Assembly (NCBI GenBank): GCA_033558025.1
Contig: JAUCEF010000007.1
Location: 3,038,001 to 3,102,000, forward strand
DNA: 64,000 nt
Reading direction: 5' to 3'
Source of the DNA: Phytophthora sp. 'mugwort'
Taxonomy: Eukaryota; Oomycota; Peronosporomycetes; Peronosporales; Peronosporaceae
In this document: piece by piece, positions 1 through 64,000 of the stretch
How the letters are laid out: each line of letters starts with the position of its first letter
Numbering within the stretch: the stretch's first letter is position 1
Notes under the pieces: model-generated
Databases searched by the model: none
What the model saw: the letters and a program-made list of their open reading frames with translations, nothing else
What the model was told of the DNA's origin: nothing
Program-made: the position numbers and the translations under genes

Positions 1-1123
1 GTCTGGCGTGGCTTTAACGATATCCTGCACCGTCTGTTACATCGACATGGCTTCATATGGTGTGGCGGACACTACAATGCGAACCTCAACTTACTGTGAT
101 GGACACGCTTCGGTGCGCGGGCACGCGTATGAAATTGGTCGAAGTTCAGCGGATCATGGGCATTTTTTTTTGTCTATAAGCAGCCGATATTGCTAGCCTC
201 GGCGGTGGCGACATTCGTGCCCTTTAATAACCGTTGTTGGAAGTGTCTGGCGGGTGTTGAACATTCGACTGCCAAGGGTGACGCTTCGCTGCATTTATAG
301 ATTTGCGACTTCTACTTGCCAGCAGGACTACAACGACTTCAACTTGTCAGCAGGATCTACATATATGTACCGCACACGACGGACGTGTGGTAATGCGTTG
401 GTGCTCTACTGCAAGAATTTTGATGTTGCTTTGTATTCTCCTGGAAACTGCTCGAATGCTTTTCATTTTCTCCTTCTAACTTTTAAACGTTAAGAAGATC
501 AGTAGCTGTTAGGGCAAAGGTGCAGGAATCTATCGGGGACCGACATTACATGTACCGGTATCATTTAGCTGTCGACATATTAATATTGTTTGGTTGTGGT
601 TGGAAGCGACATCCGCGCAAGCTCGCCTTGCTTATGGAAGCAATGATCCAGTCATATCATTCTGGCTTGCCAGATATTGTGTGGTGGACTGGAGAAGCAA
701 GTGGTCAAAACGATGCGAGTGCCTGGGTGCTTCGAAGCGTTCGTAGTTATTTCCGTTGCCAGGCCTATTGCGTTGAGATGACGAAAAACACGAATACTGT
801 CAGCGTGCGCGGCCAGTACTTGCTCTGCTTTGATCATCAGATGGCATAAAACGCAGACAAGTCCATATTTAACACAGACACGATTCACCCCACAGCCTGC
901 TATTTACGAGTTTAAAAAATACTATGCGAGTGTGCGCTGGGCGCTGAGAAACTTAGCCGTTGCCCGCTCGTCTTGTCTAACTATACCAATATTCTACAGA
1001 CAACATTAAGTTAATTTAGACAGCTGGTCAACACAGGGTTTTTCGGCAGGGAGAGAGAATCGCCGCAGTCGCATCACTCAGGCATTGGCTTGCCAGATGG
1101 TGTTTCCATCTTAGCCAACATTA
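1..1123. other. Left edge, no gene recognised
   Basis: Several open frames of 60-110 codons exist here, the longest at 520-849 on the plus strand, but none shows a recognisable domain and the plus and minus frames overlap. I see no promoter motif that selects one. It lies just downstream of the 3' end of the minus-strand PX gene and probably holds its 3' region plus unassigned sequence. Confidence 0.4.
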
Positions 1124-1696
1124 TCAGGCGTCGTCGCGGAGAAACCTCTCGACCAGCGCTGGGATCGTCATGTAGCCGTCGCACGTGTAGTAGCGTTGCC
1201 GGGGCTTATCCTTGCCGCCAATAGCTAGCTCGATATACTTGTTGATGCCCTTGGCCAGTAGGCGACGGCGGATCTTCTTGTCCTTGATGAATAACTTGAT
1301 TAACAGGCGTGGCTGCGAAAAGCTAGTCACGAGGAAGTCCATGCTGTTGCTGCAGTACTTGCACGCGGCCCCACCGTCGTGCTGGCGCTGCGCGTAGCTC
1401 CATATCTGGTACCGCAGGTTGGCAAAGTCGTTGAAGCGCTTCTGAATGGTGTAGTCCGGTTCGTCTCGCCGCGACGCCTCCAGTCGTTTGTTGGTCGGGA
1501 TGCGGTTCGTGTGGTGCTTCAGATAGATGTCCACGAAGTAGTAGACAACGCCGCCGATCTCGGCGAAGTTGGTGATCTCGACGTGGTCGATTTTCTCCAG
1601 CACGCTGATGGGCTCCACTGCACTGGACGAGTGGTGTGGCGTCAGACAGACCGGAGATAGAGATGGTGCCCAGGCGCGCTCCCAGAAGTGGACCAT
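1124..1696 (-). CDS. Small PX-domain protein (solitary paralog)
   Basis: A protein of about 190 aa that is essentially one phox-homology (PX) domain; PX domains bind phosphoinositides on endosomal or other membranes. It aligns with the PX proteins at 3585-4202 and 8332-8949: the start of the domain reads IDHVEI, then VVYYFVDIYL, then QKRFNDFANLRYQ (the basic R/K-R-F/Y lipid-contact motif), then CKYC, and the C-terminus reads CDGYMTIPALVERFL. The open frame runs upstream to 1795 but begins there with GTG. The first ATG, at 1696, gives an N-terminus that matches the paralogs (SLSPV before the domain), so I chose it. In the Cys/His insert only the last CxxC is kept. Full-length but diverged, so probably a functional older family member. 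The lipid specificity cannot be read from the sequence. Confidence 0.8.
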   Translation of the reverse strand: MVHFWERAWAPSLSPVCLTPHHSSSAVEPISVLEKIDHVEITNFAEIGGVVYYFVDIYLKHHTNRIPTNKRLEASRRDEPDYTIQKRFNDFANLRYQIWSYAQRQHDGGAACKYCSNSMDFLVTSFSQPRLLIKLFIKDKKIRRRLLAKGINKYIELAIGGKDKPRQRYYTCDGYMTIPALVERFLRDDA

Positions 1697-3446
1697 GTGT
1701 GATGATGTGAATTGTGGCGGTGGTGGAGGAAGAAGGAAGGAGGCGGAAGCTCGCGATGCCGTTACAACAGTGATGCACCCTCCGAGTGATGGCACGGGTT
1801 TGACGCTCTAGTGGCGAATTGAGAACTGAAGACCAGGTCCGTGCCACCGAAGGCTGGTATTATACATGTGGCCAAGCCCAGGTATTTATACCTCTCGCGT
1901 AATTTTCGCGCGTGTGTAGCAGGCACTTAACCATCCGAGCCCTAAAGGCGGAAAACGGCTGGGTGCCATGCTCGCGGTCTCTGCACTCGGCGCTGCGCGA
2001 CACTATAGCCGCGAATATTCGGGATAGGCGTCCTAGCCGGCCACATCCGCCCAGTTCGACGTGTCTCCGAGCGCGATTTATGGGGACGGTGAAGACAAGC
2101 CAATCCCGATCTCCGGGATTGATCCAGTAGGTCGCTGTCCGGTGCTGGTGAACCTGGACGCCAGAGTTCACTGCGAGCCATCAGCGTACGGACTGAATGC
2201 TGTATATATTTGGTGACTGCCTTTCGTGTCAGCACAATGGAAGCTGATGAGGTCCGTGTAGCGTTGCCATATTGGCGACTGCATCTGATAAGTTTAAAGA
2301 CTGAACAAGAGACTATGCTCTCACCTTATCAACGTTGTAAGAGACCCGAGGAGAGACACCGTGATGTCTCCTGGGGACCTGTTTGAATCATTGGCTATTC
2401 CTTCTTTGAGTGAATGACCCGCATTGATCAGTTCACTATATGTATAGGGTCTAGCGGTTGCAGTAAAAGCGCGTCATATCTCGCTGCAGCAATGCTAACT
2501 CGTGCCAGTAGAACCAACTCCCTCCTTGGTGAGGGTCGGTCGGACTCAGGCTTCGATGCTCTTGCAAAGTTTTGATGATGTCGGAGGCCCTACTATGCCA
2601 AGTCTCAAAAATATTTTTCGCGTACTGGAAATTTTGATCAGCAAATCAACATTATTTCGGCGGTCTTGAACGTGACAAAAAAAATCGCGAGACAAGCTGG
2701 ATAGCCTGCTTAGAAGCCACGCCTTCACGACACATACCCGAGTGTGCAGTCCGACTGCAGATGTTCAATTTGATCGCGAAGAAGAGCTTGCTTCTCACGG
2801 TCCCCGCCAATACAAACACGGTTGCATGTTGCTGATCCCTTTGGTCCTTGCCTCATTTGGGTCATGGTGGTCTTAATTAAGGCGTGGAAGAAAGTCTCTA
2901 GAGGACCAGTGAGGATGTGCATTATTTCGTCAGCAAACTTAAACGCGCGACCTGGGGTACGTGTACGCTGCGTATTGAAACGACACATTGAGGATGATGC
3001 ACGCACCGGCACGGGGTATTTTCGTCGATTATCTAATGGAAAAAAACGCTGCCTGTGATTGCTTCTTGAACTCGCACCACGTCCCGACGAATAATAAGGT
3101 TAATGAATCAGTGGCTGGTGTCCACTAAACGAAGCCTGTCGACATCCGCACACTGAACGATAAATTATTCTTTGTCCTCGGACGTACCGCGTTATCACAA
3201 CGAGCAAGCAACATACCTGCCCACACGTTAAAGTATTTGTGCTGACAAACCGGAGAAAATTAACAACACTGCACACGTGTTTCCTCTATCACACTCGCTG
3301 CAGTGTAATAAAACGGCTTCGAAGCCTCACTCAAAATGTTCATGCATCTACTTTGCTGACCAAGTGCTCACCTACAAGTGAGATCGAGGATGATCAGATA
3401 TTGATACCAATTTTTCATTGATAGACATCGTCTACGGATAATTAAA
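1697..3446. other. Intergenic, with start of a segmental duplication
   Basis: Up to about 2250 this is the 5' flank of the PX gene at 1124-1696. From 2250 to 3160 I see no convincing gene; a 95-codon minus frame at 2725-3012 has no recognisable domain. From about 3165 the sequence is similar to 6080-6340 (for example around GTGCTGACAAA at 3239 and 6151), showing that the duplicated segment carrying the PX genes extends left of the inverted repeat. Confidence 0.5.
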
Positions 3447-3584
3447 ATACGGGTCGCTCTTTGCGCTACAACTCGCAAGTTGTCTAGAAAATAAATAGAT
3501 GAATATGTTACGGCGACACGCTGTCACGTTCTGACCTGCTGGACTTCTCGATGCTGTGTTGAGTCGCTAACAATAGAGCATTGC

Positions 3585-4202
3585 TTATGCGTCCTCCTTC
3601 TCGAGAAAGCGCTGCACCAAGTACGGGATGGCCTGGAAGCCGTCACACTCGAAGTTGCGCGGCAGCGGCTCTGACCTGCCGCCTAGCGTGATGCTGAGGA
3701 ACTCGTTGCAGAACGTCGTCATCAGCTTCTTGCGCGTGTCCACGCCCGTGACTAGTTTCACGAACAGCCGAGGCTGCGACATCGAGTGCACAATGTAACT
3801 CATGAACGCGTCACAGTACTTGCAGGACGTGCAGCCCTCCTCGTGCTTGCGCTGCGCGTACGCCCACACCTGGTAGCGCAGATCGGCGAAGTCGTTGAAG
3901 CGTCGCTCGAGCTGGTAGTCGGGTCGGCCACTGGGCGCGGCCTTGGCCACCTTAAGCGTCGGGATGCGCGACGTGCTGTGCTCCAGGAACACGTCCAGCA
4001 CGTAGTAGACGACGCCGTCGCGCTCCGTAGTGTGGTTGATCTCGATACGGTCGATCTTGGCCAGGAACGAGAGCGGCTCGGAAGCCTTGGACGACAGCGT
4101 GGGCGTGATGGTCACGGGAGACAGCGGCTGTAGGTGGGGGACCATCATCGGGGTCATGGTGGCGTCGGTGGTGGTCATAGTGGCAGTGGACGCAGAGGAC
4201 AT
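3585..4202 (-). CDS. Small PX-domain protein, left inverted copy
   Basis: 205 aa from a clear ATG at 4202. A Thr/Ser/Met-rich N-terminus of about 45 residues is followed by a PX domain: IDRIEI (50-55), VVYYVLDVFLE (64-74), the lipid-contact motif RRF at 100-102 and LRYQVWAY (108-115). It then has an insert with H120, C124, C127 and C130, which could bind a metal, and a C-terminal tail CDGFQAIPYLVQRFL shared by all family members. PX proteins are recruited to phosphoinositide-containing membranes; the absence of any other domain suggests a lipid-tethered adaptor. Protein and flanks are identical to the copy at 8332-8949, so the duplication is either very recent, homogenised, or an assembly product. 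The two genes are transcribed away from each other, each with its own copy of the promoter region. Confidence 0.88.
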   Translation of the reverse strand: MSSASTATMTTTDATMTPMMVPHLQPLSPVTITPTLSSKASEPLSFLAKIDRIEINHTTERDGVVYYVLDVFLEHSTSRIPTLKVAKAAPSGRPDYQLERRFNDFADLRYQVWAYAQRKHEEGCTSCKYCDAFMSYIVHSMSQPRLFVKLVTGVDTRKKLMTTFCNEFLSITLGGRSEPLPRNFECDGFQAIPYLVQRFLEKEDA

Positions 4203-4610
4203 TGTCGTCGTTTGAGTGAGGATGTTTTGGTGGTGAAGTGACTCGAGTGTCGCACTGCGGGCGGATGTGGAGACTGAACTAGACGTGGAAACTTGACAAG
4301 TGGGTCATCTAGACGGCCGTTTTGGGTCGTTTTGAGTCGGTGTTGCGCGCGGCTGCCGGCGGTCTCGGACGCTGTCTGCGACTATGCTTATCGTCCCGTC
4401 TCGGTCGCTGCTAACGATGGGCGCTTGGCAAGGGCGGACAACCGTGAAGGTTACCCATCACCACCAGCCAATCCGAACCTGTTCGCCTTCAACTTCGCGC
4501 GCTCATTGGCCAAGGCGGCAGCCCAAGCACCAGAGCACCGCAAATTCTCGCCGCGGACCTCCCCGAGATAATCACAACCAGACTGTCGGGGCGGCCAATC
4601 GACCGAGCGC
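4203..4610 (-). promoter_or_regulatory. PX gene promoter region, left copy
   Basis: Reading on the minus strand, this carries an oomycete Inr-like TCACTTCACC at 4232-4241, about 30 nt before the ATG, and three CCAAT/ATTGG boxes centred near 4470, 4507 and 4597. It is the exact mirror of 7924-8331. NF-Y-type factors usually bind such boxes; binding here is inferred. Confidence 0.55.
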
Positions 4611-5099
4611 TTTGGAGCTCTGAGTGATCGTCCGTGACGCTCCGGTCGTGGCAGGTCTCGTTCTGCTTGGCGTCGCAATGCCCCGTCCCAGGATGCCAAC
4701 TCGTGATCACGAGAATCTGTGTCTGTCGCCGCTGCTCCTTCTCAGCGAGCGAAAGGGCCGCTGCTCAGTACTCTGAGACGTAATGCGATTCTCACAAAGC
4801 GGCTCTTGCGGACTGTCCCATACCAAACGTGGATAGACACCAACACGTTGCGCTGCCGAGGATGGCGAGGCTGCTTCGTCGGCGGTCATCTCAACGCAGC
4901 GAGGCAATTTGCTGCTGTGCTCTCCAACGCCAATGTGACTTGATTATGGTGCTTGGTAGACGGTAGAAGTACCGCGACGCAGACGAACGCAATGCCGGGC
5001 TCGCACTGCTCGTTCGCTTTTCGGCGATCTTCCGGGCGTTAGCGCTGGCTACAGCTTGCTAGCTATATAGGCAAGCGCAGGCGTGCAGCCATCCATCTC

Positions 5100-6079
5100 A
5101 CCCTGTGTGGGAGTCTCGCCTGCCAGTCTCTCCTGAATCAGGACTCCTGATACATGTGCACTGTATCAGGTCCGGAAGAGAGATGTTCTTTCACTACGCT
5201 TGTGCAAACCGGCTCACGTCCACCATCGCCTCCAGGCCCGCCCACCTTCCTCGAAAAATCAATTACTGGAGCAGCTTCATCGTTCGCTCGTCGAGAAGCG
5301 AGACGGATTTCGCCCGCCTCAGAGCGACGGCGCCACCTATCAAGCAGCGAATTTGTACCGCTAGGCCGGGACGCCCAGCTCAGTAGGCCGGCGATCTTGT
5401 CGGTACATAAACTACAACGAATGCGACGGGGCATTTTTGCGCGCGGCATACAAAAACCAAGATTTCAGTAGCGCGTGTAAAGCTGAAGTTCATTTTACAC
5501 AAAAGAATGAGGATGGCGGTCAGGTGAATCATAACAACCTGATTGTCTGGATTCCAGGTGTATGATAGAAATTGAATATTAGAGATGCCATTTTACAGCA
5601 GTAACTCCATTACAACAATGCGTTAAGCAACGACAACCGGGAATGGTTATGAGAGCTCGATGCTGCACAGCGCCAGTAACACAACACACCTCACCCCGAC
5701 TTATTTGTTTAAACTCGATGCTTCGAGCAGCGACTTGCAGAAGATAATACGTTTGTCTTTATTCTGACTTTGCGGGCTGATAGGCTACAGCAAAACCCTG
5801 CTGCTGCGCCTTTATCCTTCAGCTAGGCAGAAAACAAGTTCTCTTGAAAAATATCCAGTTGCCTGCTATCTATAGCTATTTGTCAAATAATCCGTGGGAG
5901 GGCAGATTAAAGCAAGCTTGTTGACAATTAATGCACGAGATATCATAAGCGGAGCAACATCATTCCTTACTTAATATTTATGGACAAACGACACCCGTTC
6001 GAGCTTGCTGTGTTGCAGGATAGGACAGCTGCCCCACCGTCTAAGAGTGAAGCCATGTTGATGTCCACTCCTGCATGAT
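5100..6079. other. Inverted-repeat spacer, left part
   Basis: 5100-5470 is a diverged continuation of the inverted repeat: the stretch with CTGATACATGT, GTATCAGGTCCGGA and GCTCACGTCCACCATCGCC recurs inverted at about 7000-7400 with small indels. 5471-6079 is AT-rich and I see no gene in it. Confidence 0.6.
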
Positions 6080-6339
6080 ATAGTATTCTTTGCGCTCGGA
6101 TGTACCGCAATATCGTGATGAGCAAACAATCTACAAACACGTTGAAGTTATCGTGCTGACAAAATCGGAAGTCACCACGTTGTCTAAGGAGCAATAGTAG
6201 CAACAATCTCTTCAAGCACATTCGATGGGTCGGGTTAAAACAGCTCCGAAGCCACACATAAAATGCTGACATGCCTGCTCAGCTGAAGAAATGATCACTT
6301 ACAAAGTGATCGCGAAGATGATCGAATATTGATACCAAT

Positions 6340-6410
6340 CTACGAAGCAGCAATTCCTATCAATGAAGTGTTCATTGAAGTGTTCATTGATAGGAATTGC
6401 TGCTTCGTAG
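6340..6410. repeat. Perfect 28-bp foldback palindrome
   Basis: Arms 6340-6367 and 6383-6410 are exact reverse complements around a 15-bp spacer. The corresponding place next to the right inverted copy (about 9120-9165) has only the sequence of the 6383-6410 arm, so the 6340-6367 arm looks like an added inverted copy. Confidence 0.85.
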
Positions 6411-6578
6411 ACGTCGTCTACAAATAATTAAGATTTGCGCTACAACCTGCAAGTTGTCTAGGAAATAAATAGATGGATACGGTACGGCGACGCGCTGCCA
6501 CGCTCTGACCTGCCTTACTTGTCGATGCTGTGTTGTGTGGGCAACGCGGCGGGGCTTGAACTATCGCTAGAGCACTGC

Positions 6579-6840
6579 TTATGCGTCCTCCTTCTCAAGG
6601 AAGCGCTGCACCAAGTACGGGATGGCCTGGAAGCCGTCACACTCGAAGTTGCGCGGCCGCGGTTCTGACCTGCCACCACGCGTGAAGCTGAGGAACTCGT
6701 TGCAGAACGTCGTCATCAGCTTCTTGCGCGTGTCCACGCCCGTGACTAGCTTCACGAATAGCCGAGGCTGCGACATCGAGTGCACAATGTAACTCATGAA
6801 CGCGTCACAGTACTTGCAGGACGTGTAGCCCTCCTCGTGG
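6579..6840 (-). pseudogene. 5'-truncated PX gene fragment
   Basis: This fragment encodes the C-terminal part of the PX protein and is nearly identical to residues 120-205 of the intact copies, including CKYCDAFMSYIVHSM and the CDGFQAIPYLVQRFL tail. It begins abruptly at about 6840 within the Cys/His insert, where the first Cys (C124 in the intact copies) reads Tyr. The ATG at 6797 is an internal Met, so a 72-aa product is possible but would lack the phosphoinositide-contact motif. I regard it as a dead remnant of a third copy. Confidence 0.8.
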
Positions 6841-7434
6841 GCGACTGTGATAGACAGACCGAATTATGCGGCTGGTGGAAACTTGACAAGTGAGCTAATT
6901 TTGACATCTACTTCAGTACACGTAGAGCATGCGACATTATTTTGTGTGAAACTGAACTTCAGCTTTACACGCCTCGTGTGTCGGCGGTCACCACGAACGG
7001 TGTGACCGGCGACAAATTGCCGTCATCTTGGTTGTCGTATGCCACGCACGAAAATGCCCCGTCGCATGCATTGCACGTTTATACAAAATACAAGTCGCCC
7101 GCTTCTGCTTCTGAGCGGGGCGCCCGGCCTGGCGGTACAAATTCGCTGCGTGATAGGTGCGCCGTCGTTCCGAGGCGGGCGTGTCTTCCCGACGAGCGAA
7201 CGATGAAGTGTACATGTAGATATTTCGAGGAAGGTGAAGGTGGGCTGCTTGGCCTCGCGTCTCGCCCGGGTCAGCAGGCGATGGTGGACGTGAGCCGTTT
7301 TTTTTTTTGTGGTAACTTTGCACAAGCGTGGTGAAGGGTGGACTAACGTCTCTGCTCCGGACCTGATACGGTGTACATGTATCAGGAACACTGGCAGGCT
7401 GCCACAAGATGGCGAGTGCACGCCTACACAGGGC
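6841..7434. other. Inverted-repeat spacer, right part
   Basis: 6841-6985 is a remnant of PX 5' flank. From about 6990 to 7434 the sequence is the inverted, diverged counterpart of 5100-5470. It contains an 11-T run at 7302-7312 that the other side lacks. Overlapping frames of 130-140 codons on both strands are present but have no recognisable domain. Confidence 0.5.
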
Positions 7435-7923
7435 GAGATGGATGGCTGCACGCCTGCGCTTGCCTATATAGCTAGCAAGCTGTAGCCGGCGCTAACGCCC
7501 GGAAGATCGCCGAAAAGCGAACGAGCAGTGCGAGCCCGGCATTGCGTTCGTCTGCGTCGCGGCACTTCTACCGTCTACCAAGCACCATAATCAAGTCACA
7601 TTGGCGTTGGAGAGCACAGCAGCAAATTGCCTCGCTGCGTTGAGATGACCGCCGACGAAGCAGCCTCGCCATCCTCGGCAGCGCAACGTGTTGGTGTCTA
7701 TCCACGTTTGGTATGGGACAGTCCGCAAGAGCCGCTTTGTGAGAATCGCATTACGTCTCAGAGTACTGAGCAGCGGCCCTTTCGCTCGCTGAGAAGGAGC
7801 AGCGGCGACAGACACAGATTCTCGTGATCACGAGTTGGCATCCTGGGACGGGGCATTGCGACGCCAAGCAGAACGAGACCTGCCACGACCGGAGCGTCAC
7901 GGACGATCACTCAGAGCTCCAAA

Positions 7924-8331
7924 GCGCTCGGTCGATTGGCCGCCCCGACAGTCTGGTTGTGATTATCTCGGGGAGGTCCGCGGCGAGAATTTGCGGTGCT
8001 CTGGTGCTTGGGCTGCCGCCTTGGCCAATGAGCGCGCGAAGTTGAAGGCGAACAGGTTCGGATTGGCTGGTGGTGATGGGTAACCTTCACGGTTGTCCGC
8101 CCTTGCCAAGCGCCCATCGTTAGCAGCGACCGAGACGGGACGATAAGCATAGTCGCAGACAGCGTCCGAGACCGCCGGCAGCCGCGCGCAACACCGACTC
8201 AAAACGACCCAAAACGGCCGTCTAGATGACCCACTTGTCAAGTTTCCACGTCTAGTTCAGTCTCCACATCCGCCCGCAGTGCGACACTCGAGTCACTTCA
8301 CCACCAAAACATCCTCACTCAAACGACGACA
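7924..8331 (+). promoter_or_regulatory. PX gene promoter region, right copy
   Basis: It carries the Inr-like TCACTTCACC at 8293-8302, 30 nt before the ATG, with upstream ATTGG at 7935-7939, CCAAT at 8025-8029 and ATTGG at 8062-8066. It mirrors the left arm. Confidence 0.55.
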
Positions 8332-8949
8332 ATGTCCTCTGCGTCCACTGCCACTATGACCACCACCGACGCCACCATGACCCCGATGATGGTCCCCCAC
8401 CTACAGCCGCTGTCTCCCGTGACCATCACGCCCACGCTGTCGTCCAAGGCTTCCGAGCCGCTCTCGTTCCTGGCCAAGATCGACCGTATCGAGATCAACC
8501 ACACTACGGAGCGCGACGGCGTCGTCTACTACGTGCTGGACGTGTTCCTGGAGCACAGCACGTCGCGCATCCCGACGCTTAAGGTGGCCAAGGCCGCGCC
8601 CAGTGGCCGACCCGACTACCAGCTCGAGCGACGCTTCAACGACTTCGCCGATCTGCGCTACCAGGTGTGGGCGTACGCGCAGCGCAAGCACGAGGAGGGC
8701 TGCACGTCCTGCAAGTACTGTGACGCGTTCATGAGTTACATTGTGCACTCGATGTCGCAGCCTCGGCTGTTCGTGAAACTAGTCACGGGCGTGGACACGC
8801 GCAAGAAGCTGATGACGACGTTCTGCAACGAGTTCCTCAGCATCACGCTAGGCGGCAGGTCAGAGCCGCTGCCGCGCAACTTCGAGTGTGACGGCTTCCA
8901 GGCCATCCCGTACTTGGTGCAGCGCTTTCTCGAGAAGGAGGACGCATAA
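8332..8949 (+). CDS. Small PX-domain protein, right inverted copy
   Basis: This gene is the inverted twin of 3585-4202, with the same 205-aa protein at every residue. The start ATG follows ACGACGACA and lies about 30 nt after the Inr-like motif. The PX domain spans roughly residues 48-175, with RRF at 100-102 and the potential metal-binding set H120/C124/C127/C130, and ends in the family tail. It should act at phosphoinositide-containing membranes; the partner is unknown. Identity of both gene and 5' flank to the left copy implies identical regulation unless outer context matters, since the sequence beyond the arms differs. Confidence 0.88.
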   Translation: MSSASTATMTTTDATMTPMMVPHLQPLSPVTITPTLSSKASEPLSFLAKIDRIEINHTTERDGVVYYVLDVFLEHSTSRIPTLKVAKAAPSGRPDYQLERRFNDFADLRYQVWAYAQRKHEEGCTSCKYCDAFMSYIVHSMSQPRLFVKLVTGVDTRKKLMTTFCNEFLSITLGGRSEPLPRNFECDGFQAIPYLVQRFLEKEDA

Positions 8950-9087
8950 GCAATGCTCTATTGTTAGCGACTCAACACAGCATCGAGAAGTCCAGCAGGT
9001 CAGAACGTGACAGCGTGTCGCCGTAGCATATTCATCTATTTATTTTCTAGACAACTTGCGAGTTGTAGCGCAAAGAGCGACCCGTAT

Positions 9088-9620
9088 CTGATATATGAAG
9101 TATTTGTTATCCGTTGACGACGCCAAGCAGCAATTTCTATCAATGAATTGGTATCAAAATTCGATCTCACTTTGTAGATGAGCTTTTGAGTCGTGTTAGC
9201 ATTTTTAAAATGCTTAAAAGACTGTGCCGCAGCAACTGCGGTATTAGAGGAGATACCTTTTTAAAAGTTTAAAGTGTTGTCAATTTGCTCCTGAGTCGAC
9301 TCCCCGTTTCGCTTGTACAATTAATATCTTCAACGTCGTGGTAGACCAGGTTGCGTCCTCGATGCTATTTCGCGGTACGTTTGAGTGCAGCGGAAATTAT
9401 CTTGTTTCAGCGCACATGTTAACAAGCTCGTGACTAGATTACCACTCCGCCTCAAAACAAATGTCCGCTTCAGTCTCCGCCCGACGGCTATTGGCCAAAA
9501 AGCAGTGAAAGGCCGTCTAAGTGGTAGAAATGAGCGCCGTTCATCGAGCTGGTTCGAATGGTGTGCGTGGCTCGAGATAGATCGGAAAACTCAAGACGTA
9601 CCGGCGACTGCTAGGTAGGC
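9088..9620. other. Intergenic, no gene recognised
   Basis: The first 80 bases are diverged PX 3' flank. A 77-codon plus frame at 9385-9618 has no recognisable domain. The segment ends near the left side of a mariner-type relic. Confidence 0.4.
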
Positions 9621-9624
9621 TAAC

Positions 9625-10950
9625 AATACGTACACCTCATTAGCGATTTCGCCAGCCTCCACTACCCACGACCTTCAGCACGCCATGATGCCGATGCCGC
9701 GTCCCCCCCCCCCCCCCCCGCACCGCTACCAAGAAGAAGAATCTCACCGAGCAGCAGATCCACCAAATACTGTGGTCAGTGGCGCAGGATGCCGTTGGTG
9801 GCAACCCACGCCATAGTACCCTTGGTGCTACAAGGTTAGTAGCAGCCAAGTTTGGCGTCCACCCTCGAACCGTGTCAAGCATTTGGTAGCGCGCGCTAGC
9901 AACGGCCGCTACCAGCGTCATCCTGACGGCTCCATCTCGAAAGCGGACCACCGGGGGCAAAAAAAAAGCTTCGATGCTGCCCTCGAGAGACTGCGAGGAA
10001 CCGCGCCCGAGACACGGCCCCCGTGCGCGCGACTGGTCGCGTCTGCGGAGTCCCTGCTGCAACGCTGCACCGCCGAGTTCGTGCAGGCGCTCCTCGAGTA
10101 GCCACCAGCGTCTCTAGGCCAGTGCTGACCGATGCAAACAAGGTCCGGCGGGTAAAGTTCAGCTGCGTACATATTGACCCAGCGTCGCTGGTATTTAGAG
10201 ACATGTACGACAAAATCTACGTGGATATCTTCTATCTGGCAAAGGTAAAAAGGCGATTTATCGCGCTGCCGGGCGAGCCAACCCCGGCATTCGGTCTCCG
10301 GAACCGGCGCCATATCGTCAAAGCCATGGTACTGGGAGCGGTCGTAAGACCACGATGGGATGCTCAGCGTTGCCAGTATTTTTATGGCAAACTGGGCATC
10401 GGCCGTTCCTTGAGTATGCGCCTGCTGCTCGGACAAGCCGCAACCGGCCAGCAGGAACGCTAATGCCCGCGTCATCTCCGTCAACACGCAAAGCTACAGG
10501 CCATGTTATCCGGCAGCTCCTGCCAGCGATTGCGTCACGGTGGCCCCACCAAGAACCAGGAGCTCCTGTGGTCGTCCAGCAAGACAATGCACCGCCACAC
10601 ATTGCTGTCGAGGACGCCGAGTTTGCTGAGGCAGTGCAGGCGTCGAGCCTGAACGTGGGGCTGGCGTTCTAGCCGCCCAACTCTCCAGACATGACGCCCT
10701 GGACACGGGGTCTTCCACGCCATCCAGGCCCGCCAGTAGAAGAAGGTGACGCGCACGCTACAAGCATTGATCTGCACTGTCCATGACATTTACCGACAGC
10801 TACCCCCCCACGCTCTACAATCAACAAGGTATTTCTCAGCCTTCAGTCCGTAATGGATCGGTGCGTTGTCCACGGCAGCGGAAACGACTTCCAGCCCGCT
10901 CACATGTCGAAGGCCAAGCTTGATCGGGAGGGACGACTTCCGGTGACGTT
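9625..10950 (+). mobile_element. Decayed Tc1/mariner-type transposon
   Basis: Pieces of one transposase lie in several plus frames. In order: an N-terminal HTH-like region (TEQQIHQILWSVAQDAVGG and LVAAKFGVHPRTVSSIW near 9740-9890); a middle part (RDMYDKIYVDIFYLAKVKRRF at 10200-10260) where mariners carry the first catalytic Asp; RRHIVKAMVLGAVVRPRWD; a further frame with FLEYAPAARTSRNRPAGT and VVVQQDNAPPHIA (second Asp, about 10570-10600); then QPPNSPDM near 10673. Frameshifts and stops separate the pieces, and the acidic residue usually following the first Asp is replaced. A 17-C run at 9703-9719 also breaks the frame. It cannot encode an active transposase. Terminal inverted repeats were not identified. 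Confidence 0.75.
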
Positions 10951-11480
10951 GAAGTGCCCTCCGGTCACTGCCTCGTTCTGCAGCAGGGTCAGCTATCACG
11001 TCAGCATGCCTATCGTGAAGTCAACTATAGCTTCTGACTTTTGTTTAAAACACGAAAGAGAGTTGCACCTGACATTTGTTTTGAGACGAAGTGGTACTGT
11101 ACTGGTTTCCACATGTTTTTCTTTGATTCTCGACAGAGTATATTGTACTGTATACGTGTAGCTCAAAATTGGATGTACAGATGATCTCCTCGCTACTCAT
11201 AGTGAATATTTATTCCTCGTTAAGGGTATTCATCGGCCAGGTATACCGGAGTAGTGGAACAACCGGTAGTACCACCTATTAGGTACATGTAGCCTCACAA
11301 CCAACCGTCCTGGCAGCCCTTCGGCATTGCTCAATAACCCATCGCTGCCACTCGTTCGTCTCACACCCATGTCTCAAACCCGATGTCAGTGGCGAGTTTC
11401 TAAATCCACAGAGGAGAACGGGACGATATATGAGTAGCTCCCTCTATTATACCTATTAGACTGATTAGCTAGTTGTCCGT
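10951..11480. other. Intergenic, no gene recognised
   Basis: Between the mariner relic and the copia element. No domain-bearing frame was seen. Confidence 0.4.
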
Positions 11481-11665
11481 TAGTTTAAAGTGAGGAGGAT
11501 AGTCTCAAGGGTGCTCAGTACTGCGCGTCCTCCTCATACAGCATCCCTCGGCGTATTATTAATGCCCATGGTCCACTTACTACTTAAATATCTGTGCAAA
11601 GTAGGATGTGCTTGCACTTTCTCATTAGTAGCTATTTAGTCCAATCATAGCACTTTAACACTCAC
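11481..11665 (-). repeat. Copia 3' LTR-like repeat
   Basis: Matches 16737-16912 in direct orientation. Shared blocks are GTAGGATGTG, CTTTCTCATT and TCCAATCATAGCAC. Ends are approximate. Confidence 0.6.
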
Positions 11666-12424
11666 TAAAGTTCAAGCACATGGCCTATCCTATCTTTTGT
11701 CACGTACACCCAGGCAAATCATATCCTATATCTTTTCATTGCTCGCATATGATCCGTCTTATCTGTTTTTCATTTGGACGGATCCCAAATACTATACGAC
11801 CTTTCGATTACGACCTTTCACAGTTGTGGTTAAAAAAAAAAAAAAAAACTTTGTAACAGTTGAATATGAAGTTACATCTGCTTTCACAAATTTGTACTTC
11901 CAAATTCACGACCTTCGGGGGGGGGGGTAAACAAACCCAGCATAACGTCCAGGTCGGTCGCCGCCGCTTGTGGTAATTTCTATCCAGAGTTTTTGGGGGA
12001 GAGGTAGTCCAAAGTGGCATACTCATGGCTGGGGCTTGCCCCTCTCTTCCTAGGTGAGGTCAATGGACCTTCCCTTACTTGTGCTTGCATCGCATTATTG
12101 CGGCGTGTCCTAGTCTTGTCTTTAACCATACAACTTTAGCGCAACTGGAAGTTTTAATAATGTCATAACGTCTTGCTGTTCCTCTTTACGACTCGAGTCT
12201 CGTCCTTGTCTTAAACATATCTTCGAACTCACTTCAAGCTAGATGGTCGATCTTTGCACTTTAACTTGGTAGTCGCGCATGAGTATCTTTTGCTCTTCGA
12301 CTTCAAACCGCATGGTCGATGTTTACCTTCTAGCTCGGATGGACGATCCTTGCAACTGCAACTTGCTAGTGTCTTCCAATGGATATTGATTCGTCGATTG
12401 TCTTCGCAGTGATGGAGACTTAGG

Positions 12425-12690
12425 TCTTTGACTCCCATCAGGCTCCTTAATTTCTCAAACTGGGTTCGGGTAGTGTCTTTGTTAGGACGTCAGCCACCAT
12501 ATCATTTGTGTTGCAGTAATTTACTAATATTCTGCCATTGCCACGTACTTCTCTTGCATATAAACTTTGATCTCAATGTGCTTGGTAGAAGTATGATTCG
12601 CAGGATCTCGTATAATACTAATGGCGCCTTTATTACCGCACCAACATACCATTGGTTGTGACTGTTTAAATCAAGTTCCTCCAAAAGTAC
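12425..12690 (-). pseudogene. Copia RNase H remnant
   Basis: In minus-strand frames this reads GAISIIRDPANHTSTKHIEI, the RNase H segment of copia polyproteins, followed by NTNDMVADVLTKTLPEPS, the usual C-terminal end of pol. A one-base shift and a stop interrupt the end, after which the next frame reads MGVKDLS, matching the normal terminus. Confidence 0.75.
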
Positions 12691-13259
12691 CCAAAGCCAC
12701 AGCTTTCTCTAATAACCCCACTCGCTGCTATTATCTCAGCCTGTGCTGTATGCAGACTCACTATGTTTTGTCTTAAACTTTTCCAAGTAATGCATGCATC
12801 GGTCCACGCACTGACATTCTGTTTTCAGTACCATTCGCGAAGATCGCGTCTGTCTACAGCTCGTATATCACTTCGTTGCATTCCCATCAAATATGAGACC
12901 GTACGTCGGCGTTCCCTTCAGTTACTTTAGTAGTCTCTAGTCTGCCCTATAATGGCTCTTATTATAGCATATAAGAATTTGCTTAACTCCCTTACAGCAA
13001 TTGCAATATCAGGCGGGTTTATCTTATAAGATACATCAATGGCCCACCAGGCTCGTATAGTCAAATGGCTGAGCTGTTATTTTGCTCCGGATTTATATTT
13101 CCCTCATTCTCAAGGATTATACTCATTGCTTAAGAGTTGGTTATAAGTTGCAGTCAAACATATTAAACTTTTGTAGTAAGTCCATAAAATATATTTATGT
13201 TGATACATACTAAGGATCTTATTTACCCTCTCTCTCTTTATCTCCATCTTCAGTAGGTA

Positions 13260-13940
13260 GTGTATATCACCAAGGTCCTTCATAGAGAACCTGATGCGAA
13301 TTTGGCCTTAACCTTTTTGCAGCAAATTTACATGTATATATGTCACCACGATCGTGATATCGTCCACGTACGCGCAGATGAGTACTACGTGTGTCCCACC
13401 ATTCACCTCCAACTTTTGGCGGTACAAACAGTATTCCTTTGCACCGACAAAACCCTAGGCTTACTAAAACTTTTTATTAAGCAGATCGTATCATATCTGC
13501 GGGGCTTGTTTGGGCCCATACAAACTCTTCCTTAATTTGCAAACGCTCGACGCTTCGCCGTGGCGGAAGCCAAAGGGCATTTGCATATAAATTTCCTCTT
13601 GGAGCGTTCCGTTAAGGAACACTGTGGACACATCCATTTGATGGACATGCATGTCTGCGATTGCGGCAATGGCGAGTAGCAGTCGAAGTGACTCATGTCG
13701 CGCTACCGACGAGAAAATCTCAGTGAATCTATACCTTGGATTTGTGTATTACCCATCACCGCCAGTCTGGCCCTAAACCCGTCAACTGCGCCATCAGGAT
13801 GATACTTAACATCGAATGCCCAATTGCAGCCTAATGCTTTTCGCCATTTTGGTAGCGGTACTATTTCCCAAGTATCACTCGCTACCATTGCCTGATACGC
13901 AAGCTGCACTGCTGCCTCCCACTGCTTGGCATATGGACCC
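13260..13940 (-). pseudogene. Copia reverse transcriptase remnant
   Basis: The RT N-terminus is visible (TWEIVPLPKWRKALGCNW and YHPDGAVDGFRARL at 13703-13909), then HVHQMDVSTVFLNGTLQEEI near 13600-13650, then LYGPKQAP, then the catalytic YVDD at 13359-13370. The YVDD is intact, but stops and frameshifts separate the blocks. Confidence 0.85.
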
Positions 13941-14365
13941 TTTTGGCCTCTTTGAGTGATTGCGGAATTGGTATCACTTTGATGCTAGTAGTAACAGCAT
14001 TTATAGAAACTGCATTAATCCCGAAGACATAAGTTCGGTATTCGATTGCGTCGGCTGCGAGGAATGCGGGGAACGGACAACTGTTGCTCCGGAGCTCCCA
14101 CTGCTCCGCGGCATACAGAGGTTTGGGGTTATCCACCTCCACTCTTGTCCTTTTCTGCGGTGGTAAAGTGCTGTCCTTTCGTGGTCTCTTGCCTAGCTCA
14201 CACATTTCTGTTATGGATTCCGGGCTTGACTGAATTGTGGCAAAAGGAAACGATTTTTCAATCAACTCTTCAGTCGATGTTATTCCAGAATTTACATCGC
14301 GGCAATAAGATACCGGTTGCCTCTCAGATCTAGCAGTGGATACCCTTTATAGCTGTCTGAAAATC

Positions 14366-15530
14366 CTAAGAGTTTTCACTCAACGGCTCGCTCTCTAAGT
14401 TTCTGATTTTTCCGCTTGGATTTGGGCACATGGGCGTAGCAGGTGCTACCCCAAAGTAGCAGTGGTATCCCACTGGGCTTCTTACCGTGCAATATCTCAT
14501 AGGGGCTTTTCCGTGTAATTGTGCGGTTGGTATCCGACTGCTCACTGTTGTCATATACAGTAGCACTTCTGGCTACCATTTTGCAGCCATACCTGAACCA
14601 ACTAGTGCACATCTTACTTTTCCCATTAGTGTTTGGTGTGCTCTCTCGGCATCTTCATGTGATTCCACATTCGATTGCTGGTAGACTAGCCTATTCTTGG
14701 CACAGTAACCTTTCAAGACGGCATTTACAATCTCCGTTCCACCATCTGTCCTTAACCTTCTTACTCCATATGGGCATTGTTTTACAAGTGCGTAATGAGG
14801 ACTTTAATATTTCTCACCTCACTTCATCACAAAGTGCCACGTGTATATCGCTGCATAGTCGTCTACCGCTAGGGCATACCTGTATCCTTGCATACCTTTT
14901 ACCTTCGATTTTCCTACTGAGCCCATGTGCAGAATATGCAAGGGAGTCGTAGTTTTTTTGCTTACCATATTTCCGTATGAAATATGGTAAGCAAAAAAAC
15001 TTAGCCATATTCTTTCGCGTCAGATATGATGCATTTTAATGATTTCTCCGGTCAAGATATTCGTCGCCTATCCCAACATGACCTAATCTCAGGTGCCATT
15101 CTTAACGTTCGCTCGGCTCTGAACTGGTGAGTCTTTTCCACCGATAGTATTTTTGCATTGACAGTTGCTCTTCTGCTCGGGAGATAGTACACCTCATCAG
15201 TGCTACCGCAGCAAACATAAAGCGATTCTTAACATCCAAGAAATACATAAACTTCCCAGTTTTTGTCTGAATGTGGCGATATCCTTGCATGGCTAAGTAA
15301 TATGCGCTCAACCAATTACTACCGCAGTCCTTGTCAAAGGCAACCTTGTATTGAGATAACTATAGTAACCCGTTGGCCTGGTTGCACTGTGCCTTACAGC
15401 TCGGTCGACGAGGTGCCCCCGTTGCCATACTCGAAAGTATGCGGTTGGCCTCTGCCTAGACGGCAAACTCACCGGCGATCCGAGCTTATTACGTGTCCAG
15501 CCCCTGCATAAACCACCCATAGGTTGTCAG
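14366..15530 (-). pseudogene. Copia protease to integrase remnant
   Basis: From right to left: a protease-like segment reading LWVVYAGAGHVISSD at about 15480-15525, in which the active-site Asp of D-S/T-G-A is replaced by Tyr; a frame with QTKTGKFMYFLDVKNRF; a GAG-pre-integrase motif EWHLRLGHVGIGDEYLDR near 15040-15100; and the end of the integrase core (APYEILHGKKPSGIPLLLW at 14400-14500). A 23-bp foldback palindrome at 14951-15001 interrupts the integrase. Confidence 0.7.
14951..15001. repeat. Perfect 23-bp foldback palindrome
   Basis: 14951-14973 and 14979-15001 are exact reverse complements with a 5-bp loop (CGTAT). It sits inside the copia integrase region and is not part of normal copia structure. 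Confidence 0.85.
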
Positions 15531-15586
15531 TCACTGCCACTTGCTTCAATCTAGAAATATATCCACCGCATCTTTTCCGAACATCC

Positions 15587-16569
15587 TCATCGATATCCAT
15601 TGGGTTCATTGAGTTCAATGGGGACCCATCTATGCTGCATGGCCCGCCGGGACTTGCTCCTTGAGCTCGAGCTGATCGGCATCTTGGAGAGCTTTTGCCA
15701 GCTGGTGGTCGAAAGCGCCATATCCTCGGCAGACGATCTCTCCTCAACTTCATCTCTTGTCACCTTCTCAGCAATCGAGGTGACCGCTTTCATGACCGTC
15801 AACCTTTTCTTTTTCGCGCCTGGTTCGGTGCGGATGTTGGAACGGAACAAAGGCCCTCCAGGGCGCTTTGGATCGCGATCTTCCACCATCACCGGGCACT
15901 CCTTTTTCCAGTGACCATCATCAAGTCAGGAGAAGTTATCCTTCGACCATTGCTTCATCCTTGGTTCACTACTTGCCTATGACCCTCTTGGCCACGTTGA
16001 TGTTAAGCGGGCGCGTCTTTTCAGTTACCCCGTTGACCTCCTTCTTGGAGCACTCGCCAAAAAAAGCGCGACGCAGACCTGTCTTCACATTTTCAACCGT
16101 GAACCACTCCGCAGTCATAGTGACTGAGCTGCCTCAAAACTCACTTGGAAGTAGAGCCAGCGCTTGAATGCACACCCAAGGCTCGGTCACTATACCCCTT
16201 CTAACCAGACCCCCCATCCTGCGGCTGATGCCGTTGCGAAGCTTCTTGAGCTGGGCGAACAGGCCCCAGGTTGCTCCAGTTGACCATGGTTAAGCGCTTC
16301 CACTTCCGAAGTAGCTCGATTACTTTCCATATGTCGCCGGCGTTCAATTCGACACTTGATCCGACAGACCGCTCAGGAAGTCGTTCGGCAATGTCTGGTT
16401 GAAAAGATTCAGCTGCGCCTTGTGCGCGCTCGGCCAGTGTTGGTAGCCCAGCACCTTGCTTTGCCTCCTCCTGCGATCTCTCCCCTCCCACCGATATGAT
16501 CGGCCTCTCATGGGTCCCATCAAGGAAGTCCATCATGATCACCGTCGCCGTCGGATTTTCCTTTTCCAA
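15587..16569 (-). pseudogene. Copia gag remnant with zinc knuckle
   Basis: The minus frame at 16201-16569 gives a helical, charged gag-like segment (AGDIWKVIELLRKWKRL). Near 15880-15960 the reading LDDGHWKKECPVMVED resembles the second half of a CCHC knuckle (G-H-x4-C) with the first cysteines lost by a frameshift or stop. The frame at 15587-15892 continues to the protease region. Confidence 0.5.
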
Positions 16570-16736
16570 CTTCTCACGCTAAGAGGCCTTATCCAGAGCC
16601 TCGACGTACGTGAGGGCCTTATCCCTCCACATCGTGTAGTCCTCTCCATAGAACTTTTTCAGACCCAGGTTTGGGTCGCTCCTCGTGTGTCCCCTCACCA
16701 TGGTTCTACGTCTAAGTACGTATCTGAAATATTAGT

Positions 16737-16912
16737 TGGTTTAAAAGTGAGGGAGACGGTCTCAAAGGCGGGCTCAGTACCACGCGTTCTCCTCACACAA
16801 CATCCCACGACGTCCCATGATAGGCTTACTTTTTAAGTACCTGTGTAAAGTAGGATGTGTTTTTGCGCTTTCTCATTGGTAGCTAATTAGTCCAATCATA
16901 GCACTCTAACAA
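16737..16912 (-). repeat. Copia 5' LTR-like repeat
   Basis: Direct counterpart of 11481-11665, lying upstream of gag in the minus-strand orientation. Ends are approximate. Confidence 0.6.
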
Positions 16913-18830
16913 TACCTAAATAGAGACTTAAAAAGCAATTATTCCTAAAGTTTTGATCCTGAAAACAATTGCTCTTTTTTTTCAAAGTTTCTTTACTAGA
17001 ATCTTGCCGCTTATATTTGAGGTGTATAGAACCTTACTTGAGGCACCCCGATTTACCGTCTATTTTTGCTATCATGATGTTACGGTTTAGTAAGCGCATC
17101 AGCCAAGTCTTTAGTGGTCTAAATGGGAACTGATATATCTCTTCTTATCTGCGGCAAAGCCGCCTGTGGTGTAAATGTATAGCTTTAACTATCCTCCATG
17201 GTTATGCCTAGCCAAAAATGTAGTATGGATGGCCCTCAGGACACGTACTGAAATCCTGTTAGCTAAGTGGTACCACGTACCACTTGCTGAAAAGCAACAT
17301 GTAGTGTAGTATAAGGGAGATGCTAATGACCGGCAGCTTTTCTTAGAGACCGGCAGGCTAAAAACAGGACCAAAAGTACCATACGCATGATCTTGTTTGG
17401 TACATTTTGTGTAATTTGTGGAGCGGGTAGTCCATTCACCATTTCGCGCTGCACTACCTCATGGCACCATTTTCAGCTAACCAACTACCCATCGAAGTTT
17501 TTCGCGCTGAAGGAACCGTATAATACTAAGTTGAGAAAGATCTCCTTCCAGTTATCCTCTAGTTCCAGCTCCTAGTCGAACCCATCCTTGAGCAACTCAA
17601 CGCGAGGCTCCCAGGTCCACTGATAGAAGTGATGGTTAAAGCGACTAGCATTGAGCCATAAGACCCGGTACTCCACGCCACGAACCGTTAGACACCTATC
17701 GAAATCCGGGCAACATGCCAAGTTTGCTTCGTTGAGGTGTAATCACCTGGTACAGTTAACCGGCAACACCGAAATTCTTGCCGAAAATCTCGTAGTAAAC
17801 GGGCTCATGAGTCTGGCCGGTGACGCTAGTCAACTCGTTTGTGGCAGCAGCCGTGTGGGCGGTGGCAAATAGCGTCTTTGTCGGTGGCACTAACTTACTG
17901 GTTGGTGACACCTAACATCATAGTCGATGGCACTAACTAACTATCACCACAGTCGGTGGCAGAATCCACGTACGTCAGGCGAAGGACCTTATGCGGCCGG
18001 ATGGTCCTCGCATCACTGCGGTTCCTGGACCCTACAGGCGTGTCCACATTGGCCTCGCAGTCGTGTCCACACTGACCCCCGCAGCCATGCCCGCATGCGC
18101 TCGCGGAGACTCCGCCGCTACACTGGGCGTCGCGGCATCATCCGTGACAGTCTCCGACGTTGCGCTGGGCGTCGCGGTAGCCTCCTGATGTCTCATAAGC
18201 TCCGTCTGAGAAAAATACCATACCGATGAGTCCTTGGTCCGTGGCCACCTTCGATGGCAGCGCTTTGCGTGCCTCCTCAGCGCTCATTCTCTCTACTCGC
18301 GTGCTTGCCGGAGCCGAAGGAGCTGCGCCACCTGCGGCTGCGCGCCTCTTCTTTTTTGCGGGCGGCCGTCCTGGGCTTTCACTTCCGAGAAGCTGGCTTG
18401 CCCGACGCAGCACCAGCCCATGCTGCACTTGTTCATGTCGCACTGGCCACCGGCATGCCATGTAGTCATCCTTTTCTGTAAGCAAGCCACCAGGGCAAAG
18501 TCAGATCAGCTATCCCAGGCTTCCAAATCGGCACTGACAAGTCACGGCGAGCTACCCTTTGATACCGTTAAAAATTGTATAAGTTCCTTACTATACTGAT
18601 ACATGCTAAGAGGCTTAGCCTTGTACATGATACAACGTACCTAAGCACCCCACAAGAACTGATGACTAGTATTAAAATACCTCTTAAAGCTGTTAGTGTT
18701 GCGTTTGTTATAGAATACAGCGGTCCATAGTAAAAGGCGTAGTTGCTCTCGGCACCAATCATCTCCTGCCTGCCGGCAGGGGCTCTCCCTGCTCACTACA
18801 ACTTACTTCGTCATTTCACATCTTCTACGC
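16913..18830. other. Repeat-rich stretch without a recognised gene
   Basis: Short imperfect repeats of GTCGGTGGCACTAACT type occur at 17880-17960, and GGGCGTCGCGG occurs at 18126 and 18168. Overlapping frames at 18138-18600 on both strands show no domain I recognise; their Cys and basic residues hint at more transposon debris, but I cannot assign it. Confidence 0.4.
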
Positions 18831-18834
18831 AAGT

Positions 18835-19500
18835 CTACTCCCTCTCTACTACGCAGCTTCTCTCCGTAACAGAGTTTATTAAAGATGCCCGTTCCAGGAT
18901 AATGTCGTGGACGTTCAAACGTAGCCAATTTGCTATTAAATGGATAGCAGAGGGAAGACACGAATCACGCCAGCATAGAACCATCTTTTTCCGATGATGT
19001 ATACTACGTGTACAACCGTCAAACATCTGTTCAAGTCGGTAGACGTGTGACCCTCAGCCAAAGCCACTGTACCTGCGGATTTATGGACCAGCATCGTATC
19101 CCATGCAGACATATCATCAGTGTTTTGAAGGTTAAGGTGATCTTAACCTTGTGTTCAACCACTTCGATCGCTACCACCACGTGGCTGCGTACACAGAAGC
19201 TTCCGTTGGGAAGTCCGTGGATCTACCCCTTCAGGAAGAATTGATGAGCCGATGAAATACCCCAGGCCCCTCGGATCAAGAAAGCACGCGGCCGTCCCCG
19301 TCAAAAGCGGTTCCTGCGCAATGGCGGATCCGGCTCAACAACGACGTACAACTGCAAGCGCTGCGGTCTATCCAGCCATTATATCAGAACTTGCCGCGAA
19401 CCACTTCAATGAGCTAACCCCTCATGATGCTCACGAACTTGACAGCATCGATCTCCTGCACGACGACGATGCTGAAACTCTTGGCAGACAATGCGCAGTT
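18835..19500 (+). mobile_element. 3' fragment of a MULE transposon
   Basis: Plus frames encode the C-terminal part of a Mutator-like transposase: IMSWTFKRSQFAIKW near 18900, then a SWIM zinc finger at about 19050-19125 (HCTCGFMDQHRIPCRHIISV, a CxCx(n)CxH pattern). A basic region IKKARGRPRQKRF follows, and then a CCHC-like knuckle CKRCGLSSHYIRTC near 19350-19400. The pieces are in different frames and the DDE core is absent, so this is a truncated relic. Confidence 0.7.
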
Positions 19501-20143
19501 CACTTACTTAAAGTTGTCACCTGGCTGCTCTAACGTCAGACTAGGCCCCGACCTCAACGCTCTACCGTCTACGTCGCTATCACGCGGGTTATACATGTTT
19601 CTCGTTTTCTTGAATATTTTCTCCATACCAAACTTTGATAACACTAACTGAAACGACTTATGCATACCTGCAATCACCATCAGACCCGTACGTATGTTCC
19701 AGGGAAGGAACATCTCCACATTTCAGAGCTTCCTCGTGCTGCTTGCTTTGCCAATATGACATATTGTGATCAATACTTTACGATTTGAAATGTGTAGAAA
19801 TGATTATGATAGGCTGAATGTGTAGACCAATTTGTTCGCCAAGATAAGTAGTAATACGTTACTGATACTGGCGAGTACCGCTGAATTAATTCTTCTATGT
19901 GCTCGGTCCGCTAGGATCACCATCCCCTTATACAGACAACGACTGAGAAATCGGCACCACTGAATGCCATCCTTCATACAAAAATGAAATCACTGGTCCC
20001 GACACAAAAATCCGCCACTGTCGTAAAAAGTCACGGAAATTTCAAAAACAGATCGGAAAACACACATGATTGACCAGAAAAGGGTATGCATTTTAAACTG
20101 TTATCTCCGGGTACTTAGGAATAGCCTTCGTGAAAGCTACGAA
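19501..20143. other. Intergenic, no gene recognised
   Basis: AT-rich sequence between two transposon relics. Frames of about 70 codons at 19424-19719 show no domain. Confidence 0.4.
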
Positions 20144-21425
20144 TTACGGTCTCATTTTTATGGTTTCCCAAGCAGCACTAGTAGACTTTATTGCGCGGAT
20201 GCGCTTCTCTATAGCGCTGCTTCCTGTTAATCTACTAGCGCTGTTTCGTTTTTTTGCTGTGAGTGGTCCTAGTACTCCTACATCAAGCGGTTGGCAAACA
20301 GCAGTGCTATTTGGTGGTAATGGGTTCACTGTAGCATTGGCTTCTTCGGGCACGAGCCGCTGTACTTATTCAGACACGTGACACTCAACGTTGTCTACAA
20401 GAAGGACAGCGGGTGCATCTATTTCAAATTTTAAAAGTTTATCTACGTAAAATTTCCACACCGTGTTGTCCATACAGGTATTCTCTTGGACAGCGTAGAA
20501 GTAGTTGTCGGGGTACTGTTCGAGACCATTTTGCTCGATACGACGCCGCGAATTATGAAGAGAATCGGCATTTTCATTCCTAAAAACACAATTATTATTG
20601 TTAACATACATCAAGGTTTGTAAAATCACAAGGCAGAAACTCTTACCGTCATCGCGAAATGTCAAAACTGCGGTCATGCGGCCTGTGTGCTTGTTCGCAC
20701 CCAATATATATATGCGCGCTGAATCCTTTCTGCCCTTTCTAGCCCACACCTTAATCGGAGGCATGTCAAACAGGATGGCTGTTTCGTTTACATTTAAAAT
20801 GCCAGCTCCCTCATATCCCCGTATGGGTCCAAAAGTCCAGCGCAAACTGCTCGTGTCTCTTCGAGATCTTCAATGGACCTTTTGGCAGCTTGGAGTTTTT
20901 GGGAAGAGAATCCGTAGCTGTTCCACATATGAATCATAATATCAAGTTATATATCTGTAAAAAGAAATACATAAAATGCATAGTATAACATAGTCAAATA
21001 GTACCGATTGGCAATGCGTTGGACCATACGTTCAAGCCCTAGTTCTCCTTTCTTCCTCCCCACTAAGATAGGAAATCATCCAGACTGAATAAATCTTCCA
21101 CATGAAACTGATGATACCTGCGGTTGATAACACATACACGACAAAAAACATTTTTGTGAAAAATACAGTTATAATAATACAAATCAAACGGTAAATACAG
21201 CTTCATCCCGGCGAACGTCCTTCATGTACGTCAAAAGGCCAGAGATGCCAGGAAGTATTTATTTGCGACCCTGACCATTGAGCCGTGACCCTTGAAATTT
21301 CGTATCGCGTCTGCCTGTTTCCGCCAGTCGTGGATGGTACCGCGGGTGATGATGAGCTGATTCGACGCAGCCTTCACGCCAACGCGCTCCGCCAGCGTTA
21401 ATGCCTCGCGCTTTCGGTTGATCAT
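20144..21425 (-). mobile_element. Decayed pogo-type transposon
   Basis: Minus-strand pieces, from right to left: an N-terminal HTH segment (KREALTLAERVGVKAASNQL, then TRGTIHDWRKQADAI at 21231-21425) and a DDE_1-type catalytic region at 20366-20845 containing LNVNETAILFDMPPIK, RMTAVLTFRDDGKS and VLLVDNVECHVSE. The C-terminal piece PLPPNSTAVCQPLDVGVLGP follows at 20144-20353. Pogo family members normally read N-V-D-E-T at the first catalytic position; here it is N-V-N-E-T, so the first Asp is lost. Stops lie between the pieces. Inactive. Confidence 0.8.
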
Positions 21426-21880
21426 GTAGCTCCTAGCTTAGTGCGCTTCATATCGCAGAATTAGTGTAAGATTAGCGACAGTATGGCGAAGGTTTATCTC
21501 CTAGCCATTCATTTTATTTTTAAGGGTTATTTGCTAAATCATGTTTATGGCTCGATTGGATTGGCTACAAATCAATTTTGTTTTACTATGGAGCACGTGT
21601 GGTACTACTATCAAAAGGCGGATTCTTGTGTCGGCCGGATTTCTCCGTCGTTGCCTGTACTAGTCTCGACACTTTTAAGACAAGATGTATTTTTTTCAAG
21701 CAAGATGAAAATAGTCCAATTTAGGCTGTGCATGACCAGTACATTTAGGTACTCGTTTAGCAATGTGCAAATCAACCCCGGATATCGTTCCGTCCAAGTT
21801 ACAATGTTCTTGAATTTCTAGAAGCTCGATCAAATTCCAGGCAGCAATCTAGGCCTCATGCCCTCATACAATACGCCGTC
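21426..21880. other. Intergenic, no gene recognised
   Basis: A 112-codon plus frame at 21483-21821 has no recognisable domain and AT-rich, non-coding-like composition. Confidence 0.35.
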
Positions 21881-22990
21881 ACAGCCAGCCCGGAGAAAGC
21901 TGCCAAGTGTTGAGAGAGAGAGAGAGCAGGCTAAGACCGCATTATTCGAGCCTATAAGGAATGACGCAATTAGCAAGAAGTAGCTAGGAGCAACGACGTT
22001 CACTACAGCACAGCGCGTCGGGCTGTGCTTGCTGAAGATGATGAGACAAAAGAGCACGGTGGTCTCCGAGCGTCGAACGTAAAGCTGACGGTATAACCAA
22101 TGTGAAAGCCTGAATAATACATAGAAGAAGACTCCCGCCGCCCGCTAGCTGACCTACGCGGCCTCCTTTTCAGCGATCTGGGAATCTCTGTGAGCAAGTT
22201 TACCATCCACAGAGCGCTACAAGGGATGCCGTACTCAGTCAAGCGCGTGCGCATCGAAAAGGTCACTATGAATTCCGACACCAACGAAGCCAAGCACAAG
22301 GCGTTCGTGGGAGAACTCAACAAGTACATCGATGCAGGTAACACGATAGTATTTCAAGACGAAACTAACTTTAATTTCTATCTTTCCCGGACCACTGGTT
22401 TGTCTCGTGTAGGTGAGCGCGCCGTCGTCGCGCTGCCGCCGTATCAGGGGCAAAACCTACATGTTCAGGTGGAGATTCTTCCGGCACGGTTATTGCGCTG
22501 CTTAAGACACACGACGGGTCCGTCAAGAAGGATGGAAATCCTCGCTTCCTAGACGTTTTGTTCATGGCTGCCTTACGCACGGATGAGTTTCAAGAGCTCG
22601 AGCCGAACCAGAAGATCGTCACTGCCACGGATAACGCCCCAGCCCACAGCGGTGTCGAGGGTCTAGCCCGCCGAATGCTGCCGAGGATGGCGTTTTCCAC
22701 GGCTTGAAATCCTACGGTTCGGAGCTTTCAGTCCGATGACTAACCCGATTGAGGGATGTTGGAACTCGCTCAAGGCGCGCATGAAGAAGCTCCTCGTGGA
22801 CCGCAAGGAGGAGATGATGGCGCGCAGCAACTACAGCACGTACAAGGAGCACCGGCTCGCCATTACGAAGGAGGCTGTTAAGGCCAGCAAAGGCGTTATT
22901 ACACGCCCCCTCGTGTGGAGGTTTGAGCATCACAGTCTGCGGTACTGTTTTCCCGCTGAACAAGCAAAGGATATGAAGCTGGGGGCTTGA
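21880..22990 (+). mobile_element. Decayed IS630/Tc1-like transposon (DDE_3 type)
   Basis: Coding pieces in order: RPLADLRGLLFSDLGISVSK at about 22135-22195 (end of the HTH domain); FTIHRALQGMPYSVKRVRI; the first catalytic block IVFQDETNFNFYLSRTTG at 22345-22400; then, in another frame, ATDNAPAHSGVEGLA near 22630 (second Asp); then TNPIEGCWNSLKARMKK at 22740-22790 (acidic third position) to the stop at 22988. All three catalytic acids survive, but at least two frameshifts and several upstream stops break the frame. A GA microsatellite lies at 21911-21926. Terminal repeats were not identified. Confidence 0.8.
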
Positions 22991-23768
22991 GCCTCAGGGA
23001 GAGGCTCGGTTTGGAAGTCACGAACGCTCTCATGGGTCAAAATGCAAATCATGCGAACGTCTGGTTTTGGGCAACGTACATAGAATTTGTGTTCGACTTT
23101 TTTGCATTTGTGCATCCTGTTGGAAAACATACATCTTGGCCGGGAGATGGTGTAGGGCGCCGATTTTCGACTAGGCATTTTATAATTTCAACTAGCTACT
23201 TTTTCTGACTACTGTTCCGACTAGCCACTAGTGGCCACTCGCAGCAGCAAGTACGTCTAGTGCAAAACTCAACCGGACAGAGTATAACACTTTTGACTGC
23301 ATTAGGCAAGCCACGGTTTACCCCACGTGCTACGCACACGGACCTTAAACCACAGGAAGCGTTCGAGACTCCGCTAAAATTTACCCAAAGTAGAATACTA
23401 CACTCTGATCCCTCACCCCACCCAACCAAGCTGGCGCGACCCTAGAAACCCCCTCTACCTCCCTGAGGGGGAGCACCTCGCTGCGCTCGTTGGCCGACCA
23501 CGCTTCGGACAAACGAATCACTTTGGTCCTTCTGTCCGACCAAAAAGTAGTAGCCTGGGCGGCAAAAGTCGCATTTCGGCTATGTGTGATCGACTAGTGG
23601 CTACCCGAAAATAAATACCCAATGGTGTAGATCCAAACTTAAACGTTTGGATCTATACTATTGTTGTCAAATGTTGTCCCGCACTGTAGCCATCTGTTTG
23701 CGGTGTCGAGCCGACCGTGACAAGTTTGATCTCTGCCCGATTCTATTGGCAGAAAAATCAGCACATCG
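22991..23768. other. Intergenic with inverted-repeat debris
   Basis: No gene. CGACTAGCCACTAGTGG at 23218 and CGACTAGTGGCTACCC at 23591 form a loose inverted pair that may bound a small non-autonomous element. The last 100 bases hold the 5' flank of the gene at 23769. Confidence 0.45.
23625..23658. repeat. 14-bp palindrome
   Basis: 23625-23638 and 23645-23658 are reverse complements with one mismatch, separated by TTAAAC. Confidence 0.7.
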
Positions 23769-24629
23769 ATGCAGCGCGCACATTATAACGCAGCAGTCTA
23801 CATTCTGCCGCCACTCGAGACAACAAGTCGTAAACGCGCCGCAAACTCGATCGCACTTGGGTCGTCTCGTCGTCGTTTATTCCCGGAATCGCCAACGTCG
23901 GCCTGCAGCGAGTCCCTGGCCGTTGCCTCCAGCGCCTCTGACGTCAAGAAACGCCCCTTGAAATTCCGCCCAGATTGGTCTGAACAGTTTTCGTCGCAGC
24001 TACCGAAGAGGACCTTATCATTTCTCATTCCTCGTCCCAGCTACCGCATTGACATGTTCCAGTTCTACTCGGCCGACGGCCCCAAGTTCGGTGAAGAAGC
24101 GGCCGAGATTGAGCAGTACCGCGCACGTCACCGCCGCATATATCGCGGACAGCAGCCGGACGCGACGCCCAATCCGCAGGTCGAGGACCTGGACGTGGAG
24201 CACGGACGCACTCGCAAGGTCTCGGCCAAGTGGCGGCAACAGCAGCAGCAACAACAAGTTCCGGTCAATAATCAGTTTGGCGTTGGCACGGAGTTGCACT
24301 TGGGTTTCAACGCCTTCGACTTCTCAGCGTCACCCGAAGCTTTTTTCGAGACGGAGCAGCAGCAGCAAATGGAGAACCAGGCACCTTCTCCGTCTTGTCC
24401 GGGTAACCAGCAGCTAGAGCAACAGCGGCAACAGGGAGTGGAGCACGGCACCAATATTAAGAACGTTAGTTTGTGGGAACGAAGGTCCCCCGGTCTTCAA
24501 CATCCTGGAGCTACGACCAGACAATTGCCGACGCTGGGACAGGATGCGCTGTGGGGAGGTCCCGTGCACTACGCTACCCATGATGCGCAGCGACGAACAC
24601 TCTACTACCAGCCGCAATACTACGCCTGA
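23769..24629 (+). CDS. Uncharacterised polyQ-containing protein
   Basis: 286 aa from an ATG at 23769 to TGA at 24627-24629. I do not recognise a domain. Visible features are a basic N-terminal third (SRKRAANSIALGSSRRRLF, nuclear-signal-like), a central charged stretch rich in Glu and Arg around residues 105-160, Q-runs at about 158-164 and 197-200, another Gln-rich patch near 215-225, and a C-terminus rich in Tyr, Gln and Pro ending YYQPQYYA. Composition and length favour a real gene over chance. Low complexity and basic clusters suggest a nuclear or RNA-associated role, but that is a guess. It converges on the PH-domain gene, with 92 bp between the two stop codons. Confidence 0.7.
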   Translation: MQRAHYNAAVYILPPLETTSRKRAANSIALGSSRRRLFPESPTSACSESLAVASSASDVKKRPLKFRPDWSEQFSSQLPKRTLSFLIPRPSYRIDMFQFYSADGPKFGEEAAEIEQYRARHRRIYRGQQPDATPNPQVEDLDVEHGRTRKVSAKWRQQQQQQQVPVNNQFGVGTELHLGFNAFDFSASPEAFFETEQQQQMENQAPSPSCPGNQQLEQQRQQGVEHGTNIKNVSLWERRSPGLQHPGATTRQLPTLGQDALWGGPVHYATHDAQRRTLYYQPQYYA

Positions 24630-24721
24630 GTTTTTCATCACCAACTGTAATATAACTAAACGAAACTGGTGAAGTCAGCCCAAAAGAAAATTTCATTCTC
24701 ATCTCAAGAAGCTACGGCTGC

Positions 24722-27700
24722 TCAACGCTGTTGATGCATCACCGACGCTAGATATACAATGAGGCCAAGCAAGACCGCGATGACGGCGTGGCGTGAGTCT
24801 TCTTGCACCCAGGCGAGCAGCGAGCCGTCCTTCTCGACGAGATCCTCGTCGCTATCGTCGTAAACATTGACATCTTCGCCAAGATCATCGTCATCCTCTT
24901 GAGCGTTTGACAGGCCACACGCTGCCACCATGCCAACGTGTGATTTCCCGTCTTGCTCGATGCTAGAGCGCCGCTCGCTATTCAAAGCGCTCGAGCAACT
25001 CCTGCCACCTCGATTGGGTAGCAAGTCGCGGGTGCTACTGCTTCGTCGTCGGAGGTCGGAGATATTCGTATCCCACGCAGTCCAAGTATCTGTCGGCCCG
25101 GCGTGACGCCGCACATTGCTCGCATCGGTGAGTGATTCTAACCACTCTTCTCCTTCGTAAATGGTTTCCGTGCGCAGCGCCAAGATCTCGCCATTGGGTT
25201 TAATGATCGCGATACGAATGCTATCGTTCTCTACCTTCTCCCATGCAAACCGCACGACATCAGGACCGCTGTTTGCCGTAATCTCCACAACCTCACAGCG
25301 GGTAAGCTCCATCATGTCGCGGTACTTGCGAGATCGTTTGTGGGAATAGTACGAGAACAGCGTTCCATCCAGCCGGCACCAGCGTTTCGACCAGCGTGAT
25401 GGCACCATGGTGACCTCCTTGGCCCCACCCTTTTCAGCATTCCGTTGAAGTTTGCGCTTTTCAAATGAAATCGACAGATACCCCACTTTCACGCGATTCT
25501 CAGGCTTTTGGCGCTTGTAGTTCTCCCGCAATGCTTGAATCTCATCGTGGTACGTGTGCACGAGGTCATCTCGCGCAAGGTCGAGGAGGTTTGGGACGCG
25601 TTCCATCAGCTGAGTCCGGGCTGCTGGGTCAATCGCGTGGAAGCCGAAGATCAGGCTCTCTAAAGCCAAGTGGAATGGAGGAGGAGGCAGTGCCAATTCG
25701 ATCTCGCTGTTCACACGGAAGCTGCTCAAGTGAGAAAGCGTCTTCGCGCCAGACGAATCCGTGCGAGAGGTGGTCGTCACTGTAGAGTCACTACTCGTAG
25801 CTGTGTGGACAGTGGTCTCCTCGCTTGAAGACGATGCAGACGTGCCGAAAGGAACAGAGTGAGGTTGCTTTTTCTCGTCCCTAAACGACCCGCGCTTCTT
25901 CACCCGCAACACCATTTTTCCATCAGCAACAATCGAGAATCGAGCTTCATCCTTCGGGCATAACTCAAGCTGCTGCTGTTGCGGATGCGCATCGTCCCAA
26001 AGGTCCACCAACCTATCAAGAGGTTTCTTTACATCCTCAAACGAGTTAACCAGAGAGTGGAAGTGCGTGTCGAAATACTCGAGCAAGGCGCGAAGCTTCA
26101 TCTTGGCATCGACTTTAAAGACCAGGTGCTTCTGGAACTTTCCAGATGAAAATTGATGGAAGTAATCCGTATCCTGGACAATACTGCCGATGGAAAGCCC
26201 CTTGTACTTGAGAAGGCATTCGCTAATAGCACCAGGATCCACATACAAACCCACCGTGAATCGATACTGATGAGAGCCGTAGGGTTCGTCGTATTCTTCT
26301 GGAGACACTGAAAACTGATGAGACCACGTTCCCAGCAGGGCACTGCCATCAACAACCAAGTCGCCGCTGAACAAAACGTTACTGTCTCGGTCCACCATCG
26401 GGCCGAAATGTACCATGAGGCTGCGACTCTCGCGACGTAGCATTTCTAGCTCTTGATCGTCGTATTCAGCCCATTCATCTTTGGTTGAGGGCTGCCGATG
26501 AATCTTAGGGGGGCCAAGGTGGCTGTGCCTCTTGGAGCGGCTGCTTTTCCCTGACTTGGCCACAACCTGCCCATTTTCTGTTTCATCACGAAATTTCTCG
26601 TTAATCTCGTCATGCGTTTCCTCCTGGTGTACTTGATGATCATTAACTCCATGCTCATTTTCAGCAGTACCAAATAGATCTTCAGCCTCGCTATCGTCTT
26701 CATCATCGTCTTCATCGTCGTCGTCTTCATTGTCGTCCTCATAGTCCGACTCGGAGTCTTCATCATCCTCGCTATCGATGCCCTGAATTCGTTCTTGAAG
26801 GCTGCCAAAGATTTCGTCTTGTGCATCCAGCACTTCTCCACCCCAAAGCGATGGCAATCGCTCAACTAGACCGCGCTTTGCATCATGCTGAATCGAGTTG
26901 CTGTCGAAGAAGAGGGCCTGAATGCATTTGCAAAGAGCGTGCGAAGCGATCGGCGGGTACAATTGGCCCCGAAGTCGGTACTCAAAGCGGTCGTCCTCGT
27001 GTATCCGCATGACCATAGACTCGGCTTTCTTCAGTGACTTTTCGATGAACCCGAGGAACGTTTGCATTGCTGCAGCATTGGGTCCCATACGAGGGGACAG
27101 CTCATCCCGCAGCAAAGCCGTAAGCACCGACTTGGATACGCGCTTTCGCGCTGTGACCACAAAGCTGCGTCGGAACGTCGTGTGGAAGAGCAGGTGGTCG
27201 TAGAAAAGTTGGTCTCCGTATAAACTCTTGACAACACGACCATGGAACTTCTGCAGCTCATTCGTAGCCGTCTCCGGGTCGATGTACATGCCTACAGCGA
27301 GGATACGTTCATCTGTCCAGCCCATGCGCCGTACGATAGGCCCGACACCAACCAGCAAGTCGCCATTAGCCAAGCTGGGCGGGAACGTGATCCGCGAGTA
27401 CATTTCCTTGAGCGGTCCGTACGTCATCCGGGACTCCAAAATCGGGATCACATCTTCACCAAACGAGTCGCGCTTCATGTTGCCCATGTGTTCATTGTCC
27501 AGCATATTGTGTGTCATGACGGGTGTCGTGTGGCCTCCCGCGTCTCCAATCTCGCCGCTTTCCATCGAACTGCTCTGCTGCATTAACAAATTACTGGAAC
27601 TACTGTCGTGGTCGATGGTATTATCGCCCAAATCTGGGATGGGCAAATACGTGGGTTTCGCCCGCCGCTCCGCCTTGTTATCGGCCGGTGCCTGCTCCAC

Positions 27701-28189
27701 GCTGGCGTGGAAGACGTCACAAAACGCGTCAATCCACTGGTGTCGCTCCCTTTCGGTTGCGGCGGCCAATGTGAGCTTGGTGTCCTTGATGAACAGCAAG
27801 AAGCCAAAAGGTTTAGGCTCGCTGCACATGCGGATGGTGATGGGCGTGTGCGGTGAGAGCGGGATGTCGCCCTTGCGGTTGCCCTTCTCGCTAAAGTACT
27901 GCAGCCGCGTGCGCTCCAACACGAAGTCGCGCCACTTCCACGTGAAGAGGCGGCGGTCGCGGCGCATGAGTTTGCCAAGCAGCAGGATGCCACCGCTTTC
28001 GGGTACGGACGCAACGCCATTGGCTGCGTGCATGGGCGGCGTGGATGGGTGCATTTGTGGCGTGCTGAAGGCGCTAGAGTGACCCGAGGACACCGCGAAG
28101 CTGGAGACGGACGTGACCGACACGTCGAAGGCTGAGACGATTGTGGACGAGCTGGCGGGTGCAGCATCGCCGCCTTCCGAGCGCCTCAT
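24722..28189 (-). CDS. Tail-anchored protein with two PH domains and two chalcone-isomerase-like repeats
   Basis: 1155 aa from an ATG at 28189, intronless. Order: low-complexity Ser/Thr N-terminus; PH domain at about 66-163 (GGILLLGKLMRRDRRLFTWK, ending with the usual Trp in ERHQWIDAF); a region at about 255-450 with AVGMYIDP and CIQALFFDSNSIQ; an acidic Asp/Glu run around 470-520; a second related region with FTVGLYVDP, HLVFKVDAKMKLRALLEY and SLIFGFHAIDPAART; a second PH-like domain at about 930-1060 (VGYLSISFEKRKLQ, RWSKRWCRLDGTLFSYYSHK); and a C-terminal hydrophobic anchor (VIAVLLGLIVYLAS) six residues before the end. The paired middle regions resemble the chalcone-isomerase fold by their glycine/YxDP strand and helix pattern; this is my reading, not a confirmed match. 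PH domains plus tail anchor suggest a membrane-contact or lipid-handling role. It shares a 208-bp divergent promoter with the gene at 28398. Confidence 0.85.
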   Translation of the reverse strand: MRRSEGGDAAPASSSTIVSAFDVSVTSVSSFAVSSGHSSAFSTPQMHPSTPPMHAANGVASVPESGGILLLGKLMRRDRRLFTWKWRDFVLERTRLQYFSEKGNRKGDIPLSPHTPITIRMCSEPKPFGFLLFIKDTKLTLAAATERERHQWIDAFCDVFHASVEQAPADNKAERRAKPTYLPIPDLGDNTIDHDSSSSNLLMQQSSSMESGEIGDAGGHTTPVMTHNMLDNEHMGNMKRDSFGEDVIPILESRMTYGPLKEMYSRITFPPSLANGDLLVGVGPIVRRMGWTDERILAVGMYIDPETATNELQKFHGRVVKSLYGDQLFYDHLLFHTTFRRSFVVTARKRVSKSVLTALLRDELSPRMGPNAAAMQTFLGFIEKSLKKAESMVMRIHEDDRFEYRLRGQLYPPIASHALCKCIQALFFDSNSIQHDAKRGLVERLPSLWGGEVLDAQDEIFGSLQERIQGIDSEDDEDSESDYEDDNEDDDDEDDDEDDSEAEDLFGTAENEHGVNDHQVHQEETHDEINEKFRDETENGQVVAKSGKSSRSKRHSHLGPPKIHRQPSTKDEWAEYDDQELEMLRRESRSLMVHFGPMVDRDSNVLFSGDLVVDGSALLGTWSHQFSVSPEEYDEPYGSHQYRFTVGLYVDPGAISECLLKYKGLSIGSIVQDTDYFHQFSSGKFQKHLVFKVDAKMKLRALLEYFDTHFHSLVNSFEDVKKPLDRLVDLWDDAHPQQQQLELCPKDEARFSIVADGKMVLRVKKRGSFRDEKKQPHSVPFGTSASSSSEETTVHTATSSDSTVTTTSRTDSSGAKTLSHLSSFRVNSEIELALPPPPFHLALESLIFGFHAIDPAARTQLMERVPNLLDLARDDLVHTYHDEIQALRENYKRQKPENRVKVGYLSISFEKRKLQRNAEKGGAKEVTMVPSRWSKRWCRLDGTLFSYYSHKRSRKYRDMMELTRCEVVEITANSGPDVVRFAWEKVENDSIRIAIIKPNGEILALRTETIYEGEEWLESLTDASNVRRHAGPTDTWTAWDTNISDLRRRSSSTRDLLPNRGGRSCSSALNSERRSSIEQDGKSHVGMVAACGLSNAQEDDDDLGEDVNVYDDSDEDLVEKDGSLLAWVQEDSRHAVIAVLLGLIVYLASVMHQQR

Positions 28190-28397
28190 GCTCGTCGAGT
28201 TGTCGCGTGTAGACGTCGATGCGAAAGACGAAGGACCGTCGTGGCAATCCGCTGCGATGCCACACTATCTGAGACTGGTATAACAGTATCAAGCCGGGCA
28301 TACCGGTATTAATTGTGTATGTGGCGACGGAAGTAACATTGTTAAGTGTTACTTTTTAAGTGCTACTTCTCATCTGTATAATTTTGAAATATTCGTT
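28190..28397. promoter_or_regulatory. Bidirectional promoter region
   Basis: The 208 bp separate two divergent ATGs (28189 minus, 28398 plus). It contains two similar TAC-CGG/GTATT patches near 28275-28312 and an AT-rich stretch just before 28398. No strong Inr match was seen, so this rests on position. Confidence 0.5.
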
Positions 28398-29601
28398 ATG
28401 GCGGGAGACGACATGGACGTTGAGGCGGCGGAAGAGCCTGTGGCTGCGGTGTCGGAGGAGGAGCCGGTGCCGCCGCGCTACTCGTTCCTGGAAATCAAGG
28501 AAGCGCAGCGCTCGTGCGGTGAGAAGATGAACGCGGCGGCGCTGAAGGAGTGCGGCTCGGCGTCCGTGGCCCAGCAACAAATCTTCCGGGCACATGTGAA
28601 CGACCTGTGTGCGACGGTGTTCGCGGCGGCGCTGCGCAAGTACAACCCAGAGGACAAAGGTGATGGGGTGAAGAGTGACAAGGAGGAGGATTGATGGTCT
28701 ATTTTGTTGCTGATGGTTGTATGCCGGTGATGGCAGAGGAGGTGGCACCGGTGGATGAAGCGACGGCGGCCAAGCTGACGGAGTTGCAGACGAAGCTCAA
28801 AGAGAAGGAGGCGGCGGTCAAAAAGCTCCGAGAACGAGTAAAGAGAAAGAGTGAATGTCACTTGTTTTTCATGGCTGACGTGGTGGCTGCTGTGTTGCGG
28901 CAGGTGCCGAGGATGGCGGCAGCTAATGCGCGTCGGGAACTGGCGAAGGCTCGCAAGCGTCACGCAGATGTGCGCGTGGCGTACGCTGAATGTTTTATTA
29001 TTGCTTGCTGCTGTTGGAATCGGCAATGAACATGTTAGTTTGTTGGTATTGTAGGGAGCCAGAGCCGTCCTGGGATGTAGCTGCCGAGCTGACGGAGGGG
29101 CAGCTGGAGGCGTTGAAGGCGGTCTACGTGAAGGTGTGAGAGCTTACGTGGAGTTTTGTTGACCGATGGTTGTCTGATGGTGGGGTGGTGGTTGTTATAG
29201 ACGGCGTCTTCGATTGCAATTACGAGTGCGAAGCTGTCTCAGGCTGTGAGTCAGACGGCCGAGACAATCAACATTGTATGGATTGGGTTTAATGTACTGT
29301 TCATTTCTATCTTGGAGCACGTGCTAACTCGATGGCTTTGTGTTGTTAGGTGGAGAAGGCAATGAAACGGCCAAAGACCGAAGTAGATATTGCCATGGAG
29401 AACAGTCCGATTAAGGCGAAGGCGTTGCTTAATGAGCAGGTGAACATCGTTTTTTGTTGAAGTGTGGTATGCATTTTTTTAATTTGATGCCTGCTCATTG
29501 TTTTATATATTTTCTGACAACAGGAACAGAGCAGACTCCAACAGCCGTCTCCTCTTCGCACACGTCTAGCGTTGCGGTTGAACGCTTCCAAAGACGTGTA
29601 A
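28398..29601 (+). CDS. Seven-exon coiled-coil protein, 253 aa (spliced model)
   Basis: My splice model has exons 28398-28659, 28737-28837, 28904-28980, 29055-29133, 29201-29275, 29350-29439 and 29524-29601. Every intron starts GT and ends AG, is 66-84 nt long, and the frame stays open to TAA at 29599-29601, giving 254 codons. The protein starts with an acidic stretch (MAGDDMDVEAAEEP), then a Cys/Ala-rich helical region, then charged coiled-coil segments (ATAAKLTELQTKLKEKEAAV; AANARRELAKARKRHADVRV), a Glu-rich linker, a Ser/Thr/Ala helix (SAKLSQAVSQTAETINI), and a basic tail ending SPLRTRLALRLNASKDV. No known domain is clear. The size and coiled-coil plus basic-tail plan recall kinetochore or complex-assembly subunits, but this is speculation. 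Unspliced, only the first 98 codons would be seen. Confidence 0.8.
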
Positions 29602-30623
29602 TTTATCGTTATTCGTTGCCTATTCTGCCGGGTTCGATGGTTTGAAGGCAGTTGGTAATACACGATCAAGTATGCTGCTGCAATCGACAGGCTGGAGGAG
29701 GATACTCGACGTGAGGCTAAATATTTCCTTCTCGATCAGATTTCCACTGAATTCATAGAGCACCATCTCACATCGAGGTCGCTTCTTGAAGTTGTGTATC
29801 AGTCCTGTACCGCTTATAATGTAGCACCCGCTGGCACACTTGCCGATTTCCAGTGGAACTTTTTCGTCGTCAATAACCTGGCGGGTACGCGACGACTACC
29901 CACACACCTGCTGCCTGATACTACTTCAGAAATAGTGGCATTGTAACCCAGAGGCTCGAGATAATCACTAAGACGGGTAAGGCTCGTGGACCAGCAGCTT
30001 TTAATTCGGATGGATCAGTGCGAATCAGTCCTCAATAACCGTACTGGTAAAAGTCCATCGACGATTCACCGACCTTCAAAACTATTGCCATCTTTTTGAC
30101 TGTCCAAAGGAAGAAGATATCGTCCCATGTTGGCGTCAAGACACCTCGCCAGATGATGACGCACGCCCAGAAGTATTGGCAAACAACTCAAATGATGCAT
30201 TCAGTACGACAATCGAGGTAACCCAAGTCTACGCGTTGAAGCCAAAGCCGACCCCCTTCCCGCGAGGAATGTGGCACCATCGTTTAAAGAGCGACATGGA
30301 TCATCTATGCCTTGCCAGGTTATCGTGCAACTAACTACCCATGTTTTAGCCTGTGAATCACTTCGCCATATCTCAACATTCTAAAGTGCTACGGATGAGC
30401 AAAATCCTTTTTGTGCTTCTCCCGAGGCTGACTGACGATCCGGAGTGCAGATAGAGGGAGGTCCATGGTAAACTCCTGATGATTGGATAAATGTTCCTTA
30501 CTTGGTAAAGACGCTTGGCTTTAATTAGCGCACTGAAATCGAACGGTCTCCATCGTTTAATTAATCTCGACTATTGCCCATACGTTCGCCCGCGTCCTTC
30601 ATTCGCTCGACTGGTTCGATCAC
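29602..30623. other. Intergenic with one long Met-less open stretch
   Basis: A plus frame from about 30002 to the TAA near 30330 is open without a start codon and reads protein-like (VHRRFTDLQNYCHLFDCPK, then ALKPKPTPFPRGMWHHRL). I do not recognise it. It could be an exon of a degraded gene or transposon. The rest holds nothing I can assign; the last 40 bases carry TCATTCGC and TCACTTGA motifs before the next gene. Confidence 0.4.
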
Positions 30624-31025
30624 ATGACCCAATCTCACTTGAAGCAGAGGATGACTCGAGCGAAAGAAGTATTCTCTCGACGACGTGTTAATAGTTGTGC
30701 AAGCTTCCTGTGGCTTTTAGTCATGATACTGGCGCTGGATGTGTGTCTAGCCGACGGAACGGAGGTCCTGTTACCCGGGGTGCGCTTTGTGCTCTTATAC
30801 CCGACTCGATTCCTGGCATTCTACGAACCTAAAGTGATGGCGTTCGTGACATTCGTGCACAACACGACCGAGGGACTGGAGATTTCTAATCAAGTGAGCG
30901 ATGCATGGGACTTTACTGTAGCGTTGGCCACGCTTGTATGCGTGCATCAGGTGATTGAAGCCGCCAGAACGACAGTCGCGGGCCGACTCAGGTCCTCTAT
31001 CGACACGAGCTCGGACGACTCGTAA
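30624..31025 (+). CDS. Small membrane protein of unknown function
   Basis: 133 aa from an ATG at 30624, with a second ATG at 30651 as an alternative start. Hydrophobic segments lie at about residues 27-43 (FLWLLVMILALDVCLA), 52-66 and 98-112. The C-terminus is basic, then Ser/Asp-rich (SSIDTSSDDS). The first segment after a basic N-terminus could be an uncleaved signal anchor or, less likely, a signal peptide. No motif identifies a family, and no RXLR motif follows the hydrophobic segment in the expected window. Coding potential is moderate. Confidence 0.5.
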   Translation: MTQSHLKQRMTRAKEVFSRRRVNSCASFLWLLVMILALDVCLADGTEVLLPGVRFVLLYPTRFLAFYEPKVMAFVTFVHNTTEGLEISNQVSDAWDFTVALATLVCVHQVIEAARTTVAGRLRSSIDTSSDDS

Positions 31026-31480
31026 AGCGGCAAGACCTCAGAAATTGTAAAGCTGTTCAACACACTAGTCCAACGCATTTGTTGTGTTCCGGATAAATAA
31101 TGCTACGAACAATATATGTATATCTATAAAATCTTTCTGAAGATAACCTACTATGAAAAGCATAACATGACAATTTAATAACGTATTGCCAAAGTTCCTC
31201 GAGTAACTTAAATTTAGGAAAGGGGTACAGTCGGGATTTAAACTATTCGCTCTTGAGCTGTACTTATCAACCGCGCCGCCATGTCCAGTCGTTTCGTGCT
31301 TAGCTATTCACGTCCTCCTCAGTGCAGCCGCAATTCGCGACTGTCTTGGCTGCTCATTTCTACTTCCGCCTGCTACACCAACAACACGAAGACAACGATG
31401 CTCGCACCGTAGTTTATCTCCAAGCGAGTCACGCCGTTCGTTCCACCCCCTTGATATACAAGCAAGACAAACCTATGCAC
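31026..31480. other. Intergenic, no gene recognised
   Basis: AT-rich 3' flank followed by unassigned sequence. Confidence 0.4.
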
Positions 31481-31559
31481 TTTTTTTGATGCCAGTGCTC
31501 CACGGTGCAAAAGCAAGGCACCGCTCCACCAATCTTCTTAGTCAAGTCCGCCAGAACCC

Positions 31560-31800
31560 CCCGGCTACGACCCCACTATGCTGGCTAGTTGTACACCCTT
31601 GCGGTCATTATGGACAAAATGTCGCAATCTACCTACTGCTGGGTGGACTGAACTGTCCGGTGCAACCTTCTCGTATCCCGAGAATGCCTCTGTGCGCAAA
31701 TACATCTCCCTTAAAGACATTTGCACTGAGACGCTAATGAAATACCTTGGGTTGCTAACGCAGGCTGTAACGGAATAAATACCCGTTACTTATCTTACAC
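31560..31800 (+). mobile_element. Probable hAT transposase fragment
   Basis: The plus frame reads GWTELSGATFSYPENASVRK, then YISLKDICTETLMKYLGLLT and a stop. This resembles the segment just before the first catalytic Asp of hAT-superfamily transposases (W...PFSF.EN...RKY...S..TL.KY...LT). The catalytic part that should follow is not readable. Similarity was judged by eye only. Confidence 0.4.
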
Positions 31801-31902
31801 TGTTAGCATAGGAAGCAGTAGGCAAAAGTTGACTCTGATTATTGACGAGACGGTGTCGAGTGTCAACACCATCCCAGCCATTAGATTTACTTTAACCGGT
31901 GG

Positions 31903-33100
31903 TTACCACCGCGCTTCCGCGATGGCCAATCGAAGTAGGTGGTGTGACGGACCTCTGTCACACAGAACACAGAAATCGCGCAGCGCCGACGGACACACAG
32001 GACAGCTACGCCACCACGTCAGGAACGTCCTGCTGAAGATCTCGCGCGGCTCCCAACTATCCGGCATTGACCCAGCCAACGCACAAGGTAACGGCGATCG
32101 GGAGGGACCGCCTCGTCGCGGCGACGACCACCGAGGAACAGCGTGAAAATCGTCATGCTCCAGGATATGATCCACGACATAGTGGATATTACCGGCGCTA
32201 TCCACGGGAATTGCGGTGCCGTCGCGCTCGAATGTGGGACCACGACCGCTATGAGGACGCTGCGCTTGCGCAACGTCTCGATCGGCTTGCGCGGCGTCTA
32301 GACCAAGTGGAGCGCGAGCATCAGGAGTATCGTCGTCGCGTGCCGCGTCGGAATGAGCCGGAGGGACAGGGGAACAGGGCCGCGGGTGATTGCTCGCGTC
32401 AGCGGGGGATAGTCGCTGGTTGATAGCGACGAAGGCGGCCGACGTAGAACGAGGGATGTAGGCGTAGCGCGGTGCGTAATTTAGCGTGTAGGCGTCTCCT
32501 TCGCTCACAGCAATCTTGTCGAGCTTTTTGCGGCCTCGACCATCAGCACAGCATTCTGCTTTTGGCGATCGGCAGCAGACGCGATCGCGCAGCGCACGTA
32601 GCGAACCACGGACTCACACTGCCGTAAGAACTCGGCAACTACCGCGACATCGCGTGATCGCGTTGCTGGAGCGGAGCGAAGATCGACGGGACCGACGTGG
32701 CGGGGACGCCGCGTCTGACTCGTCTTGGAGCAAAATAGCGCGACGCTGTTGCCGGGGATTAATCAGTGTCCGCGAAGTCCAATATACTACGAGTTCTGGC
32801 GCCGCCCTCGTGCGGCGCGTGTGCGTACTCCTGGCGCAGGAGGCTTCTTCACAGACCGTGTCGTCTCGACGTTCACGCCGTGGCAGCTTGAGGCGAGCTC
32901 GGTGCTGTGGGCGCGGACTCGTCTGCGCCGCCTTCATTGCTCTCGCGTGTTGTGGGTGAGCGCTCCAATCCACGGATACAATCAACGAGCTGGAACTCGG
33001 GGATGTCCGCCGTTGTTCACGAAGAACGGCGTGAGACCCGTCGAAGTGTGGGCGGTGTTGTTTGTCCTTAGCGTATCCCTGGAACACACACAGTACACGG
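31903..33100 (-). mobile_element. Ty3/gypsy chromovirus 3' remnant (integrase end with chromodomain)
   Basis: In minus frames the end of a gypsy polyprotein is visible: IPVDSAGNIHYVVDHILEHD leads into a chromodomain continued in a second frame (RRYLVRWLGQCR), then back to DSWEPREIF, the conserved W-E-P end of the chromodomain. This gives two frameshifts within about 100 bp. Upstream (32250-33087) the frames are Arg/Ser-rich and hold the degraded integrase C-terminus. Chromodomains normally steer integration to heterochromatin; this copy cannot be functional. No LTR pair was recognised. Confidence 0.7.
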
Positions 33101-34239
33101 GCTCCTCGCCTTAAAGATATCCCGGGTGCAATTGCGCGTACTTAGGTCCCTTACTTCCTCACCACTGCTCATGTGGCTTAGCTAACCTGTGTAGTGATCG
33201 ACTAGAGCCGTCGCCAGATTTTTCCTGTGGTTCGACACGCGCTGTCGCCGCCTAGCGTTCTCTCTGTCCGGTCTACGGCGAGGCACGGGGCCAGACCACT
33301 ACGTCACTACGAGCTCCTCTCTCTCTTCTCTCTCTCTCTATATATATATATAGTTTACTACGGTGATCGACAGCGGTCGGTGGCTTCTTCACTCGTCTGA
33401 TGCCCTAACTTAGCTAATGCAAGTGCAGTCTATAGTATATTGGCTTTGACATCCTCGGTGCTGCGCACCGATACCCGGCGGCGAAACTCTGTGTATGCCT
33501 TCTCGCGATGGCTGCGATCCACTTGCCTACTTCGTGACAACTTTAACACTTGAGCTTCACTCGGCAAATCCAGCACTTGAGCCTTGTTCGGCAAATACAA
33601 CACCGGCTGCGTCTTTGCCGGCAAATGTAACACTGCTGCGTCTTTGCCAGCAATGTAATACTGGCTGCGTCTTTGCGATCCATCAACGGGTCCACTTCGC
33701 TGCCCTTGGGCGCTCCGTCCCTTTGCGCCTGCGCCCTTCTGCTGGGCGCACGTTGGCGTCGCTTCCCAGCCGCACATTGAGCCATTGCTCGTGCCGTCCT
33801 GTCGCTCACCTCCTTCGCAAGTCCATCGTGCGGCCGCTCGCAGCCGCTCACTCAGCTGCTCACTTAGCCTCCCGTAAGTTCCATCCACGCTTGGCGGCCG
33901 TCGTCCTTGAATCCCGCCTCGATCTTCGCCACTCGTCGCTCTGTCTGTACTTACCGTCCTACGTCGCCTCGCCTAGATAGCTCTGCTCTGCCTGCTCCTG
34001 TCGACTGTGTCTACCTTCTCCGTTGCTGCTGCTGTCTGGTGCTAGGGTGTAAGTCTCCATATCCCAGGCGGCTTGCCTTTCCAGCCGGTCAGTCCTTGGC
34101 AAGCTGGCTCGCTGGTGTCATCGTCGTTCCCATCTAATCGCCCGTTGGTCACCGGTGGTTGTATTGCCCTCGTCCTGTTCATATTGGTCCTCATCCTGTC
34201 GCTCCTACTGTCGCTCTTCGGTCTCGAATAGCCACATTG
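33101..34239. repeat. Repeat-bearing stretch without gene
   Basis: It holds a CT then TA microsatellite at 33315-33352 and five tandem units of about 28 bp at 33545-33682 built on CTGCGTCTTTGCCGGCAAAT. These could belong to the LTR or leader of the neighbouring gypsy relic. Frames of 150-160 codons on both strands cross the repeats and look non-coding. Confidence 0.6.
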
Positions 34240-36075
34240 TTAGTATGAAGTCTACGCAAAGGCTTCAGATAATAACATGCCATAATCGGGAGCCCTGCCA
34301 ACCATCCGTGAACGTGTCAGCGTGCCGCTACAAAGCATCGTTCGCCGCCGTGAATCCACACTACGTTCGCGATGAGGATGCCGAGGCTGCCGCTCCAATT
34401 CTACCAAGTATTGTACGTGCTGCTGCAGCGTGAGAACGCCTCACGGTCACCCTCCCGCGCTGTGTCTGCACATAACGTCTGCTGTGGCACCTTAGAAATG
34501 TGTCATCACAGCACGCTGCTGACTAGCACCCTTCGCCATGGCGGCTTCGACCAAGTAGACGTTGTCTGGTATGGCACGGGCAAGTGGTGGGTAGGTATCC
34601 GTCGACCAATCACCGGTCGTTCACCAAACGTGTCTCAACTGGTCGCTGGCAGCGCGTTGGTGGTCAAAAGCTCTTCCGAACACCAGCACGACCACTATTC
34701 TCGCACCTACCTTGAGAAACATGATCCGGTAGAGGCACTGAGGGAGTGGATCCATGCGAGGACATTCACTGGAACCGAAGCAATGGCGGATCCCTTCACG
34801 TTTGATTGGGAATTAGATCCCGAGGGCAAGCCGGTAATTGGAAACGTCGCGGACGAGAAGCCATTTATCGTAGGGCATACGACGAAGGCGCTAATACTTC
34901 GGATGATGCTACCGCCGGAGTCTTTTATCCTTCCGACGCGACTTACAAGATGAACTATCGGGAGTATCCTGTGCTCGTCGTAGGTATCTCTGATCGCTCC
35001 AGAGGATTTCGTGTGGTGGCGCTATTCGTTATCTCCCAAGAGACGCAAACTGTCATTGAAGCAGCCTTGCTGGCTCTTCAACGTTCGTATTTTTGGATCT
35101 CGCGCAAGCATCTCGTTGTTCAGTACGCGATGGCCGACGCAGACCAAGCTCAATTTACCGCGCTCCGATCTGTCTTTTGGGGTAACCCTCGATTTAGGTC
35201 GTTGATGTGTTTCTTTCACGTCATGGAGAAAGTGCAGAAGGCGATGAAGAGCTTTCCCTCGGCCGTGGCCGCTACCATTGTTCATGACATGTAGGATATG
35301 CACTCCGGGAGAACCGAATTGAGGTTTTCCGGATGCGGGACTACGTTTGTAGAAATGGTCGGCCCATCCGTTTCTCGTAGATTTTACCCAGTATATGAGT
35401 ACGCATTGGCTGTTTGCGAGGTTCAGCACGTGTATGCAACCCCCTGCGGTTTCGCATCAACGAATAACCCTGCCGAAACTTTCAACGCGCTGCAAAAGAG
35501 AGATTACACGCTGAGACGACGCTCAAATGGGCACTTTATTGTGTGAGCTTAACGATTGCTGCGAGATCCAGTCCGGTAATACCCGCGAGTTCCGTTTTGA
35601 TGCCGCCCCCACGGCAACCCTCATACGACGTGTCGGTGAGCTGACGTGAGAGAAGTTATGAGGCCTCCAGAATAACGAACCAGTTCAAAATGCGTATGCT
35701 GGAGGCCCCACTATCGTGCCTGTAGCGTGTCGTCTCTCGAAGCGACTTATTGTAGCGCCTAATAAGCAGACGGAAGAGGGGATTGCAGTCTCTGCCCAGA
35801 TGGGGGCCAATTACGCACGGATGGAGTTTCAGGGTCAACCGTGAGGAGGCTGGCCGATTGACGTCGACAACAAGTGGTGTCCCTGCAACTACTTCTTCGC
35901 GTTTGGGGTGTGCGTGCACGTGTTTTCGCACTGAAAGCCACGGAACATTTGGACAGCAGTGGCAGGGAGATCCTTGTCCCTCGCAAAAAGTGCAAGCGCG
36001 CGCCAGCAAAAACAGGGAATGAGGGAGGGCGTTCGCCTTTAGCTGGTGCTGCGCTGAGTTTGAATTATCCAGCAC
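34240..36075 (+). mobile_element. Decayed MULE transposon with SWIM finger
   Basis: Plus-strand pieces of a Mutator-like transposase: ADPFTFDWELDPEGKPVIGN, then DEKPFIVGHTTKALIL (34780-34910), a frameshift, then DATYKMNYREYPVLVVGISD (34940-35000, containing the first catalytic Asp), QYAMADADQAQFTALRSVFW and LMCFFHVMEKVQKAMK (about 35190-35240). Then ATPCGFASTNNPAETFNALQ (35440-35500) and, near 35855-35925, a SWIM finger (DVDNKWCPCNYFFAFGVCVH). At least four frameshifts and one in-frame stop occur. Termini were not resolved. Confidence 0.85.
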
Positions 36076-36294
36076 AGAGTAGCGATCATCAACGTTGCAT
36101 CTAGATAGCGCACGGTGTACGTACGGTCTTGCAGTAGCCTACCCAAGTGAGGATTCATGCACCACCTAATGCTGAATGTTGAAAATACCTTTAAGATCTT
36201 CCAGGAGGTACATACGTTCTTATCCTTCAGTTACTCGACTTATATTCTCGTCAAGAACGATATATCCCTACGGTGCGTTAGATGATTTTCTAAC

Positions 36295-36977
36295 TCACGC
36301 TTGCGAACCATCTTCAGATGCCTCCCAGCAGTCATCGCAGGCACACTTAAACCAACTATCATCGTCATAGTCGACGGTGAGCAGGGTTCCTGCCTTGACA
36401 TCCTTGGTCATGATAGCCAGCACTTTCACGTTAGTACCATTCTGCATTTCCACGAAAGAGACATTCGGTGTACACGAGTGGCTCATGAACCGTCATGAAT
36501 TCAAATTCGAGAGCCTCGATGAAAACAAACTTCTTACGACTCGATTTTGCGTGGAGAAGCATGGTGTATCCACTGTTCTGCTTCACTGCCTGATCCGGCT
36601 ATCCTTCTACGATAGCATCGTACTCGCACAATTTACCGGCGTACTCACCCAAGACGTCTCCGACATTCAAGAAGGTCGTCGTAAAAAGCCATAGTCCTAC
36701 CCGGTGGGTGTCAAACAATTTCAGGGTCGAACGAGAACGGGGAGCATTACTTAGACTGCCTCCAGCCCACAACAATCGGTGTGCAATAAATTGCCATCGC
36801 TGCATTGCTGCATGTGTCGATGAAGCAATCTCCAATGCAACCGCAAGGTTTGCCCTCACCAATGTCTGGAAATGAAATTGCCTCCGGTGTGACACGCTCA
36901 GTGGTGTACTTCACGTCCGCTGGCCACTCTTCTGCCAGCAAATTAGACTCATCACTAGCTCTGGTCGCCCTGACCAC
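36295..36977 (-). pseudogene. Broken SET-domain (histone-methyltransferase-like) gene
   Basis: Right to left on the minus strand: a cysteine-rich pre-SET-like segment (FPDIGEGKPCGCIGDCF, IDTCSNAAM at 36800-36880); then, in another frame, GGSLSNAPRSRSTLKLFDTH and VGLWLFTTTFLNVGDVLGEY, the first part of a SET domain; an in-frame stop near 36598; and, after another shift, RFMSHSCTPNVSFVEM with AGTLLTVDYDDD and a post-SET CACDDCWE. The order pre-SET, SET (NHS-like MSHSCTPN), post-SET matches lysine methyltransferases. One stop and at least two frameshifts make it a pseudogene. Confidence 0.75.
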
Positions 36978-38360
36978 TCGAACTGCGGCCTGCGAGCATG
37001 GAGGGCACGAAGGCGATCTTTCACCCTCGGCAATCGCAGTAGCTGCTTAGCCTTCTGGGCCTTGAAGGTATGTGCGTGGTAGATCTCCCTCCCGCTTCGT
37101 GTGATGCCACATTTCGTTTGGTTACGGCGCTTGCTAGAACGCGGCCCATGCCAAGACCCCGGTCGCTTCTTGGGTAGGTGCCGGATTTTCGAGCGTTCCC
37201 AACGGGTAGGAATTGTTATGAGATAATCTCGGCGGCGGCCAATTCTTCTGTATAGTCACTAGCCCTGTCGAACACAACTTCCTCGCTTGAAGTACTTGCA
37301 CCTTGTGTACACGAACGTTTTCCACAATCAGTAGCTGGAATCCGTGGTGTCTCTGCTGCTCTGATCGACGGCGAGGATACATCGTAGTCGGGGAGATTCT
37401 CGACGACATTTGCCAACTTCTGCGTCGGCCTGCACGTCAAATCCTAACGCACACGGGGGTTGCATGTCCCCTGCGATCGTTGTTCGCTACTGGTGCTGCC
37501 ATACTTGGCATATTATCTGCGCTTGGAGGTGGCGAAGGTTCAATACTGTCACAGGCTTCGTCAACATCGTCCGAAAACTCATTCATCGACTGGCTTTCTA
37601 TATCCTCGCGTGGATCAGTTGAGAGCTTCTCACACGAGGCTTTAAGCCGCGGGGTGGTGCTGTTGTCTTCAACTTCGATCCTCTGGGCGGCCCAGCATCA
37701 GCGTAACTTCTCCATGTCAATTTCTGCCGTCTGCGAACCGGTGCTCCCCGTTTCCTCGCGTGCGCTGCAAACCTGACGCATCGAAGTCTCGACGTTCTGG
37801 TTAATCGCACTCGAACGGCTACATTGAAGAGACTGGCCCGCGTGGGAGCCGCACAGGTACCCGCTATCAGGCGGAATGTCCTCAGCTTCCGCCACTTGGT
37901 GAATTCGTCCTTAAATTGATTGCCCAATCGATCGACACGGCGCCTTAACATCATATGCAGTGATGTCAGTCCCCGGTGTCGATAACGACCGGATAGGGCT
38001 CGTCCGTACTGTCGGTGACACGCAGAATGACTGAGACGCGTTGTCCTCGAGGATCTCCACAGATGAATGCCAATGAATAATACTCGATCGTGTCGCCCGC
38101 GTGAAGACTTTCCGGTGGGAGCTCAGACGCTCTAAGCCCAGGCATCCTGCTTCTGCGAGAGCTGGGTAGTGCGCGGCTGGCCCCGGTTCAAAGCTACGAG
38201 AAGGATCGTGGTGTGTCGGCTCAGTGTCAGGCGTTGGGTGCACCATTCCTTTTACATTCACGTAACACTCGGAACACCTTGACCGGGCATACAGCACATC
38301 TTCCCCGGCTTCTGAACTCTGTCTTTTTCCACCAAGCGCGCCAGCGCTTGGCAAGCCAGG
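36978..38360 (-). pseudogene. Probable upstream part of the broken SET gene
   Basis: Minus-strand frames at 37216-37440 and 37911-38354 read protein-like and could be the N-terminal region of the SET-domain gene: Ser/Thr/Glu-rich sequence (ASTSSEEVVFDRASDYTEEL) and a segment with paired cysteines (RCSECYVNVKGMVHP). No domain is recognised and the connection to the SET part is by position only. Confidence 0.35.
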
Positions 38361-38442
38361 ACAGCTTTTTCCATCGTCTCTGCATTTATGTGGTGCAAGT
38401 TGTGTGTTGATCAGATGGGTACGTGTGAAAGTTAGGTTTCCT

Positions 38443-38731
38443 CCTGCAGCGTTGCCATCATTGTTGTACTGATGATCCTGTCCATCGTGGTAAAATACTT
38501 CTTCTCGGTGCTGTCAGATTTTGTGGGCGCATCGTGAATATCGCTTAACAGAATCTAATCCCGCTGTACGAGAAGATTTCAGCGCTGGCCGTAGTCGTGA
38601 GATGCTGCATCCTGGAATGCTACGTGACGTACAGACGTCGGGCAAGACGCTGCTCTCGCATACGGACTCGGACGCGGAGTTCTACTGCTTCTTATAGATT
38701 AAGTGTAAGATCTACACGTACTACAACTCCT
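38443..38731 (+). pseudogene. Detached 3' fragment of an amino-acid transporter gene
   Basis: This stretch is clearly similar at DNA level to the end of the AAAP gene downstream (about 40508-40815): GTGATCCTGTC / ATGATCCTGTC, GACTTTGTGGGAGC / GATTTTGTGGGCGC and the shared ATGCTACGTGACGTACA. It lacks about 45 bp relative to the intact gene and contains stops (for example TGA near 38533). It is a remnant of a second transporter copy upstream of the live one. Confidence 0.85.
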
Positions 38732-39347
38732 CGCGTAGTTTATCGGCCGACCGAATCTATAGGTTATAGGCTCTATTCTTTCCCGCCAAACCATCCTTCT
38801 CCGTATGTCTCCTAGAGGGCGAACGACGCATTCATTGCTCACTGACATATAGTATGTCCCTCTGAGTTGGATTTTAGTTGATTATTGAGGTTTAGACGGC
38901 TCATTACACTCGATAAATGGCGCATTCGACACGTCTTAAGCCTACACATGTAGTACAGTACACCCCGGAACTAAAAAAACGACACCGTGCTGAGCCGGTG
39001 CTGAGCGTCGACTATAAAATGTCGGTAGATGGGCCAGCGGTAAAACACAGGGATTGGTCATGTCTGGCATGACGCGCAGCGAGGCATCTTCAGCATCTCC
39101 ATTCGCTCCTGCCTCGGCAACCAAGATCTCCTCAGTCTACAGGTCAATAGGATGCGCTGCTCCGACTCTCTCTTTGATACATCGGTATCAGCTACACTTG
39201 TGCCTCCTCCTTCGTTGAGCACGGCCAACGTCGTCTGCGGTACGCCCCAGTCTCACTCACTTTCGGATTCTCCACCAACAAGCCAAGTCGTCCCGTCAAT
39301 TCTCTCCTTCTTCAACTCTCTCTGCGTCACAAGATCTGTCGACAGTC
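38732..39347. promoter_or_regulatory. 5' flank of the amino-acid transporter
   Basis: No gene. Near the ATG there is an Inr-like TCACTTTCGG at 39257-39266, and the segment from there to the ATG is pyrimidine-rich (CTCTCCTTCTTCAACTCTC), typical of an oomycete start region. Confidence 0.5.
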
Positions 39348-40838
39348 ATGGGCAAGTGCGGCCAGAAATTCCTCACACTCGAGGACCTCAAGATGGCCTT
39401 TAACGTCTTCTGCTGCGTCTACGGTGTTGGAACGCTTGGTATGCCCGGTAACTTTTCACGTGCCGGGCCTGTGCTCGCCGCCATCGCCATGCTCTTTATG
39501 GCCTTCGCTAACGTCTACGCGTCCGTGGCCATTTGCCGCGTCATGCTGCTCGCCCCCAAGTCTGTCAAGACGTACGGCGACCTAGGCGCCTGGGCCGCCG
39601 GCAAGTGGGGCCAGTGGTTTGCAGTGGTGGCTCAGATGGCGTCGTGTCTACTCGTGCCTTGCGTGTTCCTCGTGTTGGGCGGCTCGCTGCTCGACGGCCT
39701 TTTCCCGGATGCCTTCAGTCAATCTGTCTGGATCATTTTCATGGCGCTCATGTGTCTGCCGGTCTGCCTCATTCCAACTCTGAAGGAAGGTGCCGGGGCT
39801 GCATTCGCTGGCTGTGCCGGTACCGTCATCGCCGATATCATCGGCGTGTCGGTTGTGATGTACGGCATGCGCGGCCACCCGTCCGTGCCGGCGCCTGATC
39901 TCAAGTTCTCGCAGGTGGCCGGCGTGTTCGGCAACCTGTCACTCGCGTACGGCGCCGGCGTCGTCATCCCGGCCCTCCAACGCCAGCACAGTGAGCCCAA
40001 GCGCATGCCGCGCGTCGTCTTCTTCACCATTACGCTGATCTCGTGCCTGTTCCTGGTCCTAGCCAGTACGGCCTACTCGGCTGTGGGCTGCCAGATCTCG
40101 GGCAACTTGCTGTTCACGATCTACCCAGACGCCGGCATGGGCATGACCGCGCTGGGCTTCAAGTCCGACTGGGGTGCTGTTGTCCTGGCCTATCTGTTCA
40201 TGCAGCTTCACATCACCATCGCCTTTTCAGTTCTGTTGAATCCCGTGTTCTACCTATCCGAGCGTCTTGCGCTTGGTATGCACAAGAAGATACAGAGCGA
40301 CGTTGAGAGCGGTCTCACTTACGCCGACATGGGGACTCCCGCCAAAGAGTTCAACGCGAACCCCTCCGTCAACACCGCGTCGGATCGCCGTTCGGGCATG
40401 TCGTACATCTCAGTCGCTGACGCTGAGAACCCGCACTATGGCGATGCTGAGGCTGAAGCCGCGGAGTACCGCGGCTCCAACGTCATCAAGTACGTGCTGC
40501 TACGCGTGGCCATCATTATCGTACTGGTGATCCTGTCTATTGTGTTGAAGGACCACTTCTCAGACCTGTCGGACTTTGTGGGAGCTTCGTGTATTTCGCT
40601 CAATAGTATCATCCTGCCGATCGTGTTCCTGCTCAAGAAGTGCTGGAACACCATTCCGATGTATGAGAAGATTCCTGCCCTGATTGTCGCGGTGGTGTGT
40701 ACCTTCCTGGGATGCTACGTGACGTACACGTCCGGCAAGACCCTGTTCGCCCCGACGGATTCGGATACGTCGTTCCCGTACTGCGACTCGGAGTACGAGA
40801 ACACGGTGTACTACAACTATACCGCCGTGCACGGATAA
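39348..40838 (+). CDS. Amino-acid transporter, AAAP family
   Basis: 496 aa, intronless, ATG at 39348 in good context. It has the amino acid/auxin permease (Aa_trans) pattern: an N-terminal cytoplasmic TLEDLKMAFNVFCCVYGVGT followed by LGMPGNFSRAG, the conserved glycine-rich start of TM1, then about eleven hydrophobic segments (for example VLAAIAMLFMAFANVYASVA, FTITLISCLFLVLASTAYSA, VAIIIVLVILSIVLK). A hydrophilic loop of about 85 residues at 315-395 is rich in Ser, Asp and Ala. The family moves neutral or cationic amino acids by proton symport across plasma or vacuolar membranes; substrate cannot be told here. A degraded 3' copy lies upstream at 38443-38731, so the locus once had tandem copies. 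Confidence 0.92.
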   Translation: MGKCGQKFLTLEDLKMAFNVFCCVYGVGTLGMPGNFSRAGPVLAAIAMLFMAFANVYASVAICRVMLLAPKSVKTYGDLGAWAAGKWGQWFAVVAQMASCLLVPCVFLVLGGSLLDGLFPDAFSQSVWIIFMALMCLPVCLIPTLKEGAGAAFAGCAGTVIADIIGVSVVMYGMRGHPSVPAPDLKFSQVAGVFGNLSLAYGAGVVIPALQRQHSEPKRMPRVVFFTITLISCLFLVLASTAYSAVGCQISGNLLFTIYPDAGMGMTALGFKSDWGAVVLAYLFMQLHITIAFSVLLNPVFYLSERLALGMHKKIQSDVESGLTYADMGTPAKEFNANPSVNTASDRRSGMSYISVADAENPHYGDAEAEAAEYRGSNVIKYVLLRVAIIIVLVILSIVLKDHFSDLSDFVGASCISLNSIILPIVFLLKKCWNTIPMYEKIPALIVAVVCTFLGCYVTYTSGKTLFAPTDSDTSFPYCDSEYENTVYYNYTAVHG

Positions 40839-41601
40839 ACACAACTTGTAGTTACTTAGAAGGCGAAGTTTTTGACTCGCTTTGAGTTATCTGGGAAACT
40901 TGCAGTTTATCTTTTTCTTTTCAAGAACAAAAATAGTGTTCGTAAATAGTTTCTCTCGATCTTTCACCCCTAGTCGAAAGTTTTGTCCCTCCAGTGGATG
41001 ACGCAAGGACCACCACCAACGAGAGTCCAGACGATGAGCTTGACATTTTAGTTTCTAGCACGAATAAGAGTTTAGAGTAAGTACTTTGAAATCTGCAGTT
41101 GGCACCAGAATAATCAAATTGTTTTTCGAGGATCATGCTCTCATTTGATCACAATCGTTCGTTGTTTAGCTACACACTGGGTAAAATGTGTATTTGTTTT
41201 AGACAATTGCTGGACGATGTTCACGTGCTTGTACAGACTAGAAACTATCTACCACTTAACTCGATGATTCGGCGGGATATACGCTCTACGCTCTCGATGA
41301 TTCGGCGGGATATAGCTCTACGCTCACTTTCTTGTCAGAATAGCAGATCATATCGAGACGGTAGATCAATCCGTGCCGATCAGGAGAGAAGCCGTGCGTG
41401 GTGCATGAGCGAAGAAGAACTGTAGATACTCGAGGGATTCGTGGTGACCTGAAATCCGAACCAGGCTCGTGGCCATCTACTGTAGGGCTCCCGTGCCGTA
41501 CGGTACTAGCATAACTAGCAGTAAATAGAGAATACATGTACCGAATAGGAATTTGGTACAGCGCAATGCATTGACACCATATTCATCTATGACTTTAAGG
41601 T
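40839..41601. other. Intergenic, no gene recognised
   Basis: 3' flank of the transporter and 3' flank of the PX pseudogene. A direct repeat CTCGATGATTCGGCGGGATATA occurs twice at about 41262-41316, with TACGCTC after each. Confidence 0.5.
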
Positions 41602-42288
41602 TTAAATTTGTGGACCCAGACTTGGTCCTGAAGGCGCGTTTGGTTTTTTAGTCACCAAAACGCAGCCTTCAGGACGGAAGTCTGGGTCCATGAGGAAGGT
41701 CTTGAGTATCTGTGAGACGGCAAGGAACCTTTGACACTGGTCACCTCCTCGTCGATAGGACAAGTCTTTCGCCGCACGCAGAATTTGGTTGACAAAACGT
41801 TCGAGTTTCCTCTTCTGCATGTTAATTAATAGTCTTCGCCACCCTGTACAAACCGCCCAGCGCCCACGATTCGGGAACCTTGTCGGGAAGCCCTCACCGA
41901 CGTAATCCAAGCCACTCGACTGCAGTACGCGCACCAGCGCAGGTGCTCGTGGTCGTGCATAATAGTCGTGACTCGCTTTCGGAGCTCTCGAAACGCCGAA
42001 TAGCGATGCTCGATCTGGTATTCCGGTTCCGCCTCCTCCTTCTCCTGCTGTAGCCGCGATGTCCGTTCACCCGTCGTTTCTCCTGGAGTTATTGGTAGCC
42101 CCTGTTGGACGTACTGCAGATACACATCAAGCAGGTAGATCGTCGCGCCGTCTTCGTCTTGACGCTCGTACGTGGCGCACACTCTCACGCGCTGGACCTA
42201 GTTGAGAGACCTGGGACAGACGTCGACCCAGGTCGGCGTCCACCAACGCCAAGTCAACTTCGTCGTCCTGGTCGAAGATGGATTTCAT
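41602..42288 (-). pseudogene. Frameshifted PX-domain pseudogene
   Basis: Three minus frames join into one PX-family protein. The ATG at 42288 starts KSIFDQDDEVDLALVDADLG. A shift near 42205 leads to VRVCATYERQDEDGATIYLL and YQIEHRYSAFRELRKRV (PX lipid-contact RY motif), then CAYC. A second shift near 41935 leads to LDYVGEGFPTRFPNRG and MQKRKLERFVNQILRAAKDL. Introns do not explain the shifts, since there is no GT-AG pair with suitable phase. The 3' end lies in a foldback palindrome (41612-41689) that changed the C-terminus. It belongs to a different subfamily from the other PX genes here, because it lacks the CDG..IP tail. Confidence 0.75.
41612..41689. repeat. 33-bp imperfect foldback palindrome
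   Basis: Left arm from 41612 (GGACCCAGACTT, TCCTGAAGGC, GTTTGGT) and right arm ending at 41689 are reverse complements over about 33 bp with a few mismatches and small indels, around a spacer of about 10 bp. The right arm is PX coding sequence (DPDFRPEGCV on the minus strand); the left arm looks like its inverted copy. Confidence 0.8.
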
Positions 42289-43004
42289 CTCTACGGAAGC
42301 TGGTTGAGGAATGAATGAACGAGAGTGTAAAGCTGTGAACGATGGAGACTTATAGTAGGTGACCGCTGGACTGAAACCCTGATCGTGTTCAACGTGTGGC
42401 AGTAGAGCAAAGCTCTCAGCATATGAAGCGGACTCACGCAGTGCTTGCACAGAAAAGCGTGGGGTAACTTTTCTCGCTATGACCGCAGTTCCTATTTGTA
42501 TTGGTGATCACCAGCTTCAGTTTCCAGGGTTGTTAATCGCTGCACATGTACTACTTACTGTACGTAGTAAATGTACTTCAGATTAAGCTTTTTCTCTCTT
42601 TCTTACCATGGCAAAGCAGTTAGATCTGAGGCTTAAAAATGAGCGTCTTTCCCCTTTGTGATCGCCGAGCCGTCAGCACCGAAAATTTAGGGCGAAATGT
42701 ATCTGCAAATGTCCTTTTACAGTGTATTGCGAGTCCCGTGCGTCTCGTTCCTAAGATTTCTAGGCTTCTACCCTTGAACACTTTTTATTAACAAAATGCG
42801 ATAGACGCGGTTTACCAGCCGATTGGAACAGCCACCTGGCGATTGGGGCTGTCGAGAGTGTAGAAGCCCGTCTTCACCCTCGGTCTTGTGGCTATGTAGT
42901 TGCCACTGACGAGCGCCGGTTTTGACATGGTACCATCTCATCAGATATAACGGATGTCCACATTGATCCTGACACCCGTCTGAGCTCACTCCACAACTGA
43001 CAGG
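42289..43004. promoter_or_regulatory. 5' flank of MLO-like gene 1
   Basis: No gene. An Inr-like TCACTCCACA lies at 42986-42995, 19 nt before the ATG. The stretch around 42866-42910 is similar to the region before MLO-like gene 2 (about 45578-45622), part of the tandem duplication. Confidence 0.6.
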
Positions 43005-45089
43005 ATGGCAGGCGGATCGCTGTTTCAAGTCGGCAAAACCGTCGAGTTTTGGCGCATGCTCTTTCACTTGAGTATCCTGGCCTTCTGTCTGGTCATCTTC
43101 GAGGCCGCTCTCCACCACGTGGAACACAAACTCTCTCGATATGACAAGTATCAGCACATGCTCCGTAAAGCGTATCGAGAACTCATGATTCTAGGTCTTT
43201 TGAGTCTCGGACTCAAGCTGCTCAAGGAAGTGCCAGGTATCTACGCAGACAGCAAGACGATGCTAGCGTTCCAGGTAGCCGACCTGACCATCTTCATCCT
43301 GGCACTCGCTCTCATTCTCCAAGCGATCATCGTCTTCTCGCAATTACGGAAACACAACAAGGTAGCCGATCGAACCGAGCTGATCACAGCGCAAGACCTG
43401 GTTGATGCTGTCAGTCCGCCGGCTGGTACACCACCCACAGCAGCTCAGTCGCAAGCTAGCTCCTCCAAATGGCCCTGCTGGTCGAGTAAGACACGTGCGG
43501 GATTCGAGAAGGAGGTAATACAGCGTCGATTACTTCGTCATTTATTCCTCCGGCGCTTTGGACTGCCGCAGCTCTTTCCGTTCTCCAAGTACCTTCGTCG
43601 GGCCCAAGCCAACCAGATCTCACACATGATCGAAGTGGAGCCTTCCATGTGGTTACTTCTGCTCTTCGTGGCATGGCTCATTTGTGGCGTAGTTAGCCTC
43701 CTGGAACACTACGACGTGGATCTCCCGGAGAGTCAAGAGCTAGTGGAAGTTTTTGTTGCGTTTGCATGGAGCCTCGTGATGCTTCATATTGGTGTACTGC
43801 TGTGCTTCCGCTCGTGCTTGCACCGAATCTTGACGATAGCAGGCTACAGTGACAACGAGGCCATTTTAGCAACAAATCTCCGAGATATTACTCACGAGGA
43901 GTCTGTCGCTTGGCGTAACGAAGCAGCGGACAATGCCCTTGATACCATGAACCGTGTACAAGAAGAACTGGAAGAGATTGAACACCGCCGAAATGCTGGA
44001 CGTCACGAGGTCCTCCGAAAAGACATCGGGCTTCAGCTCGCAGTAACTTGCTGCCGTCATATTAAGCTGCCTACCAAGCTACGAGAACAAAGCGGTGTGC
44101 AGCCTGACGCGCCACGAATCCACCTCCCTCTCTTCTCACGAAAGATGTGGCATGTCGTCGTCATGTTCCTCCTGCTCCTCAACGGCTTCTTCATCGCTCT
44201 TCTCGTGCAGTGCGCTGTGTACGACCTAGGCGAGATTTACGGCGAGTTCGGATTGGTCCCCGCTCTCATGGTGCCGCTCCCGCTAGTGCTCAACACGTTC
44301 GTGTTCCAGCAGCGCATCTTTCGGTACTTTGTGCTTGTCTGCAGTGTTTTGCGTGTAGACGCCCACACTTTAGGGGAAGTGATGAACCACTTCAGTGAGA
44401 TTGTCGAGCTGCGGTCCGAGTTCGCAGTCTCTTTGCTTGACTGTTTGAAGGCGGACGGCTCGACGGTCGTCGAATTACGCGCTGAATTGCACGCTCACGA
44501 TTTGCAGCAAACTGGGATGATGGATGTGGATAAGCTTCGCAACATTCTAGCATCTTTTGGCTATCGATTGACAAGGTTTCGCTTCAATAGTGTGGCTATG
44601 CTGCTATTTGAGCTGAGCGGGACTCGAGTCGAGTACGGACAGCTACTCCGTCTACTTGTGCTTGCCCAGCACGAACCGTTAAGCGAAAGCGGACCAGTCA
44701 ATTTCCGACGCCAGCATCCGTTGCTGCAACGGAGCACGATGTCGTTCGAGGAAGGCGTTCAGACCAGCTTACGCATGACTCGGTTGAGTGTACTAACGTC
44801 GCGTCAGGTGCCTCTGCTGTCACAACCGAGCATCGGGTCGGAGCCCAGACCGAGCGACTTTATGCATGTTGGTTTACCGCCAGTGCGGCGAGGTTCAGTC
44901 GACAGGATATCCGATACCCACTCAAGAAACACCAATCGTCGCGGGCGACACCCCACGTTGGAGCGGAGCTATACCCATCAGTTTGCTGGATCCACCTCTC
45001 GAGCACTGCACGGCATGTACAACATCCGTAGGGCGTCCGAGTCGCGTATGACGTCTGTACCCCCCGACACGGTGTACACCGTGCTGTAA
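43005..45089 (+). CDS. MLO-like seven-TM protein with EF-hand-like domain, array gene 1
   Basis: 694 aa, intronless. Seven hydrophobic segments lie at about 18-37, 58-74, 88-111, 214-234, 247-268, 381-405 and 415-434. Two blocks resemble the plant MLO family: the amphipathic helix into TM2 (LRKAYRELMILGLLSLGLKL, compare ELMLLGFISLLL in MLO) and FSKYLRRAQANQISHMIEVE before TM4 (like MLO F.KY..R..E.DF). A long soluble loop at 270-380 is predicted helical. After TM7 comes a segment with a degenerate EF-hand loop (D499-L-Q-Q-T-G-M-M-D-V-D-K, position 12 Lys instead of Glu). The tail ends with LERSYTHQFAGSTSRALHGM. MLO proteins sit in the plasma membrane and act in calcium-linked signalling; function here is inferred. 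Residues from about 21 to 216 are encoded by DNA nearly identical to gene 2. Confidence 0.75.
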   Translation: MAGGSLFQVGKTVEFWRMLFHLSILAFCLVIFEAALHHVEHKLSRYDKYQHMLRKAYRELMILGLLSLGLKLLKEVPGIYADSKTMLAFQVADLTIFILALALILQAIIVFSQLRKHNKVADRTELITAQDLVDAVSPPAGTPPTAAQSQASSSKWPCWSSKTRAGFEKEVIQRRLLRHLFLRRFGLPQLFPFSKYLRRAQANQISHMIEVEPSMWLLLLFVAWLICGVVSLLEHYDVDLPESQELVEVFVAFAWSLVMLHIGVLLCFRSCLHRILTIAGYSDNEAILATNLRDITHEESVAWRNEAADNALDTMNRVQEELEEIEHRRNAGRHEVLRKDIGLQLAVTCCRHIKLPTKLREQSGVQPDAPRIHLPLFSRKMWHVVVMFLLLLNGFFIALLVQCAVYDLGEIYGEFGLVPALMVPLPLVLNTFVFQQRIFRYFVLVCSVLRVDAHTLGEVMNHFSEIVELRSEFAVSLLDCLKADGSTVVELRAELHAHDLQQTGMMDVDKLRNILASFGYRLTRFRFNSVAMLLFELSGTRVEYGQLLRLLVLAQHEPLSESGPVNFRRQHPLLQRSTMSFEEGVQTSLRMTRLSVLTSRQVPLLSQPSIGSEPRPSDFMHVGLPPVRRGSVDRISDTHSRNTNRRGRHPTLERSYTHQFAGSTSRALHGMYNIRRASESRMTSVPPDTVYTVL
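43065..43652. repeat. Gene-conversion tract, copy 1
   Basis: 588 bp matching 45814-46401 with three substitutions. Both flanks diverge sharply. Confidence 0.9.
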
Positions 45090-45753
45090 GGCTGGCTACT
45101 GTAGTGATCTATATGTGTAAAATACAGTGCGTGTTGAACAGCCAGTTGCCAGCATGTGAAGCCACCTCGGATCTGCTGTCATGCGGTACGGCGTTGAATT
45201 GTACTGTGGTTTTGGTTGGTTGCAGCAGTCGCTTCGTACCACCGGTACGGTATCGGTACACCTGGAGACAACTTCGGAAACTTCAGACAGCAAAGCGCAG
45301 GATCGGGAAATAACTGTCTTTCCACTAGCGATCGCATGAAGTCGCCATGCCGTCAGTGCGCTAAAAATCTCCGAATATCTCGCTGTGGAAATTTATCCCG
45401 TGCGAGTATAGGCGATGAAGTTTGTCTATAGTAGAAGCTACATGTACTACATGTACACATTTGCACCATGGCTGTGATTCTTACGAACGTGAGCTAGGGT
45501 GGTGGAATCAGCTGTCGGTAGGCATCACACGAGAGTTGCGAGAAGCTGTCGTCACTCCGACTCCGAGTCCAAGGATAAAGAAGCCTGTCTTCACCCTGGA
45601 CCTGTGGCTACCTGCCACGGACAAACGCGCGTGTTGACAGTCCATAATCCGTCAGATGCAACGAACGCTTCCAGTTTTATAGTTGATACTTAAGTAGTAA
45701 ACAATGTCGACGCGAAAGCCCGGACAGGACGGTCTCACTTTACAACGTACGTC
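45090..45753. promoter_or_regulatory. Spacer and promoter between array genes 1 and 2
   Basis: No gene. An Inr-like TCACTTTACA lies at 45735-45744, exactly 19 nt before the ATG as in gene 1. Upstream, 45578-45622 resembles the flank of gene 1. Confidence 0.6.
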
Positions 45754-47844
45754 ATGGGGGGTGGGTCGCTGTTTCAAGTCGGTGAAGCCGTCGAGTTTTG
45801 GCGCGTGCTTATTCACTTGAGTATCCTGGCCTTCTGTCTGGTCATCTTCGAGGCCGCTCTCCACCACGTGGAACACAAACTCTCTCGATATGACAAGTAT
45901 CAGCACATGCTCCGTAAAGCGTATCGAGAACTCATGATTCTAGGTCTTTTGAGTCTCGGACTCAAGCTGCTCAAGGAAGTGCCAGGTATCTACGCAGACA
46001 GCAAGACGATGCTAGCGTTCCAGGTAGCCGACCTGACCATCTTCATCCTGGCACTCGCTCTCATTCTCCAAGCGATCGTCGTCTTCTCGCAATTACGGAA
46101 ACACAACAAGGTAGCCGATCGAACCGAGCTGATCACAGCGCAAGACCTGGTTGATGCTGTCAGTCCGCCGGCTGGTACACCACCCACAGCAGCTCAGTCG
46201 CAAGCTAGCTCCTCCAAATGGCCCTGCTGGTCGAGTAAGACACGTGCGGGATTCGAGAAGGAGGTAGTACAGCGTCGATTACTTCGTCATTTATTCCTCC
46301 GGCGCTTTGGACTGCCGCAGCTCTTTCCGTTCTCCAAGTACCTTCGTCGGGCCCAAGCCAACCAGATCTCGCACATGATCGAAGTGGAGCCTTCCATGTG
46401 GGTGCTTTTACTCGCTGTAGCCTGGGGAATCTGTGGCGTGTTGGGCAGTCTTGACGACCTGGACATTGAGCTCCCGGAGGGCCACGAACTTGTCGAGGTT
46501 TTCGTCGTATTTGCCTGGGGCCTCGTGGGGATTCACATGGCCGTGCTGCTCTACTTCCGTTCCTGCGTGCGTCAGCTTCTGGTTGCTGCAGGCTACAGCG
46601 ATGACGACGTCACGCTGATCGAAACCCTTCGAGTCATCGCTGGAGAGGAAGCTAGAGCGTGGCGCAACGAAGCAGCAGACAACGCCCTTGATACCATGAA
46701 CCGTGTCCAAGAAGAACTAGAAGAGATCGAGGACCACCGAAATGCTCAGCGCCACGTGCTACTCCGGAAAGACATCGGACTACAGCTTATGGCAACTTGC
46801 TGCCGTCATATTAACCACATTGGCGACCCCAAGCCACGCACCGGCCGCGCACCGACTGGAGTGCAGACCGGGACCCCGACGATTCACATCCGATTCTTTT
46901 CACGGAAAGCCTGGCACGTCGCTGTCATGTTCTTGCTGATCCTCAATGGTTTTTTCATTGCTCTACTCGTGCAATGTGCCGTGTACGACTTGGACGACAT
47001 TTACGACGAGTATGGGCTGGCCCCGGCTCTCATGGTCCCGCTCCCGCTGGTTTTAAACACTTTCGTGATCCAGCAGCGGATGTTCCGTTATTTCGTCATC
47101 GTCTGCAGTATCCTCCGCGTGGACGCCAACACGCTGGGTGAAGTGGTCAACCATTTCAGTGAGATTGTGGAGCTGCGGTCAGAGTTCGCGACCTCGTTAC
47201 TCGACTGTCTGAAGGAAGGGGAGTATACACTGGTCGACTTGCGTCGGGAACTTCAAACGTACGATCCTCGACAGACTGGGATGGTCGACGTGGACAAACT
47301 GCGCGCGGTGCTGACTGCGTTTGGCTTTCGCTTGACGCGGTTCCGCTTTAACAGCGTCGCAATGATGCTGTTTGAGCTCAGTGGGACCAAAGTCGCGTAT
47401 GGTCAATTACTTCGGCTCTTGACGCTCGCGCAACAAGACGCATCGAGCGAAAACGCGTCAACCGGTCAGCGACGCCAGCACCCGCTGTTGCAACGGAGTC
47501 AGACGTCGCTCGACGAGGCGAGTGTGCGCGCGAATCCAACGACAGGACTCGTCTCACGTCAAATGCCTTTGCTCTCTCAACCAAGTTTTGGCTCCGAGCC
47601 CCGATCCAGCGACTTTGTGAATACACCAGCTTTGCGTCGACTTTCCGTTGCCAGGATGTCCGACAGTCAGCCGATCGCGAAAACGGACAACAACCGCGGA
47701 CGGGCTCCGATACTGGAACGCACATACACCCACCAGTTTGCTGGCTCAAGCTCTCGAGCGCTCCATGACATGTACAACATCTGTCGGGACTCTGACTCGC
47801 AAATGGATAACGTCCCGTCCGACACCGTGTACACCGTCCTGTGA
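45754..47844 (+). CDS. MLO-like seven-TM protein with EF-hand-like domain, array gene 2
   Basis: 696 aa, intronless, same plan as gene 1. TM1-TM3 and the loop up to TM4 are almost identical to gene 1, because 45814-46401 matches 43065-43652 at 585 of 588 positions. From TM4 onward the two differ at many residues. The loop between TM5 and TM6 carries a Gly/Pro-rich insert (HIGDPKPRTGRAPTGVQTG). The EF-hand-like loop DPRQTGMVDVDK again lacks the position-12 Glu. The tail LERTYTHQFAGSSSRALHDM matches the array motif. It is followed by a 568-bp spacer and gene 3 in the same direction, so each gene is probably transcribed from its own start. Confidence 0.75.
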   Translation: MGGGSLFQVGEAVEFWRVLIHLSILAFCLVIFEAALHHVEHKLSRYDKYQHMLRKAYRELMILGLLSLGLKLLKEVPGIYADSKTMLAFQVADLTIFILALALILQAIVVFSQLRKHNKVADRTELITAQDLVDAVSPPAGTPPTAAQSQASSSKWPCWSSKTRAGFEKEVVQRRLLRHLFLRRFGLPQLFPFSKYLRRAQANQISHMIEVEPSMWVLLLAVAWGICGVLGSLDDLDIELPEGHELVEVFVVFAWGLVGIHMAVLLYFRSCVRQLLVAAGYSDDDVTLIETLRVIAGEEARAWRNEAADNALDTMNRVQEELEEIEDHRNAQRHVLLRKDIGLQLMATCCRHINHIGDPKPRTGRAPTGVQTGTPTIHIRFFSRKAWHVAVMFLLILNGFFIALLVQCAVYDLDDIYDEYGLAPALMVPLPLVLNTFVIQQRMFRYFVIVCSILRVDANTLGEVVNHFSEIVELRSEFATSLLDCLKEGEYTLVDLRRELQTYDPRQTGMVDVDKLRAVLTAFGFRLTRFRFNSVAMMLFELSGTKVAYGQLLRLLTLAQQDASSENASTGQRRQHPLLQRSQTSLDEASVRANPTTGLVSRQMPLLSQPSFGSEPRSSDFVNTPALRRLSVARMSDSQPIAKTDNNRGRAPILERTYTHQFAGSSSRALHDMYNICRDSDSQMDNVPSDTVYTVL
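45814..46401. repeat. Gene-conversion tract, copy 2
   Basis: Counterpart of 43065-43652 at a constant offset of 2749 bp. Differences are at A/G positions in ATCATCGTC/ATCGTCGTC, GTAATAC/GTAGTAC and TCACAC/TCGCAC. Confidence 0.9.
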
Positions 47845-48412
47845 GGCTAGCTAGAACAGAAAACGCTGATATAAAGCCTAGTCTTTTAGTCATACTAACG
47901 TCATATGGGATAGTCTCAATGCTGCACGGAAGCTATACGAACCACTTCGATGAACAACATCTCGGATGTCGCTCATTCCCACGAAGGATTCGGCTTTCCG
48001 ACGACACTGCAACAGTGTAAGAAGAAGGGAAGGAAGACGTTTCCCAATGTCAGAGGTGAAGACTGCGGTGCGCTCTATACCGGTAGGGTAGATTGTCAAC
48101 CGAACGTTCAAACGGTGCTCGCTCGTGTCATTTCAGTCCCCCGGTGGTGAATCACAGGTCCTGTCGCGCGTACGCGATAATGCTACCGTAGGTTAAGCCT
48201 TTCCCTTGAAAACATAGCAACCCGTTTAACATTATGTACCCCGGTGCATTCCTCTTCAAATTACTGAAGAGTCTGGACATTGTGTACTCGTAGGTCACGC
48301 GAAATTGAAACGGGTTTCCACGAACGTTGGCAAAGTTTTCTATATGATACTTCTACTCAGCATGGGCTCAAGATCTCAGACAGACTTAGCGATTTATTCC
48401 TCAACAAGCTAG
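47845..48412. promoter_or_regulatory. Spacer and promoter between array genes 2 and 3
   Basis: No gene. At the -19 position an Inr-like TTATTCCTCA (48394-48403) replaces the stronger TCACT motif of genes 1 and 2. Confidence 0.45.
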
Positions 48413-50461
48413 ATGGCAGGCGCGTCTCTCTTCCAAGTGGGCCACAATGTGGAATTCTGGCGGGTGCTGGTTCATTTGAGTCTCTTGGCTGCGTGTCTAC
48501 TGGGCTTCGAGTGTGTGCTCCACTACGTCGAGCACCATCTCGCGCGATATGACAAATATTATCACATGCTCCAGAAGGTGTACAGGGAGTTAATGGTCCT
48601 CGGTTTGCTCAGTCTTGTGCTGAAAATACTCAAAGAAGTCGCACCGATCGACAGCGAGAGCCGTCCGATGCTCGCTTTCCAGGTCGCCGATCTCATCATC
48701 TTTGGTTTCGCGCTTGCGCTCGTGCTCCAAGCGTTGTGTATTTTCCATCAAGTCCGGAAGCATAGTCGACGTGTATATCAAGCCGAGTTGATCACGACGC
48801 GAGACGTCGTCGTAGAGCTGAACAAACACGACAACAACTTGCTCAGAGCCTGGCCACCAAAGCCAACGTGTTGCTCACACTGTAGTGAGAAACCAGCACT
48901 AGCAACCAAAGACATCGTGAGGTATCGACTATTGCGGCACCTTTTCCTTCGTCGGTTTGGACTGCCGCAGCTTTTCCCGTTTGCCAAGTACATGAGACGT
49001 GCCCAGGCGAGTCAAATCACTCACATGATCCAAGTGGAACCGTCGATGTGGCTGCTGGTTCTTCTTGTGGCATGGGGAATCTGTGGCCTAGCGACGGTTC
49101 TTGAGAGCGTCAAGCTCGTTAAACTGCTCGTGATCTTTGCGTGGTCATTGGTGCTGATTCACTGCCTCGTGCTGCTTTACCTGCGCACGTGTGTGCATCA
49201 ACTCCTGGAGGTCGCGGGCTACAGCGAAGACAGCCACGTATTGTACGCGAACCTCGCGTCCCTAGCAGAAGAAGAAAGTGGTGCCTGGGAGAATGAGACG
49301 GCGGAGATTGCATTGGACGCGATGCACAGAGTCCATGAAGTGCAGGAAGAGAGTGAACACGAACGGAAGACAACACGTCGAGGCTTCCTACAGAGCGACG
49401 CCGGTATTCAGCTTGTTGCCTCGTTATGTGGCAAACTCTGCGGCTCCAGCAGGTCAAAGCGAACCTCTAAAAAAAACCAATACGAGTCGGATCCTTCCCG
49501 AACGAGCGTCTGCCTTCGCTTCTTCTCGTCCGAGGCCTGGCACGTTGTCGTGATCCTGTTGCTGACGTTGAATGGATTCTTCGTCGCGTTATTTGTACAG
49601 TGCGCTTTGTACAACTTGGACGAGATCTACGAGGCGCTCGGGTTGGTTGTTGCAGTCACGGTTCCACTTCCAATGGTCGTGAATACGCTGTTATTGCAGC
49701 CATTTATTTTCAGGGACTTTACACTAGTGTGTAGTGTCCTTCACCTTGAGGCCTCGACGCTGGGCGACGTCACCACCCACTTTATCGAGACTATCGAGCT
49801 CCAATCTCAATTCGCAGTCTCGGTGCTCCAGTGCTTGAAGGACGGAGGACTCACAATCGGATATCTGGAGACTGTCGTTCGCTCTCACGACCTCAAGAGC
49901 TCTGGCATTATCGAGATCGACAGTCTTCGCGCCATCCTGGCCTCAGTCGGGTTCAGCTTAACGCGATTCCGGTTCAACAGTGTCGTCAATTTATTGTTTG
50001 ATCTCAAGAGGGCGAGCGTGGAGTACGTCCAGCTTTTCCAACTTCTCGCCCTCGTCCAGCAAGATCACGAGGGAAGTGACGGACGCTCAACCTTTCAAGA
50101 ATTTCCTCGCGGGTCGGCGTCATTTGAAGACAAAGCGAGCACGCACTCGATTTCTGCAGTTGACTTGAGCTCGATTCAGCACTTCGCTTTCACAGCGCAG
50201 TCGAGTGTCGCGTATGACCTTGCGAACAACGACTTTGCGTTTCTAAGGACTGTGTCACCAACGCTGCGTCGAGTGTCGACCCTGGGGCGACGCGATCAGT
50301 TGCTAGTGTCAAAGGACGACAATCTCATGCGTAGATCAATGCTACAGCGGAGCTACACGAATCAAATCACGGGCTCAAGCTCGCGAGCGCTTCATTACAT
50401 GTACAACATCCGAGAACTAGCTCGCTTTCAAGAAGATTTCAAAGAGACCACCATGGTGTAA
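48413..50461 (+). CDS. MLO-like seven-TM protein with EF-hand-like domain, array gene 3
   Basis: 682 aa, intronless. Most diverged intact member but same topology: ASLFQVGHNVEFWRVLVHLS at the N-terminus, LQKVYRELMVLGLLSLVLKI into TM2, FAKYMRRAQASQITHMIQVE before TM4, and TM6 (AWHVVVILLLTLNGFFVALF). The loop after TM3 has its own cysteine cluster (PTCCSHCSEK). The EF-hand-like loop reads DLKSSGIIEIDS, again without a canonical position 12. The C-terminal tail motif LQRSYTNQITGSSSRALHYM is kept although the preceding Ser-rich region is not, which argues that the motif is functional. Gene 3 has no conversion tract with genes 1 and 2. Confidence 0.75.
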   Translation: MAGASLFQVGHNVEFWRVLVHLSLLAACLLGFECVLHYVEHHLARYDKYYHMLQKVYRELMVLGLLSLVLKILKEVAPIDSESRPMLAFQVADLIIFGFALALVLQALCIFHQVRKHSRRVYQAELITTRDVVVELNKHDNNLLRAWPPKPTCCSHCSEKPALATKDIVRYRLLRHLFLRRFGLPQLFPFAKYMRRAQASQITHMIQVEPSMWLLVLLVAWGICGLATVLESVKLVKLLVIFAWSLVLIHCLVLLYLRTCVHQLLEVAGYSEDSHVLYANLASLAEEESGAWENETAEIALDAMHRVHEVQEESEHERKTTRRGFLQSDAGIQLVASLCGKLCGSSRSKRTSKKNQYESDPSRTSVCLRFFSSEAWHVVVILLLTLNGFFVALFVQCALYNLDEIYEALGLVVAVTVPLPMVVNTLLLQPFIFRDFTLVCSVLHLEASTLGDVTTHFIETIELQSQFAVSVLQCLKDGGLTIGYLETVVRSHDLKSSGIIEIDSLRAILASVGFSLTRFRFNSVVNLLFDLKRASVEYVQLFQLLALVQQDHEGSDGRSTFQEFPRGSASFEDKASTHSISAVDLSSIQHFAFTAQSSVAYDLANNDFAFLRTVSPTLRRVSTLGRRDQLLVSKDDNLMRRSMLQRSYTNQITGSSSRALHYMYNIRELARFQEDFKETTMV

Positions 50462-50536
50462 GTAGGAACGGAAATAAGTGGTATTCATTGATGAAAATAT
50501 GTAGTATTTGCTGGCATCTGTTCACCTGTTGTACGT

Positions 50537-51265
50537 CTAATTGGGAGCAAAGACGTCGAAAAAGTCGTAAAGCACCGCCGCCACTGCGTCTTGTGCTGCA
50601 CATGGCGCTGCATTCTTCGCTTCCTTGTTCTGTCCAAGCGGGGACAGATGCGGTACAAGTTGTACCACTGCAACTCCCTTTTCTTTCGCAATGGAAGCCA
50701 CACGTGGGATCGCCAGGCTCTTCCCAGTAGCGAATGCCACCAACTGAGCAAGATGCATGGCCAACGAAGGTTTACGCAGCACCGTGTCGCCCATCGTAAC
50801 TACTGTCACCATGGGGTCCCTCACCCAGTGGGTACCCAGGTACGTTCGGAGGTCCGAACAGAACGCGCAATTGTCGTCACAACTACGAGTCGATCGATCA
50901 ACGCAGAACACCAGCAACCTGCTGAGTTGATTCACGTCCTGGAACATCATTGCGATCTCGTGAACAGTATTGGGAACGTGATCACGTGGCGCTTTGGCCA
51001 TCAGTGACAACTTCAACGTGATGACGAGCTGGCTCTTCTTGTCTCGCGTGGCGTCCAGCACGACAATGTCGACGAGTCGTTGCAATTGGAGACGACGCTG
51101 GGAAACTTCACCGAGAGAGAGTGGGGACAACAGTGAAGCAGCAAAAGGCGACGAGGCTAATTTCCGTGGTAAAGGAGGCCCCGAGATGTTGCGACACATC
51201 GACAACTTGTTCACGAGACTTCGGACGGGAGAAGGTTGGGACGTGGGACGGCAGGTGCTGGGCAT
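50537..51265 (-). CDS. Uncharacterised protein inside the MLO-like array
   Basis: 242 aa if started at the ATG at 51265; an upstream ATG at 51310 would add 15 residues. The first 50 residues are Ser/Pro/Arg-rich and disordered. The rest looks folded, with alternating hydrophobic strands and helices (LVDIVVLDATRDKKSQLVIT, DVNQLSRLLVFCVDRSTR, DPMVTVVTMGDTVLRK, VGAVVQLV-like strands) and a Cys cluster (CDDNCAFC at about 135-142). I do not recognise a family. It is convergent with gene 3 (75 bp between stops) and divergent from the dead fourth member, so it interrupts the array on the opposite strand. Amino-acid composition and codon use favour a real gene. Confidence 0.65.
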   Translation of the reverse strand: MPSTCRPTSQPSPVRSLVNKLSMCRNISGPPLPRKLASSPFAASLLSPLSLGEVSQRRLQLQRLVDIVVLDATRDKKSQLVITLKLSLMAKAPRDHVPNTVHEIAMMFQDVNQLSRLLVFCVDRSTRSCDDNCAFCSDLRTYLGTHWVRDPMVTVVTMGDTVLRKPSLAMHLAQLVAFATGKSLAIPRVASIAKEKGVAVVQLVPHLSPLGQNKEAKNAAPCAAQDAVAAVLYDFFDVFAPN

Positions 51266-51689
51266 CGTGCTAATTGAAGAATGAGTTTTATGGAACTGAA
51301 GGTGATACATCAGTGCTCGCTCCTCTCAAGGCTTGATATGACGAGCAAGGTGGACCTAATCGGTGGCGACATAATCCATCTGCTGATCCCTTTCACCAAT
51401 GCGATTTCTTGTCAAGACTGCTACCACAAGACGCTCCACAGACAGGTCTCTCGTCGAAACACGCGATATGATGAGCCATCTACATCCCCAGCTCTGGATG
51501 ATTAGCAATGGCTACTGTACTGCTGCCTGCACTGATCAAAAGCATTCCCGTGATGTGCTTGCTGTACCAGTTTAGTGGTTCAAACAGAACAAAACTTTCG
51601 TATCCACTGCGTATTACGCGTGATTGAAGACCCCAATAATGGTCATAAACTGTGTTCAAGTGTTGAGGTCTCGTCTTACTTTCGCGTTT

Positions 51690-53653
51690 ACAATCTGTGT
51701 TCCCAGTGGGCGAGGGCGTCGAGCTGTACCAAGTCGTGGTGCTTTTCAACGCGTTGGCGATCTGTTTGATGGTATTTGAGGCGGCATTGCACCACTTGGA
51801 GCACCGTGTCTTGGTCCACGATGACAAGTATCAGCACATGCTCAAGAAGGTGTACCGTGAACTGATGATCCTGGGATTACTCAGCTTCATCATCAAGATG
51901 CTTACTGAAGTGGGCCGCATCGATGGCTACAGCGGCGCATACTGGCGTTTCAAGTGGCCGATCTCATCATCTTCATCCTGGCGATCACGCTCGTGCTTCA
52001 AGCGATGAACGTGCTGCTACTGCGGCGTGGATACAACCAGCGATCGGATCGAGCAGAGTTGATCACGACCCACGACTTGGTCGAGTCGGAAGACGTAGGC
52101 CGAGACCAGAAGGAGGTCGTGAAGCATCGACTACTAAGGCACCTGTTTCTTCGTCGCTTCGGGCTTCCACAGCACTTCTCGTTCTCCAAGTACCTGCGGC
52201 GAGCGCAGGCGAACAACATCGTGCACATGATTGATGTCGAGCCGTCCATGCGGCTTTTACTGCTAGGAATTGCCTGGGCCTTCTCTGACGTCGTTCGGAT
52301 CCTTGGGGACTATGAAGTGGCAGTGCGGTACGAGCTCATTGAGACGTTAATAGCGTTTGCATGGACGCTGGTGCTGCTTCATGTCCTAGTACAACTCTAC
52401 TTTCGCTTCTGGCGTGAGTGGACTGTTGGTCATCGCTGGATACAGCGAAGACAAGAAGCGCATGCTAGCTGGAAACCTCAGTACGATCGCCCCAGGAAGA
52501 GGCGAATGTGTGGCAACATGAAGCTCCAGAGACGGCGTTAGACGAGATGAACCGGATCCACGCACAACAGGAAGAACTGGAACACGAGCGGAAGGCAGCG
52601 AGGTGGGGCTTGTTTAAGGCCGACGCAGGACTTTATCTGGTTATGGCCTGCTTCCGGAATCTCTCGCGTGTCTTCTGCTGTACGAAGCGCCCAGCTCCTC
52701 GACCGAGCGGCGTACAGCCTGGACGCCCGACATTCGCCTCCGTTTGTTCTCACGAAAGGTGTGGCATGTCGTGGTCGTGTTCCTGACAATTCTGAACGTG
52801 TTCTTCGTTGCGTTGCTCGTCAGGGCGCCGTATACAGAATTGACGAGATCTACGACCAGGTTGGTCTTTTTCCCGTCATTTTGATCCCGCTCCCGTTGAT
52901 CCTGAACGGATTGGTCCTCCAGAAGACCATTTTCCGCGATTTTGTGCTGGTCTGTAGCATCCTTCGCATCGACGCCAGCACGCTAGGAGAGGTAGTTGAT
53001 CATTTTCGAGAGATCGTAGAGCTGCGGTCCGAGTTTGCCACTTGGCTGACCCAATGCCTGAAAGAGGGTGGACACTGATCGTCGACTTGGACACAGCTCT
53101 GCGATCCCACGACGTGCAAAGCGGCTTCATCGATGTGGACAAGCTTCGCACAGTACTGGCTTCATTCGGCTTCCAACTGACTCGGTTCCGGCTTAACAGC
53201 GTCGTAAAGCTGCTGTTTGAGCTTCAAGGAATGACCGTCGAGTAGGCGCAAGTGGTTCAGCTCGTGACTCTGATCCGGATCGAAGACGGGTCGTATCCTG
53301 GTCTCCAGCGGACCATGACCTTGTTTGAAGATGTGGATGGACATGAATGCACGCGGCGTCATTTTCTTGCCGCTTCTTGCCCAGTCCCTAGCACCAGAAC
53401 CAGGGCAAGTGACTTTGTGTACATGAGCGCCAGCACTCCATCGCTAGGACGGCATCTGACGTTCGGGTCGATCACTGATGAAACTATTGGACAGCAACAG
53501 AGCTTGCAGCGTAGCGGTTCGAGTCAGTTCGGTACATCAAGTTCACGAGTACTCCATGGCGTCTACAACTTGCAACTCTATCTTCCACGTGCAGACTCGA
53601 CGTCCGACAACGCCAACTCACTTCGAATGAACACGCAGCAACAAGAGAATTAA
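51690..53653 (+). pseudogene. Dead fourth MLO-like array member
   Basis: The whole MLO-like protein can be followed through shifting plus frames: VFPVGEGVELYQVVVLFNAL (the start codon is gone), KKVYRELMILGLLSFIIKML, shift near 51945, VADLIIFILAITLVLQAMNV, FSKYLRRAQANNIVHMIDVE, shift near 52412, then DEMNRIHAQQEELEHERKAA. Shifts near 52735 and 52825 precede IPLPLILNGLVLQKTIFRDF. A shift near 53070 precedes DVQSGFIDVDKLRTVLASFG, then a TAG at about 53243 where paralogs have Tyr, and finally LQRSGSSQFGTSSSRVLHGV in the tail. About five frameshifts and one stop over full length mean it decayed in place rather than by truncation. Confidence 0.85.
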
Positions 53654-54027
53654 GAATAGACCTCGTGAGCTCGTGATTTACTTGTCGTGTGTACAGCGTA
53701 GCTAATGAACGAGCTGTGAGCAAACCTCGGTATTAAGTATCTGTCTCTGACTCATTAAAGAGGCACGAGTTGTCTGCTGGACATCGAAGAGCTTCCTCCA
53801 CGTTCTGGACTGCTTGTAATTGATGAGGTTTCAGGTGTTCGGATCAACTGCGACACCAACTTCAAATTTTTTTACTCTCTACACGTTGAGAGGCGGAGCT
53901 AAGTCGCTCCTTCCGACCCTCAGATTTTCGTTTCCACGTTGAAACATGCACGTGGCACGTAGTTCAGCAACACGAAAGGGTTCATTGATTAGTGACCGAA
54001 CGGTTGCATGAATGTCCAGACGCCGAC

Positions 54028-54606
54028 ATGACGCGGGCCGAGCTTTTGTTATCGAGTTTGGCTGCTGCAGCATGCACCGCGAGCGTGGGCGTCGCGGTTT
54101 GGACGCTGGTGGTAGGTCGCCCACCCGATTCGGCTCAACAAGCGACACAATCCGAAGTCACGACCACTGCCGACACAACGCCCGACATTTATCTACAAGA
54201 CAGAACCGACAGTTCTGCTGAAGCCGAGTCAACGGCAAACTACGCGGTGGACACGGAACTTTCGATCCAAGAGTATGAAGCCGCGGCAGACAACCCCGAA
54301 ACGACCCCGGAACGTAGTGCACCAGTCTCCACGACAGGATCATCAACTGGTTGGAAACTTGGCGGCACCAGAGCGTCGTTGCTGCACGTCATGGCCACCA
54401 AGGCGCAGTCCTTCTCCACATCAACTGGAGATGGTGATTGGGACTCTGCATCCGACATCACCGAGTGGTCGAGCGTCGCCGACGACGACGAGTACCGTCC
54501 GAGTTTAGATATGCCGCGACCAGTCTCTGCCGTTCGACGACGTAGCACCCAGCGGCTTACGCGCTGGGTCCATGTCGGATACGGACGCTATATAAAGTGT
54601 TCTTAG
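54028..54606 (+). CDS. Short membrane-anchored or secreted protein of unknown function
   Basis: 192 aa from the ATG at 54028 (the open frame extends upstream only through non-ATG codons). N-terminal hydrophobic segment (LLLSSLAAAACTASVGVAVW, then TLVVG) after a short TRAE start: a signal anchor or signal peptide. The rest is hydrophilic and acidic, rich in Thr, Ser, Glu and Asp (TTTADTTPDIY, EYEAAADNPETTPERS), then basic near the end (AVRRRSTQRLTRW). No RXLR or LxLFLAK motif in the expected place. No family recognised; low-complexity composition fits a surface or secreted protein but does not prove it. Confidence 0.55.
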   Translation: MTRAELLLSSLAAAACTASVGVAVWTLVVGRPPDSAQQATQSEVTTTADTTPDIYLQDRTDSSAEAESTANYAVDTELSIQEYEAAADNPETTPERSAPVSTTGSSTGWKLGGTRASLLHVMATKAQSFSTSTGDGDWDSASDITEWSSVADDDEYRPSLDMPRPVSAVRRRSTQRLTRWVHVGYGRYIKCS

Positions 54607-55009
54607 ACACACAGCGTGCTCGCCTATGTGGTCACTTAACAGCTTCGATTGAAGAAGCTCACGGCCTTTGTGTCGAACAGGGGACAACTGTAGCTGCCTA
54701 CATTGTTAAAACAATCACTCAACGATCATTTATTTCCAGCGGCTCGCATAGAAGCTCTCTCTCCGCTAGGACGTTTCGTAGCATTTGGTAGGCGACCTCC
54801 GATCTGCGACGCGTGATGTTGAAGATCGGATACTGGCTGCCCTCGGCGTCCATTGTATGACCAAAATCTCATGACTCAGTGGCCTCGAACGCTTAGTCAA
54901 TGAAGCCACTCGTATGCACTCTCTCACTTTTAAATTTGCCTCGTGGTCTCGCCAACGTTCCCCTTCGTTCCACCGTGTCATTTAACGATCTTCCGACAAT
55001 ATTACTGCG
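54607..55009. promoter_or_regulatory. 5' flank of sugar transporter
   Basis: No gene. TCATTTAACGATCTTCC at 54978-54994, 16 nt before the ATG, resembles an oomycete Inr followed by a downstream element. Confidence 0.55.
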
Positions 55010-56847
55010 ATGCCGGCGCTGGATTTGAACTCGTCAAGTATGAATGACTTAGAACAGGGCGGACTCCGAACGAACGGGAGCTGGGAGAATATGAAGAAGG
55101 CCGACGGACTCAAGGACCGAGCCAGCACAATGTACAACCTCAAGTACTACGGTAAATATTAGCCACAATTCCAAGAGGTTGACTCGGATCTGACGCTCTC
55201 TTGCTGTGACAGGTGAAGAGCAGAGGCGTCTGTACCAGGAACTCCCATTCCGAGCGCTACCAGGTATGCGAAGCCGGTCTTTTCGGAGCGAACGAGACTT
55301 CCCGCAGCTTCGACCACGGAGTTCCTGGGCCAATCTGTCTCGACTGATCAAAAAGGTTTGACACTGAAGGTCTGTCCGTTCATCTTAACGAAATGCTGAT
55401 GGTTATTGTCATTGTGGTTTGCATTGAGTAGCATGGTGAGAAGGAGGGTTTGCTCGAAGAAGTGGCCTCGGAGCCGGGGTACACGTATCCGTTGTTGGTC
55501 TCGTGCCTTGTGGCCGTCATCAATGCTTTCCAGTACGGCTACAACACGGCTGTGACCGGAGCGATGAATGCCGACGCGGTGTTCCCTGGTCACTCGGACA
55601 TGCTCTGGGCACTGTGTGTCTCGAGCTTCGCAATCGGTGGGCCGATCGGATCGATCACAGGAGGCCAACTAAGCTCTCAAATTGGTCGCAAGAAGACGAT
55701 GTTCGCCAACTCGTGCCTCTTTCTTGTCTCGGGAGCGGTCATGGCGTTTGCGCTCAACATTTACATGGTGATCGCTGGTCGATTCCTCGTGGGTATCGCG
55801 TCGGGTACAGCCACCGTCGTCGTGCCGCTATATCTTGGTGAACTTGCGCCGCCCAGTCTCCGTGGAGCTCTTGGCACAACGTATCAAGTTGCAATGGTGC
55901 TGGGCATTCTGGGCACGGATATCCTGGCATTCGGGTTTGCCGGAGAGAGCGAAAGCTTGTCGCGTCCAGGGTGGCGACTCATGTTTGGCTTTGCTGGGAT
56001 TCTTGGCGTTTTGCAGATTGTGCTCGGTCCGCTGTTGATCGAGAGTCCACGTTGGCTGCTGGACAAAGGCAACTTCAACGAAGCCGACGAGACGCTGCGA
56101 CGTCTGCGCCAGGCGGACGACGTCTTTGACGAACTCGACAGCATTTCCGCTGCAAACGACAATGAGACTGGCGATGTCCAGGGGATTAGCCAAGTTTTAC
56201 GTGACCGAAACATCCGTGTGCTGTTGCTGGTCGCCGTAGTGCTGCAGTTCGCCCAGCAATTGAGCGGTATTAACGCCGTGATGTTCTACGCGAGCTCATT
56301 TTTCGAGAACGCGGGACTGAAGAACCCGCTCGTTGGGATCACGCTTGTCTACATCTTCAACGTCCTGGCCACGATTGTTGCGCTCATGCTGATGGACAGG
56401 GCTGGACGGCGTCCATTATTGCTTTGGTCGGTAGCGGGTATGCTGGTGTCGAGTGGAGTGCTGACCATTGGGCTCTTGGACCTTCTCCCTCTTGCCAGTA
56501 TCTTCAGCGTGGGCGGTGTCATAAGCTTCGTGTGTTTCTTTGAGATCGGACTCGGGCCGATTCCGTGGCTGATCGTTGCCGAAATGTTCCCGCCCAATTC
56601 ACGCACGACGGCTACGTCTATCGCTACGATGGTCAACTGGATGGGGTTATTCATCGTGGGTATTGGCTTCCCCACTTTGCAAGAAATTCTGGGCAACTTT
56701 ATCTTCGTTCCCTTTGCCGTTCTGCTCGCTCTGACCCTCGGATTCTCACTCGAGTTTGTGCCGGAGACCAAGGGCAAGACCGTCGACGAGATCCAACAAG
56801 AATCAACCCGCAGTAGCGTAAAGAGAAGTACTAAATCCAACTTTTAG
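55010..56847 (+). CDS. MFS sugar transporter (SP family), three exons
   Basis: My model has exons 55010-55151, 55213-55355 and 55432-56847, with introns of 61 and 76 nt (GTAAAT...ACAG and GTTTGA...GTAG). It gives 566 aa. The N-terminal 100 residues are a hydrophilic extension (NDLEQGGLRTNG; FRSERDFPQLRPRSSW). Then twelve TM segments with sugar-porter signatures: FQYGYNTAVTGA in TM1, GGQLSSQIGRKK (loop 2-3 G-R-K/R), LYLGELAPPSLRGAL, IESPRWLLDKG, QQLSGINAVMFYAS in TM7, MDRAGRRPLLL, and the terminal VPETKGKT. This family carries hexoses by facilitated diffusion or proton symport at the plasma membrane. The stop is 35 bp from the convergent stop of the multicopper oxidase gene. Confidence 0.9.
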
Positions 56848-56881
56848 CATTCAAAATTTCATCAATTCCCTTTACAGTTAA

Positions 56882-58918
56882 TTAGTCCCCAGAGATCATA
56901 TCCACGGCGGCAATCATGCCGGCGTCAGAGTGGCCAAGAATGTGACAGTGCGCCGCTACAATGCCCGTATAGTCTTCCGGACGGAAACGGATGGTCACGT
57001 TACCGGGCGTGGGGACGGAGATGACGTCGCGCCAGTCGCCGATCTCATAGTCGACGCCATGGCCATGACTCATGTCTACAATCTGGAATGCGTTCGTATG
57101 CAGGTGGAACGGGTGGTTCTTCAGGGTCACTTCGCCGCTTTCGTCCCTTCTGTTGATGACGACCCACTCCTGTACGCGACCAAGCATCATCGTGCGGATA
57201 CTGGTCCCGTCAAATAGCGCGTGGTTAATGTAGTACGGTTTGTAGTAAAACCCGTCCTTCATCACCGGGTCTCCCATTGTAAACTCAAACTCAAAAGGTA
57301 GCGGATCCATTCCGACACGGTCTTCTGCAGTCAGGTCAAGCAGACTCTTGGACGGCCCGTAAAGCTCTGAAGGCGGAGGTACAACACTTATAAGAGGCTC
57401 ATCCAGTGACTCGCCCTGGACGTGGATGAAAGCCAGAACACCACTGTAAAGATCCGAGTGGCTGCCCATAAAGTCATGCAGCTTAGGGTCCTTTACCGAT
57501 TGAATCGGGCGCATCATTTCAGGGCCACCCTCCGCAATTGGCTCGCAGTTCAACACAAGGTCAACGCGAGAACCAGGCAAGAGGATTACAGTCTCCATCG
57601 GACGCGGATTCGGCATGTACAGACCATCACTAGCGGCCAACATCATGGAGCAGCCGGGCACCTGCACTTCCAATGAGGCAGTGCCACCAGCGTGTAGCAT
57701 TCGGAGCAGAACGTTTTCGTGCGGACGTACTTTGATCTTCGGCAGATATTCTCCATTGACAGAGAAATACTGAGCAATAGGAGGGATCTGAGGCTTCTCC
57801 TCGGATGAGTCCATTTCATCTAGCAGCTCTTTCGACAGCTTGGCGTTCCTGATGGGGCGCTCAGTCTCCTGCACGTCCGGGTAGAGCGCACGAACCTGAG
57901 CTTCAAGCTTCGTCTTGGCAGTGTACGTGAGTTGCATGTCCAGCGTACTCAGCGAAGCCTTAGCAGCATCCGCCAGCGACGTCATCAAGCCCCCACTGAA
58001 CTTAAACTCCTGCAGCACCACGACGTGTTTCTGCTTAATAGCAGCATATTCTGCCGGCACAGTCGCGGGGTCATCTTCGACGACAATGGGGCCCACCATA
58101 CCACCGCCCATCTGTAAGAACACGGAGCCGTGGAAGTGTGGGTGGTAGTGGAACAATCCTCTTGGGTGGTTCAGCGGCACATGCAAGTGCGTATCTGCGC
58201 TCTCTCCTGGAGCGACAATGCGAAACACGTTGTCCTCGGAGCCCGTCGGGTCCACGTGCATGCCGTGGAAGTGCAGGTTGGTGTTGTTGGGCTCATGCAT
58301 CGTATTTGGCGTCCAGTTTCCGGCCACGTTGGGGCCCAAGTTGTTAACCAGGTGAATGTTTAGCACGTCGCCCGGCTTCAAGACCAGCATGGGGCCAGGC
58401 ACGCTGTCCTCGTACGCGCGCGTGTAGAAGGCCACGGGGCCCTTATCCGCGAGCTTCTCGGCGACGGTGATGGTGGTGTTGAGCTCTCCATTAGTCGACA
58501 CTCTCGCCTCGAGCGTCGGGAGCTCAGGAAGCTGCTGTAGCACCTGAGTTAGCAGCTCGTGCCGGGTTGTCGCCGGCTCCGTAGCCGGCGCAGCCGTGCG
58601 AATGCGCTGATCTTTCTCCTGATGAACGTAGGACACAAGCAGCAGCACGACGATGCCCATGCCCACCACGAAGGTGCAGGCCAGGTTGCGGCGTAGTCGC
58701 AGCGTCTGTGTCTGCAGCTGGCGCCCTCCTCTCCGCAGGAACACGTCGCTGTCCTTGGCGTCGTCGTCCTCCTGGTCCTCACGCGACGCCTCTTGATCTT
58801 CCGCGCGCTTGGACTCACAGAACACGCCTGTACCGTAGCTGTTGCTGTTGCGCGGGGAACGGGGCGCTGCCGCGCGCTTGCGACTGCCATCGCCGCCGGT
58901 TGCCGTCGGGACGGCCAT
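56882..58918 (-). CDS. Membrane-anchored multicopper oxidase (laccase-like)
   Basis: 678 aa from the ATG at 58918; the open frame runs on to a GTG at 59008, which I reject as start. Cytoplasmic N-terminus of about 78 residues rich in Arg, Asp and Glu, one TM at about 79-97 (ACTFVVGMGIVVLLLVSYV), then the cupredoxin domains outside. All copper-ligand motifs are present: NLHFHGMHV (HxH at 216-218), FHYHPHFHG (257-264), NHPFHLHTNAF (602-607) and AHCHILGHSDAGM (type-1 Cys at 658, axial Met at 668). An axial Met usually means a lower redox potential than fungal laccases with Leu or Phe. Such enzymes oxidise phenols or metal ions using O2. A CCAAT box (58997 region) and an Inr-like TCACTGCA lie upstream on the minus strand. 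Confidence 0.9.
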   Translation of the reverse strand: MAVPTATGGDGSRKRAAAPRSPRNSNSYGTGVFCESKRAEDQEASREDQEDDDAKDSDVFLRRGGRQLQTQTLRLRRNLACTFVVGMGIVVLLLVSYVHQEKDQRIRTAAPATEPATTRHELLTQVLQQLPELPTLEARVSTNGELNTTITVAEKLADKGPVAFYTRAYEDSVPGPMLVLKPGDVLNIHLVNNLGPNVAGNWTPNTMHEPNNTNLHFHGMHVDPTGSEDNVFRIVAPGESADTHLHVPLNHPRGLFHYHPHFHGSVFLQMGGGMVGPIVVEDDPATVPAEYAAIKQKHVVVLQEFKFSGGLMTSLADAAKASLSTLDMQLTYTAKTKLEAQVRALYPDVQETERPIRNAKLSKELLDEMDSSEEKPQIPPIAQYFSVNGEYLPKIKVRPHENVLLRMLHAGGTASLEVQVPGCSMMLAASDGLYMPNPRPMETVILLPGSRVDLVLNCEPIAEGGPEMMRPIQSVKDPKLHDFMGSHSDLYSGVLAFIHVQGESLDEPLISVVPPPSELYGPSKSLLDLTAEDRVGMDPLPFEFEFTMGDPVMKDGFYYKPYYINHALFDGTSIRTMMLGRVQEWVVINRRDESGEVTLKNHPFHLHTNAFQIVDMSHGHGVDYEIGDWRDVISVPTPGNVTIRFRPEDYTGIVAAHCHILGHSDAGMIAAVDMISGD

Positions 58919-59234
58919 CGATCGGATCAGTGGAATCTTGCAGTGAAAGGCACATGAAAACGTCAGCGAGTAGAGTCGGAAACGGTGAGGTTTGAGCCAA
59001 TCAGACACCCGGATGGATGGGCTAGTATACCGGTTGCAAAACCGGCTACAAGGATAAGGTTGACTTTGTCTCCTGGGTTCAAAATGGCCAACCGCTACGT
59101 CAACAAAATGCGCGCAATGATTTCTGCTTGTTAAATATCAAAATCTCCTGGCAAATTCTTCATAATTCACGTCCAATCTCGTCGCGCGGATGAAAAAGCT
59201 TGGCTTGTCATTTCATCGTCATTTCCGCCTGTTC
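58919..59234. promoter_or_regulatory. Promoter of multicopper oxidase gene
   Basis: 316 bp between the oxidase ATG and the stop of the upstream PX gene. Reading minus, it has GATTGGCTC (CCAAT box) and TTTCACTGCAAG (Inr-like). A short hairpin ACCGGTTGCAAAACCGG-like lies at about 59029-59045. Confidence 0.5.
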
Positions 59235-60023
59235 TCATGAAAAGAACAACTCACCAGTCTGCTCCGACAGGAAACGCTTGACCAGCGCCGGGATGATATG
59301 GTATCCACGTAGCGACCTCGGACACGACGCATAGTCCTCCCGCACCACGTAGACCAGCTCATTGACGAACGAGCTTAGAATTTGCTTACGCTCCTCGGTG
59401 GTTGTCGTGAACTTGACCTTGAGACTAGGTTTGCACGGTGTGACGTGCAGGAATTCCATCAGGCCAGCACAGTACGTACATGTCTTGCATTTTGGGTGGT
59501 GCTTGCGCGCGATGTGCGCCACGTTCGAGCGTAGCCTTGCGAAACTCGAGTAACGCTGCTCGATCCTGTAATCCGGACCCCTGTTCTCGGGCTCCCGCTC
59601 CACCAGCCTCTTGTGCGGGACCGGATGCCCTTGAGACAGCTTACGGCGGCTACTGCGCGTGGACGGCAGCCCCTTTTGCTGGCGGTAGCGGTACACGTCC
59701 AGCACGAAGTAGATGACGCCCTCGTCGCGCTCGATGACCTCGTGAATGGCGATGAATTCAATGCGCGAAAGGAATAAGCGGATCTCTGTGGCACGTGACA
59801 CCTGCTGCGGATACATCATGACAGGCGCCAGCTCCAGCTCGCGCAGCATCAGCATCTCCGACGCAAGCGGAGTCATCTGCTCAACTGTCGGCGGCGCTGT
59901 GGAGGTCGGGGGCTTTTGGTCTTTATTACTGCTGCTGAGGATTGCACTAGCGGACTGCAAGGAGGCTCTCACCGTGGCTAAATCCTGCTCGTCGTCGTCC
60001 TCGTCCTCACCACCCTTAGCCAT
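59235..60023 (-). CDS. PX-domain protein, longer family member
   Basis: 262 aa from the ATG at 60023 (AKGGEDEDDDEQ); an upstream in-frame start region up to 60173 exists but the Kozak-like context and acidic start favour 60023. A Ser/Thr-rich, acidic N-terminal part precedes the PX domain: IEFIAIHEVIERDEGVIYFV, then a linker with basic Arg/Lys residues, RIEQRYSSFARLRSNV (basic RY lipid-contact motif), then the insert KHHPKCKTCTYC (H-x3-C-x2-C-x2-C as in the inverted pair), and the tail RGYHIIPALVKRFL. It shows that the PX family is spread over both ends of the window. Gene and oxidase lie on the same strand, 316 bp apart. Confidence 0.82.
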   Translation of the reverse strand: MAKGGEDEDDDEQDLATVRASLQSASAILSSSNKDQKPPTSTAPPTVEQMTPLASEMLMLRELELAPVMMYPQQVSRATEIRLFLSRIEFIAIHEVIERDEGVIYFVLDVYRYRQQKGLPSTRSSRRKLSQGHPVPHKRLVEREPENRGPDYRIEQRYSSFARLRSNVAHIARKHHPKCKTCTYCAGLMEFLHVTPCKPSLKVKFTTTTEERKQILSSFVNELVYVVREDYASCPRSLRGYHIIPALVKRFLSEQTGELFFS

Positions 60024-60909
60024 TGCAGCGCCGTCTTGGTCAGCCAGAGAGACCCAAAACTGATGTGAGATCCGAACTCCGTGCTGAATGGAACTTGAAA
60101 TGGCGGAAGGCGTAATCACTTGCTGTCGCATCATTACGATACCTGTCATCGAAACATAGTGGTTTCTTAGCAATTGTATGCATTTCTACGGCCTTTCAAA
60201 ATGGTGCCTTATTAAAGTAATTAGCATAAGCGGGATCTATAGCTATTGATTATTTTATATTGCGATAGTTCCGTGTTTGTGGGTACTCTTTTTTTTCAAT
60301 ACCGGTACGGTCAAATACCCTCAGCAGACCTGTCAATCATTAGCAAGGATTCCTTACTGTAAAATCATGGCGCAAGCGATAGAAATCATTTCTATCACCT
60401 AATATTCGAAATATAGGTTTACAGTATGGAAGTGGCTACGTGGACAAACTATTTTGTTACAAAAAGTACATAAAACCCCGGTATATTTCCTTATCATGCC
60501 ATAATATCTCGAAATTCATAAATCCAAAAACTCAGCGCATCTCAGTCGTTCATTTCGAATTCCCCTTCTTTTGATAGCTAAGGCGACAGCGAAGAAGAAG
60601 GGCAAGCGTGCTCGCCGCGCACTGAAGACCGAGGATAGCTGCGGCCGCAACAACAATGCCTCAAGGAAGCAGGGGTCCTCTACTCCAGACAGAGCCAAGC
60701 AGCAAAGCCTAAAAAAAGCAAATAATTCGGTCGATAATTTTCCCGCTAAGGAGGGGACGGCGGCATCTCTGATATTTATCCCGAAACCAGTGTGGTTTGT
60801 CCGTAGTTTTAGTGGGGTATATGAATCATGAGATGCAATTGGAGGAAAATTTTAGAAGGTATGAGGGTGTTTAATGTTATACCCGTAAGCTTATATCTAA
60901 CGGAGTTGT
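60024..60909. other. Intergenic, no gene recognised
   Basis: 5' flank of the PX gene, then AT-rich sequence. A basic 86-codon plus frame at 60571-60831 (AKKKGKRARRALK) may be part of the MULE that follows, but I cannot confirm it. Confidence 0.4.
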
Positions 60910-63750
60910 GATGCCTAGCTACCAGCGTGAAACGTTCCAATGTACAAATTCCGAACGTCAAACGCCATTAAAGAGACCAGAAGCCGTATGAATCAGGCTG
61001 CAAAGCGAAGTACCGTGCCAACAATTTGGGACGAATCGGTCGAATACTACACCAAGTCTTGGAATTTTACGCACTCGCGGGCGTTCGCGTGTCGAGGGGC
61101 TGGTGCTTGCACAAATCACACCATCCGCCGCATGGAATGTCCCGTGAAACTCAATGCCCTGCTCTTTGAAGTTGAAGACGGCGTCTTTTGAGTAACTGTG
61201 CGGACGTACCATTCCGCTCATAACTACGACATCGGGCGCGAATATATTCAATACGTACGCTGAGGTACGCAAAGTTACGTCTCCGGGTACCCGTGGTGTT
61301 GTTTGGACAATGTGGCAGGGTAAGTTTGCGAAGGTGGACCACTTACGAATGTTGTATTTCTGAACTATTTTTCTTTGCAGGAGGTGCCAAGCGCAGAAAG
61401 ATCCTGCGTTAGCTGAAAGAAACTTCTGGCAAGTCCCTTTTTCTCAAAGACGTAAGCAACATGATCGCGGAAATGCGCGCGATTCATACACGTCGCATGA
61501 CGACATTGTGCGCGTGACGGAGCTACTACAAGACTTCAGCGAAGGCCCCGGAAATGTGGTCAATGTATTTCCCGATGTCGACACGCAATTAACGAGCTGC
61601 ATCCCCGACATGCCACATGAGGCGCATGACACGATTGTTTCCTGAAGTCTTGTCAAAACAGACGGGACTAACATCACAGGTTCGTCACTGCAAATAAAAA
61701 AAAATAAAAAAAAATAGGTGATAGTTGATTATATTTGGTTATAGTTGGTACTAGTTGGTACTGGTTGGTACGAATTGGTGATCGTTGATGTTATAGTTGG
61801 TAGAGTGGGTATTCTGGGCTAAATTATTGACTGAATATTTATATATGTGTTACGATCAGATACCGTCTATTCAGCTTTATGGAGACTGATAAATTCGGCA
61901 GCGGGGCGTTTGCTCAGGATGCGCTTATTGATGGGGAAACGCAGGTGAATATGAAGAGCGCTATCTCAGCATTCAAGCGTAACAATGGAAACTAGAGTGA
62001 CATCAAGGTCATCGTGATCGACAAGGATTTTACGGAGCTGTTAACTCTTGAAGCTGCATTTCCTGAGGGGACGATGATATTGTGTCAATTCTACGTCGTC
62101 GACTACCTCAGGCGTAAGGTTGCCAAACGAGAGTATGGATGCACGGGATTGAGAAGCTGCACCTCATCAACTTTATCACGATGATGATTCGAGTGCCGAA
62201 CGAGAAAGAATTTGATAACTACTTAACGGCTCTAAAACAGCTGTGTGCTGGCAAGCTAGCATTTGTAGAGTATTTGACAGCGAATTGGATATCGTGTCAG
62301 GAGCGTTGGCGCACTTTCTCCGTGGTCACATCCGCATCTGGACAACAACACAAATATTCGACTGGAGGCAAGCTGGGGTGCTGCAAAGGACATTTTATAT
62401 AAATACATGCCTATGGACGAATGTATCGAAAACCTGTTATTTCTTCAGCAAGCAGCTGAAGATAAATATAACTTTAAGTCCAAACGGGTCGGGATCCGGG
62501 TGAATCGTGAATATGATGACGATATGAAGCTGCTTGCTCGAATTCCAACCCGTCATGCATGCGACTTGGTGGAAGAGCAATATAAGCTAGCTGCAGCGGC
62601 AGCTATTCAGTGGCAACAAGTACGTTGCCTAGCTACGAAACTCTTGTGAATCCTGAATCAGAGCAGAGTTATGCGGTGAGTGCTTTCAATCATTATAACT
62701 GCATGATTTTAAACTAATGCGTTATTTGGTTTGTGGATGCATTTGGTTAACACTGAAACTAACTGCTGTAGTTGCGTCTTCAACCAGACACAAATTTTGC
62801 GATGTCGACATATCAGTGTTCTTCACCGCAAACGGTCATGTTCTCCTCTGATTCCGTACAGTGCAATTCCTCCCCGGTGGGCTCTCCTTGATGATAGAAA
62901 TACTGAGCCCGATGACACACTTTTAACCAGCTTCTCGATGGCAGACATTGGAGATTCACAACATCCACGCATGCTGTCCACAACGCGAAGTATAAAACAG
63001 CATTCAGGTTTGCCAAAGAATCGCAGAAGTCATCACTGACAAGGGGGCAGCAGATTTTAACCGCTGGCTGGGCTATTTGAAAGCGCTTGAACGCCATGCA
63101 AGAGATGATGAAAACACTGATCCAGAATCTGTCGTGGAATGCCCTGGATTACAAGCTCCCAAAGCGACCCCGATAAACACGACGACGTGCTGTCAGAAGG
63201 CGACGCAACCTTGCCGCCTATGAGCGATCATAACAGCACTGCAACGGTTGCCACGAACAATATTGAAGTAAGCGTAACACGCCGTAACAAACAAGCCACC
63301 GCTAAGTGAGAGCTCGCTTTGGATGGTGTATAGCTCGACGCGAAGTCAGTTATATTTCCTATGACAACGGAGAACGACAGACCACCCTCATTGAAAAGAC
63401 ACCGAGCTGCACCAGAACAGTCAACTATTACCAAGATCGCGCTGAACAAGGCCAGCCGCCCATCAGGACGTTCACGCATTCAACAAGCGACCAAGAAAGC
63501 AAAGAAACGAACTGATTAAAGGGAAAGTGAAGCCCTTGCGAAGCGCTTCACGTTGCATGGTGATATGAAACTGGAAACTTTCAGGGAATCTCTACTAAAG
63601 CCACAGCTATTGCTGGCAGATGTGGAACATATATTTGACGGACTGCGACTAATGCATCAAGATGCAGTTCAAAGCGTCCGAAGGCGCGCGTTATCGATGC
63701 CGGGTCGATAGGGACCATTGAGACCGCTGTTCGTGGCGTATTTCCAGGTG
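60910..63750 (+). mobile_element. Long decayed MULE transposon
   Basis: Plus-strand pieces: an N-terminal zinc-binding-like region (ACRGAGACTNHTIRRMECPV at about 61085-61145); FLKDVSNMIAEMRAIHTRR near 61440-61500 and DIVRVTELLQDFSEGPGNVV in the next frame; VIVIDKDFTELLTLEAAFPE with CQFYVVDYLRRKVAKREYG (62010-62140); YMPMDECIENLLFLQQAAED and EYDDDMKLLARIPTRHACDL (62400-62580); a SWIM-like finger CSCVFNQTQILRCRH (62770-62815); and a C-terminal tail ETFRESLLKPQLLLADVEHI near 63575-63640. Many stops and frameshifts occur. The first catalytic block (DSTHDTN-like) falls in the degraded part around 61610-61680. Ends are approximate. Confidence 0.8.
61722..61806. repeat. Short tandem repeats of AGTTGGTA type
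   Basis: About eight imperfect copies of an 8-10 bp unit (TAGTTGGTAC, TGGTTGGTAC, TTATAGTTGGTA) follow an A-rich tract AAATAAAAAAAAATAAAA at 61691-61716, inside the MULE. Confidence 0.7.
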
Positions 63751-64000
63751 AGACGCTTCGATTTTGTGCGGTGGTATATTGTCGATATGGAGTTGGTTTG
63801 AAGTTGAGAATGGTTGGTTAATGCCAACTATATAACATTTCATTACAAACTCGACACCAACTACGTACCCACAAACCAACGACTTGTGTTCATATTGCAT
63901 CAGCGATTCTAATAGTTGTGCTTCTGCAGAGATGCTTGCGAAGCTGTGTCACAGCAGTTAAAATCTGAAGATTCGTGCAACATTAAACGAGGAATCGTTA

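What the first reader, a model, noticed from the sequence alone, without database searches (positions are those of the whole stretch)
43005..53653. Tandem array of MLO-like seven-TM proteins in an oomycete, with a degenerate EF-hand-like domain
Three intact genes and one dead copy share seven hydrophobic segments, the ELMxLGLLSL helix and the KYLRRAQ block that resemble the plant MLO family, but they add a C-terminal D-x-Q/K-x-T/S-G-x-I/M/V loop typical of EF-hands with position 12 altered. MLO proteins are best known as plant susceptibility factors in calcium-linked signalling. An expanded array in a filamentous eukaryote that may itself be a pathogen is worth attention. The MLO assignment rests on pattern recognition by eye.
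Basis: partly seen in the sequence, partly recalled or inferred. Interest (0 to 1): 0.75.

Follow-up and report, generated by a model that had tools for sequence, protein, structure and literature searches.

The report
Oomycete MLO-type membrane protein gene array
Three intact genes and one dead copy in a Phytophthora-type water mould encode distant cousins of the plant MLO membrane proteins with a calmodulin-like tail domain; the family is already annotated in related genomes, and what it does there is open.

Summary
In detail: three intact single-exon genes and a broken fourth copy lie head to tail at 43005-53640. The MLO assignment holds in the broad sense: Pfam Mlo is over its cut-off in copies 2 and 3 (25.6, 29.6 bits against 24), below it in copy 1 (18.8). 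Seven predicted helices with an N-out/C-in charge pattern fit. Behind helix 7 a family profile and an AlphaFold model place an EF-hand-like pair, where plant MLOs bind calmodulin; no Pfam EF-hand model reaches its cut-off. The family is not new: public records name relatives 'Mlo family' or 'EF-hand domain-containing', and the paralogues predate the Phytophthora species compared. Beyond the finding: (1) a 590-bp gene-conversion tract (3 mismatches) joins copies 1 and 2; (2) the dead copy is a lost orthologue of a fourth paralogue intact in other species; (3) EF-loop position 12 is acidic in 46 of 46 relatives of a second cluster about 60 kb upstream, and in 0 of 72 relatives of this array. Most likely mechanism (inferred): MLO-type Ca2+-permeable channels with a built-in calmodulin-like lobe that here lacks canonical Ca2+ ligands.

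The parts
43005..45089 (+). copy 1 (g1), 694 aa, MLO-type 7-TM protein with C-terminal EF-hand-like pair and disordered tail
   Evidence: ORF; PF03094 18.8 bits, below the cut-off of 24; AlphaFold model
45754..47844 (+). copy 2 (g2), 696 aa, same architecture
   Evidence: ORF; PF03094 25.6 bits, over the cut-off; 76% identical to copy 1
48413..50461 (+). copy 3 (g3), 682 aa, same architecture, more distant paralogue (49% to copies 1 and 2)
   Evidence: ORF; PF03094 29.6 bits, over the cut-off
51694..53640 (+). dead copy: five homologous pieces in changing frames, one stop inside the last piece, start-codon region not matched (right edge approximate)
   Evidence: tblastn, stops; best matches are intact genes of other species
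43063..43652 (+). gene-conversion tract in copy 1: 587 of 590 bases identical to copy 2; rest of the ungapped first 1065 bases 71.6% identical
   Evidence: segment trees
45812..46401 (+). matching tract in copy 2
44466..44672 (+). EF-hand-like pair of copy 1 (residues 488-556); first loop 44499-44534 with K at position 12; second loop short
   Evidence: family profile
47230..47436 (+). EF-hand-like pair of copy 2, by register with copy 1; first loop 47263-47298 with K at position 12
49856..50062 (+). EF-hand-like pair of copy 3, by register with copy 1; first loop 49889-49924 with S at position 12

Best explanation
The genes encode divergent members of the MLO family (broad sense) of seven-helix membrane proteins. 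Shown here by sequence and prediction: MLO profile match, seven hydrophobic helices with an N-outside/C-inside charge pattern, and a calmodulin-like EF-hand pair fused behind helix 7. Inferred: like the Arabidopsis MLOs that carry Ca2+ in patch clamp, they form Ca2+-permeable channels (or channel regulators) of the oomycete membrane, and the pair acts as a resident calmodulin lobe on the channel's own C-terminus, in place of the calmodulin that plant MLOs recruit. In this array the lobe lacks canonical Ca2+ ligands, so it would be a constitutive, Ca2+-insensitive lobe, while the second cluster upstream keeps an acidic position 12 and may still respond to a metal ion. The array comes from old tandem duplication shared across Phytophthora and is being reworked by gene conversion and loss.
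For: PF03094 over cut-off in g2 and g3, in upstream g5 (28.6) and in 4 of 10 relatives scanned, best 38.5 bits, E 6.1e-10. In g3 the genome search places two collinear blocks, profile 10-71 and 237-310 (the KYMRRAQ block), 24.7 bits with neighbours in the frame. 72 of 120 listed relatives carry PF03094. Profile-profile match of helices 1-2 to a second oomycete MLO class, E 9.6e-5. Net charge over 87 sequences: outer segments -1.4, -0.5, -2.9, -3.8; inner loops +4.2, +6.3, -2.2, the last with 14.8 K/R. Seven long helices and an EF-like pair in the model. EF profile hits in solved structures. Plant MLO1/5/9/15 are Ca2+ channels when activated (PMC9810639, abstract and passages). Low dN/dS outside the tract (g1/g2 0.14 for TM4-TM7, dS 1.5). 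Position-12 split 46/46 vs 0/72.
Against: No functional data for an oomycete member was found; channel activity is carried over from distant plant relatives, and four of those were silent without an activator. g1 is under the Pfam Mlo cut-off, where DUF6020 (19.4, also under its own) scores as high. Outer loops lack conserved cysteines and the loop between helices 2 and 3 is about 11 residues. Hydropathy at the threshold used gives 6 (g5) to 8 (g2, g7) peaks, not always 7. No Pfam EF-hand family is listed for g1-g3. Foldseek gave nothing at E<=0.001. The model is moderate (pLDDT 69.3, pTM 0.68; residues 523-537 of the EF pair under 50). hhalign probability is 58.5 and confined to helices 1-2.
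Confidence: 0.5

Rival explanations
1. MLO-family scaffold, not a channel: the proteins organise membrane domains or vesicle delivery, and the EF-hand-like pair is a docking module for other proteins.
For: The first EF loop keeps fold-forming residues (D1 in 117, G6 in 118 of 120) while positions 3 and 12, Ca2+ ligands in canonical loops, vary, as expected for a docking lobe. Long disordered tail (residues 560-694 under pLDDT 50).
Against: Four Arabidopsis MLOs conduct Ca2+ in patch clamp when activated (PMC9810639). Nothing here tests scaffolding.
Confidence: 0.3
2. Not MLO: an oomycete-specific 7-helix family (or a DUF6020 relative) that resembles MLO only in helices 1-2 and one loop block.
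For: Only short stretches of PF03094 match, copy 1 is below cut-off and DUF6020 gives 19.4 bits there; 5 of 9 relatives with a Mlo match are below cut-off too; hhalign with the other MLO class covers 70 columns; outer-loop cysteines missing.
Against: PF03094 over cut-off in g2, g3, g5 and 4 of 10 relatives, with two collinear blocks in g3; DUF6020 stays below its cut-off wherever it is listed; charge pattern as in MLO; database annotation.
Confidence: 0.1
3. Diversifying surface array: tandem copies and conversion generate variable outer faces, as in antigen or receptor arrays.
For: Tandem copies, gene conversion and a decayed copy.
Against: Outer loops average 11-19 residues; dN/dS 0.10-0.14 in TM4-TM7, though dS there is 1.5 to 4.3, that is near or past saturation; the paralogue lineages persist as orthologues across species.
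Confidence: 0.05

Closest known systems
Land-plant MLO proteins (Pfam PF03094; e.g. Arabidopsis MLO1/5/9/15)
   Same: Profile match, seven helices, N-out/C-in charge pattern, long second and third inner loops, disordered C-terminal tail, link to Ca2+ (plant features partly recalled, partly from passages).
   Different: Short loop between helices 2 and 3, no conserved outer-loop cysteines, no basic stretch behind helix 7, and an EF-hand-like pair after it.
Oomycete MLO class 2 (own genome C6:1251627, L015; 'MLO-like protein' in Pythium oligandrum and Lagenidium)
   Same: PF03094 over cut-off (25.5); shares helices 1-2 with the array (E 9.6e-5).
   Different: One match in this genome (a lower bound) against several array-type copies; also found in Albugo, Achlya and Thraustotheca. 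The array class was seen only in Peronosporales among named rows, but 120 of 140 hits were listed.
Phytophthora 'Mlo family' / 'EF-hand domain-containing protein' records (NCBI, UniRef)
   Same: Same family; g1, g2, g3 each group with named Phytophthora orthologues.
   Different: Nothing in kind; this genome's fourth copy is dead and its copies 1 and 2 share a conversion tract.
Paired EF-hand lobes (calmodulin, ALG-2, EFCAB6, CDPK)
   Same: Profile match (positions about 472-566) and model match (residues about 463-556).
   Different: A single pair, second loop short, first loop without acidic position 12 in the array proteins; no Pfam EF-hand model over cut-off.

Membership tests
MLO family, broad (PF03094) | Pfam profile match over the curated cut-off (24 bits): copies 2 and 3 | tested here: met
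   g2 25.6, g3 29.6; also upstream g5 28.6
MLO family, broad (PF03094) | Pfam profile match over the curated cut-off: copy 1 | tested here: not met
   g1 18.8; upstream g6 23.0 also below, and no Mlo row for g7 (25.2 with neighbouring stretches). g1 is grouped with the others by its 76% identity to g2, not by this test.
MLO family, broad (PF03094) | Seven transmembrane helices, N-terminus outside, C-terminus inside | tested here: met
   By prediction only: seven long helices in the g1 model; charge pattern over 87 sequences. Hydropathy windows after merging overlaps: 7 in g1, g3, g6, 8 in g2 and g7, 6 in g5 where helix 2 is missed.
MLO family, broad (PF03094) | Fold like plant MLO | not testable with these tools
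   No MLO among the rows shown from PDB searches; no library of plant models
MLO family, broad (PF03094) | Ca2+ conductance | not testable with these tools
   Reported for four Arabidopsis members (PMC9810639)
Canonical land-plant MLO subfamily | Conserved cysteines in the extracellular loops (Elliott 2005, title seen in a reference list) | tested here: not met
   0.0 cysteines on average in the N-terminus and all three outer loops of 87 sequences. Not filed in this subfamily.
Canonical land-plant MLO subfamily | Calmodulin-binding site in the proximal C-terminus (passages of PMC8475652) | tested here: inconclusive
   Residues 446-485 average net charge -3.4 with 2.8 K/R; binding itself not tested
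EF-hand pair (fold) | Two helix-loop-helix units joined by a short beta bridge | tested here: met
EF-hand pair (fold) | Pfam EF-hand family over its cut-off | tested here: not met
   None listed for g1-g3 at E<=1; sub-cut-off EF-hand families in 7 of 10 relatives scanned, best 14.1 bits. I therefore call it EF-hand-like.
Canonical Ca2+-binding EF-hand | Acidic position 12 and oxygen ligands at 1, 3, 5 of the loop | tested here: not met
   Position 12 is K, K, S in g1-g3 and acidic in 0 of 72 array-type relatives; 4 of 122 gap-free loops pass all six loose criteria that I set

The most novel reading that the evidence does not exclude
Phytophthora and its kin carry MLO channels with their own calmodulin-like lobe covalently attached, and two linked tandem clusters have set that lobe in opposite ways in all relatives seen: one with an acidic position 12 (metal-responsive), one without (locked). 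If so, the oomycete proteins are a natural experiment on how calmodulin controls MLO.
Probability: 0.25. Interest if true: 0.65.

Novelty: new member of a known kind. Interest (0 to 1): 0.36.

Why it matters
MLO proteins are known mainly as plant susceptibility factors and plant Ca2+ channels. A multi-copy MLO set in an oomycete, with a calmodulin-like lobe built in, gives a way to ask what the ancestral MLO did and how calmodulin controls it. The strict split of EF-loop position 12 between two linked clusters makes that testable with purified domains. As a discovery it is modest, because the family is already annotated.

Tried and rejected
Homologues in viral contigs: 18 stretches matched a pattern, none was confirmed. 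A solved MLO structure: none among the rows shown (8 of 8, 60 of 231, 3 of 3, 50 of 103, 50); Foldseek's best E was 0.77. Transfer from plants: nothing seen supports it, but no tree with plants could be built, since no row of the three protein searches is named as a plant. A recent local burst of duplication: rejected, because g1, g2, g3, g5 and g6 each group with orthologues of other species. The 'Hexose transporter 1' fusion P0094 of P. kernoviae is probably a merged gene model, since a sugar transporter gene (55450-56847) lies near this array.

Literature: Kusch et al. 2016 on the origin of MLO is not held; that it reports MLO-like proteins in Chromalveolata is recalled. Searches listed at most 20 papers each, of 10 to 471 that matched; no listed title or abstract start concerns the function of an oomycete MLO. 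This covers open-licence PMC only, so it does not show that none exists. PMC11345161: MLO passages are chestnut transcripts or references. PMC2705460: no MLO or EF-hand. PMC5322657, RNA-seq of P. infestans stages: 0 occurrences of MLO in the listing and of PITG_11270 in the text, so no expression data were obtained.

Row choices: A1 holds 5 own proteins and 82 of the 120 fetched relatives, chosen by eye to leave out fragments, fused models and some redundant rows; A2 holds 25 of 44; the tree holds 53 of the 120 plus 6 own; the trees hold 19 rows. Searches used all 120.
Full report
What is there. The window is bases 3,038,001-3,102,000 of contig 7 of an 86.26-Mb, 154-contig genome. Three uninterrupted ORFs on the + strand, 43005-45089, 45754-47844 and 48413-50461, encode 694, 696 and 682 aa. 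A fourth copy at about 51694-53640 is broken: homology falls into five pieces in changing frames, with one stop inside the last piece, and matches start at residue 4 or 5 of intact relatives. In the protein search every listed row that names an organism is Phytophthora, Nothophytophthora or a downy mildew (120 of 140 hits listed), so this is a Phytophthora-type oomycete; its species was not determined.

Is it MLO? Pfam PF03094 scores 18.8, 25.6 and 29.6 bits for copies 1-3 against a cut-off of 24. Two of three pass; in copy 1 DUF6020 scores 19.4, also under its own cut-off. Of ten relatives scanned, nine list Mlo and four pass, the best at 38.5 bits, E 6.1e-10; the tenth is a 377-aa piece. The best stretch is helices 1-2; in the genome search the block with KYMRRAQ in copy 3 matches profile positions 237-310, collinear with the first. 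Of the 120 listed relatives, 72 carry PF03094 in the database's column (my count) and two P. infestans records are named 'Mlo family'. A second MLO class lies at C6:1251627 of the same genome (25.5 bits). Its relatives run through Pythium, Lagenidium, Albugo, Achlya and Thraustotheca (44 hits; 47 with a profile). Profile comparison of the two classes gives E 9.6e-5 over 70 columns, helices 1-2 only, probability 58.5.

Topology. Over 87 aligned sequences the N-terminus and the three outer loops are acidic (net -1.4, -0.5, -2.9, -3.8), while the inner loops have 5.1, 15.5 and 14.8 K/R (net +4.2, +6.3, -2.2) (segment limits set by me from the model). This gives N-outside, C-inside, the topology that PMC9229925 describes for MLO (passages). 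Hydropathy windows, after merging overlaps, number 7 in g1, g3 and g6, 8 in g2 and g7, and 6 in g5, where helix 2 falls below the threshold. Conserved outer-loop cysteines are absent, and the loop between helices 2 and 3 is about 11 residues. So it is MLO in the broad sense, not a member of the canonical plant subfamily.

The rest of the family in this genome. The protein search gave 13 matched stretches, a lower bound. Beyond the array they are two genes on the - strand at C7:3,016-3,021 kb (673 and 589 aa), about 60 kb from the array, and one at C11:3.755 Mb. The same two groups show in locus numbers of P. capsici (DVH05_006948/6949 and 006959/6961) and P. oleae (002899/2900 and 002911/2913), each species' rows giving one contig length.

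History. In a 59-row tree g1, g2, g3, g5 and g6 each sit among genes of other Phytophthora species, so the duplications predate those splits. The dead copy is 69-71% identical to P0034, P0041 and P0045 but 39-49% to the copies of its own genome: a lost orthologue of a fourth lineage. Copies 1 and 2 share a tract, 43063-43652 and 45812-46401, with 3 mismatches in 590; the rest of the ungapped first 1065 bases is 71.6% identical. The longest stretch with at most 3 mismatches is 590, against a maximum of 185 in 10,000 codon shuffles. In the tract g1 and g2 pair with 100/96 support; in the rest g2 groups with P. citrophthora, P. infestans and P. idaei genes (100/99) and g1 with another set (100/100). 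This is gene conversion; the donor is not resolved, and an assembly chimaera was not tested. dN/dS for g1/g2 is 0.14 in TM4-TM7 (dS 1.5) and 0.22 in the tail; it could not be computed for the EF region of that pair or for several segments against g3, where dS is saturated.

How it most likely works. Arabidopsis MLO1, 5, 9 and 15 carry Ca2+ currents when co-expressed with an activating kinase, and were silent without it (PMC9810639, abstract and passages). Plant MLOs bind calmodulin in the proximal C-terminus (PMC8475652, passages). Here that stretch is acidic (net -3.4) and leads into an EF-hand-like pair. The simplest mechanism is a Ca2+-permeable channel with a resident calmodulin-like lobe, locked in this array and perhaps still metal-responsive in the upstream cluster. 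The identification is strong; the channel step and the lobe's role are inference.

Verdict. It is a publicly annotated family, so novelty is low; the position-12 split and the covalent lobe give it some interest.

Noticed in passing
43063-43652 and 45812-46401: 590-bp tract with 3 mismatches between copies 1 and 2, flanked by about 72% identity: gene conversion.
   Followed up: yes
G000 C7:3016262-3020579 (L022): Two more family members on the opposite strand about 60 kb upstream, with D at EF-loop position 12.
   Followed up: partly
G000 C6:1251627 (L015): A second MLO class, one match in this genome, with relatives in Pythium, Albugo, Achlya and Thraustotheca.
   Followed up: partly
P0094 (Phytophthora kernoviae): Public protein named Hexose transporter 1 holds an MLO-type piece; it looks like two neighbouring genes merged in annotation.
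   Followed up: no
39348-40838, 55450-56847, 56882-59008: Neighbours: amino-acid transporter (PF01490), sugar transporter (PF00083), multicopper oxidase on the - strand.
   Followed up: no
24722-28189 (-): 1155-aa ORF with a PH domain, two stretches matched.
   Followed up: no
upstream of 43005 and 45754: An initiator-like motif (TCACT...) 19 bases before the start codon in copies 1 and 2, none found in the 200 bases before copy 3; the pattern is recalled.
   Followed up: no
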